A stretch of DNA of 64,000 bases from positions 14,462,235 to 14,526,234 of the forward strand of contig NC_087084.1 in the NCBI RefSeq assembly GCF_026151205.1, given 5' to 3'. This document shows, one piece after another, positions 1 through 64,000 of this stretch. The notes below the pieces were generated by a model. It was given only the letters and a program-made list of their open reading frames with translations. It ran no database searches and was not told where the DNA came from. This DNA comes from Bolinopsis microptera. Lineage: Eukaryota > Ctenophora > Tentaculata > Lobata > Bolinopsidae. The first letter of the stretch is position 1. Every line of letters begins with the position of its first letter. A program made the position numbers and the translations under genes.

Positions 1-278
1 CTTTTTCTACGTGACAACAAATAACATTCCATGCATTTCAAGATTCCATACTTGAAAAGTTTTTAAAACCCTAAAATATGGAAGAATCACTAAAAACAAC
101 GATTGACGCAAATAACGCAAAAATAACGCACAAATTAACTGTCTGACAATGTTTGAGATTCCAGACAAACTCTAGCCTTATTCAGTGCTGACACGAGTGG
201 TGCAATGTCAAAGAAAGACTAAAAATGTGATTAAAATTGTCCCACTATTCACTAAATAGGTGGCTACAATCTACTATA

Positions 279-1071
279 AACCCCGGCCCCCTTGGTCGGG
301 TACACCCCCGGCCCCCCTTGGTCGGGTACACCCCCGGCCCCCTTGGTCGGGTACACCCCCGGCCCCCCCCCCTTGGTCGGGTACACCCCCGCCCCCCCCC
401 CCCCTTGGTCGGGTACACCCCCGGCCCCCTTGGTCGGGTACACCCCCGGCCCCCTTGGTCGGGTACACCCCCGGCCCCCCTTGGTCGGGTACACCCCCGG
501 CCCCCCTTGGTCGGGTACACCCCCGGCCCCCTTGGTCGGGTACACCCCCGGCCCCCCCCCCCTTGGTCGGGTACACCCCCGGCCCCCCCCCCCCCTTGGT
601 CGGGTACACCCCCGGCCCCCTTGGTCGGGTACACCCCCGGCCCCCTTGGTCGGGTACACCCCCGGCCCCCCTTGGTCGGGTACACCCCCGGCCCCCCTTG
701 GTCAGGTACACCCCCGGTCTCCCTTGGTCGGGTACACCCCCGGCCCCCTTGGTCGGGTACACCCCCGGTCCCCCTTGGTCGGGTACACCACCGGCCCCCT
801 TGGTCGGGTACACCCCCGGTCCCCCTTGGTCGGGTACACCCCCGGCCCCCTTGGTCGGGTACACCCCCGGCCCCCTTGGTCGGGTACACCCCCGGTCCCC
901 CTTGGTCGGGTACACCCCCGGCCCCCCCTTGATCGGGTACACCCCCGGCCCCCCCTTGGTCGGGTACACCCCCGGTCCCTCTTGGTCGGGTACACCCCCG
1001 GCCCCCTTGGTCGGGTACACCCCCGGCCCCCTTGGCCTTGGTCGGGTACACCCCCGGCCGCTCTGGTCGGG
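279..1071. repeat. C-rich minisatellite, about 30 copies of a 22-29 bp unit
   Basis: About 30 tandem copies of a unit with core ttggtcgggtacacccccgg, separated by a C run of variable length (about 4 to 14). The changing C run shifts the frame, and the unit carries no stop in most frames. Long open frames therefore appear on both strands; they encode only PRP, GYTPGP and GVPDQGG type repeats and I do not treat them as genes. The array is almost pure, with point variants such as tcagg, gatcgg and caccacc. The G-rich strand could form quadruplexes and the C-rich strand i-motifs (inference). Confidence 0.95.
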
Positions 1072-2770
1072 AAGAAGACTCTACATCCCATACATACCTT
1101 CTTAACTTGTCTGTTGTAAAGGTGTGCTATATCGTTAGGGTTCCTGATGGCTGAAACTGCCATTTTACAACGAGCTACTGTCACAACATGTCACGTGGTC
1201 ATATGTCACGTGGTCTCTGGTTTCTCTAGTACTATGGTGTTATGTGGTGGTTTAGGGTTCTGGTTTAAAGGGTTTATACAGTTTGTTTCTCTGTTAAAAT
1301 ACAAGTGTTTCTAGTTTAGTTTCTAATCAGTTAAGACTTCAGGTGAGTAAATTAGCGATCTTCATTGTTGTTTTAGTGTCATTTTAGGTTTATGAGTCAA
1401 GTGAGAAACAAATATTAATGCAGAAAGGTTTTAAGTTTTTATTTACAAAGATTATTTATTATATTTAGAATATTTAAACGAGTATAGAATTTAGCAGATT
1501 TTATAAGTTTTAAACAATAAGATATTAAAACATGATTAACTTAATAAAAGCACATAAAAGTTAAGATATAAACAGATTTCAAATTCGACTTTAATTCGAA
1601 AATCGGAATTGACTAAATATTTACAGATTATTGACAAAGAAATAAGAAACACACAGCAAGTTAAAATAACGTAAAATAATAACACAAATTGTTTAGATTG
1701 GCGTAATTGGCTTCACAGAACTTAAAATGTAAGAAATTAGAAATTATAGATTAAATAACAAAGATCTAGATAACAGATCGACAAACAGGTTTACAGTAAA
1801 ACTCCAACTCAGCTCATACCGGACCAAATTACACAGCACCGGACAAGTAAATTCCGGAATTTCATGTCCGGCGAAATCCAATTGTGTACAACCATTTTGA
1901 GAAAAGATTGCCCGGCATTTGTGCATTTGCTTGGAAGTTTAAACTAACTCGAAGTTGGAAGTTTCGCTGTTATTTTATAAAGATTACACAAAATTAGAAC
2001 ACGTTAAAAGTTAAAATAGATTTAAAAAGAACACATTTAGTAAAAATACATTTAAAAAGATCACAAGAATAGATAAAAGCATAACATAAGACTTACTTTA
2101 AGCAAATAAATTCAAGAATAATAGAAAACACATTTAATGAAATAAACAACATGCTATATTGGGGTCCTATAAATAGACATCGGACCCAGATTTCATTAGA
2201 TTAAAGAAAATAAAATTACATTATACATCTTAATATATCATTATTACAAATAATATATATTATTATTACAAAACGGAGTTATTTTTAACTAGGTGTTTAA
2301 AATAGATTTTGTAATTCAAATAATAATTCAATCTTTCCAAAGAGGAATAATATTCTTTATAAAATTCTTCAACAAAATAACAATTCTTCTCTAATTAACA
2401 ATGCTCGAAAATAGTTCTATGGTTATTTCCATAACACATACTCTAACATTTGTGTTGACAAACACAATAACAATTTCTTCATATATAGCTACCTAAACAC
2501 TATATCATGTAAAATCCATCTTTAAATAAAAGTACAGAGCAGTAGAGCATGAGCAGTAATATCCTAAAACAGACAGATAAAATAAATTGAAAGACTAAAA
2601 TAGTATTAGTAGAATTGAGTTACTATTAGTGCTACACTCAAAAGAAAGACGATGTAAAGATCACGCACAGTAGTCAGTATAGTAGTCAGTAATGATGATT
2701 AATCTCACATGACACTATATCACAATATTTTATCAACAAAGTTCATTAACTTCTTTCCCAAAACATCAAT
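1072..2770. other. AT-rich stretch without a recognised gene
   Basis: No convincing coding region. A 13-bp direct repeat, atgtcacgtggtc, lies at 1188-1200 and 1203-1215 and carries a CACGTG E-box in each copy. A good splice-donor-like string (cttcaggtgagt) lies near 1339-1350, so a noncoding or leader exon is possible but unsupported. A TATAAATA string lies near 2168. The rest is AT-rich. Confidence 0.5.
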
Positions 2771-2880
2771 TATTGCTAGGCAGTTATTGCTAGACAGTTG
2801 TTGTTACTAGGCACATCAGTTGTTGTTGCTAGGCACAACAGTTGTTGTTGCTAGGCACAGTTGTTGTTGCTAGGCACAAT
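2771..2880. repeat. Minisatellite of about 22-bp units (gttgttgttgctaggcacaa)
   Basis: About five imperfect units of gttgttgttgctaggcacaa type, starting with degenerate attgctaggcagtt copies. The array runs into the 3' end of the minus-strand reading frame at 2851-3669, so the last residues of that frame (PSNNNCA) are written by repeat units. Confidence 0.8.
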
Positions 2881-3669
2881 TGCAACATATTCCTCAACCT
2901 CCAGGGGCAGGACTTGGTAAAACAAATCATCCAGATCCATCTTAATAGACTGCTGCAGACCTGGGTCCAGCTTGACTAGCTTCCAGCAATGGAACCTGAT
3001 CAGGTCCTCTCTAGAGGCCCACACACCATCAGAGGCGTTCTCCATGACCGCCTTTATGTTAAACCTTGTCCTGATAGCTTCAGGTGCATCGGACTTAGGG
3101 TCAGCTAAATCAGCAGCCTTGTAGACAACCTTGTTGTTTGTAGCTCCTCCACTTTTACGTTCTGGGTCGATGGGTTTGGGACGCAAAACTAGCTTCTTTA
3201 ACTCCAACAAGACAATGTTACTGACATCAACAAAACACCGTCGGAACGCTTCACTGTCGAACTTATCAATTGTAAAGTCGTAAACCAGATCGTTTGCTTT
3301 CTGTGCCATACAGATCAGAGCCAGTCTGACGTCATCACAGTCCGGCATGAACCTCAGAGTGCTCATCTCGTTCAGCACCCTCCCGAACGGTATCCGGACA
3401 TCAAACCCAACCTCCTTGTTGCAGAAGTACTTTCGGGTGATCAGATCGAATTTCTTGACAATTCCCAAACACAAGGAAATGTCCGGGTGACCAAAGTCGG
3501 ACTCCAGCACAACAAAGTCCTCCGCTACGTATTTGAAGTTGAGGACTTTGCCGCCGCTTTTGCCTCCGCTTTTTTCAGTGGCTTTGTCGGTCCCGGAGTT
3601 CTGTCGACCGAATGCGTGGTCCACCATAGAGTTCCTCCTTGCAATAGACTTTTCCACAACGGAAAACAT
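2851..3669 (-). CDS. Uncharacterised 272-residue protein, single open exon
   Basis: An uninterrupted minus-strand frame of 272 codons starts at an ATG at 3669. I do not recognise the family. The N-terminus is basic and carries a short repeated GGKSGGK string near residues 35-41. The middle looks like a folded globular domain with mixed hydrophobic and charged residues, including VVLESDFGHPDISLC and FRRCFVDVSNIVLLELKK. A second charged part follows, with WASREDLIRFHCWKLVKLD near residues 218-236. No signal peptide or membrane helix is seen. The last few residues are encoded by minisatellite units, so the original C-terminus may have been replaced. It could be a single-exon host gene, one exon of a larger gene, or a domesticated or relic transposon protein. 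Its amino-acid composition is ordinary, and 819 bases without a stop in an AT-rich background favours real coding. Confidence 0.55.
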   Translation of the reverse strand: MFSVVEKSIARRNSMVDHAFGRQNSGTDKATEKSGGKSGGKVLNFKYVAEDFVVLESDFGHPDISLCLGIVKKFDLITRKYFCNKEVGFDVRIPFGRVLNEMSTLRFMPDCDDVRLALICMAQKANDLVYDFTIDKFDSEAFRRCFVDVSNIVLLELKKLVLRPKPIDPERKSGGATNNKVVYKAADLADPKSDAPEAIRTRFNIKAVMENASDGVWASREDLIRFHCWKLVKLDPGLQQSIKMDLDDLFYQVLPLEVEEYVAIVPSNNNCA

Positions 3670-4079
3670 GGCTGGTTCTATGATCTATAGGTATTTTTAC
3701 GATCTATAAGTATTTGTATGATCTAAAAGCATTTTGTATCTAAAAGTATTTTTATTTCATGGTCTATTTTTATGATCTAAAAGTATTTTTATGAAAATTA
3801 TCAACTTGAGTAGTTAATTCTGAAGGTTGTTTAAAAACGACGGTTCAATACGTGAAAATTCGAATTATACTGACTTCGATATGAAAATAATAACGTCAAA
3901 TATGAAGGGGAGAGGAAGGCTGACTCCAAAAGGGAACAGCACAGTAAAAGGACGTTACCAACAAATGTGTAGGTACAGACTAGTAAGTAGGTCTGGAGGG
4001 GGAAGGTATGTACTTATATCATAAGTGGTACACTGTAACAATGAAAGCATCGTGACGTTGAGATGAATCTCTACATCTA
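3670..4079. other. AT-rich upstream region, no gene seen
   Basis: Lies upstream of the minus-strand frame at 2851-3669 and so may contain its promoter. It holds imperfect repeats of gatctaaaagtatttttat type at about 3695-3795. Short open frames here have no recognisable product. Confidence 0.4.
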
Positions 4080-4402
4080 ACACAACAATAGCCCCCGGCT
4101 ACCAACTCAATAATGCAAATTGTAAGAGCGGTACCTAGTACAATATCTCCCAGTAAAGCTCCGCTACAATGCAAATTGTAAGAGCGGTACCTAGTACAAT
4201 ATCTCCCAGAATAAAGAGAAAGCTCATACTCAGCTATGAAAGTGACGTGACGTTGAGATGAATCTCACAACAATAGCCCCCAAGTACAAGTTCCCACTCA
4301 AATTCAATAATGCAAATTGTAAGAGCGGTATCTAGTACAATATCTCTCAGTAAAGCTCCGCTACAATGCAATAATATCCCCCAGTAGAAAGAGAAAGCTC
4401 AT
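4080..4402. repeat. Imperfect duplication blocks flanking the 15-bp array
   Basis: A segment containing gcaaattgtaagagcggtac and ctagtacaatatctcccag occurs about three times (from about 4114, 4170 and 4312), with interspersed copies of gtgacgttgagatgaatctc and caacaatagcccc. These are tandem or segmental micro-duplications. They merge into the 15-bp satellite that follows. Confidence 0.7.
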
Positions 4403-5154
4403 ACTCAGCTACAAGACACTCAGCTACAAGACACTCAGCTACAAGACACTCAGCTACAAGGCACTCAGCTACAAGACACTCAGCTACAAGACACTCAGCT
4501 ACAAGACACTCAGCTACAAGACACTCAGCTACAAGACACTCAGCTACAAGACACTCAGCTACAAGACACTCAGCTACAAGACACTCAGCTACAAGACACT
4601 CAGCTACAAGACACTCAGCTACAAGACACTCAGCTACAAGACACTCAGCTACAAGACACTCAGCTACAAGACACTCAGCTACAAGACACTCAGCTACAAG
4701 ACACTCAGCTACAAGACACTCAGCTACAAGACACTCAGCTACAAGACACTCAGCTACAAGACACTCAGCTACAAGACACTCAGCTACAAGACACTCAGCT
4801 ACAAGACACTCAGCTACAAGACACTCAGCTACAAGACACTCAGCTACAAGACACTCAGCTACAAGACACTCAGCTACAAGACACTCAGCTACAAGACACT
4901 CAGCTACAAGACACTCAGCTACAAGACACTCAGCTACAAGACACTCAGCTACAAGACACTCAGCTACAAGACACTCAGCTACAAGACACTCAGCTACAAG
5001 ACACTCAGCTACAAGACACTCAGCTACAAGACACTCAGCTACAAGACACTCAGCTACAAGACACTCAGCTACAAGACACTCAGCTGCAAGACACTCAGCT
5101 ACAAGACACTCAGCTACAAGACACTCAGCTACAAGACACTCAGCTACAAGACAC
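4403..5154. repeat. Homogeneous 15-bp satellite, about 50 copies of acaagacactcagct
   Basis: About 50 head-to-tail copies of acaagacactcagct. I see only two single-base variants (a g for a near 4456 and near 5085). The near identity points to very recent amplification. The unit is a multiple of three, but no open frame is carried through it. Confidence 0.97.
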
Positions 5155-5670
5155 GGGGGACATATTCTAATAATACTCGGTGTGATGAAGGGAATTAGTG
5201 ACAGGTAAAATTTGATTAACTTGCAGGTGAAGGTTCCTGGTGGAGAGAGACAACCATTTAATTTCAGATTTCATCAGTTTGCTTGGGTGGGCATTGATAT
5301 TTGGGCCAACATCACAACCCGTGTACATTATATAATATATATACATAACCCGATTATAACAAAATAGACCGTTGAAAAGGCATTAACGTTATAAATATAG
5401 TTCACTACCTTTGGCTTTAGCAAGGGACCCCCCCCCCCCCCCCCCCCCCAAGGACCACTATAAATTATCCGCATGTCAGATCAAATTAAAAGTAGAGAGG
5501 AAATAAGTTATAACTTACCTTATCAGTATTAATCTATTGGGTTAATGTTTAGCGGCTAAATCATTAATAACGTTTTTGGTAAAACAACCACCGTAAACCC
5601 GTTAATGAGTTTTTAGAATTATACTGCACCTGCTAGTAAAAATATTTTAAAAGAACTGGACGGTTACACC
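5155..5670. other. No gene seen; contains a 22-base C run
   Basis: AT-rich. A homopolymer of about 22 C lies at 5428-5449. No coding region, RNA gene or transposon end is recognised. Confidence 0.5.
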
Positions 5671-5770
5671 TATGAAAGCTACGGCCATTACTGAAAGTAT
5701 GAAAGCTACGGCCATTACTGGAAGTATGAAAGCTACGGCCATTACTGAAAGTATGAAAGCTACGGCCATA
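5671..5770. repeat. 27-bp tandem repeat, four copies
   Basis: Four copies of a 27-bp unit beginning tatgaaagctacggccat and ending ctgaaag. The last copy is truncated. Confidence 0.9.
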
Positions 5771-5965
5771 ACAGCTACAATATAACCATATACTAAATAG
5801 ACTTTACTAGTGTAGCAAAGTAAACTCTACTACTTATACAGAAGAGTTGTAAGAACATTCTAGACTATCTAACTAGCCGTTTTTAACAATTGCAGCACTT
5901 TTCTAATGTTGTCCTCATCAAGTTCATCAACAAGTACTAGTGTGTCAGTACATTTAAAGAAAGAG

Positions 5966-6122
5966 CTCTAACGTTGAACTCTAATGTTGAACTCTAATGT
6001 TGAACTCTAATGTGAACTCTAATGTTGAACCCTAATGTTGAACTCTAACGTTGAACTCTAACGTTGAACTCTAATGTGAACTCTAATGTTGACCCTAATG
6101 TTGAACTCTAACGTTGAACTCC
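5966..6122. repeat. 13-bp tandem repeat (aactctaatgttg)
   Basis: About 12 imperfect copies of aactctaatgttg or aactctaacgttg, some shortened to 12 or 11 bases. Confidence 0.9.
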
Positions 6123-8700
6123 TTCAATTGTTATCACTATTATCACAATTATTATCGGGTCTGTAAAATGAATAAGAATTACCAAAACCACTAAAGAGTA
6201 AAGAGCAGTACAAACATTACAAAAATAAGGAAAGTACAACATGAACAACTAGCTGATAACTGGTTAGTTAAAATATAACAATATGCTTCAATTCAGATTT
6301 TCGGAGAGCTGAAGGGTTTCTACGATCTTAACTAAAACAGCACATTTCAAGAACAAGGAAATTAATAAATAAAAATTAATAAATTCCTCCTCTGAAGGTA
6401 AATTCCTCCTGCAAAAGGGAAAACAGGACTGTAAAGATTTCAACAGTCGTCAAGTGCAAGCCAGGAAGCTAGCCTCTAAAACTAAACCGTGCGTGTCACT
6501 CAATATCTGATTTCAACATAATGATTATCTGACAGCCAGTACACAGTGAGCACAGGATGATGAAAGAGAAGATCTACAAGGTCCGCGAGGAAACCTAATG
6601 TGCATTTTATGCACTCGCACTCAAACATTGTGCATTATATGCTCAGCTGAGCAAAGAAAACGGGAAATGCTAACTTTTAACAATAAGAACTAAGTTTTAG
6701 AAGAAATGATTTTCTGTCAACTATATATAATATACTAAATAACTAGATTACGTACTGAGGAAAGTAAATGTTTACAAGCGCAACGGAGACACTATCTCAA
6801 CTCCAGTTACTGCATGGCTAGGCTGTGTCATCAACTCAACTCTACATAACTACAACCAACACTCCCAAACAAATCAGTTTTAACTTTCAACTCCCCAGTT
6901 AAACCTGGAAAAGAAGAAGAATCTTCACTACATTCCTCCAAGAAGAAGAATCTTCACTACATTCCTGCCAGATGATCTACAAGGGAACCAGAGCTGGATT
7001 ACACGCCAGACACGCACATAATACAACACATATTGGTATGTACAGCCTCCTTATAAGGCTAACAGTGGCCTGCAGAGTAGGGTTACGATACATGTGTTGA
7101 CAGAAAGGACTGACCAATCAGTGAGCAGTACAGAGTGCTGACAACCAATCAGCGTGCAGAGCGGTGGGGTAGGAATGTCAGGGATATGTCGAGGAGAAGC
7201 GGGTGGTTTGTCAAGCGCAACCCTGGTGTGGGACTGAAGATGGGAATTGGGGTGAAGTGGACACATACCCGGTTCTGGGTGCTCAGTGCCCGGTTCTGCG
7301 GGTTCAATGCCGCTGTTCAGTGTTAAGGACCCGGCATGTTTCCCATGTTTGATGAGTTGTGATTAGCGCAACATGGTTCAGAGGTGACGAGGGAAATGTG
7401 CGGAAAACAATGTGGAGTTCATTACGTTATAGAACCAGGAAATTAGGGGTTATCAATTAAGTGGGTGTCAATTAGTAAAGCTCATCATGTTGACGTGTCC
7501 AGGGATTAGTTGGTAGTTACTGATTATATGGAAACAAGCCATAAAACCATGCAGTGAGCTGGTTTCAAACCGGAACAACAACTGTATTTGTATGATATCT
7601 TAATGGAGAGGAGGGGGTGAGGAGAGGGGGAGGAGAGGGGAGGAGGGGTGAGGAGAGGGGAGGAGGTGGGTAAAAATACGAGCTTGGCCCAACAACCTCT
7701 CGTTCAACGAACAGCAAACGTAGAACAATAGAGGGTATGAGACCGATTCGGGTACGAATATTCAAAGCCAGAAAAGCGATTGTGCAAGAAACTTATAGGG
7801 TTGCATGAAAGAAAATTTAAGAAAAATCTTATTAAAACTGCTAAGTGACCTATGATGATGAAACGAGCACAAAAAGCACTTGATGTGGCTCGTTCTGTAA
7901 GATAAAGACATCTAACTACAAAATAATTATTTTGAGCTCTAATTACGATATATTTAAAGTTTATCTTAAGAGTTAAAAAGCGACCCCCCAGGAAGGGATG
8001 AATAGAAATGCCTACAGTTTACCATGTACACGTAACACTGTATAATAACACTGTATATAACACTGTATAATATATCACATGATAAGACTGCAGAACGTAA
8101 CATTGAGTAGAGTTCAGTGTGTCTCACGCAATCCATTAGTACTTTTTGAAGAGTAAGAGGGGGGATGTCAGGGGGGGGGGGGGGGGACAACGTGTAAGTT
8201 CGGACCTTATTAAGAGAGCTGGGGAAGATGTTTTGAAATGTGGATAAGAACTGCTATTGAAAAATAACCTAAAAAGGAATATCTGTAATCTGTTTACGGG
8301 AAAATGTCAAATATTAAATTTAAAAGCCCCCCCCCCCCCCCCGGCCCCCAGTAGAACTAGAATATGTTTTTCTGTATTTCTGTAACGTGATATTTGTGAG
8401 GTTCTGCCCACATGTCTACTGCTGCATGATCACCTGTTACTGGTTGAAAGCAGATTCTCTCATTATTACCGCACCATATTATATAGATCTTACTATATAC
8501 ATATTATATATGTATGATGCAAGGTGACATTATTATATACACTCTTCTACTATTGAATGAAGTGCAGCACCCACAAATATTCAAAGTATTTGAACAATAC
8601 ACGTGCAGATTCTAATTACGCCCCAACAAAAGGGTGGCTGCACACAAGCTTACAAAATCAACTGTTAGAATAAAGGAACTATTCATTAACCCAAATATGT
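6123..8700. other. Gene-poor stretch with small repeats
   Basis: No supported gene. It includes a 28-bp direct duplication (agaagaagaatcttcactac core) at about 6913-6966, a purine-rich GAGGAGGGG tract at about 7603-7672, a 16-G run at 8171-8186 and a 16-C run at 8327-8342. Short open frames near 7051-7326 and 7565-7765 are low-complexity or lack any family signal. Confidence 0.5.
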
Positions 8701-8732
8701 ACTAACATCCTATAACAAGGCGAGCTGCACGA

Positions 8733-9013
8733 CCTATAAATAGATACAGAATCCTGTCACGTGCGTTACCTAGGACACATCTGATTGGGTGGGAAAATCA
8801 CGTGGGTTGTCATAGTGAAACCTGATTGGTTAAAACGTCACGTGATTGATATCCGGTCTTGTTATAGGGTGATGTAAGGGACAACTCCGTTACAAACTAA
8901 TCTAGACAGAAGGGGTGGGACTGATTGAGACGAGGCCAGGTTTGTTCTCTTGACCTCATCATGAAGTAAAAGTTTCTTACTGACCAATAGGAGGCTCTTA
9001 TCAACACCACGTG
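8733..9013. promoter_or_regulatory. Candidate CCAAT / CACGTG cluster with a TATAAATA string
   Basis: A TATAAATA string lies at about 8736-8743. CACGTG boxes lie at 8758, 8799, 8839 and 9008. Three of these have an ATTGG or CCAAT box within about 10 to 20 bases (at 8784, 8825 and 8984). CCAAT (NF-Y) next to E-box (USF/bHLH) is a common animal promoter grammar. No downstream exon is recognised on either strand, so the role is inferred only from motif density. Confidence 0.3.
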
Positions 9014-9061
9014 ATCAACTAACAAGAGCCCCTGTTTCCATCGCAGTATTTTGACACACAT

Positions 9062-9100
9062 TAACATTTAACATATTATATTATATTATATTATATTATA
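9062..9100. repeat. (TATTA)n microsatellite
   Basis: About six copies of ATATT / TATTA. Confidence 0.85.
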
Positions 9101-9244
9101 CTACAATATGTATAATATGAAATGTACACAACTGACTAGAGCGAATATATGGACCAAATCACAAGATCGGAGCTTATTTCAGCCTATTTCAATGACAACC
9201 AAGCTGAATTGTTAGAAATCAAAGTTAAAAATCAAAAGTATTAG

Positions 9245-9645
9245 CCTTAAGAAGCAACAGTAAGGAACAAAAGTAAGGAGCAACATTAAGGAGCAACATT
9301 AAGGAGCAACATTAAGAAACAAAAGTAAGGAGCAACATTAAGGAGCAACATTAAGAAACAAAAGTAAGGAGCAACATTAAGGAGCAAAAGTAAGAAGCAA
9401 CATTAAGAAACAAAAGTAAGGAGCAACATTAAGGAGCAACATTAAGAAACAAAAGTAAGGAGCAACATTAAGGAGCAACATTAAGAAACAAAAGTAAGGA
9501 GCAACATTAAGGAGCAAAAGTAAGAAGCAACATTAAGAAACAAAAGTAAGAAGCAACAGTAAGGAGCAACATTAAGGAGCAACATTAAGGAGCAACATTA
9601 AGGAGCAACATTAAGAAGCAACATTAAGGAGCAACATTAAGGAGC
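9245..9645. repeat. Compound 13-bp array with higher-order order
   Basis: About 30 units of 13 bases of two alternating kinds, aaggagcaacatt and aagaaacaaaagt. The kinds follow each other in a repeating pattern, so a higher-order period of about 39 bp and longer blocks is visible before the array ends in pure aaggagcaacatt. Confidence 0.9.
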
Positions 9646-11178
9646 AAGACAATGGTTTGAAAAGTAGCTAACTACTTACTACACACTTATTCCTTAAATA
9701 CAACGTTAACTGCTCTCAATTTGAAACCTGACACCTTTTGTAATGTACTTTGCAATGTTTTCTGTACTACTATCCTGTAGTACAAAGTTCCTGTATCAGG
9801 CTATTGGCTTCAGATTAGTGGTACATAAGAGCCCTCATGTTATGTAGATAAGATGTGGAGTGTGGACTAGCTATACTAAAGTTAGTTTAAATACTAACTA
9901 CCTGGTTAAAACCTGTCCTGGATACCAACATATAAAAACTCAATAAATGTACTTATTAGCAGTTGTGAAGCTAGTTACTTAAGTCTGTGAGAGGGGACCA
10001 TTTAGTTCAAGAAAACAACAATTCTCTTTAACTGCACGATCTTACGTTATAGGGTATTACAATTACTACAATTAAGTTGTAATTTAATCGTAAAATTCGA
10101 ACTAAAGGAAAATAGAAGCTGCAGATATTTCGATATGGTTTTTATTAGGTACTTGATTTAATTATTTATAGAATTCTTCTCTTGATTCATTTAATTTTTG
10201 TTGCTGCCCTATCAGGATGTAATATTACCGCTGTTTCATCTTTTATTAAGAACGTATGTCGCTACTTATCGAGATGTGGTACAAGTGGAAAGTAATCCAA
10301 TAATAACACTAGTTCTCTGTCACGTACAACTAATGTATTGTTACTGTTTTTCTAGTTACTTTATGATTAATAACCAAGACACTTCGAGCTAGGGGGGCTA
10401 TGGAGTTAAGAAGAGCTCAGCACGGGTGCAAGATGTGGACGCAATATCCACAATCATATTTATATGGCCAAATGCTCATTTTAATATGACTAAGTGACTT
10501 TTTGTAGCAAACATTTGAGTAACATCTCTGTTGATACCTTCATCTTTAATATCAATATCAGAGTGCCAATCTCAACAACAAATCTGACGTAAACTAAACA
10601 CAAACAGTATCCAAACACTTGCACTAAACAGTTATTAACAGTATAAATATATAATATAACAAATATTATACTATAATGATATATGCTATAATAAATTATA
10701 AAATGACTCACCATTATTTGACTTGTGGTTGTTATTCACATAGCTGCTCAGGTATTCTTGTCTCTCCACCTGTCTCAAGCTTCATTCCATCATCTCTACT
10801 TAGACGTTATAGTGTTAGTTTCATCACACAAACGTCACACAAATATATCACACATATCACAATTGGTGAATTGTAGATTGTGTGGGTGTGTTATATTATG
10901 TGTGATATTATGATAATATGTGTGATATATGTGTGATATATGATACACATATGACAGTTTTGTGATCTACTAAGGATGCATAATGATTGCATAATGAACT
11001 GATATATACCTGTAGTCCTGTGGTCCTGTTATGTGTATTATAAGGAGTGTAATGTGTAATATAAAGTACTATAACGTTGTTAATGTTCAAGTTCTATTTC
11101 GAATTCAATTAAGAATGAACATTACGTGAAATATGAGCCTCCACTTAGAATGACTGAAAGTTCATAACTATAATAGCC
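9646..11178. other. AT-rich stretch, no gene seen
   Basis: No convincing coding region. Between about 10830 and 10960 there is a patch of atatcacacatatcac and gtgtgatatatg type strings that are partly complementary and could fold. Several open frames of 60-74 codons here are leucine- or isoleucine-rich products of AT-rich DNA and are not called. Confidence 0.45.
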
Positions 11179-11334
11179 ACGTAGTATACACTCCTTATAT
11201 GGGCATCACGTGTAGTATACACTCCTTATATGGGCATCACGTGTAGTATACACTCCTTATATGGGCATCACGTGTAGTACACACTCCTTATATGGGCATC
11301 ACGTGTAGTATACACTCCTTATATGGGCATCACG
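11179..11334. repeat. 31-bp tandem repeat, five copies
   Basis: Five nearly identical copies of a 31-bp unit containing gtagtatacactccttat and gggcatcacgt. Each unit junction holds a CACGTG-like box. Confidence 0.92.
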
Positions 11335-11840
11335 TTGTATTTATGTGTGGGAAGTGCATCAGACTAATAATAACTACACTAGTTATATGTAAATCACCTT
11401 TATCAAAATATCATTATCAGCAATTTTATGGAGATTTCACATCACTCAAAATCTGTATAAACTATTCATAAGAAATTACAATAAATTATAATAAATTACC
11501 TTTCCAAGTAACGACCTCTATAGTAAACAAAAGATGTTTTTTGAAACAAAGTTACTTAACTCAGTTACTAAAGTTACACAAAGTTACTAAACTCAGTTAC
11601 TAAAGTTACACAAAGTTACTAAACTCAGTACAACCCTCCCCTTATAAACAAGACACAATTACACAATTTAATGTGCGCAAATAAAACTAAAACATTAAAC
11701 AAGAGCTGTCATCACTGTGATTATAATAAATTAACTAAGCTTTGTCACGGAGCCATAACTCAACCTGATACAAAATCCAACTAATTACCTAATTACCGAC
11801 TAATTACCTAATTGGTTAACCACCCAATTAGTAATTTCTC
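11335..11840. other. Downstream flank of the MRPS18B-like gene
   Basis: Contains a 32-bp tandem repeat (aaagttac and taaactcagttac core, about 2.8 copies) at about 11539-11630. The 3' untranslated region of the minus-strand ribosomal protein gene should lie here. No canonical AATAAA is seen close to its stop. Confidence 0.5.
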
Positions 11841-14032
11841 TCACTCGTACCCAATAAAACCGGGCTCCACAGACTCTGTCCTGGCAGGTAAATGTTCCCA
11901 GTGCGGGTTGCCAGGTTGGTAGTGTATGTTACCGGGGAGATGCCTGTAACTCTGGTGGTATCTGAGGGGAGGGAGTTAGAATATTAAGTATTATTAAACA
12001 TGCAACATAGTGGCACTAGAAATTAGCTGTACAATAGAAACGTATAGTTGGTACTCAAGAGTGGAGTGTCTCGTCAAACATAGCAATATAGTTAATAGTT
12101 TATGTACTATTTTTACAGTTCACTACAATGTAGATTTACTGAAGGGGTACCATAGTAAGATTCTTGATCTTTTAGCAGTTACCACTTCTCATTTAACCCT
12201 AAATCAAGTTTCCTATCATTCGGCTGAGTCGACCGACGAGATCGCATAAAGTGGGGTGTTTCCTCTAACAAACATAGCAATACTCAGTTAGATAACACTG
12301 GACTAATTACCTAATTAACCTAATTACTAATTACCTGATAGGTTAAATATTATACAATATATTATTTTATAGTGATTTACAGAACTCACCTCTCTCTATG
12401 TCCATAGAGTTCTGACCTGTCTCTACCGTACACATCAGCTGAACTCCAATTAAACTTCCGGGGAGGGATCCTGAAAATACACATGTGTAATTTTACTTGT
12501 TATACACAATTCTGCAGATTACGTTTCTCTTAGTGCACTAACTATATTGTGATTCTTGAGAATCTGTGGTTTGTAAAGGCAAGAAGTATGTTAATGTGCA
12601 ACCAAGGGTCGACCGAGTCCTCGGCCAAAAAAGTCATCCTTTAGTTCGGCCTCTGCCAAAAGTAGTCCCTCGGTCGACCTCTGTGTAAAAACTAACATTT
12701 CATCATTATATAACATTTGATACAGGATAAAACAGGTGATAATACTAACGGTGGTTTGAGATATCCCATGCTCTGAGCCCGGTACACTGCTTCCTCTAAC
12801 ACATGCTGCTTGTACCAACACACTCCTGTCACTGTCACTGGTATCACTCTGGGCAGGAACAATTGTTAGTGATTTGAGAGTTCCTGAATTTAAGGAGTCT
12901 CACGTTTAAAAAGTGATGATAAGGTATTTCAAGGTGTTATTTAGCATACAATATTGTAACTTTTAAATCCATTACATTGAACATTTTCAGCTCAGATAAA
13001 TTGGTGATAAATATGAAACTTATTTTAAATTCTGTGTCATTGATCCACTCACTGGTTAGTTTCAGGGTTGATATACTTCTTAATCCTCTCCACATCAGTG
13101 TACATGGGATACCAGTGGTCCTTGCAAATGGTACACGCGCTGCCGTTGTATTTCCGTTTTGCTGGCTGGTAGCACGAGCGACGCGGAATGTTGAACGCAA
13201 AGTTATCATGTTTAGAGTGACCTGCACAGTGGTTACAATAGCAGGGAAAAGAGGCACATTGTTCTGAATAGAAAAGCAATTAATTCATTTAACCTGTTTT
13301 AAGATATTTGAGATTTTATTAAATAGAAATTAATGGTACAGTAAAACCCCGATTTACCGAGAAGCCCTATTTGGGGGAAAGGAGATGGCCGCGGTATATC
13401 GGGGTTTGTGGTAAATCGGGCGCAGGAAATCAGGGATTTACTGTATATTGATAATTAAATATTTCAAGCAACAAACCTGGTCTCGCACGCTTGTAGCCCC
13501 ACCAAGGCATCTTCTCTGACTGAGCTTTCCTCTCAACAACCAAGTCTTTTTCTATGTCGTCAACCTGAATTATACAGTACATAGTATTACCACTGTAAAA
13601 AAACGTTATGAACCAACAATGGATACCATTACTCTTAGTAATATTTGTCTTTCACTTGGGCCAATGTAGTATTAAGGTGCATTAATTGACATAAATAATG
13701 CCATGAGTATGGAGACACACTGCAGGTTCACCAAATCAGAGGATACAAGAAAACAAACAATTCAAGAAACTGACCCGCTTGGTAAGTGTCTTTTCAACAA
13801 GAACCCCTCGAAATGAAGTCACAGTGTTTTTCTCTTTCAGCCTGTCTCCCAGAAGCTTCAGCTGTGTCTTCATCACCTCATGTTCATTCTTCAGCTTTTC
13901 TAGTTTTTCTGTTTTGCTGCCGCCCTCTTTTTCATGCCACTCTGGCGTCCTTGCTCTTCTCTGTAAAGTCACTTTGCTTCTGACTATTAGACTGCCACAA
14001 GGAGAGAGGATTGGTGTGATTAAGCGATTCAT
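11841..14032 (-). CDS. MRPS18B: Mitochondrial ribosomal protein S18 family, MRPS18B (mS40)-like, six exons
   Basis: Structural component of the mitochondrial small ribosomal subunit. Exons (minus) are 14032-13775, 13564-13477, 13263-13053, 12848-12750, 12470-12390 and 11961-11841. All introns are GT-AG, phases agree across every join, and the total is 858 nt including the stop, or 285 residues (human MRPS18B has 258). The first exon starts MNRLITPILSPCGSLIVRSK, an Arg/Ser-rich, acid-poor sequence like a mitochondrial presequence, followed by a Lys/Glu-rich helix. The S18 core follows. A CTIC zinc-type pair lies near residues 159-162, preceded by other Cys/His residues, then YTDVERIKKYI, then TGVCWYKQH near 193-201 and a helix ending AQSMGYLKPP. 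CxxC, a first helix, TGVC.KQH and a second helix ending in G-L/Y is the S18 pattern. MRPS18B is preferred over 18A or 18C because of the CxIC and TGVCxKQH spacing and the long C-terminal tail rich in W, Y and P. The gene looks intact. Intron 2 carries a MITE. Confidence 0.82.
13337..13445. mobile_element. pogo/Tigger-type MITE, about 109 bp, in an intron
   Basis: Starts TACAGTAAAACCCCGATTTA, and its right end reads, on the other strand, TACAGTAAATCCCTGATTT. The terminal inverted repeats are therefore about 20 bp and end in TA, as for TA-targeting Tc1/mariner-pogo elements. A second internal copy of the ccccgat/atcgggg pair makes it fold. It is non-autonomous and lies between exons 2 and 3 of the MRPS18B-like gene. 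Confidence 0.75.
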
Positions 14033-14040
14033 TTCCTATT

Positions 14041-14640
14041 GAGTTGCAAAGGGTTACTAGGGAAAATTGAATGCTTGTATTCAGTTGTAAATGACTTTAA
14101 TAAATTTATTCAATAAAACAATAAGTTTTCAATGAAATAATAAAAAATTGTTCAAAATGATGAATATATGATTGGTATTTTGGCTGATTTTGGTGAGACA
14201 GGGCCAGTTTCGGCACATTTTATTACGAAATTGAAACGAATTATGGCCTTTCACTTTTGTCTCCCGTCAATGAAATTGAGCTCATTATTGAATCACAACA
14301 ACATGATGTGTACTGCAAACAATATCAAGTTGAGGTGGATTAAATAGCTAGACCCCGGCTAGTGCCTCCACTCCAAAGGGGTGAGCTAAGGACATGCAGT
14401 TGATTCAAGCTCCTGAACTCTGAAGTCGGCTCAGAAGAAACATCCGGAAAATCGTCATCAAGTGCCGGTTGCATAGGTTAAGTAAAGTCAAGATTTTTAG
14501 ACTGTAAAAAGTATTCAAACAATAAATACATAATATCACAATGACCCTATTTGAAATCAAACCTTTAACAAGAATTTTGCCGCGGTTAAACCACGCACGA
14601 TCACTTTTCCCTACCATGTACTTGTACCATTAATTCTAAT
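14041..14640. other. Upstream region of the MRPS18B-like gene
   Basis: Should hold the promoter of the minus-strand gene starting at 14032. No TATA or other clear element stands out. The open frame at 14405-14617 has no family signal. Confidence 0.4.
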
Positions 14641-14649
14641 AATTAATTT

Positions 14650-14671
14650 AGTAGTAGTAGTAGTAGTAGTT
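14650..14671. repeat. (GTA)n microsatellite
   Basis: About seven copies of gta/tag. Confidence 0.85.
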
Positions 14672-14930
14672 GACGGAAGCTTCTAAGCTTTCCGTAGTGC
14701 CCCCAACCTGCTTTCAGATTTGGTGGTCATATATGTAGACCAGCTTGCCACCGGACATCCCTGGTCGGCGGGCCGCCAGTGGCACCTGTGCGTAATAATA
14801 TGCCGTACGGGTAATAGACCCCGGTTTGGCTACTCTGTTATTCAGCGTGAGTGGCCGACCCCACAACGCCGCACCACAGCTGCCCGCACACACTCGCAGA
14901 CCGCTATGTAGCGGTGCTGACGGAGCACCA

Positions 14931-15010
14931 GTGGCGTAACAAAGGGCCCTGCTGACCCCGCTGTGCAGGGGGGCGCCGTCTTAGGGGGGCGCCAAATCCT
15001 CGTTTGAATT
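14931..15010. mobile_element. Possible hAT transposon end
   Basis: The string cagtggcgtaacaaagggcc followed by a gggggcgcc-rich patch resembles the terminal repeat seen on many animal hAT elements (CAGTGGCGTA...). I could not find the opposite end or an 8-bp target duplication, so this is at best a fragment. Confidence 0.3.
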
Positions 15011-15360
15011 TGGGACAATTTCGAAAACTTAACTAAAGTACTAGCATAACTTTGCGAAGGAGGAATTTCACTGTAATTAATTAACACATGGCCAGCGTCG
15101 CGCGTAGCATAACAGACGCTTCCTATACACATAATTATAGGGGAGTGGTCTATATTGCGAAGGAGCAGACTTTTGTCATCAACGCAGGTCCGTAGGGCCA
15201 CCTCATATATCCAAACCCGATTACTTATTCCCTAGACGATCTTTTTGCCTACGGCAACAGTAGGGGAAAAAATTCAGTATATTCCCCATCTAATATATTG
15301 GTGTTAATAACTTGAATAGCTTGAAAACCTCACATAAGTCGTTTTATGAGCAAATCTTTG

Positions 15361-15447
15361 CTGATTGGGTACCTAACAGAGCTGCTTATTAGTTAGCATG
15401 CAGCTGATTGGGTACCTAACAGAGCTGCTTATTAGTTAGCATGCAGC
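15361..15447. repeat. 43-bp direct duplication
   Basis: Two adjacent near-identical copies of a 43-bp unit starting ctgattgggtacctaacaga. Confidence 0.9.
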
Positions 15448-16910
15448 TGAGCGTCGATCACTTAATCAATTGATGAGGTGATCAGCTGATCCCACGGCAT
15501 AAATGTCAGTTCTGTTCTAAATTCTGGACAACATCCACTAATTTTAAACGGTGAAATATGCTCAGCATCAGCTTTATAGTATATAAGCTCTTTAAGCGAT
15601 AATATATAAGCTCTTTAAATAATACAACCATTGCTTATTCTAGCAGTCAAATGAACAAGTTCCTGACGATTTTTGTTTTGATTTTGAAGCATCATAGTAT
15701 GGTATTTGAAAAAGTTTAAAATTGTTAAGTTCAAAGTAGAATATGGGGCAAATTATAAACAAAAGTCTATTTTATTTTCTCAGACTCACTGTTGATGTAA
15801 AATCCGGATTGGAGTATTATTTATGAGTCGCATTGTTGTAATGTATTCTGGATAAAATTATCTTTATCCCGGTTGTTGCGACAAGTAAAAATGCTCTTAT
15901 TAGGGAAAGGAGATTACTCGACGTTTCAATGTAACTACATCGTATTCATGATCTCAAATTATTTGTTATACAGTAGTGTTGAAAGTATTTACTTTTCACA
16001 ACATCCGGGATAAAGATAATTTTAACCAGAATACACTCACTGTTGACTTAACAAATACATTTTTTTTCAAACAATATACACATAATATAGCAATGACCCT
16101 ATATAAAAATTCTTTAAAAATGGTACCCTTTGTAACAATATATAACAAATTCACATCACAACAAAAAGCAGTTTAGGCCCCTATCCAACAAGCACTCCAT
16201 GACCTTTTAGGGTTTAGGAGTGTTGATCAGGTTAAGGTCCAAATCACTTATTGCCGTAGGTGGAAGAGTTCTGGTACCTCTGTACCCCCTGATAGAGTCT
16301 ATTTAATGCCATTTTGGTACACCCTATGGAATACTCAATTTCATCATGGACCATGTATATGTGTGTTTATATTTGCTTGTTTAAAGGGCTGTTTATTTTA
16401 GGCTGTAACCTTATTAGTTCAATGGAATAAACCTAGCATGCTTTGGTTGCAGCATCGCAACGATGTAATTGCTATGATCACTTTACTGGTCAACTGGTGT
16501 TTCGGTGTCCCTAATTTTGTTTACACTCGGTCACTTGTCAAGGCATGTAAGGTCATTCGGCGAGATTTTCTTTGAAATAAAATGATGTATTTATATAACA
16601 ATTTGAAAGTTTATTGATTTAAAAAAATTTCAGTTGGTAGCAATGGACCATTTTTGTAGGTTTATAACTTTGTCATTTGTATCACGTCGTGACACCACTG
16701 TCGTTCATTATACCAAGACGCGCGCCGAGTTGGACTCGTCGACGGTCTTGAAACAAATATTTTACGATTCCCACCTGTTGAGACCATTTCTGTTACCCAT
16801 GCGCGCGCCACGGGCCAAGGGCTCTGGATAGAGCAATTACCCGTGTATTTGGTATTGTGCTGATCTGGTAATTGCAACACTTGAATTGACTGTGCTCCGC
16901 GCCAATTGCT
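15448..16910. other. Gene-free stretch with an inverted repeat
   Basis: An inverted repeat of about 36 bp, with arms at about 15842-15878 and 15998-16034 (core aaaattatctttatcccgg), encloses about 120 bp and looks like a MITE remnant. The GC-rich patch at about 16715-16845 contains gcgcgcgcc and ends agggctctggatagagcaa, a motif shared with a short MITE family found at 17490-17568 and about 56280-56355. No protein-coding gene is recognised. Confidence 0.5.
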
Positions 16911-16912
16911 TA

Positions 16913-17000
16913 CCTGAGGACATCAGGCTATCATGTTTATAAACATTGCATATGAACAGAGATTCGGCGGAATGACAGGCAGAGCGCGGCCTAGTAAGAT
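16913..17000 (+). repeat. Dispersed repeat fragment shared with 27375-27460
   Basis: Starts acctgagga and continues through a diverged middle to ggcggaatgacaggc, then gagcgcggcc. The same order of motifs occurs at about 27375-27460, inside an intron insertion of the first PRDM9-like gene. This is an unnamed dispersed repeat family. Confidence 0.65.
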
Positions 17001-17224
17001 TCAACAAGAAGCTCGAAAACTAGAACGCCGCGGCGGGAACCGAGCGATCGAGAGAATTGCAAGCTATGTATATAATATTAGTAGGTATTACGCTATAAAG
17101 TTACTATTTCATTTGTAGCGCAATGCGTTACTGGTTACTTGTTACTGTGCCGCGCGCCGCTCTCTCAATGAGGCTTCTCGCATGCAGCTAAATTGGCAAA
17201 ATGCGCTCCTGTGCCAGTGTGCCT

Positions 17225-17906
17225 AGGGGGTGCACGATAAAAATAAACTTGCTCGGATTTTTAAAATTTTTGTACCACTGTTTTCTAGAGACTGTGAGAA
17301 TTTTCACAATACCAAATTTGTCATACCTTTTTGGAAAGATCAGTGAGTTTCGCCTAGGTGCCATATTTGATGGTGCGCGGCTTTTGGAGCAAAAGTAGCT
17401 GTAAAAGTCGCGTAATTTGACCAAATTCGTCCAAATTTGACCATTTTTGTCGAATTATTCAGATTTATATTCAGTTCCTTAAATGAGATTTGCTCTAACC
17501 AGAGCCCTCTCGCTTGCAGTAGCGCAACAAGCGCGTCACGCAGTACGCGTAGGCACATGGCTATGTGAAAATGAGATCATTCTGAAAATTGGCGACGAAC
17601 TTTCAAAAGGGCTTTCACAACTGTCCGAAAAATTTGGTGGATATCGGAGTTGATATAGAGATCAAAATGGGGCAAAATACGCTGCTTTTAGCTGTAACAT
17701 AATGTTTGATGGTTGGATATGCTTTAAATTTTTCGGACACTTTCCTTGTCAGTCTATGAGTAAGCTTACCAATTTTTGTTGCAATTGGAGGTCGAGAAGG
17801 ATACTCAATATCTATTTATTTGAAGAAAATTGTGCTGGCCGAAATTAGCGCTAAAAAACCATCATACAGTCGGCACGCGCGGCTCACTGTCGATGGCGCA
17901 CTACCT
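17225..17906 (+). mobile_element. Mutator-like MITE, copy 1 (682 bp) with 9-bp target duplication
   Basis: Flanked by a perfect 9-bp direct repeat, agtgtgcct, at 17216-17224 and 17907-17915. The termini are AGGGGGTGCAC at the left and, read inward from the right, AGGTAGTGCGC, giving a short imperfect terminal inverted repeat. It is homologous over its whole length to 57733-58326. The 9-bp duplication points to Mutator-like elements. It has no coding capacity. It contains a 79-bp nested insertion absent from the other copy. Confidence 0.85.
17490..17568 (+). mobile_element. 79-bp MITE nested in the Mutator-like MITE
   Basis: Flanked by 9-bp direct repeats aaatgagat at 17481-17489 and 17569-17577. 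The empty site (a single aaatgagat) is present in the other copy of the host element near 57990. It begins ttgctctaaccagagccct and is related to GC-rich pieces ending or starting with that string near 16815-16837 and 56282-56355. Confidence 0.75.
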
Positions 17907-18063
17907 AGTGTGCCTCGCCGAGCTGCGATGAATTGACATCGTCAATTAACTATTTCATTTTCACATATTTTTTCTATTGAAATTGTAAAAAGCGGTTCAC
18001 GTTTGCATGCATTCCATCCCAAAAAACCTTACCATCTGTCGGGCTCGCTAGAGGTGATCGATA

Positions 18064-18152
18064 TTCAACAGCGCGTTTGTCCTCGCGCGTTACATAAAGT
18101 TCACCTTGCGCACTTTGTATTTAGCCTAGTACTAATAGTTATGACAACCACT
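18064..18152 (+). repeat. Dispersed repeat fragment shared with 55487-55573
   Basis: About 88 bp, with only a few differences from 55487-55573, starting ttcaacagcgcgtt and ending agttatgacaaccac. No termini are recognised. Confidence 0.8.
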
Positions 18153-18199
18153 ATCATATTTTACCTCTAAGTTATTATATTCATAGACATGTCTGAGTG

Positions 18200-21100
18200 G
18201 TTATGTTTTGTTGTTTCACACTCACTCATTCCCTTAGCATGTAAATACAACAAGGATGTAAATATAGAGGATTCAGGTGAACGGAACGAGAGCTAACCCT
18301 GAAGGGCAGGTAGTGTAATGTTTAGCTTATTTTGGTTTCTATGTAGTAGTTTCAGTTTCTTTGTAGTAGTTCCTTTAGTCCTAGGTTTGTAGTTTTGGTG
18401 TTACTACTTTCTAACATACTTTCTTATATTTACAGGGTTGTTTTTAGTTCTAGTGAGTGTCTGCTGCTGTAAGAGTGAAAGCCAGACAAGTCAAGTTCCA
18501 GTGTGTGTGTGTGTCACGGGGACCACACAGAAGAACCTAAAGAGAAGATCTAGTGTTTGTGAGTAAGGGAATATCACAACACGTTCACATCACTTCTGGG
18601 GAAGTGATAGAAGAATTAGTTTCTAAGAAGTTAGAAGAAGTTAGAAGAAGTAGTTTATAAGAAGTTTGAACTGTTATTAAGAAGGATTTACAGTTTTGGG
18701 AAGATTTGTTTGTAATCACATTACCACACCACTCACGAGGTTAAGTGAGTGAGAGTTGTGTTTGAGGTCTGTTGAGTAACGTGCAGTGATAGTGAGTGCA
18801 GCGTTAGTGTGCTAACCCATTACCAATTTGTTAACAATTCATTTACTAACCCATTTAACCAATTGTTACCAAATTTAGTTACTAACCCAAATTACAACTT
18901 GTTTTACTTTGTCTCCCGTGATTGATCAGAACATACAATTTAACAGTGGTAGCAGGAAGGAACGATTAGATCAATCATGGGGGAAGACAAAGTCCCTAGG
19001 TTAACAGATACAACGTGTTATGGGGATTGGAAGAGAAGGGTTACTGTATGGGAAGTCTCAACGAGCACAACTAAGAACAAGAGAGCAGCTACCCTTATAA
19101 CGTGTATGAGCGGTAGACCAGAGCAGGCTGCTATCCAACTCAAAATCGACGATTTGAAAGGAGAAGATGGAGTAAAGAAACTGATAGCAGAAATGGACAA
19201 ACTGTTCCTACCAGACAATACCCAGCAAGTGTTTAACGCTTTGGATGCTTTTTTGGAGTATAAAAGACCAGCTGATCTATCTATGGAAGATTACTGCAGG
19301 GAGTTTCACTACAAGAAGAAAATAGCAGAACAGATGAGCGACAAGACAGACATGTTTGATGATGGTGTCCTTGGCTATTTCCTACTCAAGAACAGTGGTC
19401 TTGAACAGAACAGTATGACCTTAATTAGAGCTACAGTGACGAAGCTCGAGCTCAGTTTGGTGGAAGGAGCTTTGAAGAGAACGTTTGGAACAGGACTATC
19501 AGGTACGCTGATGGGTTCTTCGGGACTGGGAACATCAGCTATGTCGATTAAACAAGAAGTGATGTACAATCGACACTCTTCAAGCGAGACTGATCAGTCA
19601 GGGGACTGTTCCTCAAGAAATCAAGCATCTACATCGCTCACTAGTTCAGATGAGGCAGAGAACGAGACCTTCTACAACAAAGACTCAAAATCGTATGGAA
19701 ACAGAGGATCATACCATGGTTATAAGGCAGGAAACAGTTTTAGCTCAAGAGGTAACTACAGAGGTAACTACAGCGGTGATTACAGCGGCAGGGGTAACTA
19801 CCAAGGGAACTACAGCAACAGAGGAGGCAGATACGGCAGCAGAGGGGGTTCCAGCTTCAGGGGAAGAGGAAAGTACAGTATCCAGAACAACCAGCAGAAC
19901 AACAGGAAGGATCAGAACTTTGTTTGTTTCTACTGCGGGGGTGAAGGACATAAAATTGCAGACTGTCCCAAGAGACTAGCGGAGAAGTCTACGCAATACT
20001 TCCAGTCCTTTGCTAACGTCCAAAACAGTGAGACTTTCTTGTGCCATAAGACCTACAACGGTGCCTTGTTGGATTCAGGCGCTAGTGCTACAGTTTGTGG
20101 GGAACAGTGGATGACGAAATTTGAGTATTCACTGACGACTAGGGAGAAGAAACTGGTGCAAGAAGAGCCGTGTCATCAAGTGTTCAGATTTGGTGACAGT
20201 GACCCCATCATATGTACGACGAGGAAGAACATACCCATAACCATCTGTGGGAATGATATCATGCTATGGACATACGTTGTGGAGAGTGACGTACCCTTAC
20301 TCTTGTCCAGAACAACTATGTCAAAGATGGGCTGTCAGATAGATTTCCAGAGGAGCGAAATCAAGGTATTTGGACGGACAAAGAAGCTTGTTATAACAGA
20401 TTCTGGTCACATGATTATCCCCTTCGAAGCCAGAAAAGTGATCAAGTGTGATGAACCAGAACCAAGCCCAAAGACTAAGCCAGCTTCAACTGATCAAGCA
20501 TCATACATTGTAGATTTGGAGAATAGTAAAAAGACGGCAGAACATCTACACAAGTATTTTGCCCACGGATCTGCTAACAAGATCAAAGAAGTTGTGTTAG
20601 AGTCAAGCTTGGAGAAGAAGAGCGAAGTGTGCAAAGAGCTTGATCTGATAGAAAAATCTTGTGATCAATGCCTGAGACACAAGAGTAAGAAGATACCGCA
20701 TAGAAAAGTTGCTCTACCTGCAGGGAAACCTTTCAACGAAAGAGTTGCGATGGATCTAAAGATGCTTGAGTCTGGGGATACTATTTTGCACATGATCGAT
20801 TGTGTAACCCGATATGCAATGGCGATCAGCGTAAAGAGCAAATCAGCTAATGAAATACTGGAGAAAATATTCAGAGTCTGGATCTCAGTATTTGGAAGAC
20901 CTGGTCAGTTCTTAACTGACAACGGAGGAGAGTTTGTCAATCAAGAGTTTAACGAAATGTGCCAACTACTTGACATCGTTATCTCCACTAGTCCTGCAGA
21001 ATCACCTTTCTGTAACGGTATGGTTGAGCGCCATAATGGCATCCTGGGAAAGATGATAGACTCAACTATGGGAGACACAGGATGTAGCTTGGAAACTGCG

Positions 21101-23176
21101 ATTTCCTGGTCTGTAAATGCCAAGAACACACTGACTAACGTGCAAGGATTCTCCCCAAGTCAGCTAGTGTTCGGCTACAATCCTAGCAACAGCAGCTTAC
21201 TTGATGAAAGACTGAAGCTATCAGTCCTTAAGACTGAAACTACAAGCAAGTTGGTAGCTAATATGATAAACGCCAGGGATACAGCAAGAAAGAAGTTTGT
21301 ACAACTTGAGAACACCAGCACCATCAAGAAAGCTCTTACTGAACGTGTGTATGCAGGGAGGAATAAACAGTATAAGAATGGAGATAATGTTTATTTCAAA
21401 CGTGAGAAAAGCAAGTCATGGCAAGGACCTGCTGTGGTAGTTGGACAGATTGACAACATAATTGTTATCAAGCATGGGGGACTGCTGTATCGTGTCCATC
21501 CTTGCAAGATAATAGAGAAGCACGAGGCTGACAGTCAGATTAATGGGGATGCAGAAGAAGGAAAATCTGATCAGTTGGAGGAGCCTGACACAGCAGCTGT
21601 CAAACGAATGCTATCAACACTGGATAGTGATGCAGATCCAGATTCTGATAGCAACTACGACATCCTTGAACCCAGTGACTTGGTTCAAGAGCTGGAAGAA
21701 GACGAGATTCAAAGACCCTCGGAAGAACAGAGTCAGGTGGGAGTTGGAGGACAAAAACCCTCTGAAAAGCAGAATCAGACGGGAGTTGGAGTTCCCAGAA
21801 TGAGCCAGAACGCTGCTAAGCCTAATACAGGAAGTACACCTTCGCAATCCAGCGGATGGAAGCCTGTGCCAACTTCTAATGGAAAGTTGAAACTGAAGAA
21901 AGATGACGTGATACGGTACAAGAATAGTAATGAAGAAGAATGGAAAAATGGTATCATCATCGGCAGAGCTGGTAAGGCTACTGGGAAGATGAAGAACGAG
22001 TTTAACATCTTGACAGAAGATATAGAAGACCCAGAACCCATACTGCTTGATAAAGTTGAGGTTGAGGTACAAGGTACCTACCACCTTGTAACGGATGTTG
22101 AAAAGGACGACCCAGCTCTCATCAAGGCTAAAGAGGAGGAGATCAAGAGATTTCAAGAATTCGACGTGTTTGTTGAAGTTAAAGACCATGGACAAACCAG
22201 TGTAACGTCTAGGTGGGTCATAACTTCAAAAGGAGATGGAAAGTACAAGGCAAGACTAGTTGCCAGAGGATTCCAAGAAGAACTTAACGGACAGTCCGAT
22301 GCTCCGACTGTGAATAAAATTAGTAAGAGGCTCATGTTCACAGTTGCTGCATGCCGAAAATGGGAAGTAAAGAGTTTAGATGTAACAAGTGCTTTTCTCC
22401 AAGCAGATGAACTCGACAGGGAGATTTTTGTCAAACCACCAACTGACATAAGGAGAAAAGGCATTGTTTGGAAGCTAAAGAAACCACTTTACGGTTTGGG
22501 TGATAGTGCTAGAAGATGGTATCTAACTTTAAGAGATAGACTCATAGAGGCTGGATGTGTTATCTCAGTTCTAGATCAGTCAGTATTCAGGTACTATGAT
22601 GAGAGGAATAGTTTGTGTGGTATCATAGTAACCCACGTTGATGATCTATTGTATGCTGGGAACACCAAGTTCCAGAGAGAGATTATGAGAAAAGTACTGT
22701 CATACTTCAAGATATCAAGAATGAACGGAAAAGATTTCACATACCTTGGATGGTCAATAACTCAAGAAGATGGTTACATATCCGTGAATCAGCGAGAATA
22801 CTGCAAGTCCATTGAGCCTGTAACTGTCAACTCAAAATCACCTAAAGACAGTGAGCGTTTCTTGAATGATTCAGAGAAGACCAAGTATCAAGAAACATTG
22901 GGGAAGTTGTTATGGCTAAGTAGTCAAACCAGACCTGACCTCAGCTATGACACGATGGAACTGTCGACCTACACAAGTTCAGCTAAAGTCAAACACCTCA
23001 GTATTCTTAACAAGGTCGTTAAGAAAGTTAACTATGGACCCCAAGAGATCAAATATACCGAAATGGATATTGATCAAGGTGAACTGCAAGTAATATTCTA
23101 CTCAGATGCCAGTTTGGGTAACCTGCCCAACAAGATAGACAGTGGGAGAGGCTATCTAGTCTTTATAGCTACTTAG
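18200..23176 (+). mobile_element. Ty1/copia LTR retrotransposon fossil 1 (incomplete)
   Basis: Parts are in copia order. A presumed 5' LTR lies somewhere between about 18200 and 18945 with its left edge unresolved. A primer-binding site, tggtagcag, at 18947-18955 matches the 3' end of animal initiator Met tRNA. A long gag-pol frame then starts at 18977. In that frame I see a gag domain, an RGG/GNYSG-rich stretch, a CCHC knuckle (CFYCGGEGHKIADC, near residue 316), a protease DSGA motif near residue 367, a pre-integrase zinc region (H..H..C..C, about 524-570), an integrase core with the D, DNGGEF and VERHN blocks (about 590-690), and a reverse transcriptase with the VDDLL box near 1220. The start of an RNase H region is seen, but no 3' LTR is recognisable, so the copy is incomplete. 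The long frame argues for a fairly young insertion. Confidence 0.9.
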
Positions 23177-23922
23177 TCCACATACCTTGCAAACTTACAG
23201 CACGGTATTTGTAATGGTCTAAGTTCCTAATACGCGCCAAAGATGGTCCCACTAGTCAATCGTAGGAGGAGAGAAAGCTTAACAACAAATTAGGTGGCTG
23301 CATTTTGTTTTGATTTTATTAGGTCTTAGTATTTATCCCCATTTATCCCCATTGTTTTAAAGTTTTAAGAGAACTCTCCTTAAATTATTTTAATGCAGTC
23401 ACTCAGATAAGTTTATACCAGGACACTTCAACAAAGACACATACTCTGCCCACAATAAGGGGCCATAATTGTTTCAATTATGTAACTGTATAGAATTATT
23501 ATTATTATTGCTTTAGAATTTTTATTTAAATTTTGAATTGCGCTGATAAAAATGTATGATTGAGACGAATCTTCGAGTAGTTCACTACTATATAGTAAAA
23601 AAGCTTATTTTAAATTTCGTTAGCATATCCAATATTCATGAGTTTATTATCGGATGTTTAAGTTTAACTATGTTTATTATGATATTATTATTCATTGTAA
23701 TATGGCAATAAAATTTAAATTTTGTTTTACTTAAAATTTTGTTTTACTTATCACCCTGTGTTGTTCCTTCCTCAGATTTATTAACGATTTAAATTTAAGT
23801 CAAAATTTAAATATAAGTTATATGTATATCTGTTTTGTAAATTATGAACTCTAAGTTGAGTTATAAAATCATGAACTAACTGTTCCTTCCAACTAAAACT
23901 AGTTTGTAATATTTAGAACATA
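23177..23922. other. Spacer between copia fossil and first PRDM9-like gene
   Basis: AT-rich. A purine stretch (taggaggagagaaag) lies at about 23262-23276. The last 150 bases before the ATG at 23923 resemble the sequence before the second PRDM9-like gene (28880-29017), so promoter or leader sequence was duplicated together with the gene. Confidence 0.5.
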
Positions 23923-26900
23923 ATGTCACTGTGGAAGTTGTTTGAAGGGGCCAGGTACTGTGGAGGTGTGTGTGAACACAGTCTCAAAAGATACAAGAGA
24001 ATAAGAGACAACAGAGATAAGTTGGTGGAACTGGGTTTTATGACACTAGATGAACCACTGGAATGTTACCGGACTAAAGAATGGGAGGAACATACCTCAG
24101 CCTACTCACAGTGTAAGTTTAATCTTCATCCGTTAAACAAATAATGAACTAACAATTAATGAACCTCTCAACCTCTGAACTTCTGCTCCAACTTCAAATA
24201 GGTTACTGTGATTGATCAAATTATTGCACGATTTTGTGAAATTAGTCTTTGGACACGGTAGTGTCAAAACTCATTTCCGTATTATAAAATAACCATTATC
24301 TCATATCGCAGATGAAACATTGCTGAATCAGTATGAAGATGGGTTGATAAAACTTGAGGAGGTTGTTAATATTGATCCCAGAAACCCCGCTGAGAGGTAC
24401 AGCTCAGACAGTGACAAAGACAGTCCTGTAGTCAATAAGAAGAAGAAATCTCCCAACAAAAAGAAGAAGTCCCAGAAAGGTAAACAAAAGAATGGAAGAG
24501 TTGAGACTAAAATGATAAAAGAAGAACAGCTGGATTGTGTGGAATGTGTAAGACAAGTTAATCAGCCTGAAGAAGCTGAAGCTCCTGAAGTAGAGGAACT
24601 AGAGATGTTCCTACACTCAGAACCTGAGTCTGTACCAGCATTACAAGATCTACTTGTCAACAAGAATCTAGCTTCTCACCTCGGAGAAGGTCCTGTAGAT
24701 GTGTGTAAACTGATTGCAGAAAACCCTGAGTTTACACATGAAATATGTGAGGCTAACATAGACTCTCTTATGTCTGATGAGGAGTTCTATAAAATTACTT
24801 GTGAGACTTATCCTGGTGGCTGGGAGAAATTCCTGGAGGACATGTTAGTTACATTATATCTTCTTATTTAATTTGATTTAATAGCTTGAATCTTGATCAT
24901 AATTTATATTTAGTTTTTGAACTTAATAATGTTATGGTATATTTAATGGGTACTACTTTACAGGGAGAATGAAGAGTCTTCAGATGAGGAGATAGATAGA
25001 ATTGAGCTGCCCCCTGACCTCTATAATGAACTTATGTCAGACAAGAGTAATGATGTACCTGACGATGATGAGGAACAGTATAAGTTTGGTAGAATAAACA
25101 AGGACCAGGCAGATACTTGTCTTGATCGAGCACTTGAGTTGTATGATAACTATCACAACATGACTCAGGACGAGTTAGTTTTTAATTTTGGTACTTTGTT
25201 GTCTTACACATAAATATACATTTAATTGCTTCTCTTAACTACTGCATAATACATATTTCGTAATTGTAGTTGATTGCATGTTGCTAGTTCATTTTAAATA
25301 CGACTAACATGTTAATTGTTTATTCCGCAGGTATAACAAAAAAGTGAAGGAAGTGCTCAAAGATATGGATAGAATTACTGTTCTAGATAATGTTGGCGAC
25401 CATACCAAAGCGAGTACTAACAAAAGTATCATACCACAAAGAAAAGAATATATTGGAACAACACCTGAACATAATGAAAACTTACCCTCTTGTAGCAGTA
25501 CCCACAACGATACTGAACGTAGTGACATGGTAACTCCAGATAAAAGAAGCAGTAGTTATCATAAGAGTATAAGAGACAATGTGAGAATTGATAACACATC
25601 TGGTGTAACAACAGAGTCTAATACCAGCTCCAGCTCTGTAACACAAACAAAGAAACTCCCCACCATACTTAGTAACAGAGAAGTGTACGAGAATATTGAC
25701 AATATTCCCCGTCCTTCTTATTGGTTACCTGAGTCAGAACCTGACCCTGAGAAGAAAGAAGAAGAGATAGATGATTTTGAGTATCTAGGAATGTTGGATG
25801 ATGGTTATCTACTGAGCTTGTTCGACGAAGATAAAGAATCAGAAGAGATTCCAAACATTACACAGACAAACATTAGTGTTCCTACAGAAACGACTGCTGA
25901 GAGAGATAATATTCAGGAAGACTTTTCCAAGACAGAACTTGAAGCAGCTGCAGGAAAAGCTTCTAAAAATATACGTAGTAACCCTCCTAGAGTTGCTAAA
26001 GAGGGGGTTACATACCGTGATGATAACGATAATCTGGAGGAGGTGTTACAGTCTGAATATTGTAAGTTACAATACGTAGAGTTTACTTATTGTTTACTAT
26101 ATGGTATTTTTTGTTTGGTAGCAACAACTGAAATTAAAGTTGATACTATCAGAATTATAATGATCTCTCAGAATTTTACTAAATCTTTGCTTAAATTAAA
26201 TAGTAATGTTACTGTTTCTTTTACTGTAATAATTCAGTGGATTCTTTTATGAATGATGTTTTTAATGAAATTCTGTTTTTCAGTTTGTTGGCAGTGTAAA
26301 GATTATGTGAGGGGAGAATGTGAACTACATGGTCCTTTACTCCCCTGTTTAGAAGACATCACTCAACCGGGAACTAAGAAGACTGCAAACTTCCCAGCAC
26401 CTAGTTGTATTGAAATCAAGGAATCTACAATTCCCAGGGCTGGAGATGGAGCTTTTGCGTCTCAGTTTATTGAACCAGGAAGTATATTGGGTAAGTCACG
26501 TGATTTGCTGGGATCAGCGTTTACTTCTTTTTTTGGTGTCCACTGTCCTTTCTCCAGACAGCAAGTCTATAAATGTTTTGTACCCTAAAGTGGGTTGTTC
26601 TGATTTATCTATTTTATCAGGTAACTACAAGGGAAAAGTCATATCAGAAAAGGAGTACAAGAAGTTAGAGTCTTCAGATAAAGAGAGTGGATATGCGTGG
26701 AGAGCTGTTAGTCAGGACGGAGATGTTATCTATCTAGATGGGGCTAGTCACAGGGCTAGCAACTGGTTACGGTTTCTTAACTGTGCTCGGGGTCAATGTG
26801 AAGAGAATGTCCTTGTTAGAAATATCCCAGGTAAAATTGGGTGCACATATGCGCCAGTTTTCTACGTTTTTACTTATCTATTTACATGAGTTGTGAATAT

Positions 26901-28786
26901 TTCATACCCAAGTATGTTGGGCAGAATCTTTATAAACCTGCAACTGCCAACTTACCATCCACAGATTAAATAAGCTGTATTTTACTTAGGTGTATTCTGG
27001 TGATGAAATAACATTGGTTTAGTTAATGACTATTAGTATAAATAAATATTTGTATCGTTGTGCAATGCCTTCTATCATGGAATAATTATTCTAGGTGGAA
27101 TACAGTATTATTCGTATAAACCAATTGGGTTGGGAGAGGAATTACTAGTTTTTTACGGAGAGGACTATTTCGAAGAGTTAGGGTATTCGTTGCAGACTGA
27201 TATTGAAAATGGTGAGAACAATCTCTAACTTTATCCCTTAAAATGTAACAAGAATTGCGCCCGTTTTTTCGTTTTGGCGGACGCTAGATTTCCATTTCAC
27301 ATTTACTATACATTTAAGTATAAGCTCCAATCAGCTCACTTCAATCTTCATGATAATAATATTGATAAATTTTACCTGAGGACCCCAGGCTTTAATGTTG
27401 GTAAACAACAATAGAGATTAGGCGGAATGACAGGCTGAGCGCGGCCCAGTAATGATAAATTATGCATCAAGTACGGGAAACACTTGAAATTTAGTTCAAT
27501 TGCCGTAGAACTTAACTTGTATCTGTAATTCAAAAAATTATCAGCAAAGGTAAACTATACTCGTGTACACATCAATACACTACGCGTGCCACGTACAAAT
27601 TGGGCGTATTACCTAATAGTAATATTATACATTACATGCATCGATCATATACATTAAAACACAGTCGCGCCGCGCATTTATAGATCACAGGCTATCTATA
27701 CATCACATCTCTGCAAGCAATCCTCGCGCGCGCGCGACTTTTTCGTTGCATGGTAACGGACGGAATGACATCATATAACGAACGAACACACGACATATTT
27801 AAACCCACCTATCTCGTTCTCCAAAATCCACGTTTTTCTGCAAAAACCTCCATTCGTAACCTTTCACTATTGCCTTTTTTCAAAAGAGTGAAAAGGAAAA
27901 AATTAAGTGAACACGAGACTATTTTTATTATATTGCTGGACAATTCCTCACTTTATTTCAGTAATCTTCCATTAATACAGGTCAACAATATCATTGCACT
28001 GCAACTGGTTGTCTTAAGCTGTTTAAGACACAACAAGAACTGGAGACACACACATGTGGGAAGACTCGAGGAGTATCAGGAAAAGAGAAAGTACATAAGT
28101 GTGCCACGTGTGGGAAGATGTTTGGTTGGAGGAGTGACTTAACAGCACACATCAGGACAGTACACGATAAGGTAGCGAGACTCAGCTGTCCCTACTGTAA
28201 ATATAAAACTGATACTCAGCAGCACCTCACATATCACATGTTAACACATACGGGAGACAAACAGTACAAATGTACACAATGTGACTATACTGCTGTTCAG
28301 AAGCACCAACTCACTTCTCACATCTACAATAACCACACTAACAAGACATACAAGTGTCGGTACAAGCAGTGTGGCGTTAAGAAACCTTCTGAACAGGAAC
28401 TATATGATCATATCAGCACAGAGCATCCACTACAACAATACAGATGTGATGTGTGTCCGATGTCTTATAACACAGCAGGACAACTTGAATACCACAAGAG
28501 AACACATGGTGATCGTGAGCTAGAATCACAACACGAGTGTAAGTACTGTGGAAAACTGTTTTTAGAATCAGGTACTCTGAAGAGACATGCTCTGACACAC
28601 ACTGGAGAGAAACCATACAAGTGTAGTGTATGTGGTAAGGGGTTCAATAGGAGCATTAATTTAACTAGACACATGATGACACACACAGGCGAGAAACCGT
28701 TCTCCTGTTCTTACTGTGATAGGAGGTTTAGGGTAGCTTCTAACAAAAACAGACATGAAATTACTTGCAAGAATAAACCTTGTTGA
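23923..28786 (+). CDS. PRDM9: PRDM9-like histone methyltransferase with C2H2 array, copy A (8 exons, 1000 aa)
   Basis: Exons are 23923-24112, 24312-24843, 24964-25173, 25331-26061, 26284-26490, 26621-26830, 27095-27211 and 27981-28786. The introns are GT-AG, phases agree, and the total is 3003 nt. Domains in order: a KRAB-like box (about 1-50, with YKRIRDNRDKLVELGF); a Lys-rich nuclear signal (about 105-125); acidic disordered regions; an SSXRD-like segment before residue 555 (NPPRVAKEGVTYRDD); a zinc knuckle CWQC...ECELHGP; and a SET domain over exons 5-7 with NWLRFLNCAR and ELLVFYGEDYFEELG. The last string matches the catalytic PRDM9 segment ELLVWYGDEYGQELG. Then come a post-SET finger and about eight C2H2 fingers with TGEKP-type linkers. 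PRDM9 writes H3K4me3 and H3K36me3 and places meiotic recombination sites in vertebrates; that role here is inferred. The ATG is the first of an exon conserved in copy B. An extra noncoding 5' exon is possible. Confidence 0.88.
27246..27898. mobile_element. About 650-bp insertion in intron 7 of PRDM9-like copy A
   Basis: The matching intron of copy B (32358-32487) lacks this block. Intron sequence shared by both copies stops at about 27245 and resumes at about 27899. The block contains a cgcgcgcgcgac patch and the dispersed fragment also found at 16913-17000. No target duplication or inverted termini were recognised, so the class is unknown. It entered after the gene duplication, or was lost from copy B. 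Confidence 0.6.
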
Positions 28787-29017
28787 AGAAATTGTTATTG
28801 GTAGTTTTCTTATAGTTTGACGAATTACTTTATCCCTATTGTTTATTGGACTATATATTTTTCTTCTATTAAAAGTTATTTTATAATTCTTGATCGTATT
28901 TATATAACTTTAAACCAACATTTGATTAAGATTTAAATTTAAGTTATATTTATTATATCTCTGTTGTAAACTAACTGTTGTTTCCAACTAAATCTACTTT
29001 GTAATATTTAGAACATA
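28787..29017. other. Spacer between the two PRDM9-like genes
   Basis: Only 231 bases separate the stop of copy A from the ATG of copy B. It must contain the 3' end of copy A and the promoter or leader of copy B. The first part matches the sequence after copy B (33294-33400) and the last part matches that before copy A, as expected for a tandem duplication unit of about 5 kb. Confidence 0.7.
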
Positions 29018-32000
29018 ATGTCACTGTGGAAGGTGTTTGAAGGGGCCAGGTACTGTGGAGGTGTGTGTGAACACAGTCTCAAAAGATACAAGAGAATAAG
29101 AGATAACAGAGATAAGTTGGTGGAACTGGGTTTTATGACACTAGATGAACCACTGGAATGTTACCGGACTAAAGAATGGGAGGAACATACCTCAGCCTAC
29201 TCACAGTGTAAGTTTAATTTTCATCCGTTAGACAAATAATGAACTAACAATTAATGAACCTCTCAACCTCTGAACTTCTGCTCCAACTTCAAATAGGTTA
29301 CTGTGATTGATCAAATTATTGCACGATTTTGTGAAATTAGTCTTTTAACACGGTTGTGTCAAAACTCATTTCCGTATATAATAATCATCATCTCACATCG
29401 CAGATGAAATATTGCTGAATCAGTATGAAGATGGGTTGATAAAACTTGAGGAGGTTGTTAATATTGATCCCAGAAACCCCGCTGAGAGGTACAGCTCAGA
29501 CAGTGACAAAGACAGTCCTGTAGTCAATAAGAAGAAGAAATCTCCCAACAAAAAGAAGAAGTCCCAGAAAGGTAAACAAAAGAATGGAAGAGTTGAGACT
29601 AAAATGATAAAAGAAGAACAGCTGGATTGTGTGGAATGTGTAAGACAAGTTAATCAGCCTGAAGAAGTTGAAGCTCCTGAAGTAGAGGAACTAGAGATGT
29701 TCCTACACTCAGAACCTGAGTCGGTACCAGCATTACAAGATCTAATTGTCAACAAGAATCTAGCTTCTCACCTCGGAGAAGGTCCTGTAGATGTGTGTAA
29801 ACTGATATCAGAAAACCCTGAGTTTACACATGAAATATGTGAGGCTAACATAGACTCTCTTATGTCTGATGAGGAGTTCTATAAAATTACTTGTGAGACT
29901 TATCCTGGTGGCTGGGAGAAATTCCTGGAGGACATGTTAGTTACATTATATCTTCTTATATAATTTGATTTAATAGCTTGAATCTTGATCATAATCGTGT
30001 TTTAGAACTTTTGCTCGTGTTTCTTTTTGCATAAATATTTGTCAGATTCTCAATGATGTTTTGTTTTTGAACTAAACAATTTTATGATATTATATATTTA
30101 ATGGGTACTACTTTACAGGGAGAATGAAGAGTCTTCAGATGAGGAGATAGATAGAATTGAGCTGCCCCCTGACCTCTATAATGAACTTATGTCAGACAAG
30201 AGTAATGATGTACCTGACGATGATGAGGAACAGTATAAGTTTGGTAGAATAAACAAGGACCAGGCAGATACTTGTCTTGATCGAGCACTTGAGTTGTATG
30301 ATAACTATCACAACATGACTCAGGACGAGTTAGTTTTTACTTTTGATACTTTGTTGTCTTACACATACAAATTCTATGGCTTCTCATAACCACTGCATAA
30401 TATATATTTTGTAATTGTAGTTGATTGCATAGTGCTAGTGCATATTAAAGATTGCTAACATGTTGATTCTATATCCCGCAGGTATAACGAGAAAATGAAG
30501 GAGGTGCTCAAAGATATGGATAGAATTACTGTTCTAGATAATGATGGCGACCATACCAAAGCGAGTACTAACAAAAGTAACATACCACAAAGAAAAGAAT
30601 ATATTAGAACAACACCTGAACCGAATGACAACTTACCCTCTTGTAGCGGTACACACAACGATACTGAACGTAGTGACATGGTAACTCCAGATAAAAGAAG
30701 CAGCAGTTATCATAAGAGTATAAGAGACAATGTGAGAATTGATAACACATCTGGTGTAACAACAGAGTCTAATACCAGCTCCAGCTCTGTAACACAAACA
30801 AAGAAACTCCCCACCATACTCAGTAACAGAGAAGTGTACGAGAATATTGACAATATTCCCCGTCCTTCTTATTGGTTACCTGAGTCAGAACCTGACCCTG
30901 AGAAGAAAGAAGAAGAGATAGATGATTTTGAGTATCTAGGAATGTTGGATGATGGTTATCTACTGAGCTTGTTTGATGAAGATAAAGAATCAGAAGAGAT
31001 GCCAAACACTGCACAGACACAAATTAGTGTTCCTACAGAAATGACTGCTGAGAGAGATAACATTCAGGAAGAATTGTCCAAGACAGAACTTGAAGCAGCT
31101 GCAGGAAAAGGGTCTAAAAATAGACGTAGTAATCCTCCTAGAGTTGCTAAAGAGGGGGTTACATACCGTGATGATAACGATAATCTGGAGGAGGTGTTAC
31201 AGTCTGAATATTGTAAGTTACAATACGTAGAGTTTACTTATTGTTTACTATATGGTATTTTTTGTTTGGTAGCAACAACTGAAATTAAAGTTGATACTAT
31301 CAGAATTATAATGATCCCTCAGAATTTTACTAAATCTTTGCTTAAATTAAATAGTAATGTTACTGTTTCTTTTACTGTAATAATTGGGTGGATACTTCTA
31401 TAAATGATGTTTTCAATGGAATGCTTATGTTTCCAGTTTGTTGGCAGTGTAAAGATTATGTGAGGGGAGAATGTGAACTACATGGTCCTTTACTCCCCTG
31501 TTTAGAAGACATCACTCAACCGGGAACTAAGAAGACTGCAAACTTCCCAGTACCTAGTTGTATTGAAATCAAGGAATCTACAATTCCCAGGGCTGGAGAT
31601 GGAGCTTTTGCGTCTCAGTTTATTGAACCAGGAAGTATATTGGGTAGGTCACGTGATGTGATGAGATCAGTTTTTACTCCTTTTTTTGGTGTCCACTGTC
31701 CTTTCTCCAGACAGCAAGTCTATAAATGTTTTGTACCCTAAAGTGGGTTGTTCTGATTTATCTATTTTATCAGGTAACTACAAGGGAAAAGTCATATCAG
31801 AAAAGGAGTACAAGAAGTTAGAGTCTTCAGATAAAGAGAGTGGATATGCGTGGCGTGCTGTTAGCCAGGACGGTGATGTTATATACCTAGATGGGGCTAG
31901 TCACAGGGCTAGCAACTGGTTACGGTATCTTAACTGTGCTCGGGGTCAATGTGAAGAGAACGTCCTTGTTAGAAATATCCCAGGTAAAATTGGGTGCACA

Positions 32001-33293
32001 TATGCGCCAGTTTTCTACGTTTTTACTTATCTATTTACATGAGTTGTGAATATTTCATACCCAAGTATGTTGGGCAGAATCGTTATAAACCTGCAACTTA
32101 CCATCCACAGATTAAATAAGCTGTATTTTACTTAGGTGTATTCTGGTGATGAAATAACATTGGTTTAGTTAATGACTATTAGTATAAATAAATATTTGTA
32201 TCGTTGTGCAATGCCTTCTATCATGGAATAATTATTCTAGGTGGAATACAGTATTATTCGTATAAACCAATTGGGTTGGGAGAGGAATTACTAGTTTTCT
32301 ACGGAGAGGACTATTTCGAAGAGTTAGGGTATTCGTTGCAGACTGATATTGAAAATGGTGAGAACAATCTCTAACTTTAGTAGTACGATTTATCCCTTAA
32401 AATGCAAAATTAAGTGAACCCGAGACTATCTTTATTATATTGCTGGACAATTCCTCACTTTATTTCAGTAATCTTCCATTAATACAGGTCAACAATATCA
32501 TTGCACTGCAACTGGTTGTCTTAAGCTGTTTAAGACACAACAAGAACTGGAGACACACACATGTGGGAAGACTCGAGGAGTATCAGGAAAAGAGAAAGTA
32601 CACAAGTGCGACAAGTGTGGGAAGATGTTTACTGAAAGAGGTACCTTAACTGCACACATCAGGAGAGTACACGATAAGGTAGCGAGACTCAGCTGTCCCT
32701 ACTGTAAATATAGAACTGATACTCAGCAGCACCTCACACTTCACATGTTAACACACACGGGGGACAAACAGTACAAGTGTACACACTGTGACTATACTGC
32801 TGTTCAGAAGCAGCATCTTACTTCTCACATCTACAATAACCACACTAACAAGACATACAAGTGTCGGTACAAGCAGTGTGGTGTTAAGAAACCTTCTGAA
32901 CAGGAACTATATGATCATATCAGCACAGAGCATCCACTACAACAATACAGATGTGATGTGTGTCCGATGTCTTATAACACAGCAGGACAACTTGGATACC
33001 ACAGGCGAACACATGGTGATCGTGAGCTAGAATCACAACACGAGTGTAAGTACTGTGGAAAACTGTTTTTAAAATCTGGTGATCTGAAGAAACATGCTCT
33101 GACACACACTGGAGAGAAACCACACAAGTGTAGTGTGTGTGGTAAGGGGTTTACTGAGAAATGTACTTTAACTAGACACAAGAGGACACACACAGGCGAG
33201 AAACCGTTCTCCTGTTCTTACTGTGATAGGAGGTTTAGCGTAGCTTCTACCAAAAACAAACATGAAATTACTTGCAAGAATAAACCCTGTTGA
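29018..33293 (+). CDS. PRDM9: PRDM9-like histone methyltransferase with C2H2 array, copy B (8 exons, 1000 aa)
   Basis: Exons are 29018-29207, 29404-29935, 30119-30328, 30482-31212, 31437-31643, 31774-31983, 32241-32357 and 32488-33293. All eight lengths equal those of copy A, and the frame is open throughout. The architecture is the same: KRAB-like box, Lys-rich stretch, SSXRD-like segment, CWQC zinc knuckle, SET domain (NWLRYLNCAR, ELLVFYGEDYFEELG), post-SET finger and C2H2 array. By eye I count about 23 residue differences from copy A in the 770 or so residues before the array, most of them in the disordered exon 4 and only two in the knuckle-SET exons. In the last 222 residues there are about 28. 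Half of those fall on helix positions -1, 2, 3 or 6. Both copies look functional. They are probably a recent duplicate pair with different DNA targets. Confidence 0.88.
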
Positions 33294-35590
33294 AGATATT
33301 GTTATTGGCAGTTTTGTTTTAGTTTGACGAATTACTTTATAATTATTGAGCTATTTCTTCTTAGTTATAATTGTATAATTCTTGATCGTTTTTTAAATGA
33401 GCGATTTTGAAACTAATTGTCTGAAAACTTTGAACAAACATTTAACTGTAGAATAATCGTTTTATTGTCTCTTGACATCAAACTTGACTTCCCTTCCCTC
33501 ATTCATTTTGGCTAAGGTCAAGTTGTTTTCACTTGGAATTCTTCAGTCATTTCTCTATTCTCCGTACGCTATAAACGGTCCGTGTCGGCTGTCCTGAATT
33601 TATTGTTAGTTTACGTGACGCGCAATGTGATTACGCTGATCAAATAGTAAAATTTGACCAGCAACCATGACATAAAAGCGCGGCTCAGTAAAAGTTTCAT
33701 CTGCGCGTTCTTGATCTTCCTGCTTTTTCAAGGATGATGATTAATCACTCTACACTCGACTGTCACGTGACTTTTTCAACCCGTTCTCTGGCTAGTTCTG
33801 AACGGCTTTTCGAAACCCTAACCCTCTAATCTGATCCCAATCCTTAACAAAAAATTATACTGAAACCCTAACCCTAACGAGAAATTAGACTAACTTCCTT
33901 ATACGGTCATATCACGTGATCGAAACACACTCCTGCGCGCAGTGTTGTGACCTCCCTTCGTCGTAATTAGCTCGCATTCAGATTGAACAATTTTGAAGTC
34001 AAATAAATGTTGTTTCTTTTAGATTTGAATAAACAATATGGATGTAGTCCGAAAGTAATTTGTTTACTAAATAACATTTTGAAATTATGAACAAAATTGG
34101 CGAAAATTTGCCGTAGATGTGACCAAAAAACTACGCGCAGAACTAAATATTTCTTCATAAACGCGTGAAAATTTTTGAGTTTAACATTGAATATTTTAGC
34201 TTGGTTATTGTAATACTTAATTTTAAAGTCTCTATCCGATAACTAAATATTTTATCTTTACGACAGTATAAATTTTGTTTGTATATTTGCTAAATTAAAA
34301 AAACAGTAGCAATAGAAACGTCGAAGGTCTTGCGCTTATTTCAGTCCCAAAATATACTCTAATCATAAACTTCATAAAACCCACTGAAAATGATGTCTAC
34401 AGGCATATTAAGCCCTTACACCTTCCCAAATCATTTAGCAAGGATTCAGAGCCAGTTTTTAAAATTAGCTTTCGAATATCATTGTTAAGACATAAAACTA
34501 TAAATAAATGAGTGCCTTTTTCTCTTTCGTCTCAATAGTTTCTCTTTCATTTTAACATTATACATTAGTAAAAGCAATCAGCGATCTTTATTCATCATTG
34601 AAGGAGTAGAATAATTGGTCCTCGTTAATGTTTAGTGTCTGATTACAGTTTCGGTCCGACCTCCACACCTGAAAAGATATTGGGGGTATTATCAGTTATG
34701 TAAATGGAAAAATTATATTTGCATCATAAAACTATGAAAACATTGAAACTAATGTTTTTGAAGGCTCGCCTATTCGTTTAAGCAATCAAATAGTCAGTGC
34801 ATGCACAGTAAAGAACAGTTGAAGGCACCGGGAATGTTTCAAATATAACCTCTGTCTACTATCAAGTATCAGACCACACACTCCACTGTCCACTATGTAC
34901 TATAATGTACAATGGCAATTAAAATGTGTTCCCGCCATTTTGCATTTTAAAATGCGCGCATCTTGCGCCGTGACCATGCATGGTCACAGCGCATGCTGGT
35001 GAACGAGTTATTGGGACAAAATTGGAACATTTTGGAACATTGGTTACATCGGTTGTAGACATGCAGTGATTCCCAAACTTGGTTTGAGTGGTCCTAGGAC
35101 CAATCTAAACGCTTACCGGCCAGTTTTAAACCGTTCTGAGCACTTTTAGTTTTAGGAGAATATTAATTTTTGTTCATTTTCGTGCATTCCATGAACCTGG
35201 GTAATTTTCATGTTCATTGGAATTTAGAAGGTAAAATAACTCACATAACAGTGCTCCCGACAAGTTTCACGGATATAGTGATTGAGTTTCTAGTCACCTA
35301 GCCTCTTGGCCTGAAAGATTTCTTGTTCGGCAGGGTGACTGCTTGAACGTCAACTTCAACCTCTCCCACTGTGCACTGCATCGAATCGAGGTAGAGTTGT
35401 TAACTGAAATATTACATTCAGTCTAGCGACCTTTAAATCTGGGTCAAACTTAGTATTTCTGAAAGTTTCGCAAAATTTTATTGATTACAGAGGGTGTGTC
35501 ACGCCACTCTCTCCTTAAGATCTTGCAGATGTTAGTACCATACCTGTTCATTATAATAGCCCTAGACTATTGCATGAGACAAGCCTTAAG
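33294..35590. other. Gene-free stretch 3' of the PRDM9-like pair
   Basis: No coding region supported. Two short patches with ccctaaccct (at about 33817 and 33865) look like telomere repeats but are only one or two units each. A 38-base segment at 33928-33965 recurs exactly, in inverted orientation, at 40926-40963. The region around 33600-33960 is richer in CG than its surroundings and may be an old MITE. Confidence 0.45.
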
Positions 35591-35639
35591 CAAGCACCCT
35601 GAAATAGGATTTACCATTAAGCCTTAAAGGAGTAGGAGA

Positions 35640-35850
35640 GTCAAAGTGGAGAAGATATCGGTCACTGGTTTTGTGGATGACATTGCTCTGATAGCAGATA
35701 CTGAAAAGGAGACAGAGACGCTGATGCAAGAGATAGAAAGGGTTGCTGCCACAGTGGGACTTAGAATGAATGAAGGGAAAAACTAAATTCATTACTCAGA
35801 ACATCGAGAACCCTGATACCATCAAGTCTCTGGGTAACCATGCTGAAAGA
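35640..35850 (+). mobile_element. LINE reverse-transcriptase fragment
   Basis: The plus strand encodes VTGFVDDIALIADTEKETET and continues with a helix to VGLRMNEGK. This is the catalytic F-x-D-D box and the following region of non-LTR reverse transcriptases. A one-base slip in an A run near 35780 separates it from a further piece that would read TKFITQNIENPD. It is a short dead fragment, probably from the same family as 54110-54562. Confidence 0.75.
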
Positions 35851-35854
35851 AAGC

Positions 35855-35960
35855 CTGTCTCTGAAGAAGGAGAGACGATAAAAACGTGATACGATACGGT
35901 ATGTTGAAATAAAGCCAGTCTCTGAAGAAGGAGAGATGATAAATACGTGATACGAAACGG
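35855..35960. repeat. Direct duplication next to the satellite
   Basis: Two copies of a unit of about 64 bp containing gtctctgaagaaggagaga and cgtgatacga. They directly precede the satellite array. Confidence 0.75.
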
Positions 35961-35963
35961 TAT

Positions 35964-38425
35964 GCGAAAGCTATGTAGTTGATCAGACTTAAAGTTACGT
36001 GTTCTTAAGAGGGTGAGAGGTTCTTTAGTAAGGCCGACTGATTAAATGAGGCTCTGAAATGAACAGGAATCTAGCAATAATAGCATGGAGAGTGGGGAAA
36101 ATCAAAACGCGGAATAATAATCTAACTCTAAGTTAACGATAAACTGGTACAGAAATCAAAAGTCTAGGAGTAGGAAATAGCTGTGAACCAAACAAACAGA
36201 ATAGCACCCGTGCATGATATATCAAAATATGTACCGTTCTAGGATGCCTCCGCAAACTTTTGCTCCTCTGTAAATGCACGTGTTAGTGCTGTAGCGAAAG
36301 CTATGTAGTTGATCAGACTTCAAGTTACGTGTTCTTATTAGGGTGAGAGGTTCTTTAGTAAGGCCGACTGATTAATTGAGGCTCTAAAATGAACGGGAAT
36401 CTAGCAATAATAGCATGGAGAGTGGGAAAATCAAAAAGCGGAATAAATAATCTAACTCTAAGTTAACGATAAACTGGTACAGAAATCAAAAGTCCGAACA
36501 CGGAGTCTAGGAGTAGGAAATAGCTGTGAACCTAACAAACAGAATGGCACCCGCGCATGATATATTAAAATATGTACCGTTCTAGGATGCCTCCGCAAAC
36601 TTTTGCTCCTCTGTAAATGCACGTGTTAGTGCTGTAGCGAAAGCTATATAGTTGATCAGACTTAAAGTTACGTGTTCTTAAGAGGGTGAGAGGTTCTTTA
36701 GTAAGGCCGAATGATTAAATGAGGCTCTGAAATGAACAGGAATCTAGCAATAATAGCATGGAGAGTGGGGAAAATCAAAACGCGGAATAATAATCTAACT
36801 CTAAGTTAACGATAAACTGGTACACAAATCAAAAGTCCGAACACGGAGTCTAGGAGTAGGAAATAGCTGTGAACCAAACAAACAGAATGGCACCTGTGCA
36901 TGATATGTTAAAATATGTACCGTTCTAGGATGCCTCCGCAAACTTTTGCTCCTCTGTAAATGCACGTGTTAGTGCTGTAGCGAAAGCTATGTAGTCGATC
37001 AGACTTCAAGTTACGTGTTCTTATTAGGGTGAGAGGTTCTTTAGTAAGGCCGACTGATTAAATGAGGCTCTAAAATGAACGGGAATCTAACAATAATAGC
37101 ATGGAGAGTGGGGAAAATCAAAAAGCGGAATAAATAATCTAACTCTAAGTTAACGATAAACTGGTACAGAAATCAAAAGTCCGAACACGGAGTCTAGGAG
37201 TAGGAAATAGCTGTGAACCTAACAAACAGAATGGCACCCGTGCATGATATATTAAAATATGTACCGTTCTAGGATGCCTCCGCAAACTTTTGCTCCTCTG
37301 TAAATGCACGTGTTAGTGCTGTAGCGAAAGCTATGTAGTTGATCAGACTTAAAGTTACGTGTTCTTAAGAGGGTGAGAGGTTCTTTAGTAAGGCCGACTG
37401 ATTAAATGAGGCTCTAAAATGAACGGGAATCTAGCATGGAGAGTGGGGAAAATCAAAACGCGGAATAAATAATCTAACTCTAAGTTAACGATAAACTGGT
37501 ACACAAATCAAAAGTCCGAACACGGAGTCTAGGAGTAGGAAATAGCTGTGAACCAAACAAACAGAATGGCACCTGTGCATGATATGTTAAAATATGTACC
37601 GTTCTAGGATGCCTCCGCAAACTTTTGCTCCTCTGTAAATGCACGTGTTAGTGCTGTAGCGAAAGCTATGTAGTCGATCAGACTTCAAGTTACGTGTTCT
37701 TATTAGGGTGAGAGGTTCTTTAGTAAGGCCGACTGATTAAATGAGGCTCTAAAATGAACGGGAATCTAACAATAATAGCATGGAGAGTGGGGAAAATCAA
37801 AAAGCGGAATAAATAATCTAACTCTAAGTTAACGATAAACTGGTACAGAAATCAAAAGTCCGAACACGGAGTCTAGGAGTAGGAAATAGCTGTGAACCTA
37901 ACAAACAGAATGGCACCCGTGCATGATATATTAAAATATGTACCGTTCTAGGATGCCTCCGCAAACTTTTGCTCCTCTGTAAATGCACGTGTTAGTGCTG
38001 TAGCGAAAGCTATGTAGTTGATCAGACTTAAAGTTACGTGTTCTTAAGAGGGTGAGAGGTTCTTTAGTAAGGCCGACTGATTAAATGAGGCTCTAAAATG
38101 AACGGGAATCTAGCATGGAGAGTGGGGAAAATCAAAACGCGGAATAAATAATCTAACTCTAAGTTAACGATAAACTGGTACACAAATCAAAAGTCCGAAC
38201 ACGGAGTCTAGGAGTAGGAAATAGCTGTGAACCAAACAAACAGAATGGCACCTGTGCATGATATGTTAAAATATGTACCGTTCTAGGATGCCTCCGCAAA
38301 CTTTTGCTCCTCTGTAAATGCACGTGTTAGTGCTGTAGCGAAAGCTATGTAGTCGATCAGACTTCAAGTTACGTGTTCTTATTAGGGTGAGAGGTTCTTT
38401 AGTAAGGCCGACTGATTAAATGAGG
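35964..38425. repeat. Dimeric satellite, 330-344 bp units, main part
   Basis: Units start (gcgaaagct) at 35964, 36294, 36637, 36980, 37324, 37659, 38003 and 38338. Odd units carry cttaaagttacgtgttctta followed by agaggg. Even units carry cttcaagttacgtgttctta followed by ttaggg. The array is therefore a higher-order repeat of about 679 bp made of two unit types. The later dimers are almost identical to each other. No unit encodes a protein or a recognised RNA. Confidence 0.92.
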
Positions 38426-39429
38426 GGGAAGTTGGTCGTTTACCACCTGACAGTCTATGCAACGTCTATGCAACGTCCGTGCAACAACAAAAGAACCGTC
38501 TATGCAACGTCTATGCAACGTCCCTGCACAATGAACACTCTATGCACACTCCCTGCACGGTCAGTCTATGCAACGTCTATGCAACGTCTATGCAACGTCT
38601 ATGCAACGTCCCTGCACAGTACCATATGAACACCGGCTACTAGCCGGCTACTAACCGGCTAGTAGCCACTTTTGTAATAACAGCTCCTCAACTTCACATT
38701 AACAACCGGCTACTAACCGGCACTTGAAAAGTGGTCACTAGCCGGCTACTAACCGGCTACTAGCCGGCTAGTGACCACAAAGTGGCTACTAACCGGCTAC
38801 TAAGCGGTCACTAGCCGGCTATTAGCCGAGCTCTAAAGCAGACCTACTAGTAGCCGGTTCCAAACCGGCTACTAGCCGGCACTTAGAAAGTGGTCACTAG
38901 CCGGCTACTAACCGGCTACTAACCGGCTAGTAACCACCAAGTGGCTACTAACCGGCTACTAACCGGTCACTAGCCGGCTACTAACCGGCTACTAACCGGC
39001 TAGTAACCACCAAGTGGCTACTAACCGGTCACTAGCCGGCTCTAAAGCGGACCTTCTAGTTCCAAACCGGCTACTAGCCGACACTTGAAAAGCGGTCACT
39101 AGCCGGCTGGTGGGTACTAGCTGGTTAGTAGCCGGCTAGTGACCACTTTTCAAGTGCCGGTTAGTAGCCGGTTGTTAATGTGAAGTTGAGGAGCTGTTAT
39201 TACAAAAGTGGCTACTAGCCGGCTAGTAGCCGGCTAGTAGCCGGTGTTCATATGGTACTGTGCAGGGACGTTGCATAGACGTTGCATAGACGTTGCATAG
39301 ACTGACCGTGCAGGGAGTGTGCATAGAGTGTTCATTGTGCAGGGACGTTGCATAGACGTTGCATAGACGGTTCTTTTGTTGTTGCACGGACGTTGCATAG
39401 ACTGTCAGGTGGTAAACGACCAAGTTGCC
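38426..39429. mobile_element. Foldback element, 1004 bp, with 8-bp target duplication
   Basis: Long inverted arms of at least 300 bp face each other. The left arm runs from 38426 (gaagttggtcgtttaccacc) and the right arm ends at 39429 with its complement. Subterminal parts are arrays of tctatgcaacg, and the inner parts are arrays of ccggctacta. The satellite unit it entered is duplicated as aaatgagg at 38418-38425 and 39430-39437. It carries no transposase. Arms made of internal short repeats and an 8-bp target duplication fit a foldback-type DNA element. The superfamily (P, Merlin or hAT are possible from the duplication length) is not decided. Confidence 0.85.
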
Positions 39430-39512
39430 AAATGAGGCTCTAAAATGAACGGGAATCTAGCATGAAGACTGGGGAAAATCAAAAAGCGGAATAAATAATC
39501 TAACTCTAAGTT
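39430..39512. repeat. Remainder of the interrupted satellite unit
   Basis: Continues the eighth satellite unit after the foldback insertion (gaggctctaaaatgaacggg) and stops after ctaactctaagtt. Confidence 0.9.
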
Positions 39513-41514
39513 CTCCACTACCTGAATATTGATCGGGAACAGGTTAGCCGCGTATGTGGAAAGAGTGAGTTAGATTATAGGTAACAACGGGTAGTCTCAA
39601 GCTACCCGTCTTTGCACCGTAACTTAGCCATCTGATCTAGAAGAGGAAGGGAGGTTATCATCTACACATACTGTATTAGGAAGTTAATCGTGTCCTAGCT
39701 ACAGATCATACCTTATTAAGAAGTTTATCATATCCTGAAAAAAATACCTTATTAGGAAGTTTATCGTGTCCTAGAAACAGGCCATATAACAGAATTATCA
39801 CTTTCTCCTCCTCCCAATCCACAGTATTCCGGAGTTTCTGCAACGTCACTAAAACTGCAAAACATTGTAAGTTCATATGTAGATTCTATAAAAGGTTTGA
39901 ATTAAAGCAGAGAGGTTAATAAGCACTTATCATATTTAGATTATAGTTCAGTCAGTTTTTTTTCGAGACGCCTCCATGAACCACCACGGGGCGACCTGCC
40001 CAGTAGTAAGAGCTGCCCAGTAGTAAGAGCTGCAGGAAATCACAAAAGCAATGAGGACTGTTGAAATTAAATGACTTTTGTCATTTATGGGTGCTTGTAT
40101 AATAATTTTACCGCAAGATTTTGATAATCTTTGTAATAAACTAGTGCAATGATTGGACAAGTCACAATCAACAATGATAAAAGTGTTTTATATAAAATAA
40201 CCTAAAGCGAGAATGTCGTTAGTTAACTATAAAATACAGTACCAAGCGATGTATTAAAGTAACACAATTATACTCGTTCTAATTGATATTAGCTTACTTT
40301 GATTCAACGAAAACCTACCTTTTATCTGCTTTCGTGAAATTCAAAAGTGATGTTAAAGTAACACGAGCCCTTTAAAGCTTGCAGGGGTTCCTCCTATTAT
40401 CGTTGATCAATTATGTACCAAGTACACTATGTAATACAGCAAAGTCGTCAGTCGATAACTGCTGTTAAAGCCATGAAAGTTCAAAGCGAGTGCAGAAACA
40501 AGAAATGGCGCGAAATCATAATGTTCAAGCCACACGTACAACGTATGATCTGCATTATGCTCCTTCATCAACTAATTCTAGTTTTAAACGATTTTGACAC
40601 GCTAAAATGCGCGCGTGGATTTGCGCGGCGCGTAGAAAAATTTTAAAGCTGTCGGATAGAGGTTAATAAATTTTTTTACTGTCAACACAGCCCAAGTTAT
40701 TCATGTTTTAATATCAAAAAATGTCCAATTTTTTTGTATTATTTTTAACTAATTTCCTTTTCAAATCGCTGCCACATCAAAATTATTTAACGAAAGTACA
40801 TTAAATTTTCACAGAAAGCAAGCATAATCGTTTTAGAACTAAATTAAAAAAGAATTTAATATAAAAATGTTAAAACTTTAAAATTATCGATGGAATAAAT
40901 TGCCAACGTCCAAATATGTGTAAAATACGACGAAGGGAGGTCACAACACTGCGCGCAGGAGTGAAACAGTTTTTCGCCAATATCTCGTCAGGAGAGCATT
41001 TTAACCCTATGTCATGGGGGGTGATTCGGAATCAGCGTCCGAAAATACATCGATTGAAGTTGGTTACAACCGTCGGGGCCCTTTTAGAACAAGTTCTCGA
41101 AGATCGACTGTAGAGTGATTTAGCACGCTCGCTTTTTCAACGCGTGAATTTATAGGTTTATACTTTATAACCGATAACCTACCGTGTCGTTACCGGGTCT
41201 TACTACTCACTACTGGACAGATATATTCACGTTTATCACTCTTGAAAGGGAAACGAATAATAGATTCTGAAATTAACCCGGTATGGTGAGCAAATTTGTA
41301 TTCATATAATATATATATATATATACGCGAGTTTAGAGAAGCGGGCCATCAGACTACGCTGCACCAAGGTAATTCTGAGCGTTGGCACTGGGCAATGACT
41401 ATTTGTAAACTTCTTTTTTAAAAAAAAGAGAGGCTGGGTGTGGCCTGGTTATGGTTAAGGTTGGCCCACGAGAGGATAGCATATGGATGCTTTGCTTACC
41501 TCTGGGGTATGGCA
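39513..41514. other. Gene-free stretch with small repeats
   Basis: A perfect 8-bp stem (acgggtag / ctacccgt) with a 7-base loop lies at about 39588-39610; it could be a small RNA fold but nothing else supports that. About three copies of a ccttattaggaagtttatcg unit lie at 39665-39780. An (AT)n run lies near 41308-41324. The 38-base segment at 40926-40963 is the inverted partner of 33928-33965. No gene is recognised. Confidence 0.45.
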
Positions 41515-41636
41515 TTGACCATTGTCAATTGTTAATGGTCTGGCCCGGCGCGCGCTACTTCGTAGCACTTGCCATATTTCGAGAAGAAAGCGGCGCGCGC
41601 TATTTCGAAGAAATTTAGACGAGTAACATCCGTCAA
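41515..41636 (-). mobile_element. Short GC-rich MITE (TTGAC...GTCAA family), copy 1
   Basis: Read on the minus strand it starts ttgacggatgttactcgtct, contains ttcgaagaaatagcgcgcgc-type blocks twice in opposite sense, and ends in ggtcaa. It matches the copies at 56366-56438, 57147-57269 and 57389-57512. Confidence 0.75.
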
Positions 41637-42035
41637 GGTATGGCAGTCCTGTGGGAGGATGCCGGTGGAATCAAAATGTGTAATCAAGGATGATGGTAAG
41701 TGTTGTGGGGTGTGTCTAAGATGAACTCTTAAATGGTGGTTGAGTGTGGAAGAGACCCTGCGGTTTCTTGGCGTTCGCGACTATACCCGTTTGCGATGCC
41801 ACTGTGTGGACGTAGCTGTGATAAATCTTACATCCTCTTAAAGTACATGCTCTAACTCGGACATCGCAAGCTTAATCAGTTCTGGGGACTGTTCCTGGGT
41901 AGAGTTATGAAGGTTTAAAGCTTTCGTGCCGCGCAATCGCCCCAAAATGGCTAAAAATTTGCACCGTCGAAGAATAACTTTGCGCAGGGAATGCGCAAGG
42001 TCTACAATATGGTAGTTAATATTGATTTTCGACCT
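41637..42035. other. No gene seen
   Basis: Mixed composition, without recognised genes or repeats. Confidence 0.4.
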
Positions 42036-42039
42036 CCAG

Positions 42040-42112
42040 CAGGATAGCCTAGTTCGCTAAGCAGGCGATTGGCTGTGGTAGCTGAGGGTTCAAATCCCTG
42101 TCTAGACTTTAA
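42040..42112 (+). other. tRNA-derived SINE head (candidate)
   Basis: The order gatagcctagttcg (A-box-like) and, about 45 bases later, gggttcaaatccc (B box) matches the split promoter of tRNA genes. The D stem gcct/aggc can pair, but the acceptor stem and anticodon arm do not, so it is not a functional tRNA. A tRNA-derived SINE head or tRNA relic is the best reading. Confidence 0.4.
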
Positions 42113-44815
42113 TTTTGTTTTAACTGAAACAAGTTTTCAACAAAAACTTTCTAGTGTTTGGTTAATATTGATTAGTTAATTATATTAAAAGTTATACTCT
42201 AGGATGAAATTCATAATTAGAAATGGCAAAGCAGCTATAACTATAAGTATAATACGCAGAGCATCATTATACTAGAGTTTTATAGAAATAACATTGTCTG
42301 TCTCTGATTATTTTTAAATACAAGTAACAGACGTGACCAGTATTGCATCTGCATCGATTAGTATTCAGTTCGGAGTCGTCGATATCAGCTATTACATAGA
42401 TTTTAAATTGCTGCTATAGCTGCAGATATGATTATGAGCAGTTTTTATCAGTCTGATTTGGTCCGTTTTGGGCTGGGCCCAGTTTGCTAAGGATTCTGTT
42501 TCTATCTGGTGTAAAACTTGGTATGCTGCGAAAAGAACATTCTGAAGGCAGAAAGCTCTGGATTGGTCTTTAAGTGCCTCTCTCAACGACAATCCCTCTT
42601 TAGCAGTTACTAATACTTGATAGCTCTATTAATTCTGCCTGTCACGGTGGGAAAGGAAGGTCAAGACTGCTTGTTTTATAACTTTTTGTTGGGACTATTG
42701 ACATGTAGTGTTTGGAGAAGGAGGGTAACGAAGGAGCACTTCTTAGTTGTCCACATCTGAAACAGATTTTAATAAAAGGAACTAAATAATAATACGGTTG
42801 AGTAAAATCAAATCTGAGACTTGAGTGGCGAGTGCAGTAGGGAAAGAAAATCTATAAGTGCATCTCAAACTGCCAAACTTACTGTTGAAAAATACTGTTT
42901 GACTACACTTCAATCCACCAGCCTCTCATCATTTTCAATGTGTGAAGCAGCTGGCGTGAGTTTCGTGGAATTCGTGAAAATCTTCGATAATGCCAGCCTC
43001 CAGGAGTTGCTTTTATTTTAGGGTCCTCTCAGAGCTTTAGAGGTTATCGATATTCCAGATTATGTCTGCTTTGTTGTCTGTACTTCCGGGGGTTGTATAA
43101 ACCTGAGAAATTTAACAGTTCAATACCAGAGAGAATGCTGAAGACTTTGAAAGTTCTGCCAAAATGTTTATTTTCTGTACACAAATCCGAATTTGTCTCT
43201 TTAGTGGCGATTTTAGACAAAATTGACCTTCTTTCGGACTAAACTTTGAAACTGAATTGAAGTTTAAACGATTACCTCTAGAATGGTATTAATGAATTAA
43301 CAAATTTATCATCAGAAGTCAAGTTATGGTCGATTTTGGAAGCTTGGATATGCTAAAATTATTAATTACATATTATTATGCGCGGCTCGGTTATATTGCG
43401 CGCGCGTGGTCGCTAGGCGCTAGCGCAAAAATTGCTTACATTTTTTTTTCCGTTCGGCAGAAAGACAATCGTGACTGACAAACATGTAGAAAACTCACCC
43501 AGAACTTCTAGCATATTCTTTAGGGCGGGAAATACTTTGTATGCAGAGTCTGTGATTATCCCGCCAAATCCGAATTTCTTCCTAATAACACATCACAAAG
43601 GCGCGTTCACAATTTTTGCGCGTTATAAACAGCTAGATTCCTTTTAAGTCGTTCTATAGTTAATCTCACTAATTCAAAAGGGGGAGACTGATTGGAGAAG
43701 AATTGAACCTTTGGTTTCTTCACAAGTAGAAGCACTAAGAAAACACCCAAGTTGTCCATGATAGAGACAAGAAACAAACTTTGCAAAGCAAACTAAACAT
43801 GCTGACAGCAAATATAACTGAGAAGGAACCACTGATCACCAAGAACAAACCCAGGGTAACATATTGGTACTGTCGAACTAGAAGGACCAGCTGTTTCACT
43901 ACTATCTAAAGACCCTAAATTTGCGTTGCTAAACAACAGGGGGGGGGGGGGGGTTCAACTACATTTTTGTACATGTACATTTGGCAAAAATCTTATGGCC
44001 ATGTACATAAATGTACAAAAAATCGGAAATCCCTGGAAACGGATTGAAAAATTTCCAAAACGTGTTTAAAATGCTAACAATGCTAGTACATTATGCAAAA
44101 ACAAAGCTCGTACTAGGGTATCAAGTGGCTAGGGTACTAAGTGGCTAGGGTACTAAGAGCTGCAACAACTAAGCAATTGTGGTCAGGATAAACTAAGGAC
44201 TTCATCCCTCAATTATATATAAAGGCTGTAGTCATGTGCAGTTAATACTAACAAATAAGCAATAGGTGTGTGTGTGTACTTTATGTGTGGCATGTGTGTG
44301 AACCAAAACACAATAAATTCAGTCAAACACTGCACTGTACAAAATAATAGTTCATCTGAATACTGTATAACAAATAACAAATAATTTGAGGTGTACTATG
44401 GTAGTCCGATAGACGTACACCTGACATTAGGCTATCGGTGAACACAGGGACCACATCATACGTGTGCCCTGCTGAACACAAGCTTTAGGATCAAGTTAGT
44501 TTCCCGTTGAGAAGCTCCCTTTGTGCTTGATCCATCCAAGTGCCTAATATGGCAATGCAGCTCTCTATTTTATAGTTCAAAGTCAAAAGTTGAACTATTT
44601 ACTGCTGTACTCCTCATTTCAGACTTGTGGTAACAGTGGTAACAGCGGAACACTTGAAGAAACAATTTCAGCAGCCGGGTTGTCCAGGTGAAATCTTCTC
44701 CCAAGTCCAGGTAACCCGTGCTGTAACTGTTGTGTTGTGTGACGCTACTACTACTATTGCTTCTGAATTCTGATAACTTCGGATACCTCTTTCTACACTA
44801 CAACCTCACATCACG
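42113..44815. other. Gene-poor stretch
   Basis: Contains short open frames (42392-42592 minus, 42821-43021 plus, 43432-43647 plus) without family signal. A CG-rich patch lies at 43380-43432, a 15-G run near 43939-43953, and a repeat of aagtggctagggtact at 44125-44158. The strings gtggtaacagtggtaacagc at about 44628-44647 sit upstream of the frame at 44816 and could be a leader or primer-site region of a retroelement. Confidence 0.4.
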
Positions 44816-45436
44816 ATGTCAACCATCGAGAATCTGAGTGACAAGATAAAGAGTGTCATCGGGAGACTGCTGAAGGATGCCGACCCTATTTCGAAACGAG
44901 TACTCACTGTATTTGATCCTTCCCTGGATTCTTCTGTCAAAATCTCTAAACTGGCCAAGGTCAACAGAGGCGAGCTAGACGCTCTTGGAAATTACCTTAA
45001 GTTGCCTCTAGTTAGCAGAGGATTAAAGAAGAAACTTTTCAGCTCACGAGAGAAACTAGCTAAACGGATTGTGTCAGAGATCATTTCTCACGACTGTGAA
45101 AACTTCACAGCCCAAATGGAGCTTTACGAAAGTCTCCCAACCCAACTCAGTGGTTTGGTATGGTTATGCTCAGACTGCATAGCAGTCAACAAAAACAACA
45201 ACATTGGGGAGTGTGATGAACCACCGTCTGGAATGGGAACGCCAGGTCACACTAAGGAAATCAACCAGGCTCGACCAGATACCAACACTTCGCTAGAAAA
45301 CAGCACTAATCAGAACAACGGTGCTGCAAGTCTTGAAGTAGTGAAACTGGCTGAAGAGTTGGAGAAAATCAAGAAAGAACAGGAAAAGTCTGCCAAAAAT
45401 CCGATTTTACTATATACTAGCAGTCTCGAGAGTAAC
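44816..45436 (+). CDS. Uncharacterised frame, probably transposon-derived, cut by a hairpin repeat
   Basis: Starts with an ATG at 44816 and has clear protein character for about 200 residues before entering the inverted-repeat block at 45437. It includes an N-terminal helical region (IENLSDKIKSVIGRLLKDAD), a Lys-rich segment (SRGLKKKLFSSREKLAKR), a CSDC pair near residue 118, a Thr/Asn-rich linker, and a Lys/Glu coiled coil (KLAEELEKIKKEQEK). I do not recognise a family. The coiled coil and Cys pair would suit the first protein of a LINE or a gag-like protein, but that is inference. The natural C-terminus is not visible. Confidence 0.4.
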
Positions 45437-46654
45437 AATTATCACACTTATTTCAAGATATCTCCGCTTCTGATTGGAGCTAAGCGCTCATCTTGAGCAT
45501 TATTATGGTCAGAATTATCACATTGAGTGGGGTGGAGCATGGTTTCAAAGTCTTCAGACTTCAGGTTGTTGAGTTATTAGTTCAGATCCCATTTTTACGC
45601 TCTCGCGAGTAGCGATTGATGCTACTGATATATCAGCTTCTGATTGGAGCTAAGTGTTCATCTTGGGCATTGAAATGGTCAGAATTATCACATTGAGTGG
45701 GGTAGGGCGTGGTTTCAAAGTCTTCAGACTTCAGGTTTTTGAATTATTAGGTTAAAACATATTTTTACACTCTTGCGAGTAGCGATTGACACACTTATTA
45801 CAAGATATCGCAGCTTCTGATTGAAGCTAAGTGCTTATCATGGGCATTGAAATGGTCAGTATGGTCATATTAAGTGGGGTAAAGCATGTTCCTAGTGCTA
45901 GAGGTTTTAGTGAAATTTTACTGATATTTTACTGATATTTCTTGGCAAACAACTTTTTCCTGGCGATTAATTACAGTTCATCCAATAAATATTTTCAACA
46001 TTGCAGTAACCATTCTTGCGAGAGCATAAAAATAGGGTTTAACCTAATAATTTAATAACCTGAAGTCTAAAGATTTTAAAACCATGCTCGATTCTACTTA
46101 ATTTGATATTTTAATGCCCATGATGAACGCTTATCTCCACAACTCCACTCAGAAGCTGAGATATCTTGAAATAAGTGCATCAATCGCTATTCGGGGGAGT
46201 GTAAAAAGGGATCTGACCTAATTTATATAACTCAACAACCTGAAGTTTGAAGACTTTGAAACCATGCTCTACCCAAATCAATATGATGATTCTGACCATT
46301 TTAATGCCCAAGATGAGCGCTTAGCTCCAATCAGAAGCGGAGATATCTTGAAATAAGTGCATCAATCGCTACTCGCGAGAGCGTAAAAATGGGATCTGAC
46401 CAAATAACTCAACAACCTGAAGTCTGAAGACTTTGAAACCATGCTCTACCCAACTCAATATGATGATTCTGACCATTTCAATGCCCAAGATGAACGCTTA
46501 GCTCTAACAGAAGCTGATAAATCTTGAAATAAATGCATCAATCGTACTCACGAGAGCGTAAAAATGGGATTTGACCTAATAACTCAACAAGTACAACCTA
46601 TAGCTCCAATCAGAAGCGGAGATATCTTGTAATCTTGAAATAAGTGTGATAATT
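45437..46654. repeat. Large inverted-repeat (hairpin) block, about 1.2 kb
   Basis: The left half holds about three direct units of 165-185 bp (from about 45437, 45625 and 45795) containing ctgattggagctaag, catcttg and gcgagtagcgattga. The right half holds about four units of the same sequence in inverse orientation (about 46010-46654). The outer arms match: the left edge aattatcacacttatttcaa is the complement of the right edge ending ataagtgtgataatt. It looks like a foldback or amplified-arm MITE. I saw no target duplication. Confidence 0.8.
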
Positions 46655-47900
46655 GTAATGATTCCTTTACAAAACTTAGCAAGTGCTATTAACAATATCC
46701 TAATGGATCATGGAAATTGAAATGTTCAATTTTCTTTTCATAAATAATAATTTTTCATCGAATAAAACTTTTTTGTCTCTAAAATAGGCTCAGAAAACTA
46801 GATTAATTTACATCATTTTACCTCATTTCACCTCATCCCAATTTTGTCTTTTTTGGCTGCCCGAATGAGGTAAAATGAGGTTGACCCCCCCCCCATCATG
46901 CACCTGTACACCGTTGTAACATTCCATGCTTATGAATCATGTGTAGTATATTTACTATATAGTACATTTACTGTGTATATTTATGTTTAGTACTTGTAGT
47001 AGGTTTAGGATTGCACGGTATTTACTATAAAATAAAAGTTTGTCGTCATATGAACTAATTTGTTATGAATTTTTGTTATGACTTTTATATAAGGCCCACT
47101 GTCACTCAGGCGTGAGGTTCTGGGGCACATCACTTGAGCGACTAATGGATCAGAAGTTTTACTCCACGTTTTAGAGTCCGAGTAATTATCAAATATTTAG
47201 TCAGAACTTTCAATGAAAGGAAAAAATCATGAAACTAAATAATAATACACGATTAAACCAGATTGCTATTGTGTATTCAATACGGTTATTATCACCTTAG
47301 TATCCTTGTTTCCTACATGTGTAATAACTCACCCAAGAGGGATATAGCAATCAGAACTGTTGGAGTATTCCAATACCGCCAGAATGTGTCGCCATACACT
47401 TTACTACCATTTATAACCTAAGAAACATGTAATTTAGAAAGGACTAGGATTAATAACTCATTAGATTCGAAATAATGGCGCATAATAAAATCGAGTATCT
47501 TATTGGGTTATTAAACTAACTTGCGTTAAACTTCACTAAAATTTTATAATCCAAGGGTATTTAGGGTATCAACATGAATAATAACAGGATTACTGTTTCA
47601 TCTGGTTTAAAATGTTAGATCAGCACAAATTTCTAATTAATTAACGTTTTTATATCTCTCAAGCTATATTTATCACAAACAGAAGTGAGTAACTGTTTTA
47701 TGCTGTTAAATCTGATATAGACACTAGTACATTGAACTTCCTCTGAACTTCGATTTTTTAAGGTGTGATAGACCTCATGATAAGGGAAGAGGGGGATGTG
47801 GTATATTGATTAACCAAAGTGTCAATTACAACTTACTCAACTTAGATATAACATACTCTGATGTATAGAATACTTTGTTAACCAAAAACTTACCCATTAT
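46655..47900. other. No gene seen; small hairpin at about 46812-46886
   Basis: AT-rich. Arms cattttacctcatt and aatgaggtaaaatg form a hairpin near 46812-46886, followed by a run of nine or ten C. The rest is without recognised features. Confidence 0.45.
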
Positions 47901-47904
47901 GTTG

Positions 47905-48260
47905 AAACAAATAAACTACTAACCAACCATCAGTATGGATTTAGGAAAGACCATTCAACCACTTTCCTTATGCTTAATCTATTTGACAAAATATTTATGT
48001 CTAAGGAATCGTCGAAGAAACCTGCAATTGCATTCTTGGACATAAAAAGGCTTTTGACACACTAAGCCATAATATTCTATTGAGAAAAACTTAAGTATTA
48101 TGGCGTGGATGGCTTTGTCATTAAGTGGTTTTAAAGCTACCTTGGAGGCAGAAAACAGTGCACCAAAATACGTGGTAATGTAAGTAAACTGCTTCCTGTA
48201 AACACAGGTGTGCCACAGGGCAGTATATTAAGTCTATTCATAAACGATCTTAACTTATAA
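47905..48260 (+). mobile_element. LINE reverse-transcriptase fragment (degraded)
   Basis: Shows QYGFRKDHSTT, then FLDIK followed by an F-D-T-like string after a frame slip, then YYGVDGFVIKWF, and GVPQGSIL. These are blocks 2 to 4 of a Jockey/CR1-like reverse transcriptase in correct order. Several small indels separate them. Neither end of the LINE is visible. Confidence 0.8.
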
Positions 48261-50340
48261 TTTATTACCTACTATATGTTTTGATTCTATGTCCTTAGAA
48301 GGGTATTCTTCTAACAGTTTTTGACTGACTTGAATGTACTGCACAGCATCTTGAAGCTTCTTTAAATTATTTTTATCCTTCTTGAATTTCTATGTAAATT
48401 TCCCAAATTTAATTCTAATTCTAATTCTAATTGTAAACAATTCTCAGAAGTTCATATTGTGGTTAATTTTTTCCCACTGTTTTCACTGCCTTGTTCAACA
48501 GCCTAGCAAGTCATATATCCCTTTTAACCAATTTTATGACAACATTTCTCGATAACTTTTATCAAAACCCTTGAAGTGTCCTTTGTTGACAATAAAATGT
48601 TCAAGACTAAAACCATGGAAACATGTGCGAACTTAAAATAAGGTTTAAATGCAAATTTGTATGTAACTGTAAGTTGTAACAGAGCTTTTCATAGATCGAA
48701 GTAACGAAATATAATTATAAGTTATAACTGATTAGTAAATACCTCATATTTGTAAAATAATCTGAAGAGTAAGGGCTATCTGCTGATGTATGTTGAGGTT
48801 GCCTTTCACCGTGTTGAGTGCCGATCTTTTTTTCATTCTTATTGAAGATCTATTGATTTTGCAGTGAATTAAAATAACTTAAGTTTTCATGCCACGTTAA
48901 TCTTAATTAAATGTGTTTAACAAGGACATGAATGTATTTAAATCCCAAAACTGAGTTGATCCTGTAAATCAACACCCAACGGTTCTCAACTTATCGTAAC
49001 CAGCTGCACACATACATTTTTGAATTCTGTAATTTCGATATTCAGAAGTAAATTTATGACCCGTCGAAAAATTTTGATTTCATCATAAAATACACATAAA
49101 ATTTCTTGACACCCTGCTGTACATGGTCTGAAGTTAAAGGAAATAAAATTAAAGAATGTGTAACAATCCTTCGACAGATTATAACTTTGTTTTACTGATG
49201 AAATATAAATTAAAATCCGTTTTAACTGGATTTAAATCACTGAAGCTGCAAAGACTTTACATTCCAAACTAACGAAAGATGACTACATTCATTTCAGCGG
49301 ACTCTAAAAAAATTAAATCACGATTTGCAATTTCAGCTACAGCTGATTTAGAGAGTGAAGTTTGTGGCAATAGTTTAAATTCGGACCATCTAAAGTCATT
49401 CCAAAGGCCCTGTAGCAATACTTGACAATTTTCATGAAACCGAAATCAAACTATCGTTTTGACTCGCTAAGTCAATTGAAATAATTATTGAAGAAGAAAC
49501 AACTTAGTTAAAATGAATTTAATCAAATTTGTGTTTGACAAAACAGGTTTTAAATTCGTTGGTACTACACAGCTACCAACACAATTTTGTAACTTCGAAG
49601 CCAAAGTTATGCGGAGGGTAGTCTTCAACGATTGCAGATTGTAAAATCTAGCAAAACACGCGCCCCTCTGAAAATAAAAAACCCATCTTGGACTAAAATT
49701 CAACGAATGATACATGCAGTTAATATCAAATCATTATTTCACAAAAGTTATGTTCAATACTAATTATAAGAAAAATAAACTGGGTAGAATTTATGGCATT
49801 TAAACGGTTGTTATAATGACGAAATGCCGTACAAATCGGCGCGTGGCTCTGTGTTTTCAGTTTACTGATTTATACATTATAACTTAAATATGATCGCAGA
49901 AAGAATATTTGCTACCTCCCTTTTGATGCAAAACAATTGAACCATATATTTATATAATTATAATGTAATGTAAGAATGATACTTGTATCAAATATATATC
50001 ATATTACTACCATATTTATCAGCACACAACACTGAATTGAACGCCGCGCGTATTTGACGGTAACAAATAACATTAACATAAACTATTATTACTAATTAAT
50101 TCTAATTATAAATTGGCTCATCATACAAAATAATCTAACAACACAATATAATATTAAGTTGTAAGTGTTGACACATAATTGATCGCTATTCTATTCATAT
50201 TTCGCGCGGCGCAAGCGACCGTCCGTTAACACACTCGCTGCTTATAATGTATGCGTCTATTGCATCATTAATGGAAGGCGCGCCGGTGAAATTTTTGCGC
50301 GCGAATTTACGATTTAAACGAAAAGAAACTGCAGGGGAGA
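48261..50340. other. AT-rich stretch, no gene seen
   Basis: Contains ttctaattctaattctaatt near 48410. Short minus-strand frames such as 49485-49715 have no family signal. Confidence 0.45.
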
Positions 50341-53290
50341 GGCGAACTAGTCAATCTAGATGACACAGTCAGCAGTATTACCAAACTTCATAAGCAGCTG
50401 GGTCATTGTTCAGCAGAGAATCTGAAAAAGATTACCAAAAATGCAAACGTACAAGGTGAAAATGTGAACAAGGTGATTGATCAAGTGCTAAAAGAATGTG
50501 ATGCCTGTGCGAGATATAAAAGAACACCCTCCACACCAGTCGTTGGATTACCTATGGCAACGAAGTTCAATGAGGTAGTAGCTCTTGATTTGAAACAATT
50601 TACTGGAATCAATGGTTATGTGATTTACATTGTTGATATGTTCTCAAGATTCTGCAAAGCTAGGGTGATTTCCAACAAAAAGCCAGAGACAGTAATAAAA
50701 GCTTTTACTATGGAATGGATTGCAGCAGGTATGGGACCTCCAGGAAAAATATTAGTGGACAACGGAGGAGAATTCGCAAACAATGAACTTAATGATCTCA
50801 GTGAACAACTCAACTTTGAAATTTGTGTTACCAGTGCCTACTCACCTTGGTCAAATGGCTTATGTGAAAGAAACCATGCTGTGGTTGACAAATCAGTGCT
50901 TAAAATGATGTATGACGGTTTTCCATTGAAGATAGCACTTGCATGGTCAATCAATGCCAAGAACACACTGTACAATGTCAGTGGATTTTCTCCAGTGCAG
51001 ATAGTGACAGGTCAGAATCCAAACTTTCCTGGGGTATCTTACAACTTGCTACCTGCTAATGAAGGAGCAGATGAATCATTATCAAGCGACATTCAAAGGA
51101 ATCTTAATGCAATGTATCTAAGCAGAAAAGCATATCTAGAGGCAGAGAATTCAGAAAGAGTTAAAAGAGCTTTGAAAAGACCCTTACGAGATATCAACCA
51201 AGACTTTATGATTGGTGATGTTGTATTCTACAAAAGACCTAATATTGAACGCTGGAAAGGACCTGCCAAGATAGTCGGCAAGGAAGGAAAGACTCTTATA
51301 CTGAGGCATGGAGGACTGCTTATCAAAGCAGCAAGCTGTAGAATTGTGAAACGAGAATATATAGTGAGTGACGAGCACAACCAAAACAATGATGATATCT
51401 TGGAAACAGAGAATAGCCAACATGATGAAGCAGTCAATCTTAACGATGATCAGTTTGATGAAGCTGCTGAAAACATAGAAGAAATGCCTATTCAATTTCA
51501 AGTGCCAGTGGAAACAGAGGAAATACCAACAGGACAAGAAATTATGAGCTCCTCTCCAATACTTGAAATAGACTCTAAGATAATTTCCAATGAACAAAAA
51601 CAACAACTCAAGATTAAGTATTTGGAAACTAGACTTCAGAAAAACGATGTTTCGGTCGGAGATACGGTGAAACTTGTTAAAGAAGGAAAAGAAAATGAAT
51701 GGGAGACATGTACCGTGACTCAAAAAGGAAAACGGCTTGGCAGAAAAGATCACTGGGTGAAACTTATGACAACCCAAGGTGAAGAAAAGCTGATAGATTG
51801 TACAAAGACGGCTATGTACAAAGATGATGCTGCTATTGATGCAGAACCTGGAGACGATCACGAAGAATGTAATGTTGTGTCAATTCCCACTTCCAGACAC
51901 AATGAAGATGTGGTTATTAAGGCTAAAGTTATTGAATTGACTAACTGGAAGCAGAGAGAAGTATATGATGAAGTCAAGGATTGTGATCAGAATGTCATTA
52001 CAACAACTTGGGTAATAACAGAAAAACCCAGCACTAAACTTGGAGTTAAAGCCCGGTTAGTAGTCCGTGGATTTCAAGAGCAAAATCAGTCGATTGAAGT
52101 GGAGTCACCTACAGTATTCAAAAACACTCTCAAGGTTGTACTTGCTATAGCTGCAAACCAGCAGTGGCAACTAACAACGATTGATATCAAAGCTGCCTTT
52201 CTGCAAGGAAATAAAATTGAAAGAAATGTTTATGTCATACCACCCAAGGAAGCTCATGTAGAAAAAGGTTATTTGTGGAGATTGAGAAAGACAGTGTATG
52301 GTTTAAATGATGCGGCAAGAGCTTGGTTTATCAGTGTGAAGGGACTTCTTATCAACCTTGGTTGTACTCAATCAGTGTTAGATCCTGCTTTGTTCATATG
52401 GAGAACTAGTACTGGATTCGAAGGAATACTTGTGCTTCACGTTGATGATTTCTTAGTAGCTGGTACAAAGTCATTCTTTGATAGAGTTGTAAAAGAACTG
52501 ACATCAAACTTTGAAGCTGGTAAAATATGCAAATCAAAGTTCAATTACATTGGTCTATCAGTTGAGCAGACAGAAGACGGTATCCTAGTGAACCAACATG
52601 AATATATCCGAGATCTAGCAGATGTCATCAATGATAAAGAACATGAGATATATCATCTGTCGACTGACAGGAAGCTTAGAACAATATGTGGTCAGTTGAA
52701 CTGGGTAGCTGCTCAATCACGCCCAGATTTGTCATTCATGACGTATAATTTAAATGTAACAAAGAGTGTAGATCCAGTAGAAGCTGTTAAGAAGGCCAAT
52801 AAAGCATTCAGACGGATGAAAGAGCTCAACGGTTGACAAGGTGTCCACAGGAAAAGGTCATCTAATAGTCCTAATGAATGAGGAAGGAAAGATATCACCG
52901 TTATCATGGGGAAGTCATAAATGTAAACGAGTTGTAAGCAGCACCTTGAGCGCAGAGACTTTGGCATTCAAAGATACATTAGATCATGGAGTGTATGTCT
53001 CTCATCTGATAAGTGAGATCTACTTCGATCAATTTGATAAGTCAATGGTTCCAGTAATAGGCTTTACAGACAATCAATCATTAGATAAAGCTTTGCGATC
53101 AAGTAAACATGTTGAAGAAAAGAGGTTGAACGTTGATCTGGCTACCATTAGACAAATGCAGCAGAAAGATGAGATTGAAGTAAAATAGGAAGAGGGAGCT
53201 AAACAGCTTGCGGATCCCTTTACTAAAATAACCAGTAACAGTGATAAACTTTTAGTGATGCTAAATAAAGGAGAAATTGTTTCAATTTAA
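50341..53290 (+). mobile_element. Ty1/copia LTR retrotransposon fossil 2 (broken)
   Basis: Recognisable parts in order are a pre-integrase zinc region (KLHKQLGHCSAENLKK, then C..C), an integrase core (VALDLKQF, VDNGGEF and CERNHAVVD blocks), a chromo-like basic region, a copia reverse transcriptase (ARLVVRGFQEQ, LHVDDFLVAG) and an RNase H region (about 52900-53190). Gag, protease and LTRs were not recognised. The copy is broken in a few places and looks older than fossil 1. Protein similarity to fossil 1 is moderate, so these are different lineages rather than copies of one family. Confidence 0.88.
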
Positions 53291-53559
53291 TTGGTATTTA
53301 ATGGTTTTTTAATTAGTGGTAGGTTTTGACGCCAATGAAACAGTGTGCATTTGTTTTTTTTAATTGTTTATAATTTGTTTATAATTACGAGTGACGATGA
53401 GTTTAATGTATAATTAACCTTTAACCAAAAAAAAAAAAAAAAAAAAAAAAACAACAACAACAACAATCCGAAGTCCCGGTGACACTTTGTCAAGAACAGC
53501 TTATTAAAAGAAAAAGACAATCCGAAGTCCCGGTGACACTTTGTCAAGAATCAGCCCAT

Positions 53560-53607
<48 letters not shown>

Positions 53608-54100
53608 AACAATATTTACAGGGTTTCACAAGGAATTGGTACCTGTGCATCTCTGCTTTGTTTTTGGATCTTGTGATCTCTCTGTGGTAGTGTGGCTCTC
53701 CTCTTGGCTAGTACCTACTCTCACCTTGCTCTCAACGTGACAGACTACTTACTTTCTCCTGCTATCTATGGCCGTTGTGAGAACGGGATACAGACTATGA
53801 TTAGTACAGTGTAAGAAATTGAAAGGACTGAAAGAATTGAAATGAACAGTATTATTATGATTTTTGAAAAAGGAATGAAGAAAGAATTTAGAATGTGATG
53901 ATAGTTTTTGGAAAAGTGATGATGATAGTTTTTGGAAAAGTTTTAATCTGTTTTAGAAATTGGGGTAAGATGTTAGTATTCTCACTGAGCTGCGAGGGCC
54001 ACATCGCTGCAGTGTTTCTATTTCTATTATGGATTGTATTTGTATTTATATTCATTTATTCATTTATTAAGATGACTAACCATCTATCTCCATAGGAGTG
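53291..54100. other. Poly-A rich spacer with a duplicated segment
   Basis: A segment of about 45 bp, starting caatccgaagtcccggtgac, occurs at about 53464 and 53518. Each copy is bordered by a long A run (about 53428-53450 and 53563-53605). It could be the tail region of a retroposed sequence. A short repeat (tgatagtttttggaaaagt) lies near 53898-53940. No gene is recognised. Confidence 0.5.
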
Positions 54101-54109
54101 GTGGGGCTG

Positions 54110-54562
54110 TTTTTACACTACAATTACTGCCTATCATTGCACCGTCTAACCAATAAAACAGAGTCAATACTTCTTTATGGTTCTGAAACGTGGACGTTGA
54201 CAGAGCAATTGAAGAAACGCATTGATGGCTGCTACACTAGAATGCTAAGGATGGCACTAAATGTGGATTGGAAGCACCGCAAAACCAACAAAGAAGTCTA
54301 TGGCAACCTACCGAGAGCAACCATGAAGATCCAAGAGCGCTGGATGCGACTAGCAGGCCATATCCACCGGCACCCAAAACTAGTCGCAAACCACTTGCTA
54401 CTCTGGGAACCAACTCATGGGGTACGGAGTAGGGGGAGACCAGCCATGACTTATGTTGATAGCCCACGAGCTGACACGGGTCTCAACGACACTGGAGAAA
54501 TGAGCGGACTTATGGCGGATAGAGTTCTATCCAGAGACAGCGCATCAATACTCGGACGCTGA
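54110..54562 (+). mobile_element. LINE ORF2 C-terminal fragment
   Basis: Open frame encoding YGSETWTLTEQLKKRIDGCY and, later, RWMRLAGHIHRHPK and RGRPAMTYVD. This is the conserved region downstream of the reverse transcriptase in many animal LINEs. The 5' part is missing. It probably belongs to the same family as the F-x-D-D fragment at 35640-35850. Confidence 0.8.
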
Positions 54563-54594
54563 AGCCGCCTTAAGTCAGTCAAGTCAGTAACTAG

Positions 54595-54882
54595 TCAGTT
54601 GAGTTCTATTATTCTCTCCACCCGTTGTCTCAGTGTCCCCTTCTTGTTTAATTTAAGCATGTCAATCATCCCGTATATGACGTTAGATCCGGGTTTCTGC
54701 TTGGTGATGTTCCACAAGTCATCAAATTGTATGGGGTAGACATCAGGTTTGCCGTCAGAGCCTTTATCTATTGCTTTCACATCAAAGAGGATGACAGGGG
54801 AATGTCTCCCACACTCTCTACAGGACAGAAAGTCTAGAGGTGTCTCCTTCATGCCCATAAAGATTAAAGAGGAGGAAGGCAT
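54595..54882 (-). CDS. Uncharacterised 95-residue frame
   Basis: Minus-strand frame with an ATG at 54882. It has a CREC pair near residues 21-24 and a hydrophilic C-terminus ending RQRVERIIELN. It could be an exon of a larger gene or a small transposon remnant. A splice-acceptor-like ctaag precedes the ATG, so the true start is uncertain. No family is recognised. Confidence 0.25.
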   Translation of the reverse strand: MPSSSLIFMGMKETPLDFLSCRECGRHSPVILFDVKAIDKGSDGKPDVYPIQFDDLWNITKQKPGSNVIYGMIDMLKLNKKGTLRQRVERIIELN

Positions 54883-54904
54883 CCCTTAGGGTGTTGGTGG
54901 TAAA

Positions 54905-55336
54905 AACTAGAAATAAATATACTGGAATACTGTGTTTCCATGAAGAGGTCTTATTCTAATTGGAACCATCTAGGGGAATAAAATTAAATTATTGGATGCC
55001 AGGAACTAGAAATAAATATACTGGAATACTGTGTTTCCCTGAAGAGGTCTTATTCTAATTGGAACCGTGTTTCTATGAAGAGGTCTTATTCTAATTGGAA
55101 CCATCAAGGGGAATAAAATTAAATTATTGGATGCCAGGAACTAGAAATAAATATACTGGAATACTGTGTTTCCCTGAAGAGGTCTTATTCTAATTGGAAC
55201 CGTGTTTCTATGAAGAGGTCTTATTCTAATTGGAACCATCAAGGGGAATAAAATTAAATTATTGGATGCCAGGAACTAGAAATAAATATACTGGAATACT
55301 GTGTTTCCCTGAAGAGGTCTTATTCTAATTGGAACC
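54905..55336. repeat. Tandem repeat, about 132-bp unit, 3 to 4 copies
   Basis: Unit starts (ctagaaataaatatactgg) at about 54908, 55009, 55141 and 55274. The first period is shorter (about 101). Each full unit holds two copies of gaagaggtcttattctaatt. Confidence 0.9.
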
Positions 55337-56235
55337 TGACTTATACATTAAATTGGATTTTAAATAGAAATGTGAATATATTAAAATTTAAAACTTTCAA
55401 AACGGAGGCTTATAAATATTATTATATCATGATTGTAAAATAAAGGATAAAATTTTAAATTTGTTTCACTAAAAATTTGTTTTACTTCAACAGCGCGTTC
55501 GTCCTCGCGCGTTACATAAAGTTCACCTTTCGCACTCTGTATTTAGCCTAGTACTAATAGTTATGACAACCACAGTACTTTCAACTTTGCAAAGTTTAAA
55601 AGCTGCGCAGTGCGCTCTTTTATTTAGCCTAAAATCAAACTTTTCGGTTTAATTCAGAACCTAAGTTGTTTCAAATTTTGCTCCTGGGGAGCTAACTTTA
55701 AATTTACGAGACTGAAATTTTGTTGAAAACCGGTTCTATTTATTTTACTTTTGGAGATAGACCCCAGCCAATAGGGTTTGCTTTCACCTAACCATGTGCT
55801 TTCGCGCCACTGCGGGCGCGCTTGTTTCACAAGTCATTGACTACGTGGCCACAGTCAATGAAACGAAAAGTAGGTAGTACAAAATGCTATCGAAAACAAT
55901 GCATATCTTGGCAACCCTAAAAATATGAGATGCAATGACCAATGACAAAGGTGGTAGCTCAGTTTAAAATCTTCTGGAGTATAGTATCGATAATTTAACA
56001 CAAAAGAATTTAACAAGAATAAAAAGTTTGAGTGTTTTTGAGAATCATGGGCATTCGGCAGTGTAAAGAAACAATACAGTACAACTAACTGAGCTTTCTG
56101 AAAATTTGATAATATTAATCTCAAATCTTATCCAACGAGAAATTTGTCGAACACAAATTATTCAAAGCGGCTAACAAATGTGAAATGACTAAAACGACAC
56201 GCGCGGCGTCGGATATGAGGACAAAAGCGCGGGTA
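55337..56235. other. Gene-free; contains a dispersed repeat copy
   Basis: 55487-55573 is the second copy of the repeat at 18064-18152. The minus-strand frame at 55855-56124 has no family signal. No gene is recognised. Confidence 0.5.
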
Positions 56236-56240
56236 ATTTT

Positions 56241-56262
56241 GGCACCACTGTACAGTGGTGCC
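56241..56262. repeat. 22-bp perfect palindrome
   Basis: Starts ggcaccactg and is followed directly by its exact complement. It could be two abutting transposon ends or a dyad binding site. Confidence 0.85.
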
Positions 56263-56279
56263 GAAATCGTTGGGTGGGT

Positions 56280-56355
56280 TCATGGCTAGAGCCCTTTTTA
56301 CCGCCGTGAGGCGGGCGCGCGCTACTGCAAGCGCAAGGGCTCTGGATAGAGCAAG
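56280..56355. mobile_element. Short GC-rich MITE related to the 79-bp insertion at 17490
   Basis: On the minus strand it starts ttgctctatccagagccctt and continues gcgcttgcagtagcgc. This matches the first half of the 79-bp insertion at 17490-17568. The other end carries ggctagagccc, so the ends are partly inverted. Confidence 0.6.
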
Positions 56356-56365
56356 GGTTTGCTGG

Positions 56366-56438
56366 TTGACGGATGTTACTCGTCTAAATTTCTTCGAAGT
56401 AGCGCGCGCCGGGCCAGACCATTATAAACAATGGTCAA
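56366..56438 (+). mobile_element. TTGAC...GTCAA MITE, copy 2 (short form)
   Basis: Starts ttgacggatgttactcgtct and ends aatggtcaa. It lacks the middle part present in the copies at 41515 and 57147. Confidence 0.75.
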
Positions 56439-57146
56439 GTTTTTTGGGTATAATATCTGGCAAAAGACTGAACGATAATTTTAATCGAATGAAGTCCATT
56501 TAAAACGATCACTACAACAAAAAAACCAAATTTAATTTGGTATAATGCTCAACAACTTTTTTTCCCCGATTTTACAAATTATGCTGTTATATTAAAATGT
56601 TATACCTTCTGTATAACAAGTTTTAACTTCTTAACTTTAAGCTTAACCACGCTCGCTCACAGTTCAATTGATTAACTAAACAGAACATCACTTTAACAAC
56701 AAAGTAATACACTATACAGCCGTCAACTCAGTGGCTGATTACTAACACAGTCAACGCGTCCACGACTAAGACATAAGAGCAGGACACATCGCCTGGACAC
56801 CGGACACCACTCTTATCCCAGCACATCTGCACTACAACGTGACGTCACAGCAATATCGCAATACGTGTCTAAGCAGACTTCAGCAAAGAGGACACTTCGA
56901 TTCTAGCACGGGAGATTTGCCACGGACTTTACTGAGTTACTGAATAGACTCTTTACTCCCATCTTTATCGTCTTGATATTATACTAATTGTCAACGTTAC
57001 TTTTATTCGTATTTTATCCAACTGTTTTAATTGTTCAACGTTAGACAGGACCTAAAACTAATACTAATAGCCTATAAACGGGTCATTTATAATAAAAATA
57101 ATTGAAAATAAAGAATTGTTTATAATATGAAAGTTGTATGTAATTC
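56439..57146. other. No gene seen; CRE-like site
   Basis: Contains gtgacgtcac, a perfect CRE-type palindrome, at about 56839-56848. No exon follows that I can recognise. The end of the stretch is AT-rich. Confidence 0.4.
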
Positions 57147-57269
57147 TTGACGGATGTTACTCGTCTAAATTTCTTCGAAGTAGCGCGCGCCGCTTTCTTC
57201 TCGAAATGTTATGGCCCGATGGCAAGTGCTACTAAGTAGCGCGCGGGCCAGATCATTAACAACGGTCAA
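57147..57269 (+). mobile_element. TTGAC...GTCAA MITE, copy 3
   Basis: Full-length form: ttgacggatgttactcgtct, cttcgaagtagcgcgcgccg, a tctcgaaat spacer, a second agtagcgcgcg block in the other sense, gggccagatc and a final ggtcaa. Confidence 0.8.
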
Positions 57270-57345
57270 ATGTAATTCTTATTATGATTATCGACAATAA
57301 AACAGTCAAGCAGGTAATCATCATGATCAGAGTTAACGCTTTACT

Positions 57346-57512
57346 TTGACGGATGTTACTCGTCTAAATTCCTTCGAAGTAGCGCGCGTTGACGGATGTT
57401 AATCGTCTAAATTTCTTCGAAGTAGCGCGCGCCGCTTTCTTCTCGAAATCGATGGCACGAGCTACGAAATAGCGCGCGCCGGGCCAGATCATTAACCATA
57501 AACAATGGTCAA
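57346..57512 (+). mobile_element. TTGAC...GTCAA MITE, copy 4 with a truncated head of another copy
   Basis: A 43-base partial head (57346-57388) is directly followed by a complete copy (57389-57512). This is a head-to-head start or a nested or abortive insertion. Confidence 0.75.
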
Positions 57513-57732
57513 CGCTATACTTTGCCATTAAATTCCAACTTATGAATAATAATCGAAGAAAGTCCATTATACAAAATCAATATCAAAGTTTGAGTATCAA
57601 GAAAACTTAACAATATCGATAAACTCACTAACAAATAATTAAAATTAGTATTATAATAAGGGCCTGTCGTGATAAACGGATTAAACGGATTAAACGGATT
57701 AAACAATTCAAAAGTCAAATTACAATGGTAAT

Positions 57733-58326
57733 AGGGGGTGCACGCTAAAAATAAACTTGCTCGGATTTAAAAAATTTTTGTACCACTGTTTTCTAGAGAT
57801 TGTGAGAATTTTCACAATACCAAATTTGTTATACCTTTTTGGAAAGATCAGTGAGTTCCGCCTAGGTGCCATATTTGATGGTGCGCGGCTTTTGGAGCAA
57901 AAGTAGCTGTAAAAGTCGCGTAATTTGACCAGATTCGTCCAAATTTGACCATTTATGTCGTATTATTCGGATTTATCTTCAGTTCCTTAAATGAGATCAT
58001 TTTGGAAATTGGCGACGACCTTCCAATTGGGCTTTCACAACTGTCCGAAAAATTTGGTGGATATCGGAGTTGATATAGTAATCAAAATGGGGCAAAATAC
58101 GCTGCTTTTAGCTGTTACATAATGTCTGATGGTTGGATATGCTTTAAATTTTTCGGACACTTTTCTTGTAAGTCTATGAGTAAGCTTACCAATTTTTGTT
58201 GCAATTGGAGGTCGGGAAGGATACCCAATATCTATTTTTTTGAAGAAAATTGTGCTGGCCGAAATTAGCGCTAAAAAACCATCCTACAGTCGGCACGCGC
58301 GGCTCACTGTCGATGGCGCACTACCT
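57733..58326 (+). mobile_element. Mutator-like MITE, copy 2 (594 bp) with 9-bp target duplication
   Basis: Flanked by perfect 9-bp direct repeats aatggtaat at 57724-57732 and 58327-58335. The ends are the same as copy 1 (AGGGGGTGCAC, and inward from the right AGGTAGTGCGC). It lacks the 79-bp nested insert plus its 9-bp duplication, which accounts exactly for the 88-bp length difference. Confidence 0.87.
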
Positions 58327-58478
58327 AATGGTAATGTCTGACCAGATATAAAAAATTAAATTTACCCAAAAGTCATAAAGTATACAATATATACAATGAA
58401 CCCTGTAAATCTTAAGAGTGAGATTCAAAATACTTAATAATTTAACTGAACTTTTCTGAAAGTGTTCCGAGTCAAAGA

Positions 58479-59252
58479 TTATAATTTGGCAATATTGTTA
58501 ATGTTAGGAATTTGTTTGGAGGACGCTTTAGGGAATCTTCGTTCATGAGCTTTGGTAAGGAACCTTCCTAGGTCTCCGATGGTTGAAGGGTGTGCGAAGA
58601 TCTGTCCAATGTCAGAGAAGAGTAATGTTTTACTTTGTTGGGACAAACAGTGGCGGAGATCTTCATAGAGAGGGCAAGTACGCAATACATGAAGTTCATC
58701 TTCGATGATTGGATCAGGGAAAGGAAGCTCTAGAAGAAGATCGAGTGACTCCGCATCTGTAGTGGAACAGTGTTTGCATGCCCTATTCGAAAGTTTATGT
58801 CGATGCATGCCATGTCTTCCAGTTTCGATGTTGTATTGATGCGAGCTTGTTCTGAGTTGCGCAAGTCTCCTAGTCTGCTGTGGCCGTAGGTTGATCGACA
58901 GGTATGTTTCGCAACCGAAGCTTGCCTTGATGAGGTTGTAGAATCCTAGTTTTCTGTTGAGTTTTCGCTCTTTGTTCCATTGTTGAACGAAAAGGGTTTT
59001 CATCGCCTCGCTGATTTCGAGCGGGTTTGAGATATCACTTCCTCCTGTCAGTTGTTTCACTGTGTTCTTGGTGGATTCCAGCCGGGAGAACCATAACAGA
59101 TTCAGATCCCTCTCCCTCTGTAATGGAAGTGGTGTATCTGCGAGGGATGTAGCGTTTTCTTTGATTAAATTTTGGAGAGCTAGAGGGGGAGTTTCATCGG
59201 ACTGAAGCATCTCCTTCGTAGGCGAGGGTTCAGAAGCAGAGATGGACAACAA
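58479..59252 (-). mobile_element. LINE ORF2 C-terminal fragment (minus strand)
   Basis: Open frame of about 257 codons with RRLAQLRTSSHQYNIETGRH and a Cys/His knuckle (CKHC, then DELHVLRTCPLYEDLR near residues 190-205). This C-x2-C...H-x4-C block is typical of the C-terminus of CR1/Jockey-like LINE polymerases. The reverse transcriptase proper is not seen upstream. Another minus-strand frame at 59180-59464 overlaps its start and may be part of the same degraded element. Confidence 0.7.
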
Positions 59253-59698
59253 TATACCCTTTGATTCACCACTTGAGGATTTCGGTTTTTTTCCGTTAGC
59301 TGCTCGTCAGCTCGTGAGATCATCACATATTGATTTTTTATAGGGAAGTTTTTAGCTTGGACTTGGAGAAGAGTTCGACCCCTGGGGCCAATTAATTTGC
59401 TGTTAATTTTGACTTCTCTGCTTGGTAATCCTGACCATGTGTGGACAGTAGTAATACCAAACAACTCTTTTTTTCGAATTTACAAATTATACTGTTAAAA
59501 TAATACTCCATTGAAAAAAATAAGTATAACACAAAATCAAACTTAAAATTAAATCATAGCATAATTATACTTGACAACTTTTTTCCCCCGATTTACTGCA
59601 CGAAGTGGTGACTAAGTTGTTTGCATGTTATTGTAGGAAAGTAACTGAAACCAGTGTAGTTAAAACGTTAATGATAAGGTTAAAATAATATCAGAACA

Positions 59699-61006
59699 GG
59701 GCGAGAGTAATATAAAATGACACTTACGTTTGACAGTGTACCACACCACCGGTTACTAAATAAGGTAAAGAATTTTGGGATTCCCGAGGATATTATTGAT
59801 ACCATTGAGAACTTTTTAGTTGGGAGGTCCATGAGAGTAAAAGTAGGTGATGAATTTTCTGAAATAAAATTTACACTCTCAGGAGTGCCACAGGGCAGTG
59901 TTTTACTTCGCTCATTTTATTATTTGTTAATGATCTTCCAGAAGGGATTAAAAGTATAATTAAACTATTTGCTGACGACGTTAACAGTAAAAATGATTGT
60001 TAACCCTATTTATAATTTATCAGCTGATTTACTGCTTTTAGAACTTTGGGAATCCAATTGGTGTTTAAAATTTAACGTAGATAAATGAATGGTCATGCAA
60101 ATTGGCTCTGGTAGTGGTAATCCTAAGAATCAGAACTTGCAGTTGTTCGGTGGTGTGCCTTTGAGGTCTTTAACAGTGCTTTTAAATTTGAAGATCACGT
60201 GAGAAAGTGCATTGCCAAAGCTAATAGAACCATTGCCTGGCTTACAAGAAATATTATATCGAGGGAAACAAGCGTTATGCTGGGCTTGTATAAGTCACTG
60301 GTAAAGCCTCATATAGTCATAGAGTATTGTTCGCAGGCATGGGCTCCAATGGCAAGGCATGGAAACTGGTCACTGATCCTTGAATTGGAAGGTGTTCAGA
60401 GATCATTCACCCGTATGATCGATGGATTGGGCCTCATGACCTACAGAGAGACTGGATAACTTGAAGCTCACAACCTTGCTTGAACGTAGGGTCCGTGGGG
60501 ATCTCATTGAGAAGGCTTTATGGATTATGAGTCTGATCTATTTGGTCGTGCTGGTAGGACTGTCTCTGCTAGGTCGAAGCCACACAGATTTACGACGAAT
60601 GAGACTGACTTCTTTGCCCAAAGGGTCTTGCGCTACTGGAACAGTCTACCACCACTTATGAAAGCTAGTGAGTCGGTTACTGGATTCAAAAGTGGATTAG
60701 ACGCCTTTCGGCTTCATGGATATCAGGCTAATAAGCTTGGCTACTACTGGGAACTGTAATATGACATCTTTGATAGGATAGATGAGTCAGTGTCTAATAG
60801 GAATAATTATATAAGTTATATGAAATTGAATCCAATGATAGCTAATAGCTATAAGACTAAGAGGAAGAAGGTTAATATCAAAGGTGTTTAGTTGAATTTT
60901 TTAAAAAAATTTGTAATTATATGGTTTTAAACTTAAATCGTTCATTTTTTGTGAATGTCTTGTTGAGATGCCCAGAGAGGCATTAGTTATTATGTTATGT
61001 TATGTT
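59699..61006 (+). mobile_element. CR1/Jockey-like LINE, 5'-truncated and frameshifted, with 3' (ATGTT)n tail
   Basis: Blocks in order are TFDSVPHHRLLNKVKNFGIP, SGVPQGSVL, LFADDVN (near 59965), CIAKANRTIAWLTRNI, LYKSLVKPH, YCSQAWAP, LEGVQRSFTRMI, and a final FFAQRVLRYWNSLPP ... FKSGLDAF near 60640-60720. The frame changes several times, so it is dead. The 3' region ends in tatgttatgttatgtt near 60990-61006, the kind of short-repeat tail CR1-like elements use. The 5' half is missing. Confidence 0.85.
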
Positions 61007-61439
61007 AAAAACTGCGAGGCAAGGTCATAGTGATCATGGTGTTAAAACTTGAGTACTTTAACTTACTGTTATGTAAATTGAATACAGAGTGAATGTGACT
61101 GAGAAGTGATTATATTTGTCCTAGTAGTAGTACTAATAAGCTAATATAGTAATCGGCTACACAGTACACACATATCTACGTGCCATATGTAGGGACACAC
61201 ATGACACACTAAAATTAATGGAAATAATTACCGGACTTTATTATTCACGGACCTTAATGCAACAGACATTATTGTCACGGACTTAATTATTCACGCTAAG
61301 GTCATTAGCGTGAAATTAATGTCCGTGACTATTATGTCCGATAAGATAGTTGATCTCGACGACGGTCAATATTTGGAACACATATCTTACGAGTATCACT
61401 TGTTAAATGAATCCTTCCCATTCCATTATATCTCAATAC
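61007..61439. other. Gene-free; contains a strong hairpin
   Basis: 61274-61329 forms a hairpin with arms of about 25 bases (gtcacggac...cacgctaa / ttagcgtg...gtccgtgac) and a loop of about five. Related ggac/gtcc strings on both sides suggest a MITE remnant. Confidence 0.6.
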
Positions 61440-62920
61440 CTAGCTGAAGTTGGCGTACAAGTCATCCTGCTGCAAGGTGTGTCCTCTTTCTGGGAGAGTA
61501 GGTTTGGCAACTTCACTGCAACTTCCACCTTTCTTTTGACTGGTCGAAGGCTCAGCTTGGTACACCATCTGTATATCTTCCATCATGATCCTTGCTCGTC
61601 TTTCCCTCCACGTGAAAATAATATTTCCTATGACCATGGTAATTATGATCACGGAGAGCGCTATGAACACCATTGACAGAATGTCAGCAGACTTTTGGCA
61701 GATGGTTTTATTTTTGGACGGTGAAGTTCCTTCTGGACAGATGCTGCAAGTAGCCCCGTTTCCAACGTGATTTTCTGGACATTCAGTACAGGCATGGTTC
61801 TCCCAGGAGTATCCTTTAGGACAAGAAGAGCATTCAGAAGATTGGGACTCAGATACTGTGAAGATAGGGCACTTTGAGCAGACGGAGAAGAACTGTCCAC
61901 TGTAGTGGTTTGTGGGACAGGGTTCACACTGGCTACTGTCCTCACTCCAGTATGTTCCGGCTAAGCAGTTACACACTCCACTACTGCTACCTGGAGAAGT
62001 GCAGTTCACACAGCTTTCTCCATCCCAAGATAGTCCACTTGGACAGTGACACTCTTCAGAGAGAGGGAGGGAGGTGGCTTCGTGAGGACATCTCCTGCAA
62101 GTACCTTGTTGTCTGTCTTTGAAGAAGTTTGCAGTACAGACTTTACAAGATCCATCCCCGCTGGAGTTCCATCCCCATCCATACCCCTTCTCACAGCTGC
62201 AAACTTTTCCATTGTTGATTGGCACTGATCCAGCAAGACAACTCACACAGTCACTCGGGGCCGTTCCTCCTTCCTTGCTGACGGTACCACTTGAACATGG
62301 CACACAGCTGCCGAGGTTAGAGTAGAGGTAAGTGCCAGCGACACAGGTGCAGTGTGCTGATCCTTTAACAGAAGTAGAATTTTCCGGGCATTCCAGACAT
62401 TCATCTCCGTCAGGACTTATGTAGGTGTCATCATTGCAGGAGCAGTAGGTAGATCCAGCGAGGGAAGTGGAGTTGGTAGGACAGGAGAGACAGGAAGACG
62501 CTTCACTAATCACTAGAGCACTAGGTTCGGGGGAGTAGGTATTGGCTGAGCATTGTTCACACTTGTTGCTGTTTGGACGAGACGAGCTTGTAGTTGTTGT
62601 ATTTTGGGAGAGCACACCATAGCCAGACGTCGTTGTCGTGAGTTTCTCCAGTGGTGTCTGTTCCGTAGACACACAGCGGAAACACGTCCTCACTTTCCAA
62701 ACAATTTAAGTCGTTATACATGATTGTTAGACTTTCTTGAAATTGGTATTTCCTACCAATGTTCCAGCTCATGACTTTGTCGTACCCCATGATACGACAA
62801 ATCAACTCCGCGGTCGTTTCATCAAACTTGTTGCCACTTACCGTCCCTCCGTTGTACATGAGAAGACCGTGCCCTTTTTGAGTGTCCTGTTTGTCTTTGT
62901 TGTAAGAAACCCCGATTGGT
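61440..62920 (-). CDS. Type I membrane protein: SRCR domain, Cys-rich repeats, one TM helix; apparent frame break
   Basis: Upstream frame (about 62920-62557): GLLMYNGGTVSG, AELICRIMGY, a Cys pair, and NDVWLWC. This fits an SRCR domain (GTV, ICR.MGY, C, final V.L.C). Downstream frame (to the stop at 61440): about eight Cys-rich repeats of the GCC2/GCC3 or TNFR-like type (CEQCSANTYSPEPSA, CPENSTSVKGSAHCTC, CPTNHYSGQFFSVCSKCP), then a hydrophobic helix (about 338-360, MVFIALSVIIITMVIGNII), then a stop-transfer WRERRAR and a 57-residue tail ending DLYANFS. The Y-x-N there could bind an SH2 protein (inference). The two frames overlap and are one base out of register in an ACAAC-rich stretch near 62600-62640. 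This is a sequencing error, a polymorphism or a disabled gene. No signal peptide is seen, so the 5' exon or exons are missing. Such proteins are cell-surface receptors or adhesion proteins. Confidence 0.7.
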
Positions 62921-62924
62921 GATA

Positions 62925-64000
62925 AGATGCCAGTATATTACAGTATTCACGCCGAATGCTCGTGATACTTCGCTTATACAGTGCCCATCGGAGACGTAAT
63001 CATTATACGTGGCCTTAAACTTCTACCCCGTTCCAGTATCTTCTAGAACAAGTTTTCCCGCTCTGACCGTTGGCGATGTCCAACTACCTTATCTACTCAA
63101 CGTACCAATTCCCATGGAACGGAGCTCCGACCGCCCCACGATGATAGTCCGCCCCTAATTAACTGGAAATCGGAGACGGAATCAAGGGAACTTGGCATTG
63201 GACCCGGGGTTAGACGCGCCGAGATGCAGAGATCCAGATCACTTCTCTTACAGGCATTTACGCGACGCAGCTCAGCTCCCGCAGAGTTCAGCCCCCACGG
63301 ACCCTGGATCTAGAGGACCACGCCGCTATCGCAGATCTCAGGATGCCGACTAGGAGAACTCATACCTCGGATTAGCTCTCAGCAGTTGCAGAAGGACCTC
63401 GCTACTTCAGATGCCGGCCCGTCCGGAGACTTCTCTCCTGCTAACGCTACTTCCCTATCGACAACTGGGTGAGTACTCCTAGAGTGGCCTTAGACTATAA
63501 CGTGTTAAATTATTCTATCGCTAACGAATGCTATATATATCCAATGCTTAGTTTATTTACCTTGATGTCAGAAGCTCCATTCTGGCCCCTTAAATAAGTG
63601 TACTTCACTAGACTTAAAACATACAAGTACGTGACCCACGAGTCACTAGCACAGGAGCAGTCCTGTGCTATAATTATCATTGACAGTGTTAAGACTGGGA
63701 GCCCTCGCGGTTCCCAGCATATAATCGTGGTGCAGGTGGTAATGCACCAGTCCATTGAGGTTGGGTGTCACTATATTAGTGGAACTGTACGATCCCTGAC
63801 CCTGGTGAGACCTGAAGGAGGATATGGTCGAGGTAAGTGATAGCCCGCATCTCCTGGCTAATCAGGCATGATCATATTTCGAGAGCAGTAGGTACGCTCT
63901 CGTGGAGCCTATAATAAGTATCCTGACCTAGGTTTTATTAGTGTGTTTCGGTCCACCCCTTTGTGGATATTATCGTTTCAACTGAGCGTTGTGTCTTACA
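62925..64000. other. More GC-rich terminal stretch, unassigned
   Basis: Composition is clearly less AT-rich than the rest of the window. A stem (gggagccc / ggttccc) lies near 63699-63716 and a donor-like gaggtaagt near 63830. No long open frame, transposon end or RNA gene is recognised. It may be part of an unrecognised repeat that cuts off the 5' side of the SRCR gene. Confidence 0.35.

Follow-up and report, generated by a model that had tools for sequence, protein, structure and literature searches.

The window, by which we mean the whole stretch of 64,000 nucleotides analysed, carries two head-to-tail PRDM9-like PR/SET zinc-finger genes, copy A and copy B, each predicted to be intact with eight exons (Table 1). 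The spliced models were made by hand and comprise 1000 codons apiece, and exon lengths in copy B equal those in copy A throughout. In the copy A model the frame is open and GT-AG bounds are found at 7/7 introns; its intron 7 contains an insertion of about 640 bases. When the window was searched by tblastn with copy A as query and both genes masked, only one match of 26 residues (E 0.83) was returned, so no further copy was seen within the window. Scans of the window with Rfam (gathering scores) and for tRNAs were both empty. The window also contains satellites and, as noticed by eye, transposon-like frames.

Table 1. Positions of the two genes and their features in the window
Feature	Position	Strand	Remark
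Copy A gene, 8 exons	23923..28786	+	hand-made spliced model
Copy A exons 1-4	23923-24112, 24312-24843, 24964-25173, 25331-26061	+	spliced model
Copy A exons 5-8	26284-26490, 26621-26830, 27095-27211, 27981-28786	+	spliced model
Copy A KRAB-like stretch, exon 1	23989..24072	+	residues 23-50; suggestive match to human PRDM9
Copy A zinc knuckle and PR/SET, exons 5-7 with introns	26284..27211	+	residues 556-732
Copy A single post-SET finger-like motif	27989..28057	+	residues 736-758; identical in copy B
Copy A eight-finger C2H2 array	28100..28786	+	residues 773-1000; finger register
Copy B gene, tandem paralogue, 8 exons	29018..33293	+	spliced model
Copy B exons 1-4	29018-29207, 29404-29935, 30119-30328, 30482-31212	+	spliced model
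Copy B exons 5-8	31437-31643, 31774-31983, 32241-32357, 32488-33293	+	spliced model
Copy B KRAB-like stretch, exon 1	29084..29167	+	residues 23-50; suggestive match to human PRDM9
Copy B zinc knuckle and PR/SET, exons 5-7 with introns	31437..32357	+	Pfam and PDB matches
Copy B single post-SET finger-like motif	32496..32564	+	identical in copy A
Copy B eight-finger C2H2 array	32607..33293	+	contacts differ from copy A
Copy B finger 1	32607..32672	+	changed residues shared with finger 7
Copy B finger 7	33129..33191	+	changed residues shared with finger 1

Knuckle-SET domain and N-terminus

The knuckle-SET region of copy B matched PF21549 (4e-24) and SET (1.2e-9) in Pfam. In a PDB search with copy B, the top match was PRDM9 4c1q (2.5e-19), and three PRDM9 chains ranged from 2.5e-19 to 4.5e-18, with the alignment running from the zinc knuckle onward; PRDM12 (5.5e-16) and then PRDM11 (3.3e-14) followed. 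This ranking is by search scores and covers the PRDM families with solved structures, among which PRDM9 is the nearest; by sequence, the SET domain and knuckle are of PRDM9 type. PRDM11, the third family named, likewise has a knuckle and PR/SET and was aligned from the knuckle, but, unlike copies A and B, is not known to have a C2H2 array. Tyrosines at residues 626, 698 and 714 of both copies correspond to Y276, Y341 and Y357 of human PRDM9: in the alignment to 4ijd they fall on chain positions 82, 147 and 163, all tyrosines, which we take to be 276, 341 and 357 with a numbering offset of 194. As judged by this alignment, the three catalytic tyrosines of PRDM9 are retained in both copies. Both copies have SET spread over three exons and the C2H2 array in one, in agreement with the partition of canonical Prdm9 given in an excerpt of PMC11703093. 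No knuckle-SET relatives were found in the prokaryote genome contigs or viral contigs searched, as expected for an animal gene.

An earlier note on this DNA had counted just two residue differences in the knuckle-SET exons, and we obtained the same number (2/177). With an omega of 0.14 by counting between the copies, the near-identical methyltransferase domain is under purifying selection. The 38 exon-8 codons ahead of the array show zero differences.

Evidence for an N-terminal KRAB-related domain in both copies is suggestive only. Residues 23-50, identical in the two copies, gave an ungapped match between copy B and the KRAB-related segment of human PRDM9, with P 0.003 when scored over the first 90 residues and P 0.022 over 555 residues; Pfam KRAB had no match in whole or partial copy B sequences. 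SSXRD had no Pfam match in copy B sequences, in a search with no positive control on invertebrate PRDM9, and among four tests with human SSXRD segments the best P was 0.12, immediately before the knuckle.

Divergence between the two copies and their finger arrays

The introns of the two copies differ at 60/1206 sites, in line with the coding-sequence dS of 0.050. Divergence is patchy: individual introns range from 1/257 to 21/152 differing sites (chi-square p 9e-7), and SET exon 6 has a cluster of synonymous changes flanked by nearly identical stretches. Outside the genes, 11/111 sites differ with 9 gap events in 150 bases of 5' flank, and 11/94 with 5 gap events in 112 bases of 3' flank; beyond these near flanks only weak gapped similarity was seen. 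An intron divergence of about 5% lies in the range of highly polymorphic marine animals, and together with the identical exon lengths it would suit a misassembly in which allelic haplotypes were placed end to end. Alleles should, however, stay alike through the flanks, unlike the diverged and gapped flanks seen here, and the insertion in copy A intron 7 also speaks against this explanation. From the flank divergence we judge allelic misassembly to be very unlikely.

The earlier note had put about 28 differences in the last 222 residues, with about 14 of them on helix positions -1, 2, 3 and 6. The count of 28 was right and its boundary was not: 28/228 residues differ if counting starts at residue 773, the first Cys of finger 1, and the last 222 residues contain 26 differences. 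The contact positions bore out its second figure, with 14/32 contact residues changed as against 14/196 other array residues (Fisher one-sided p = 7e-7). The examples it cited, W/S/D to E/G/T in finger 1, E/T/R to K/D/K in finger 6 and R/I/N to E/C/T in finger 7 (copy A to copy B), were also correct. Contact changes fall in six fingers, with none in fingers 4 and 5 and six of the 14 in fingers 1 and 7 together, while the zinc ligands and helix position 4 are unchanged.

The finger register used by the earlier note is the right one: when the difference vector was rotated through all 228 circular shifts, 14 was reached in the true register alone, and a wrong register is thereby ruled out. When all 3060 sets of four finger positions were compared, four reached 14, and the other three swap one contact for -2, so that this position, not a canonical contact, is as variable as -1, 2 or 6. 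NCBIfam gave no match on the copy A array exon.

In contrast to fast PRDM9 arrays, neither array has the homogenised fingers of a minisatellite. Fingers within the arrays are 24-76% identical in bases, and contacts account for 0.17-0.20 of the diversity within an array in a 28-residue frame, or for 0.26-0.31 in a 17-residue core. The Table 1 rows excerpted from the eLife 2017 paper give a corresponding share of 0.41-0.68, a comparison in which only 4/8 of the present fingers fit the motif of that paper.

Selection and probable exchange at DNA-contact positions

The selection tests compare two sequences only, copy A and copy B. The comparison of dN/dS between contacts and the rest of the array, as proposed by the earlier note, favoured an excess at contact sites: by counting, dN/dS was 7.9 at contact codons, where 20 differences are nonsynonymous and 1 is synonymous, and 0.38 in the remaining 190 of the last 222 codons. 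By likelihood, omega at contacts was estimated at 3.45 when time was scaled to the array (p 0.0015 for the test against 1) and at 5.5 when it was scaled to the whole CDS (p 4e-7, same test). After removal of fingers 1 and 7, the estimate with array time fell to 2.0 (p 0.13) and that with CDS time to 3.2 (p 0.0057). Positive selection on contact positions between the tandem paralogues is supported, with limits.

If constraint at the contacts were relaxed, these residues would drift neutrally while structural residues stayed conserved, a pattern that the unchanged zinc ligands and helix position 4 and the spread of changes across six fingers would fit. In neutral simulations, however, the mean number of changed contacts was 3.2 at the CDS rate and 5.1 at the array rate, and 14 were reached in 0/4000 runs at array dS 0.082 and 0/4000 at CDS dS 0.050. 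At local divergences of 0.17, 0.20 and 0.25 the probability of 14 changes was 0.06, 0.15 and 0.37, so the count is not unusual at 0.2 or above; synonymous divergence is 0.22 in finger 1 and 0.16 in finger 2, on few sites. The simulations thus reject neutral drift at the array and CDS rates, but not at local divergence near 0.2. As contact omega exceeds 1 and SET is under purifying selection, we regard relaxed constraint as very unlikely.

Gene conversion, with a third paralogue or other fingers as donors, could also have brought in the contact differences block by block, in place of point changes selected along copies A and B. The patchy introns and the synonymous cluster in SET exon 6 agree with this, as do several features of the fingers. 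In copy B, fingers 1 and 7 have the changed residues T, E and T at -2, -1 and 3 in common, and at changed sites the two fingers match at 11/16 in copy B and 7/16 in copy A. The naive P for this patch is 5e-5, before correction for 28 possible finger pairs, and parallel selection could yield the same residues. Copy A finger 6 departs from copy B at 5 bases, and at each of these it has the base of copy B finger 7. Among the 14 changed contact codons, six differ by two or three bases, a pattern that is compatible with exchange or multi-base mutation and that inflates omega. Transferred tracts should, however, bring synonymous changes with them, and the contacts have only the single one counted above, yet in the adjoining helix codons 1, 4 and 5 there are 4 synonymous differences in 21 sites. 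The omega that persists without fingers 1 and 7 also argues against block transfer with CDS time, but less so with array time, and any donor that carried other contacts would itself have had to diverge at these positions. Block transfer in place of selection is possible, if somewhat doubtful. The patchy divergence and the helix patch common to copy B fingers 1 and 7 indicate that short-tract exchange probably helped, and exchange between fingers is likely for these two.

Possible role and relation to known PRDM9 genes

We consider it fairly probable that the locus holds tandem intact PRDM9-like genes whose DNA-reading residues were driven apart by positive selection, partly via short-tract exchange, amid patchy gene conversion. 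Purifying selection would hold the SET domains of both copies nearly identical while selection separates their DNA-contact residues. Short tracts would have been exchanged among fingers (at least 1 and 7) or come from another gene copy, against a presumed background of patchy gene conversion between copies A and B. The two proteins may then recognise different DNA sites and methylate H3K4/H3K36 at them. By analogy with PRDM9, the pair could have a meiotic role, with one haplotype specifying two families of meiotic break sites.

The earlier note described the contact changes as the classic sign of positive selection on PRDM9. The contact omega above 1 and the PRDM9-type SET and knuckle agree with that description; the array that is not a homogenised minisatellite, the SSXRD that was not found and the KRAB that is only suggested do not. 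The same contact pattern is expected in other fast-evolving zinc-finger families, so a role in recombination is not proven. Selection at contacts might accordingly be real in duplicated zinc-finger proteins that repress or regulate targets such as repeats and do not select meiotic break sites. The contact pattern by itself says nothing of recombination, and the array type, the SSXRD result and the transposon-like frames and satellites of the window would suit such regulators. The resemblance of knuckle and SET to PRDM9, the three kept tyrosines and the canonical exon partition point away from ordinary regulators, which we think somewhat unlikely.

Fast change at PRDM9 contact sites is usually tied to finger-shuffling minisatellite arrays. 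In its boldest form, the proposal would be that two functional PRDM9 genes lie side by side in an invertebrate, with non-repetitive arrays pushed apart at contacts by selection and finger-to-finger exchange, so that each haplotype carries two specificities and hotspot turnover proceeds as in a "permanent heterozygote" without a minisatellite. This we hold to be quite improbable. If true, the same arms race could run via gene duplication and short exchange with ordinary arrays, and the pair would offer a natural system for asking whether PRDM9-directed recombination exists outside vertebrates. Whether PRDM9 function persisted since the animal ancestor is called unknown in an excerpt of a 2026 review (PMC13186367), and non-vertebrate orthologues are described as not carefully examined in an excerpt of a 2018 review (PMC6116924).

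Vertebrate full-length PRDM9 (Meisetz) shares with the pair the knuckle and PR/SET, to which it is nearest, the equivalents of Y276, Y341 and Y357, the exon partition and positive selection at contact sites. Unlike it, copies A and B have a KRAB-like stretch that precedes SET by about 500 residues, an undetected SSXRD and non-repetitive arrays, and lie as two tandem intact copies. As a tandem pair whose arrays are non-repetitive, they form an unusual variant; contact-site selection in invertebrate PRDM9 is already known. In the excerpted text of Oliver 2009 (PMC2779102), positions -1, 3 and 6 are under positive selection in Nematostella Prdm9, Capitella Prdm9 has one such codon and three similar sequences that may be alleles or rapidly diverging paralogues, and neither concerted evolution nor positive selection was found in Ciona. 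Prdm9 of Nematostella, Lottia and Capitella resembles the present genes as invertebrate PRDM9, but the signal in that excerpt lies among fingers under concerted evolution, whereas here it lies between the members of a tandem gene pair, neither of which has homogenised fingers. A literature search on PRDM9 in corals, molluscs and annelids had no PRDM9 paper among the matches listed.

Ruminant PRDM9 is also duplicated, and according to an excerpt of PMC5351255, 2/3 copies keep arrays with selection at -1, 3 and 6; they map to chr1 and chrX and have tandem-repeat arrays that vary in size, whereas copies A and B are adjacent with eight fingers each. Teleost PRDM9-beta, as excerpted from PMC5519329 and PMC11703093, is similar in an array not described there as repetitive, and it has no SSXRD, a domain that the searches did not find in copy B either. 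It differs in its substituted catalytic tyrosines and conserved fingers, whereas in copies A and B the tyrosines are kept and the contacts are strongly different.

Differences between the two finger arrays

Copies A and B, the upstream and downstream genes of the PRDM9-like tandem pair, each carry an array of eight C2H2 fingers (residues 773-1000, exon 8), in which helix positions -1, 2, 3 and 6 make 32 DNA contacts. The arrays differed at 28 of 228 residues. The earlier note had placed 28 differences within the last 222 residues; its count was right, but its boundary was off by six, the last 222 residues holding 26. Concentration at the contacts, as it had claimed, was confirmed: 14 of the 32 contacts differed vs 14 of the 196 other residues (Fisher one-sided p = 7e-7), and among 228 circular shifts of the finger register, the true register alone attained 14. 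The zinc knuckle and PR/SET domain (knuckle-SET, residues 556-732, exons 5-7) was also nearly unchanged, as described, with 2 of 177 residues differing. The pattern of array differences is confirmed and strong.

Contact changes were seen at positions -1, 2 and 6 (three each) and 3 (five), distributed over fingers 1, 6 and 7 (three each), 3 and 8 (two each) and 2 (one); fingers 4 and 5 had none. Non-contact changes were found at positions -2 (three), 8 (two), and -4, 1, 5, 9 and 10 (one each), positions -7 to 11 being otherwise unchanged across the eight fingers, and the other four of the 28 differences lay between or before the cysteines. Position -2, which makes no canonical contact, was as variable as three of the four contacts, and this counts against a perfectly clean contact reading.

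Probable selection at the contact codons

The raised replacement rate at contacts expected in the earlier note was borne out by a codon test. By the counting method (kappa 2; contact codons, N 72.5, S 23.5), omega was 7.9 at the contacts, with 20 nonsynonymous vs 1 synonymous changes. Counted omega was 0.38 in the remaining 190 of the last 222 codons, 0.28 at helix positions 1, 4 and 5 (4 synonymous changes in 21 sites), 0.14 in the knuckle-SET and 0.55 in the N-terminal 555 codons. A two-class likelihood model, contacts vs rest, gave 3.45 and 0.39 with the array alone (omega = 1 rejected, p = 0.0015), and 5.5 and 0.31 with time set from the whole CDS (p = 4e-7). When fingers 1 and 7 were removed, leaving 8 of 24 contacts changed, the contact estimate was 2.0 (p = 0.13) or 3.2 (p = 0.0057).

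The 32 contact codons were then evolved neutrally from copy A. None of 4000 runs reached 14 contact changes at dS 0.050, nor did any of 4000 at 0.082; counts of 14 or more arose in 0.15% of runs at 0.105, 0.4% at 0.12, 6% at 0.167, 15% at 0.20 and 37% at 0.25. Because rejection of neutrality depends on the simulated dS, the conclusion of selection requires that the array evolve at about its own synonymous rate. The array had 13 synonymous changes in 166.5 sites (last 222 codons), and the introns differed at 60 of 1206 aligned sites, equal to the CDS dS; local synonymous divergence was 0.22 in finger 1 and 0.16 in finger 2, at about 20 sites each. Positive selection on the DNA contacts is the best reading of the array differences, in a pairwise contrast of copy A vs copy B that leaves the direction of each change unpolarised.

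Earlier work on invertebrate Prdm9 reported selection at positions -1, 3 and 6 in Nematostella and sequences in Capitella that may be diverging paralogues (Oliver 2009, PMC2779102). Duplicated ruminant PRDM9 copies with arrays under selection have also been reported (PMC5351255), and a 2026 review states that cnidarians and sponges have full-length homologues (PMC13186367). Among the papers listed by the literature searches, no title or abstract opening described an invertebrate tandem PRDM9 pair with non-repetitive arrays.

Probable exchange between fingers and possible conversion between copies

Divergence between the copies was uneven by intron, with 1/257 in intron 6 and 21/152 in intron 3 (chi-square, seven introns, p = 9e-7). 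In SET exon 6, five codons in the range 651-661 (26701-26733) held a cluster of silent differences, flanked by sequence nearly identical between copies; this cluster is possibly a conversion tract. The patchy divergence may be a trace of gene conversion, whether between A and B or involving a third copy that was not seen; elsewhere within the window, no third PRDM9-like copy was found.

Within each array the most alike pair was fingers 1 and 7, at 69% identity in copy A and 76% in copy B, and in copy B they shared identical changed residues, T, E and T at positions -2, -1 and 3. At the 16 bases differing between copies in finger 1 or 7, the two fingers agreed at 11 in copy B and at 7 in copy A (naive randomisation for copy B, P = 5e-5, uncorrected for 28 finger pairs). 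Parallel selection could have made the shared residues, but exchange between the two fingers is the simpler reading of these sequences. Finger 6 of copy A matched finger 7 of copy B at all 5 of the bases by which it differs from finger 6 of copy B, and 6 of the 14 changed contact codons differed at two or three bases. Finger-to-finger exchange likely contributes to the array differences.

The gene pair and its surroundings

The gene models were made by hand with introns at GT-AG sites. The copies lie head-to-tail, and each has eight exons of the same lengths (190, 532, 210, 731, 207, 210, 117 and 806) and an open spliced frame of exactly 1000 codons. The predicted start is the first ATG downstream of an in-frame stop, and a further 5' exon is possible. 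A splice-acceptor-like TAATATTTAG-AACATA stretch precedes both ATGs.

Features in the window (G+C 39%)
Feature	Position	Strand	Remark
Copy A	23923-28786	+	hand-made spliced model
Copy B	29018-33293	+	hand-made spliced model
Array start, copy A	28100		residue 773
Array start, copy B	32607		residue 773
Open frame, 1407 codons	18953-23176		Copia-like judged by eye; ends ~750 bases upstream of copy A
Similar frame	50290-52836		runs on in different frame to 53188
344-base satellite	35964-38425		~7 copies; starts 2.7 kb downstream of copy B
15-base unit	4403-5154		x50, 99% matching; several reading frames open
Open frames	61440-62937	-	ephrin-receptor-like repeats, SRCR domain

In copy B, Pfam identified a PR domain (4e-24), SET (1.2e-9) and C2H2 fingers, and a PDB sequence search with its knuckle-SET placed PRDM9 first (2.5e-19), followed by PRDM12 (5.5e-16) and PRDM11 (3.3e-14). 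As in canonical Prdm9, SET occupies three exons and the array one (PMC11703093). Tyrosines 626, 698 and 714 of both copies align with human Y276, Y341 and Y357, important residues of PRDM9 (PMC5519329). Residue 675, one of the two SET differences, is phenylalanine in copy A and tyrosine in copy B and human PRDM9. Near the N terminus, 28 residues gave an ungapped match to a human KRAB-related segment, which suggests a KRAB-like stretch there. SSXRD was not found by Pfam (copy B) or by comparison with human segments, and the array differs in behaviour from a mammalian minisatellite array. Since KRAB is only suggested, SSXRD was not found and the array is not minisatellite-like, the pair is PRDM9-like, short of a complete PRDM9. 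Family resemblance would suggest a role in meiotic recombination.

The duplicated unit comprises three blocks of 94-98% identity. Alignment was poorer just 5' (11 differences in 111 aligned bases, 9 gap events) and just 3' (11 in 94, 5 gap events). Similarity of the farther-out flanks was weak; both outer alignments outscored all 500 mononucleotide shuffles, one beating the best shuffle only 100 vs 98 in A+T-rich sequence. The copies, 231 bases apart from stop to ATG (28787-29017), might be co-transcribed or trans-spliced.

No direct repeats of at least 60 bases were detected in 17500-23900, around the Copia-like frame, and an Rfam scan gave no match to the 344-base satellite. Intron 7 of copy A contains an insertion of ~640 bases (27234-27898) absent from copy B, with no inverted repeats detected in 27200-28000; its segment 27372-27456 is 80% identical to 16910-17000.
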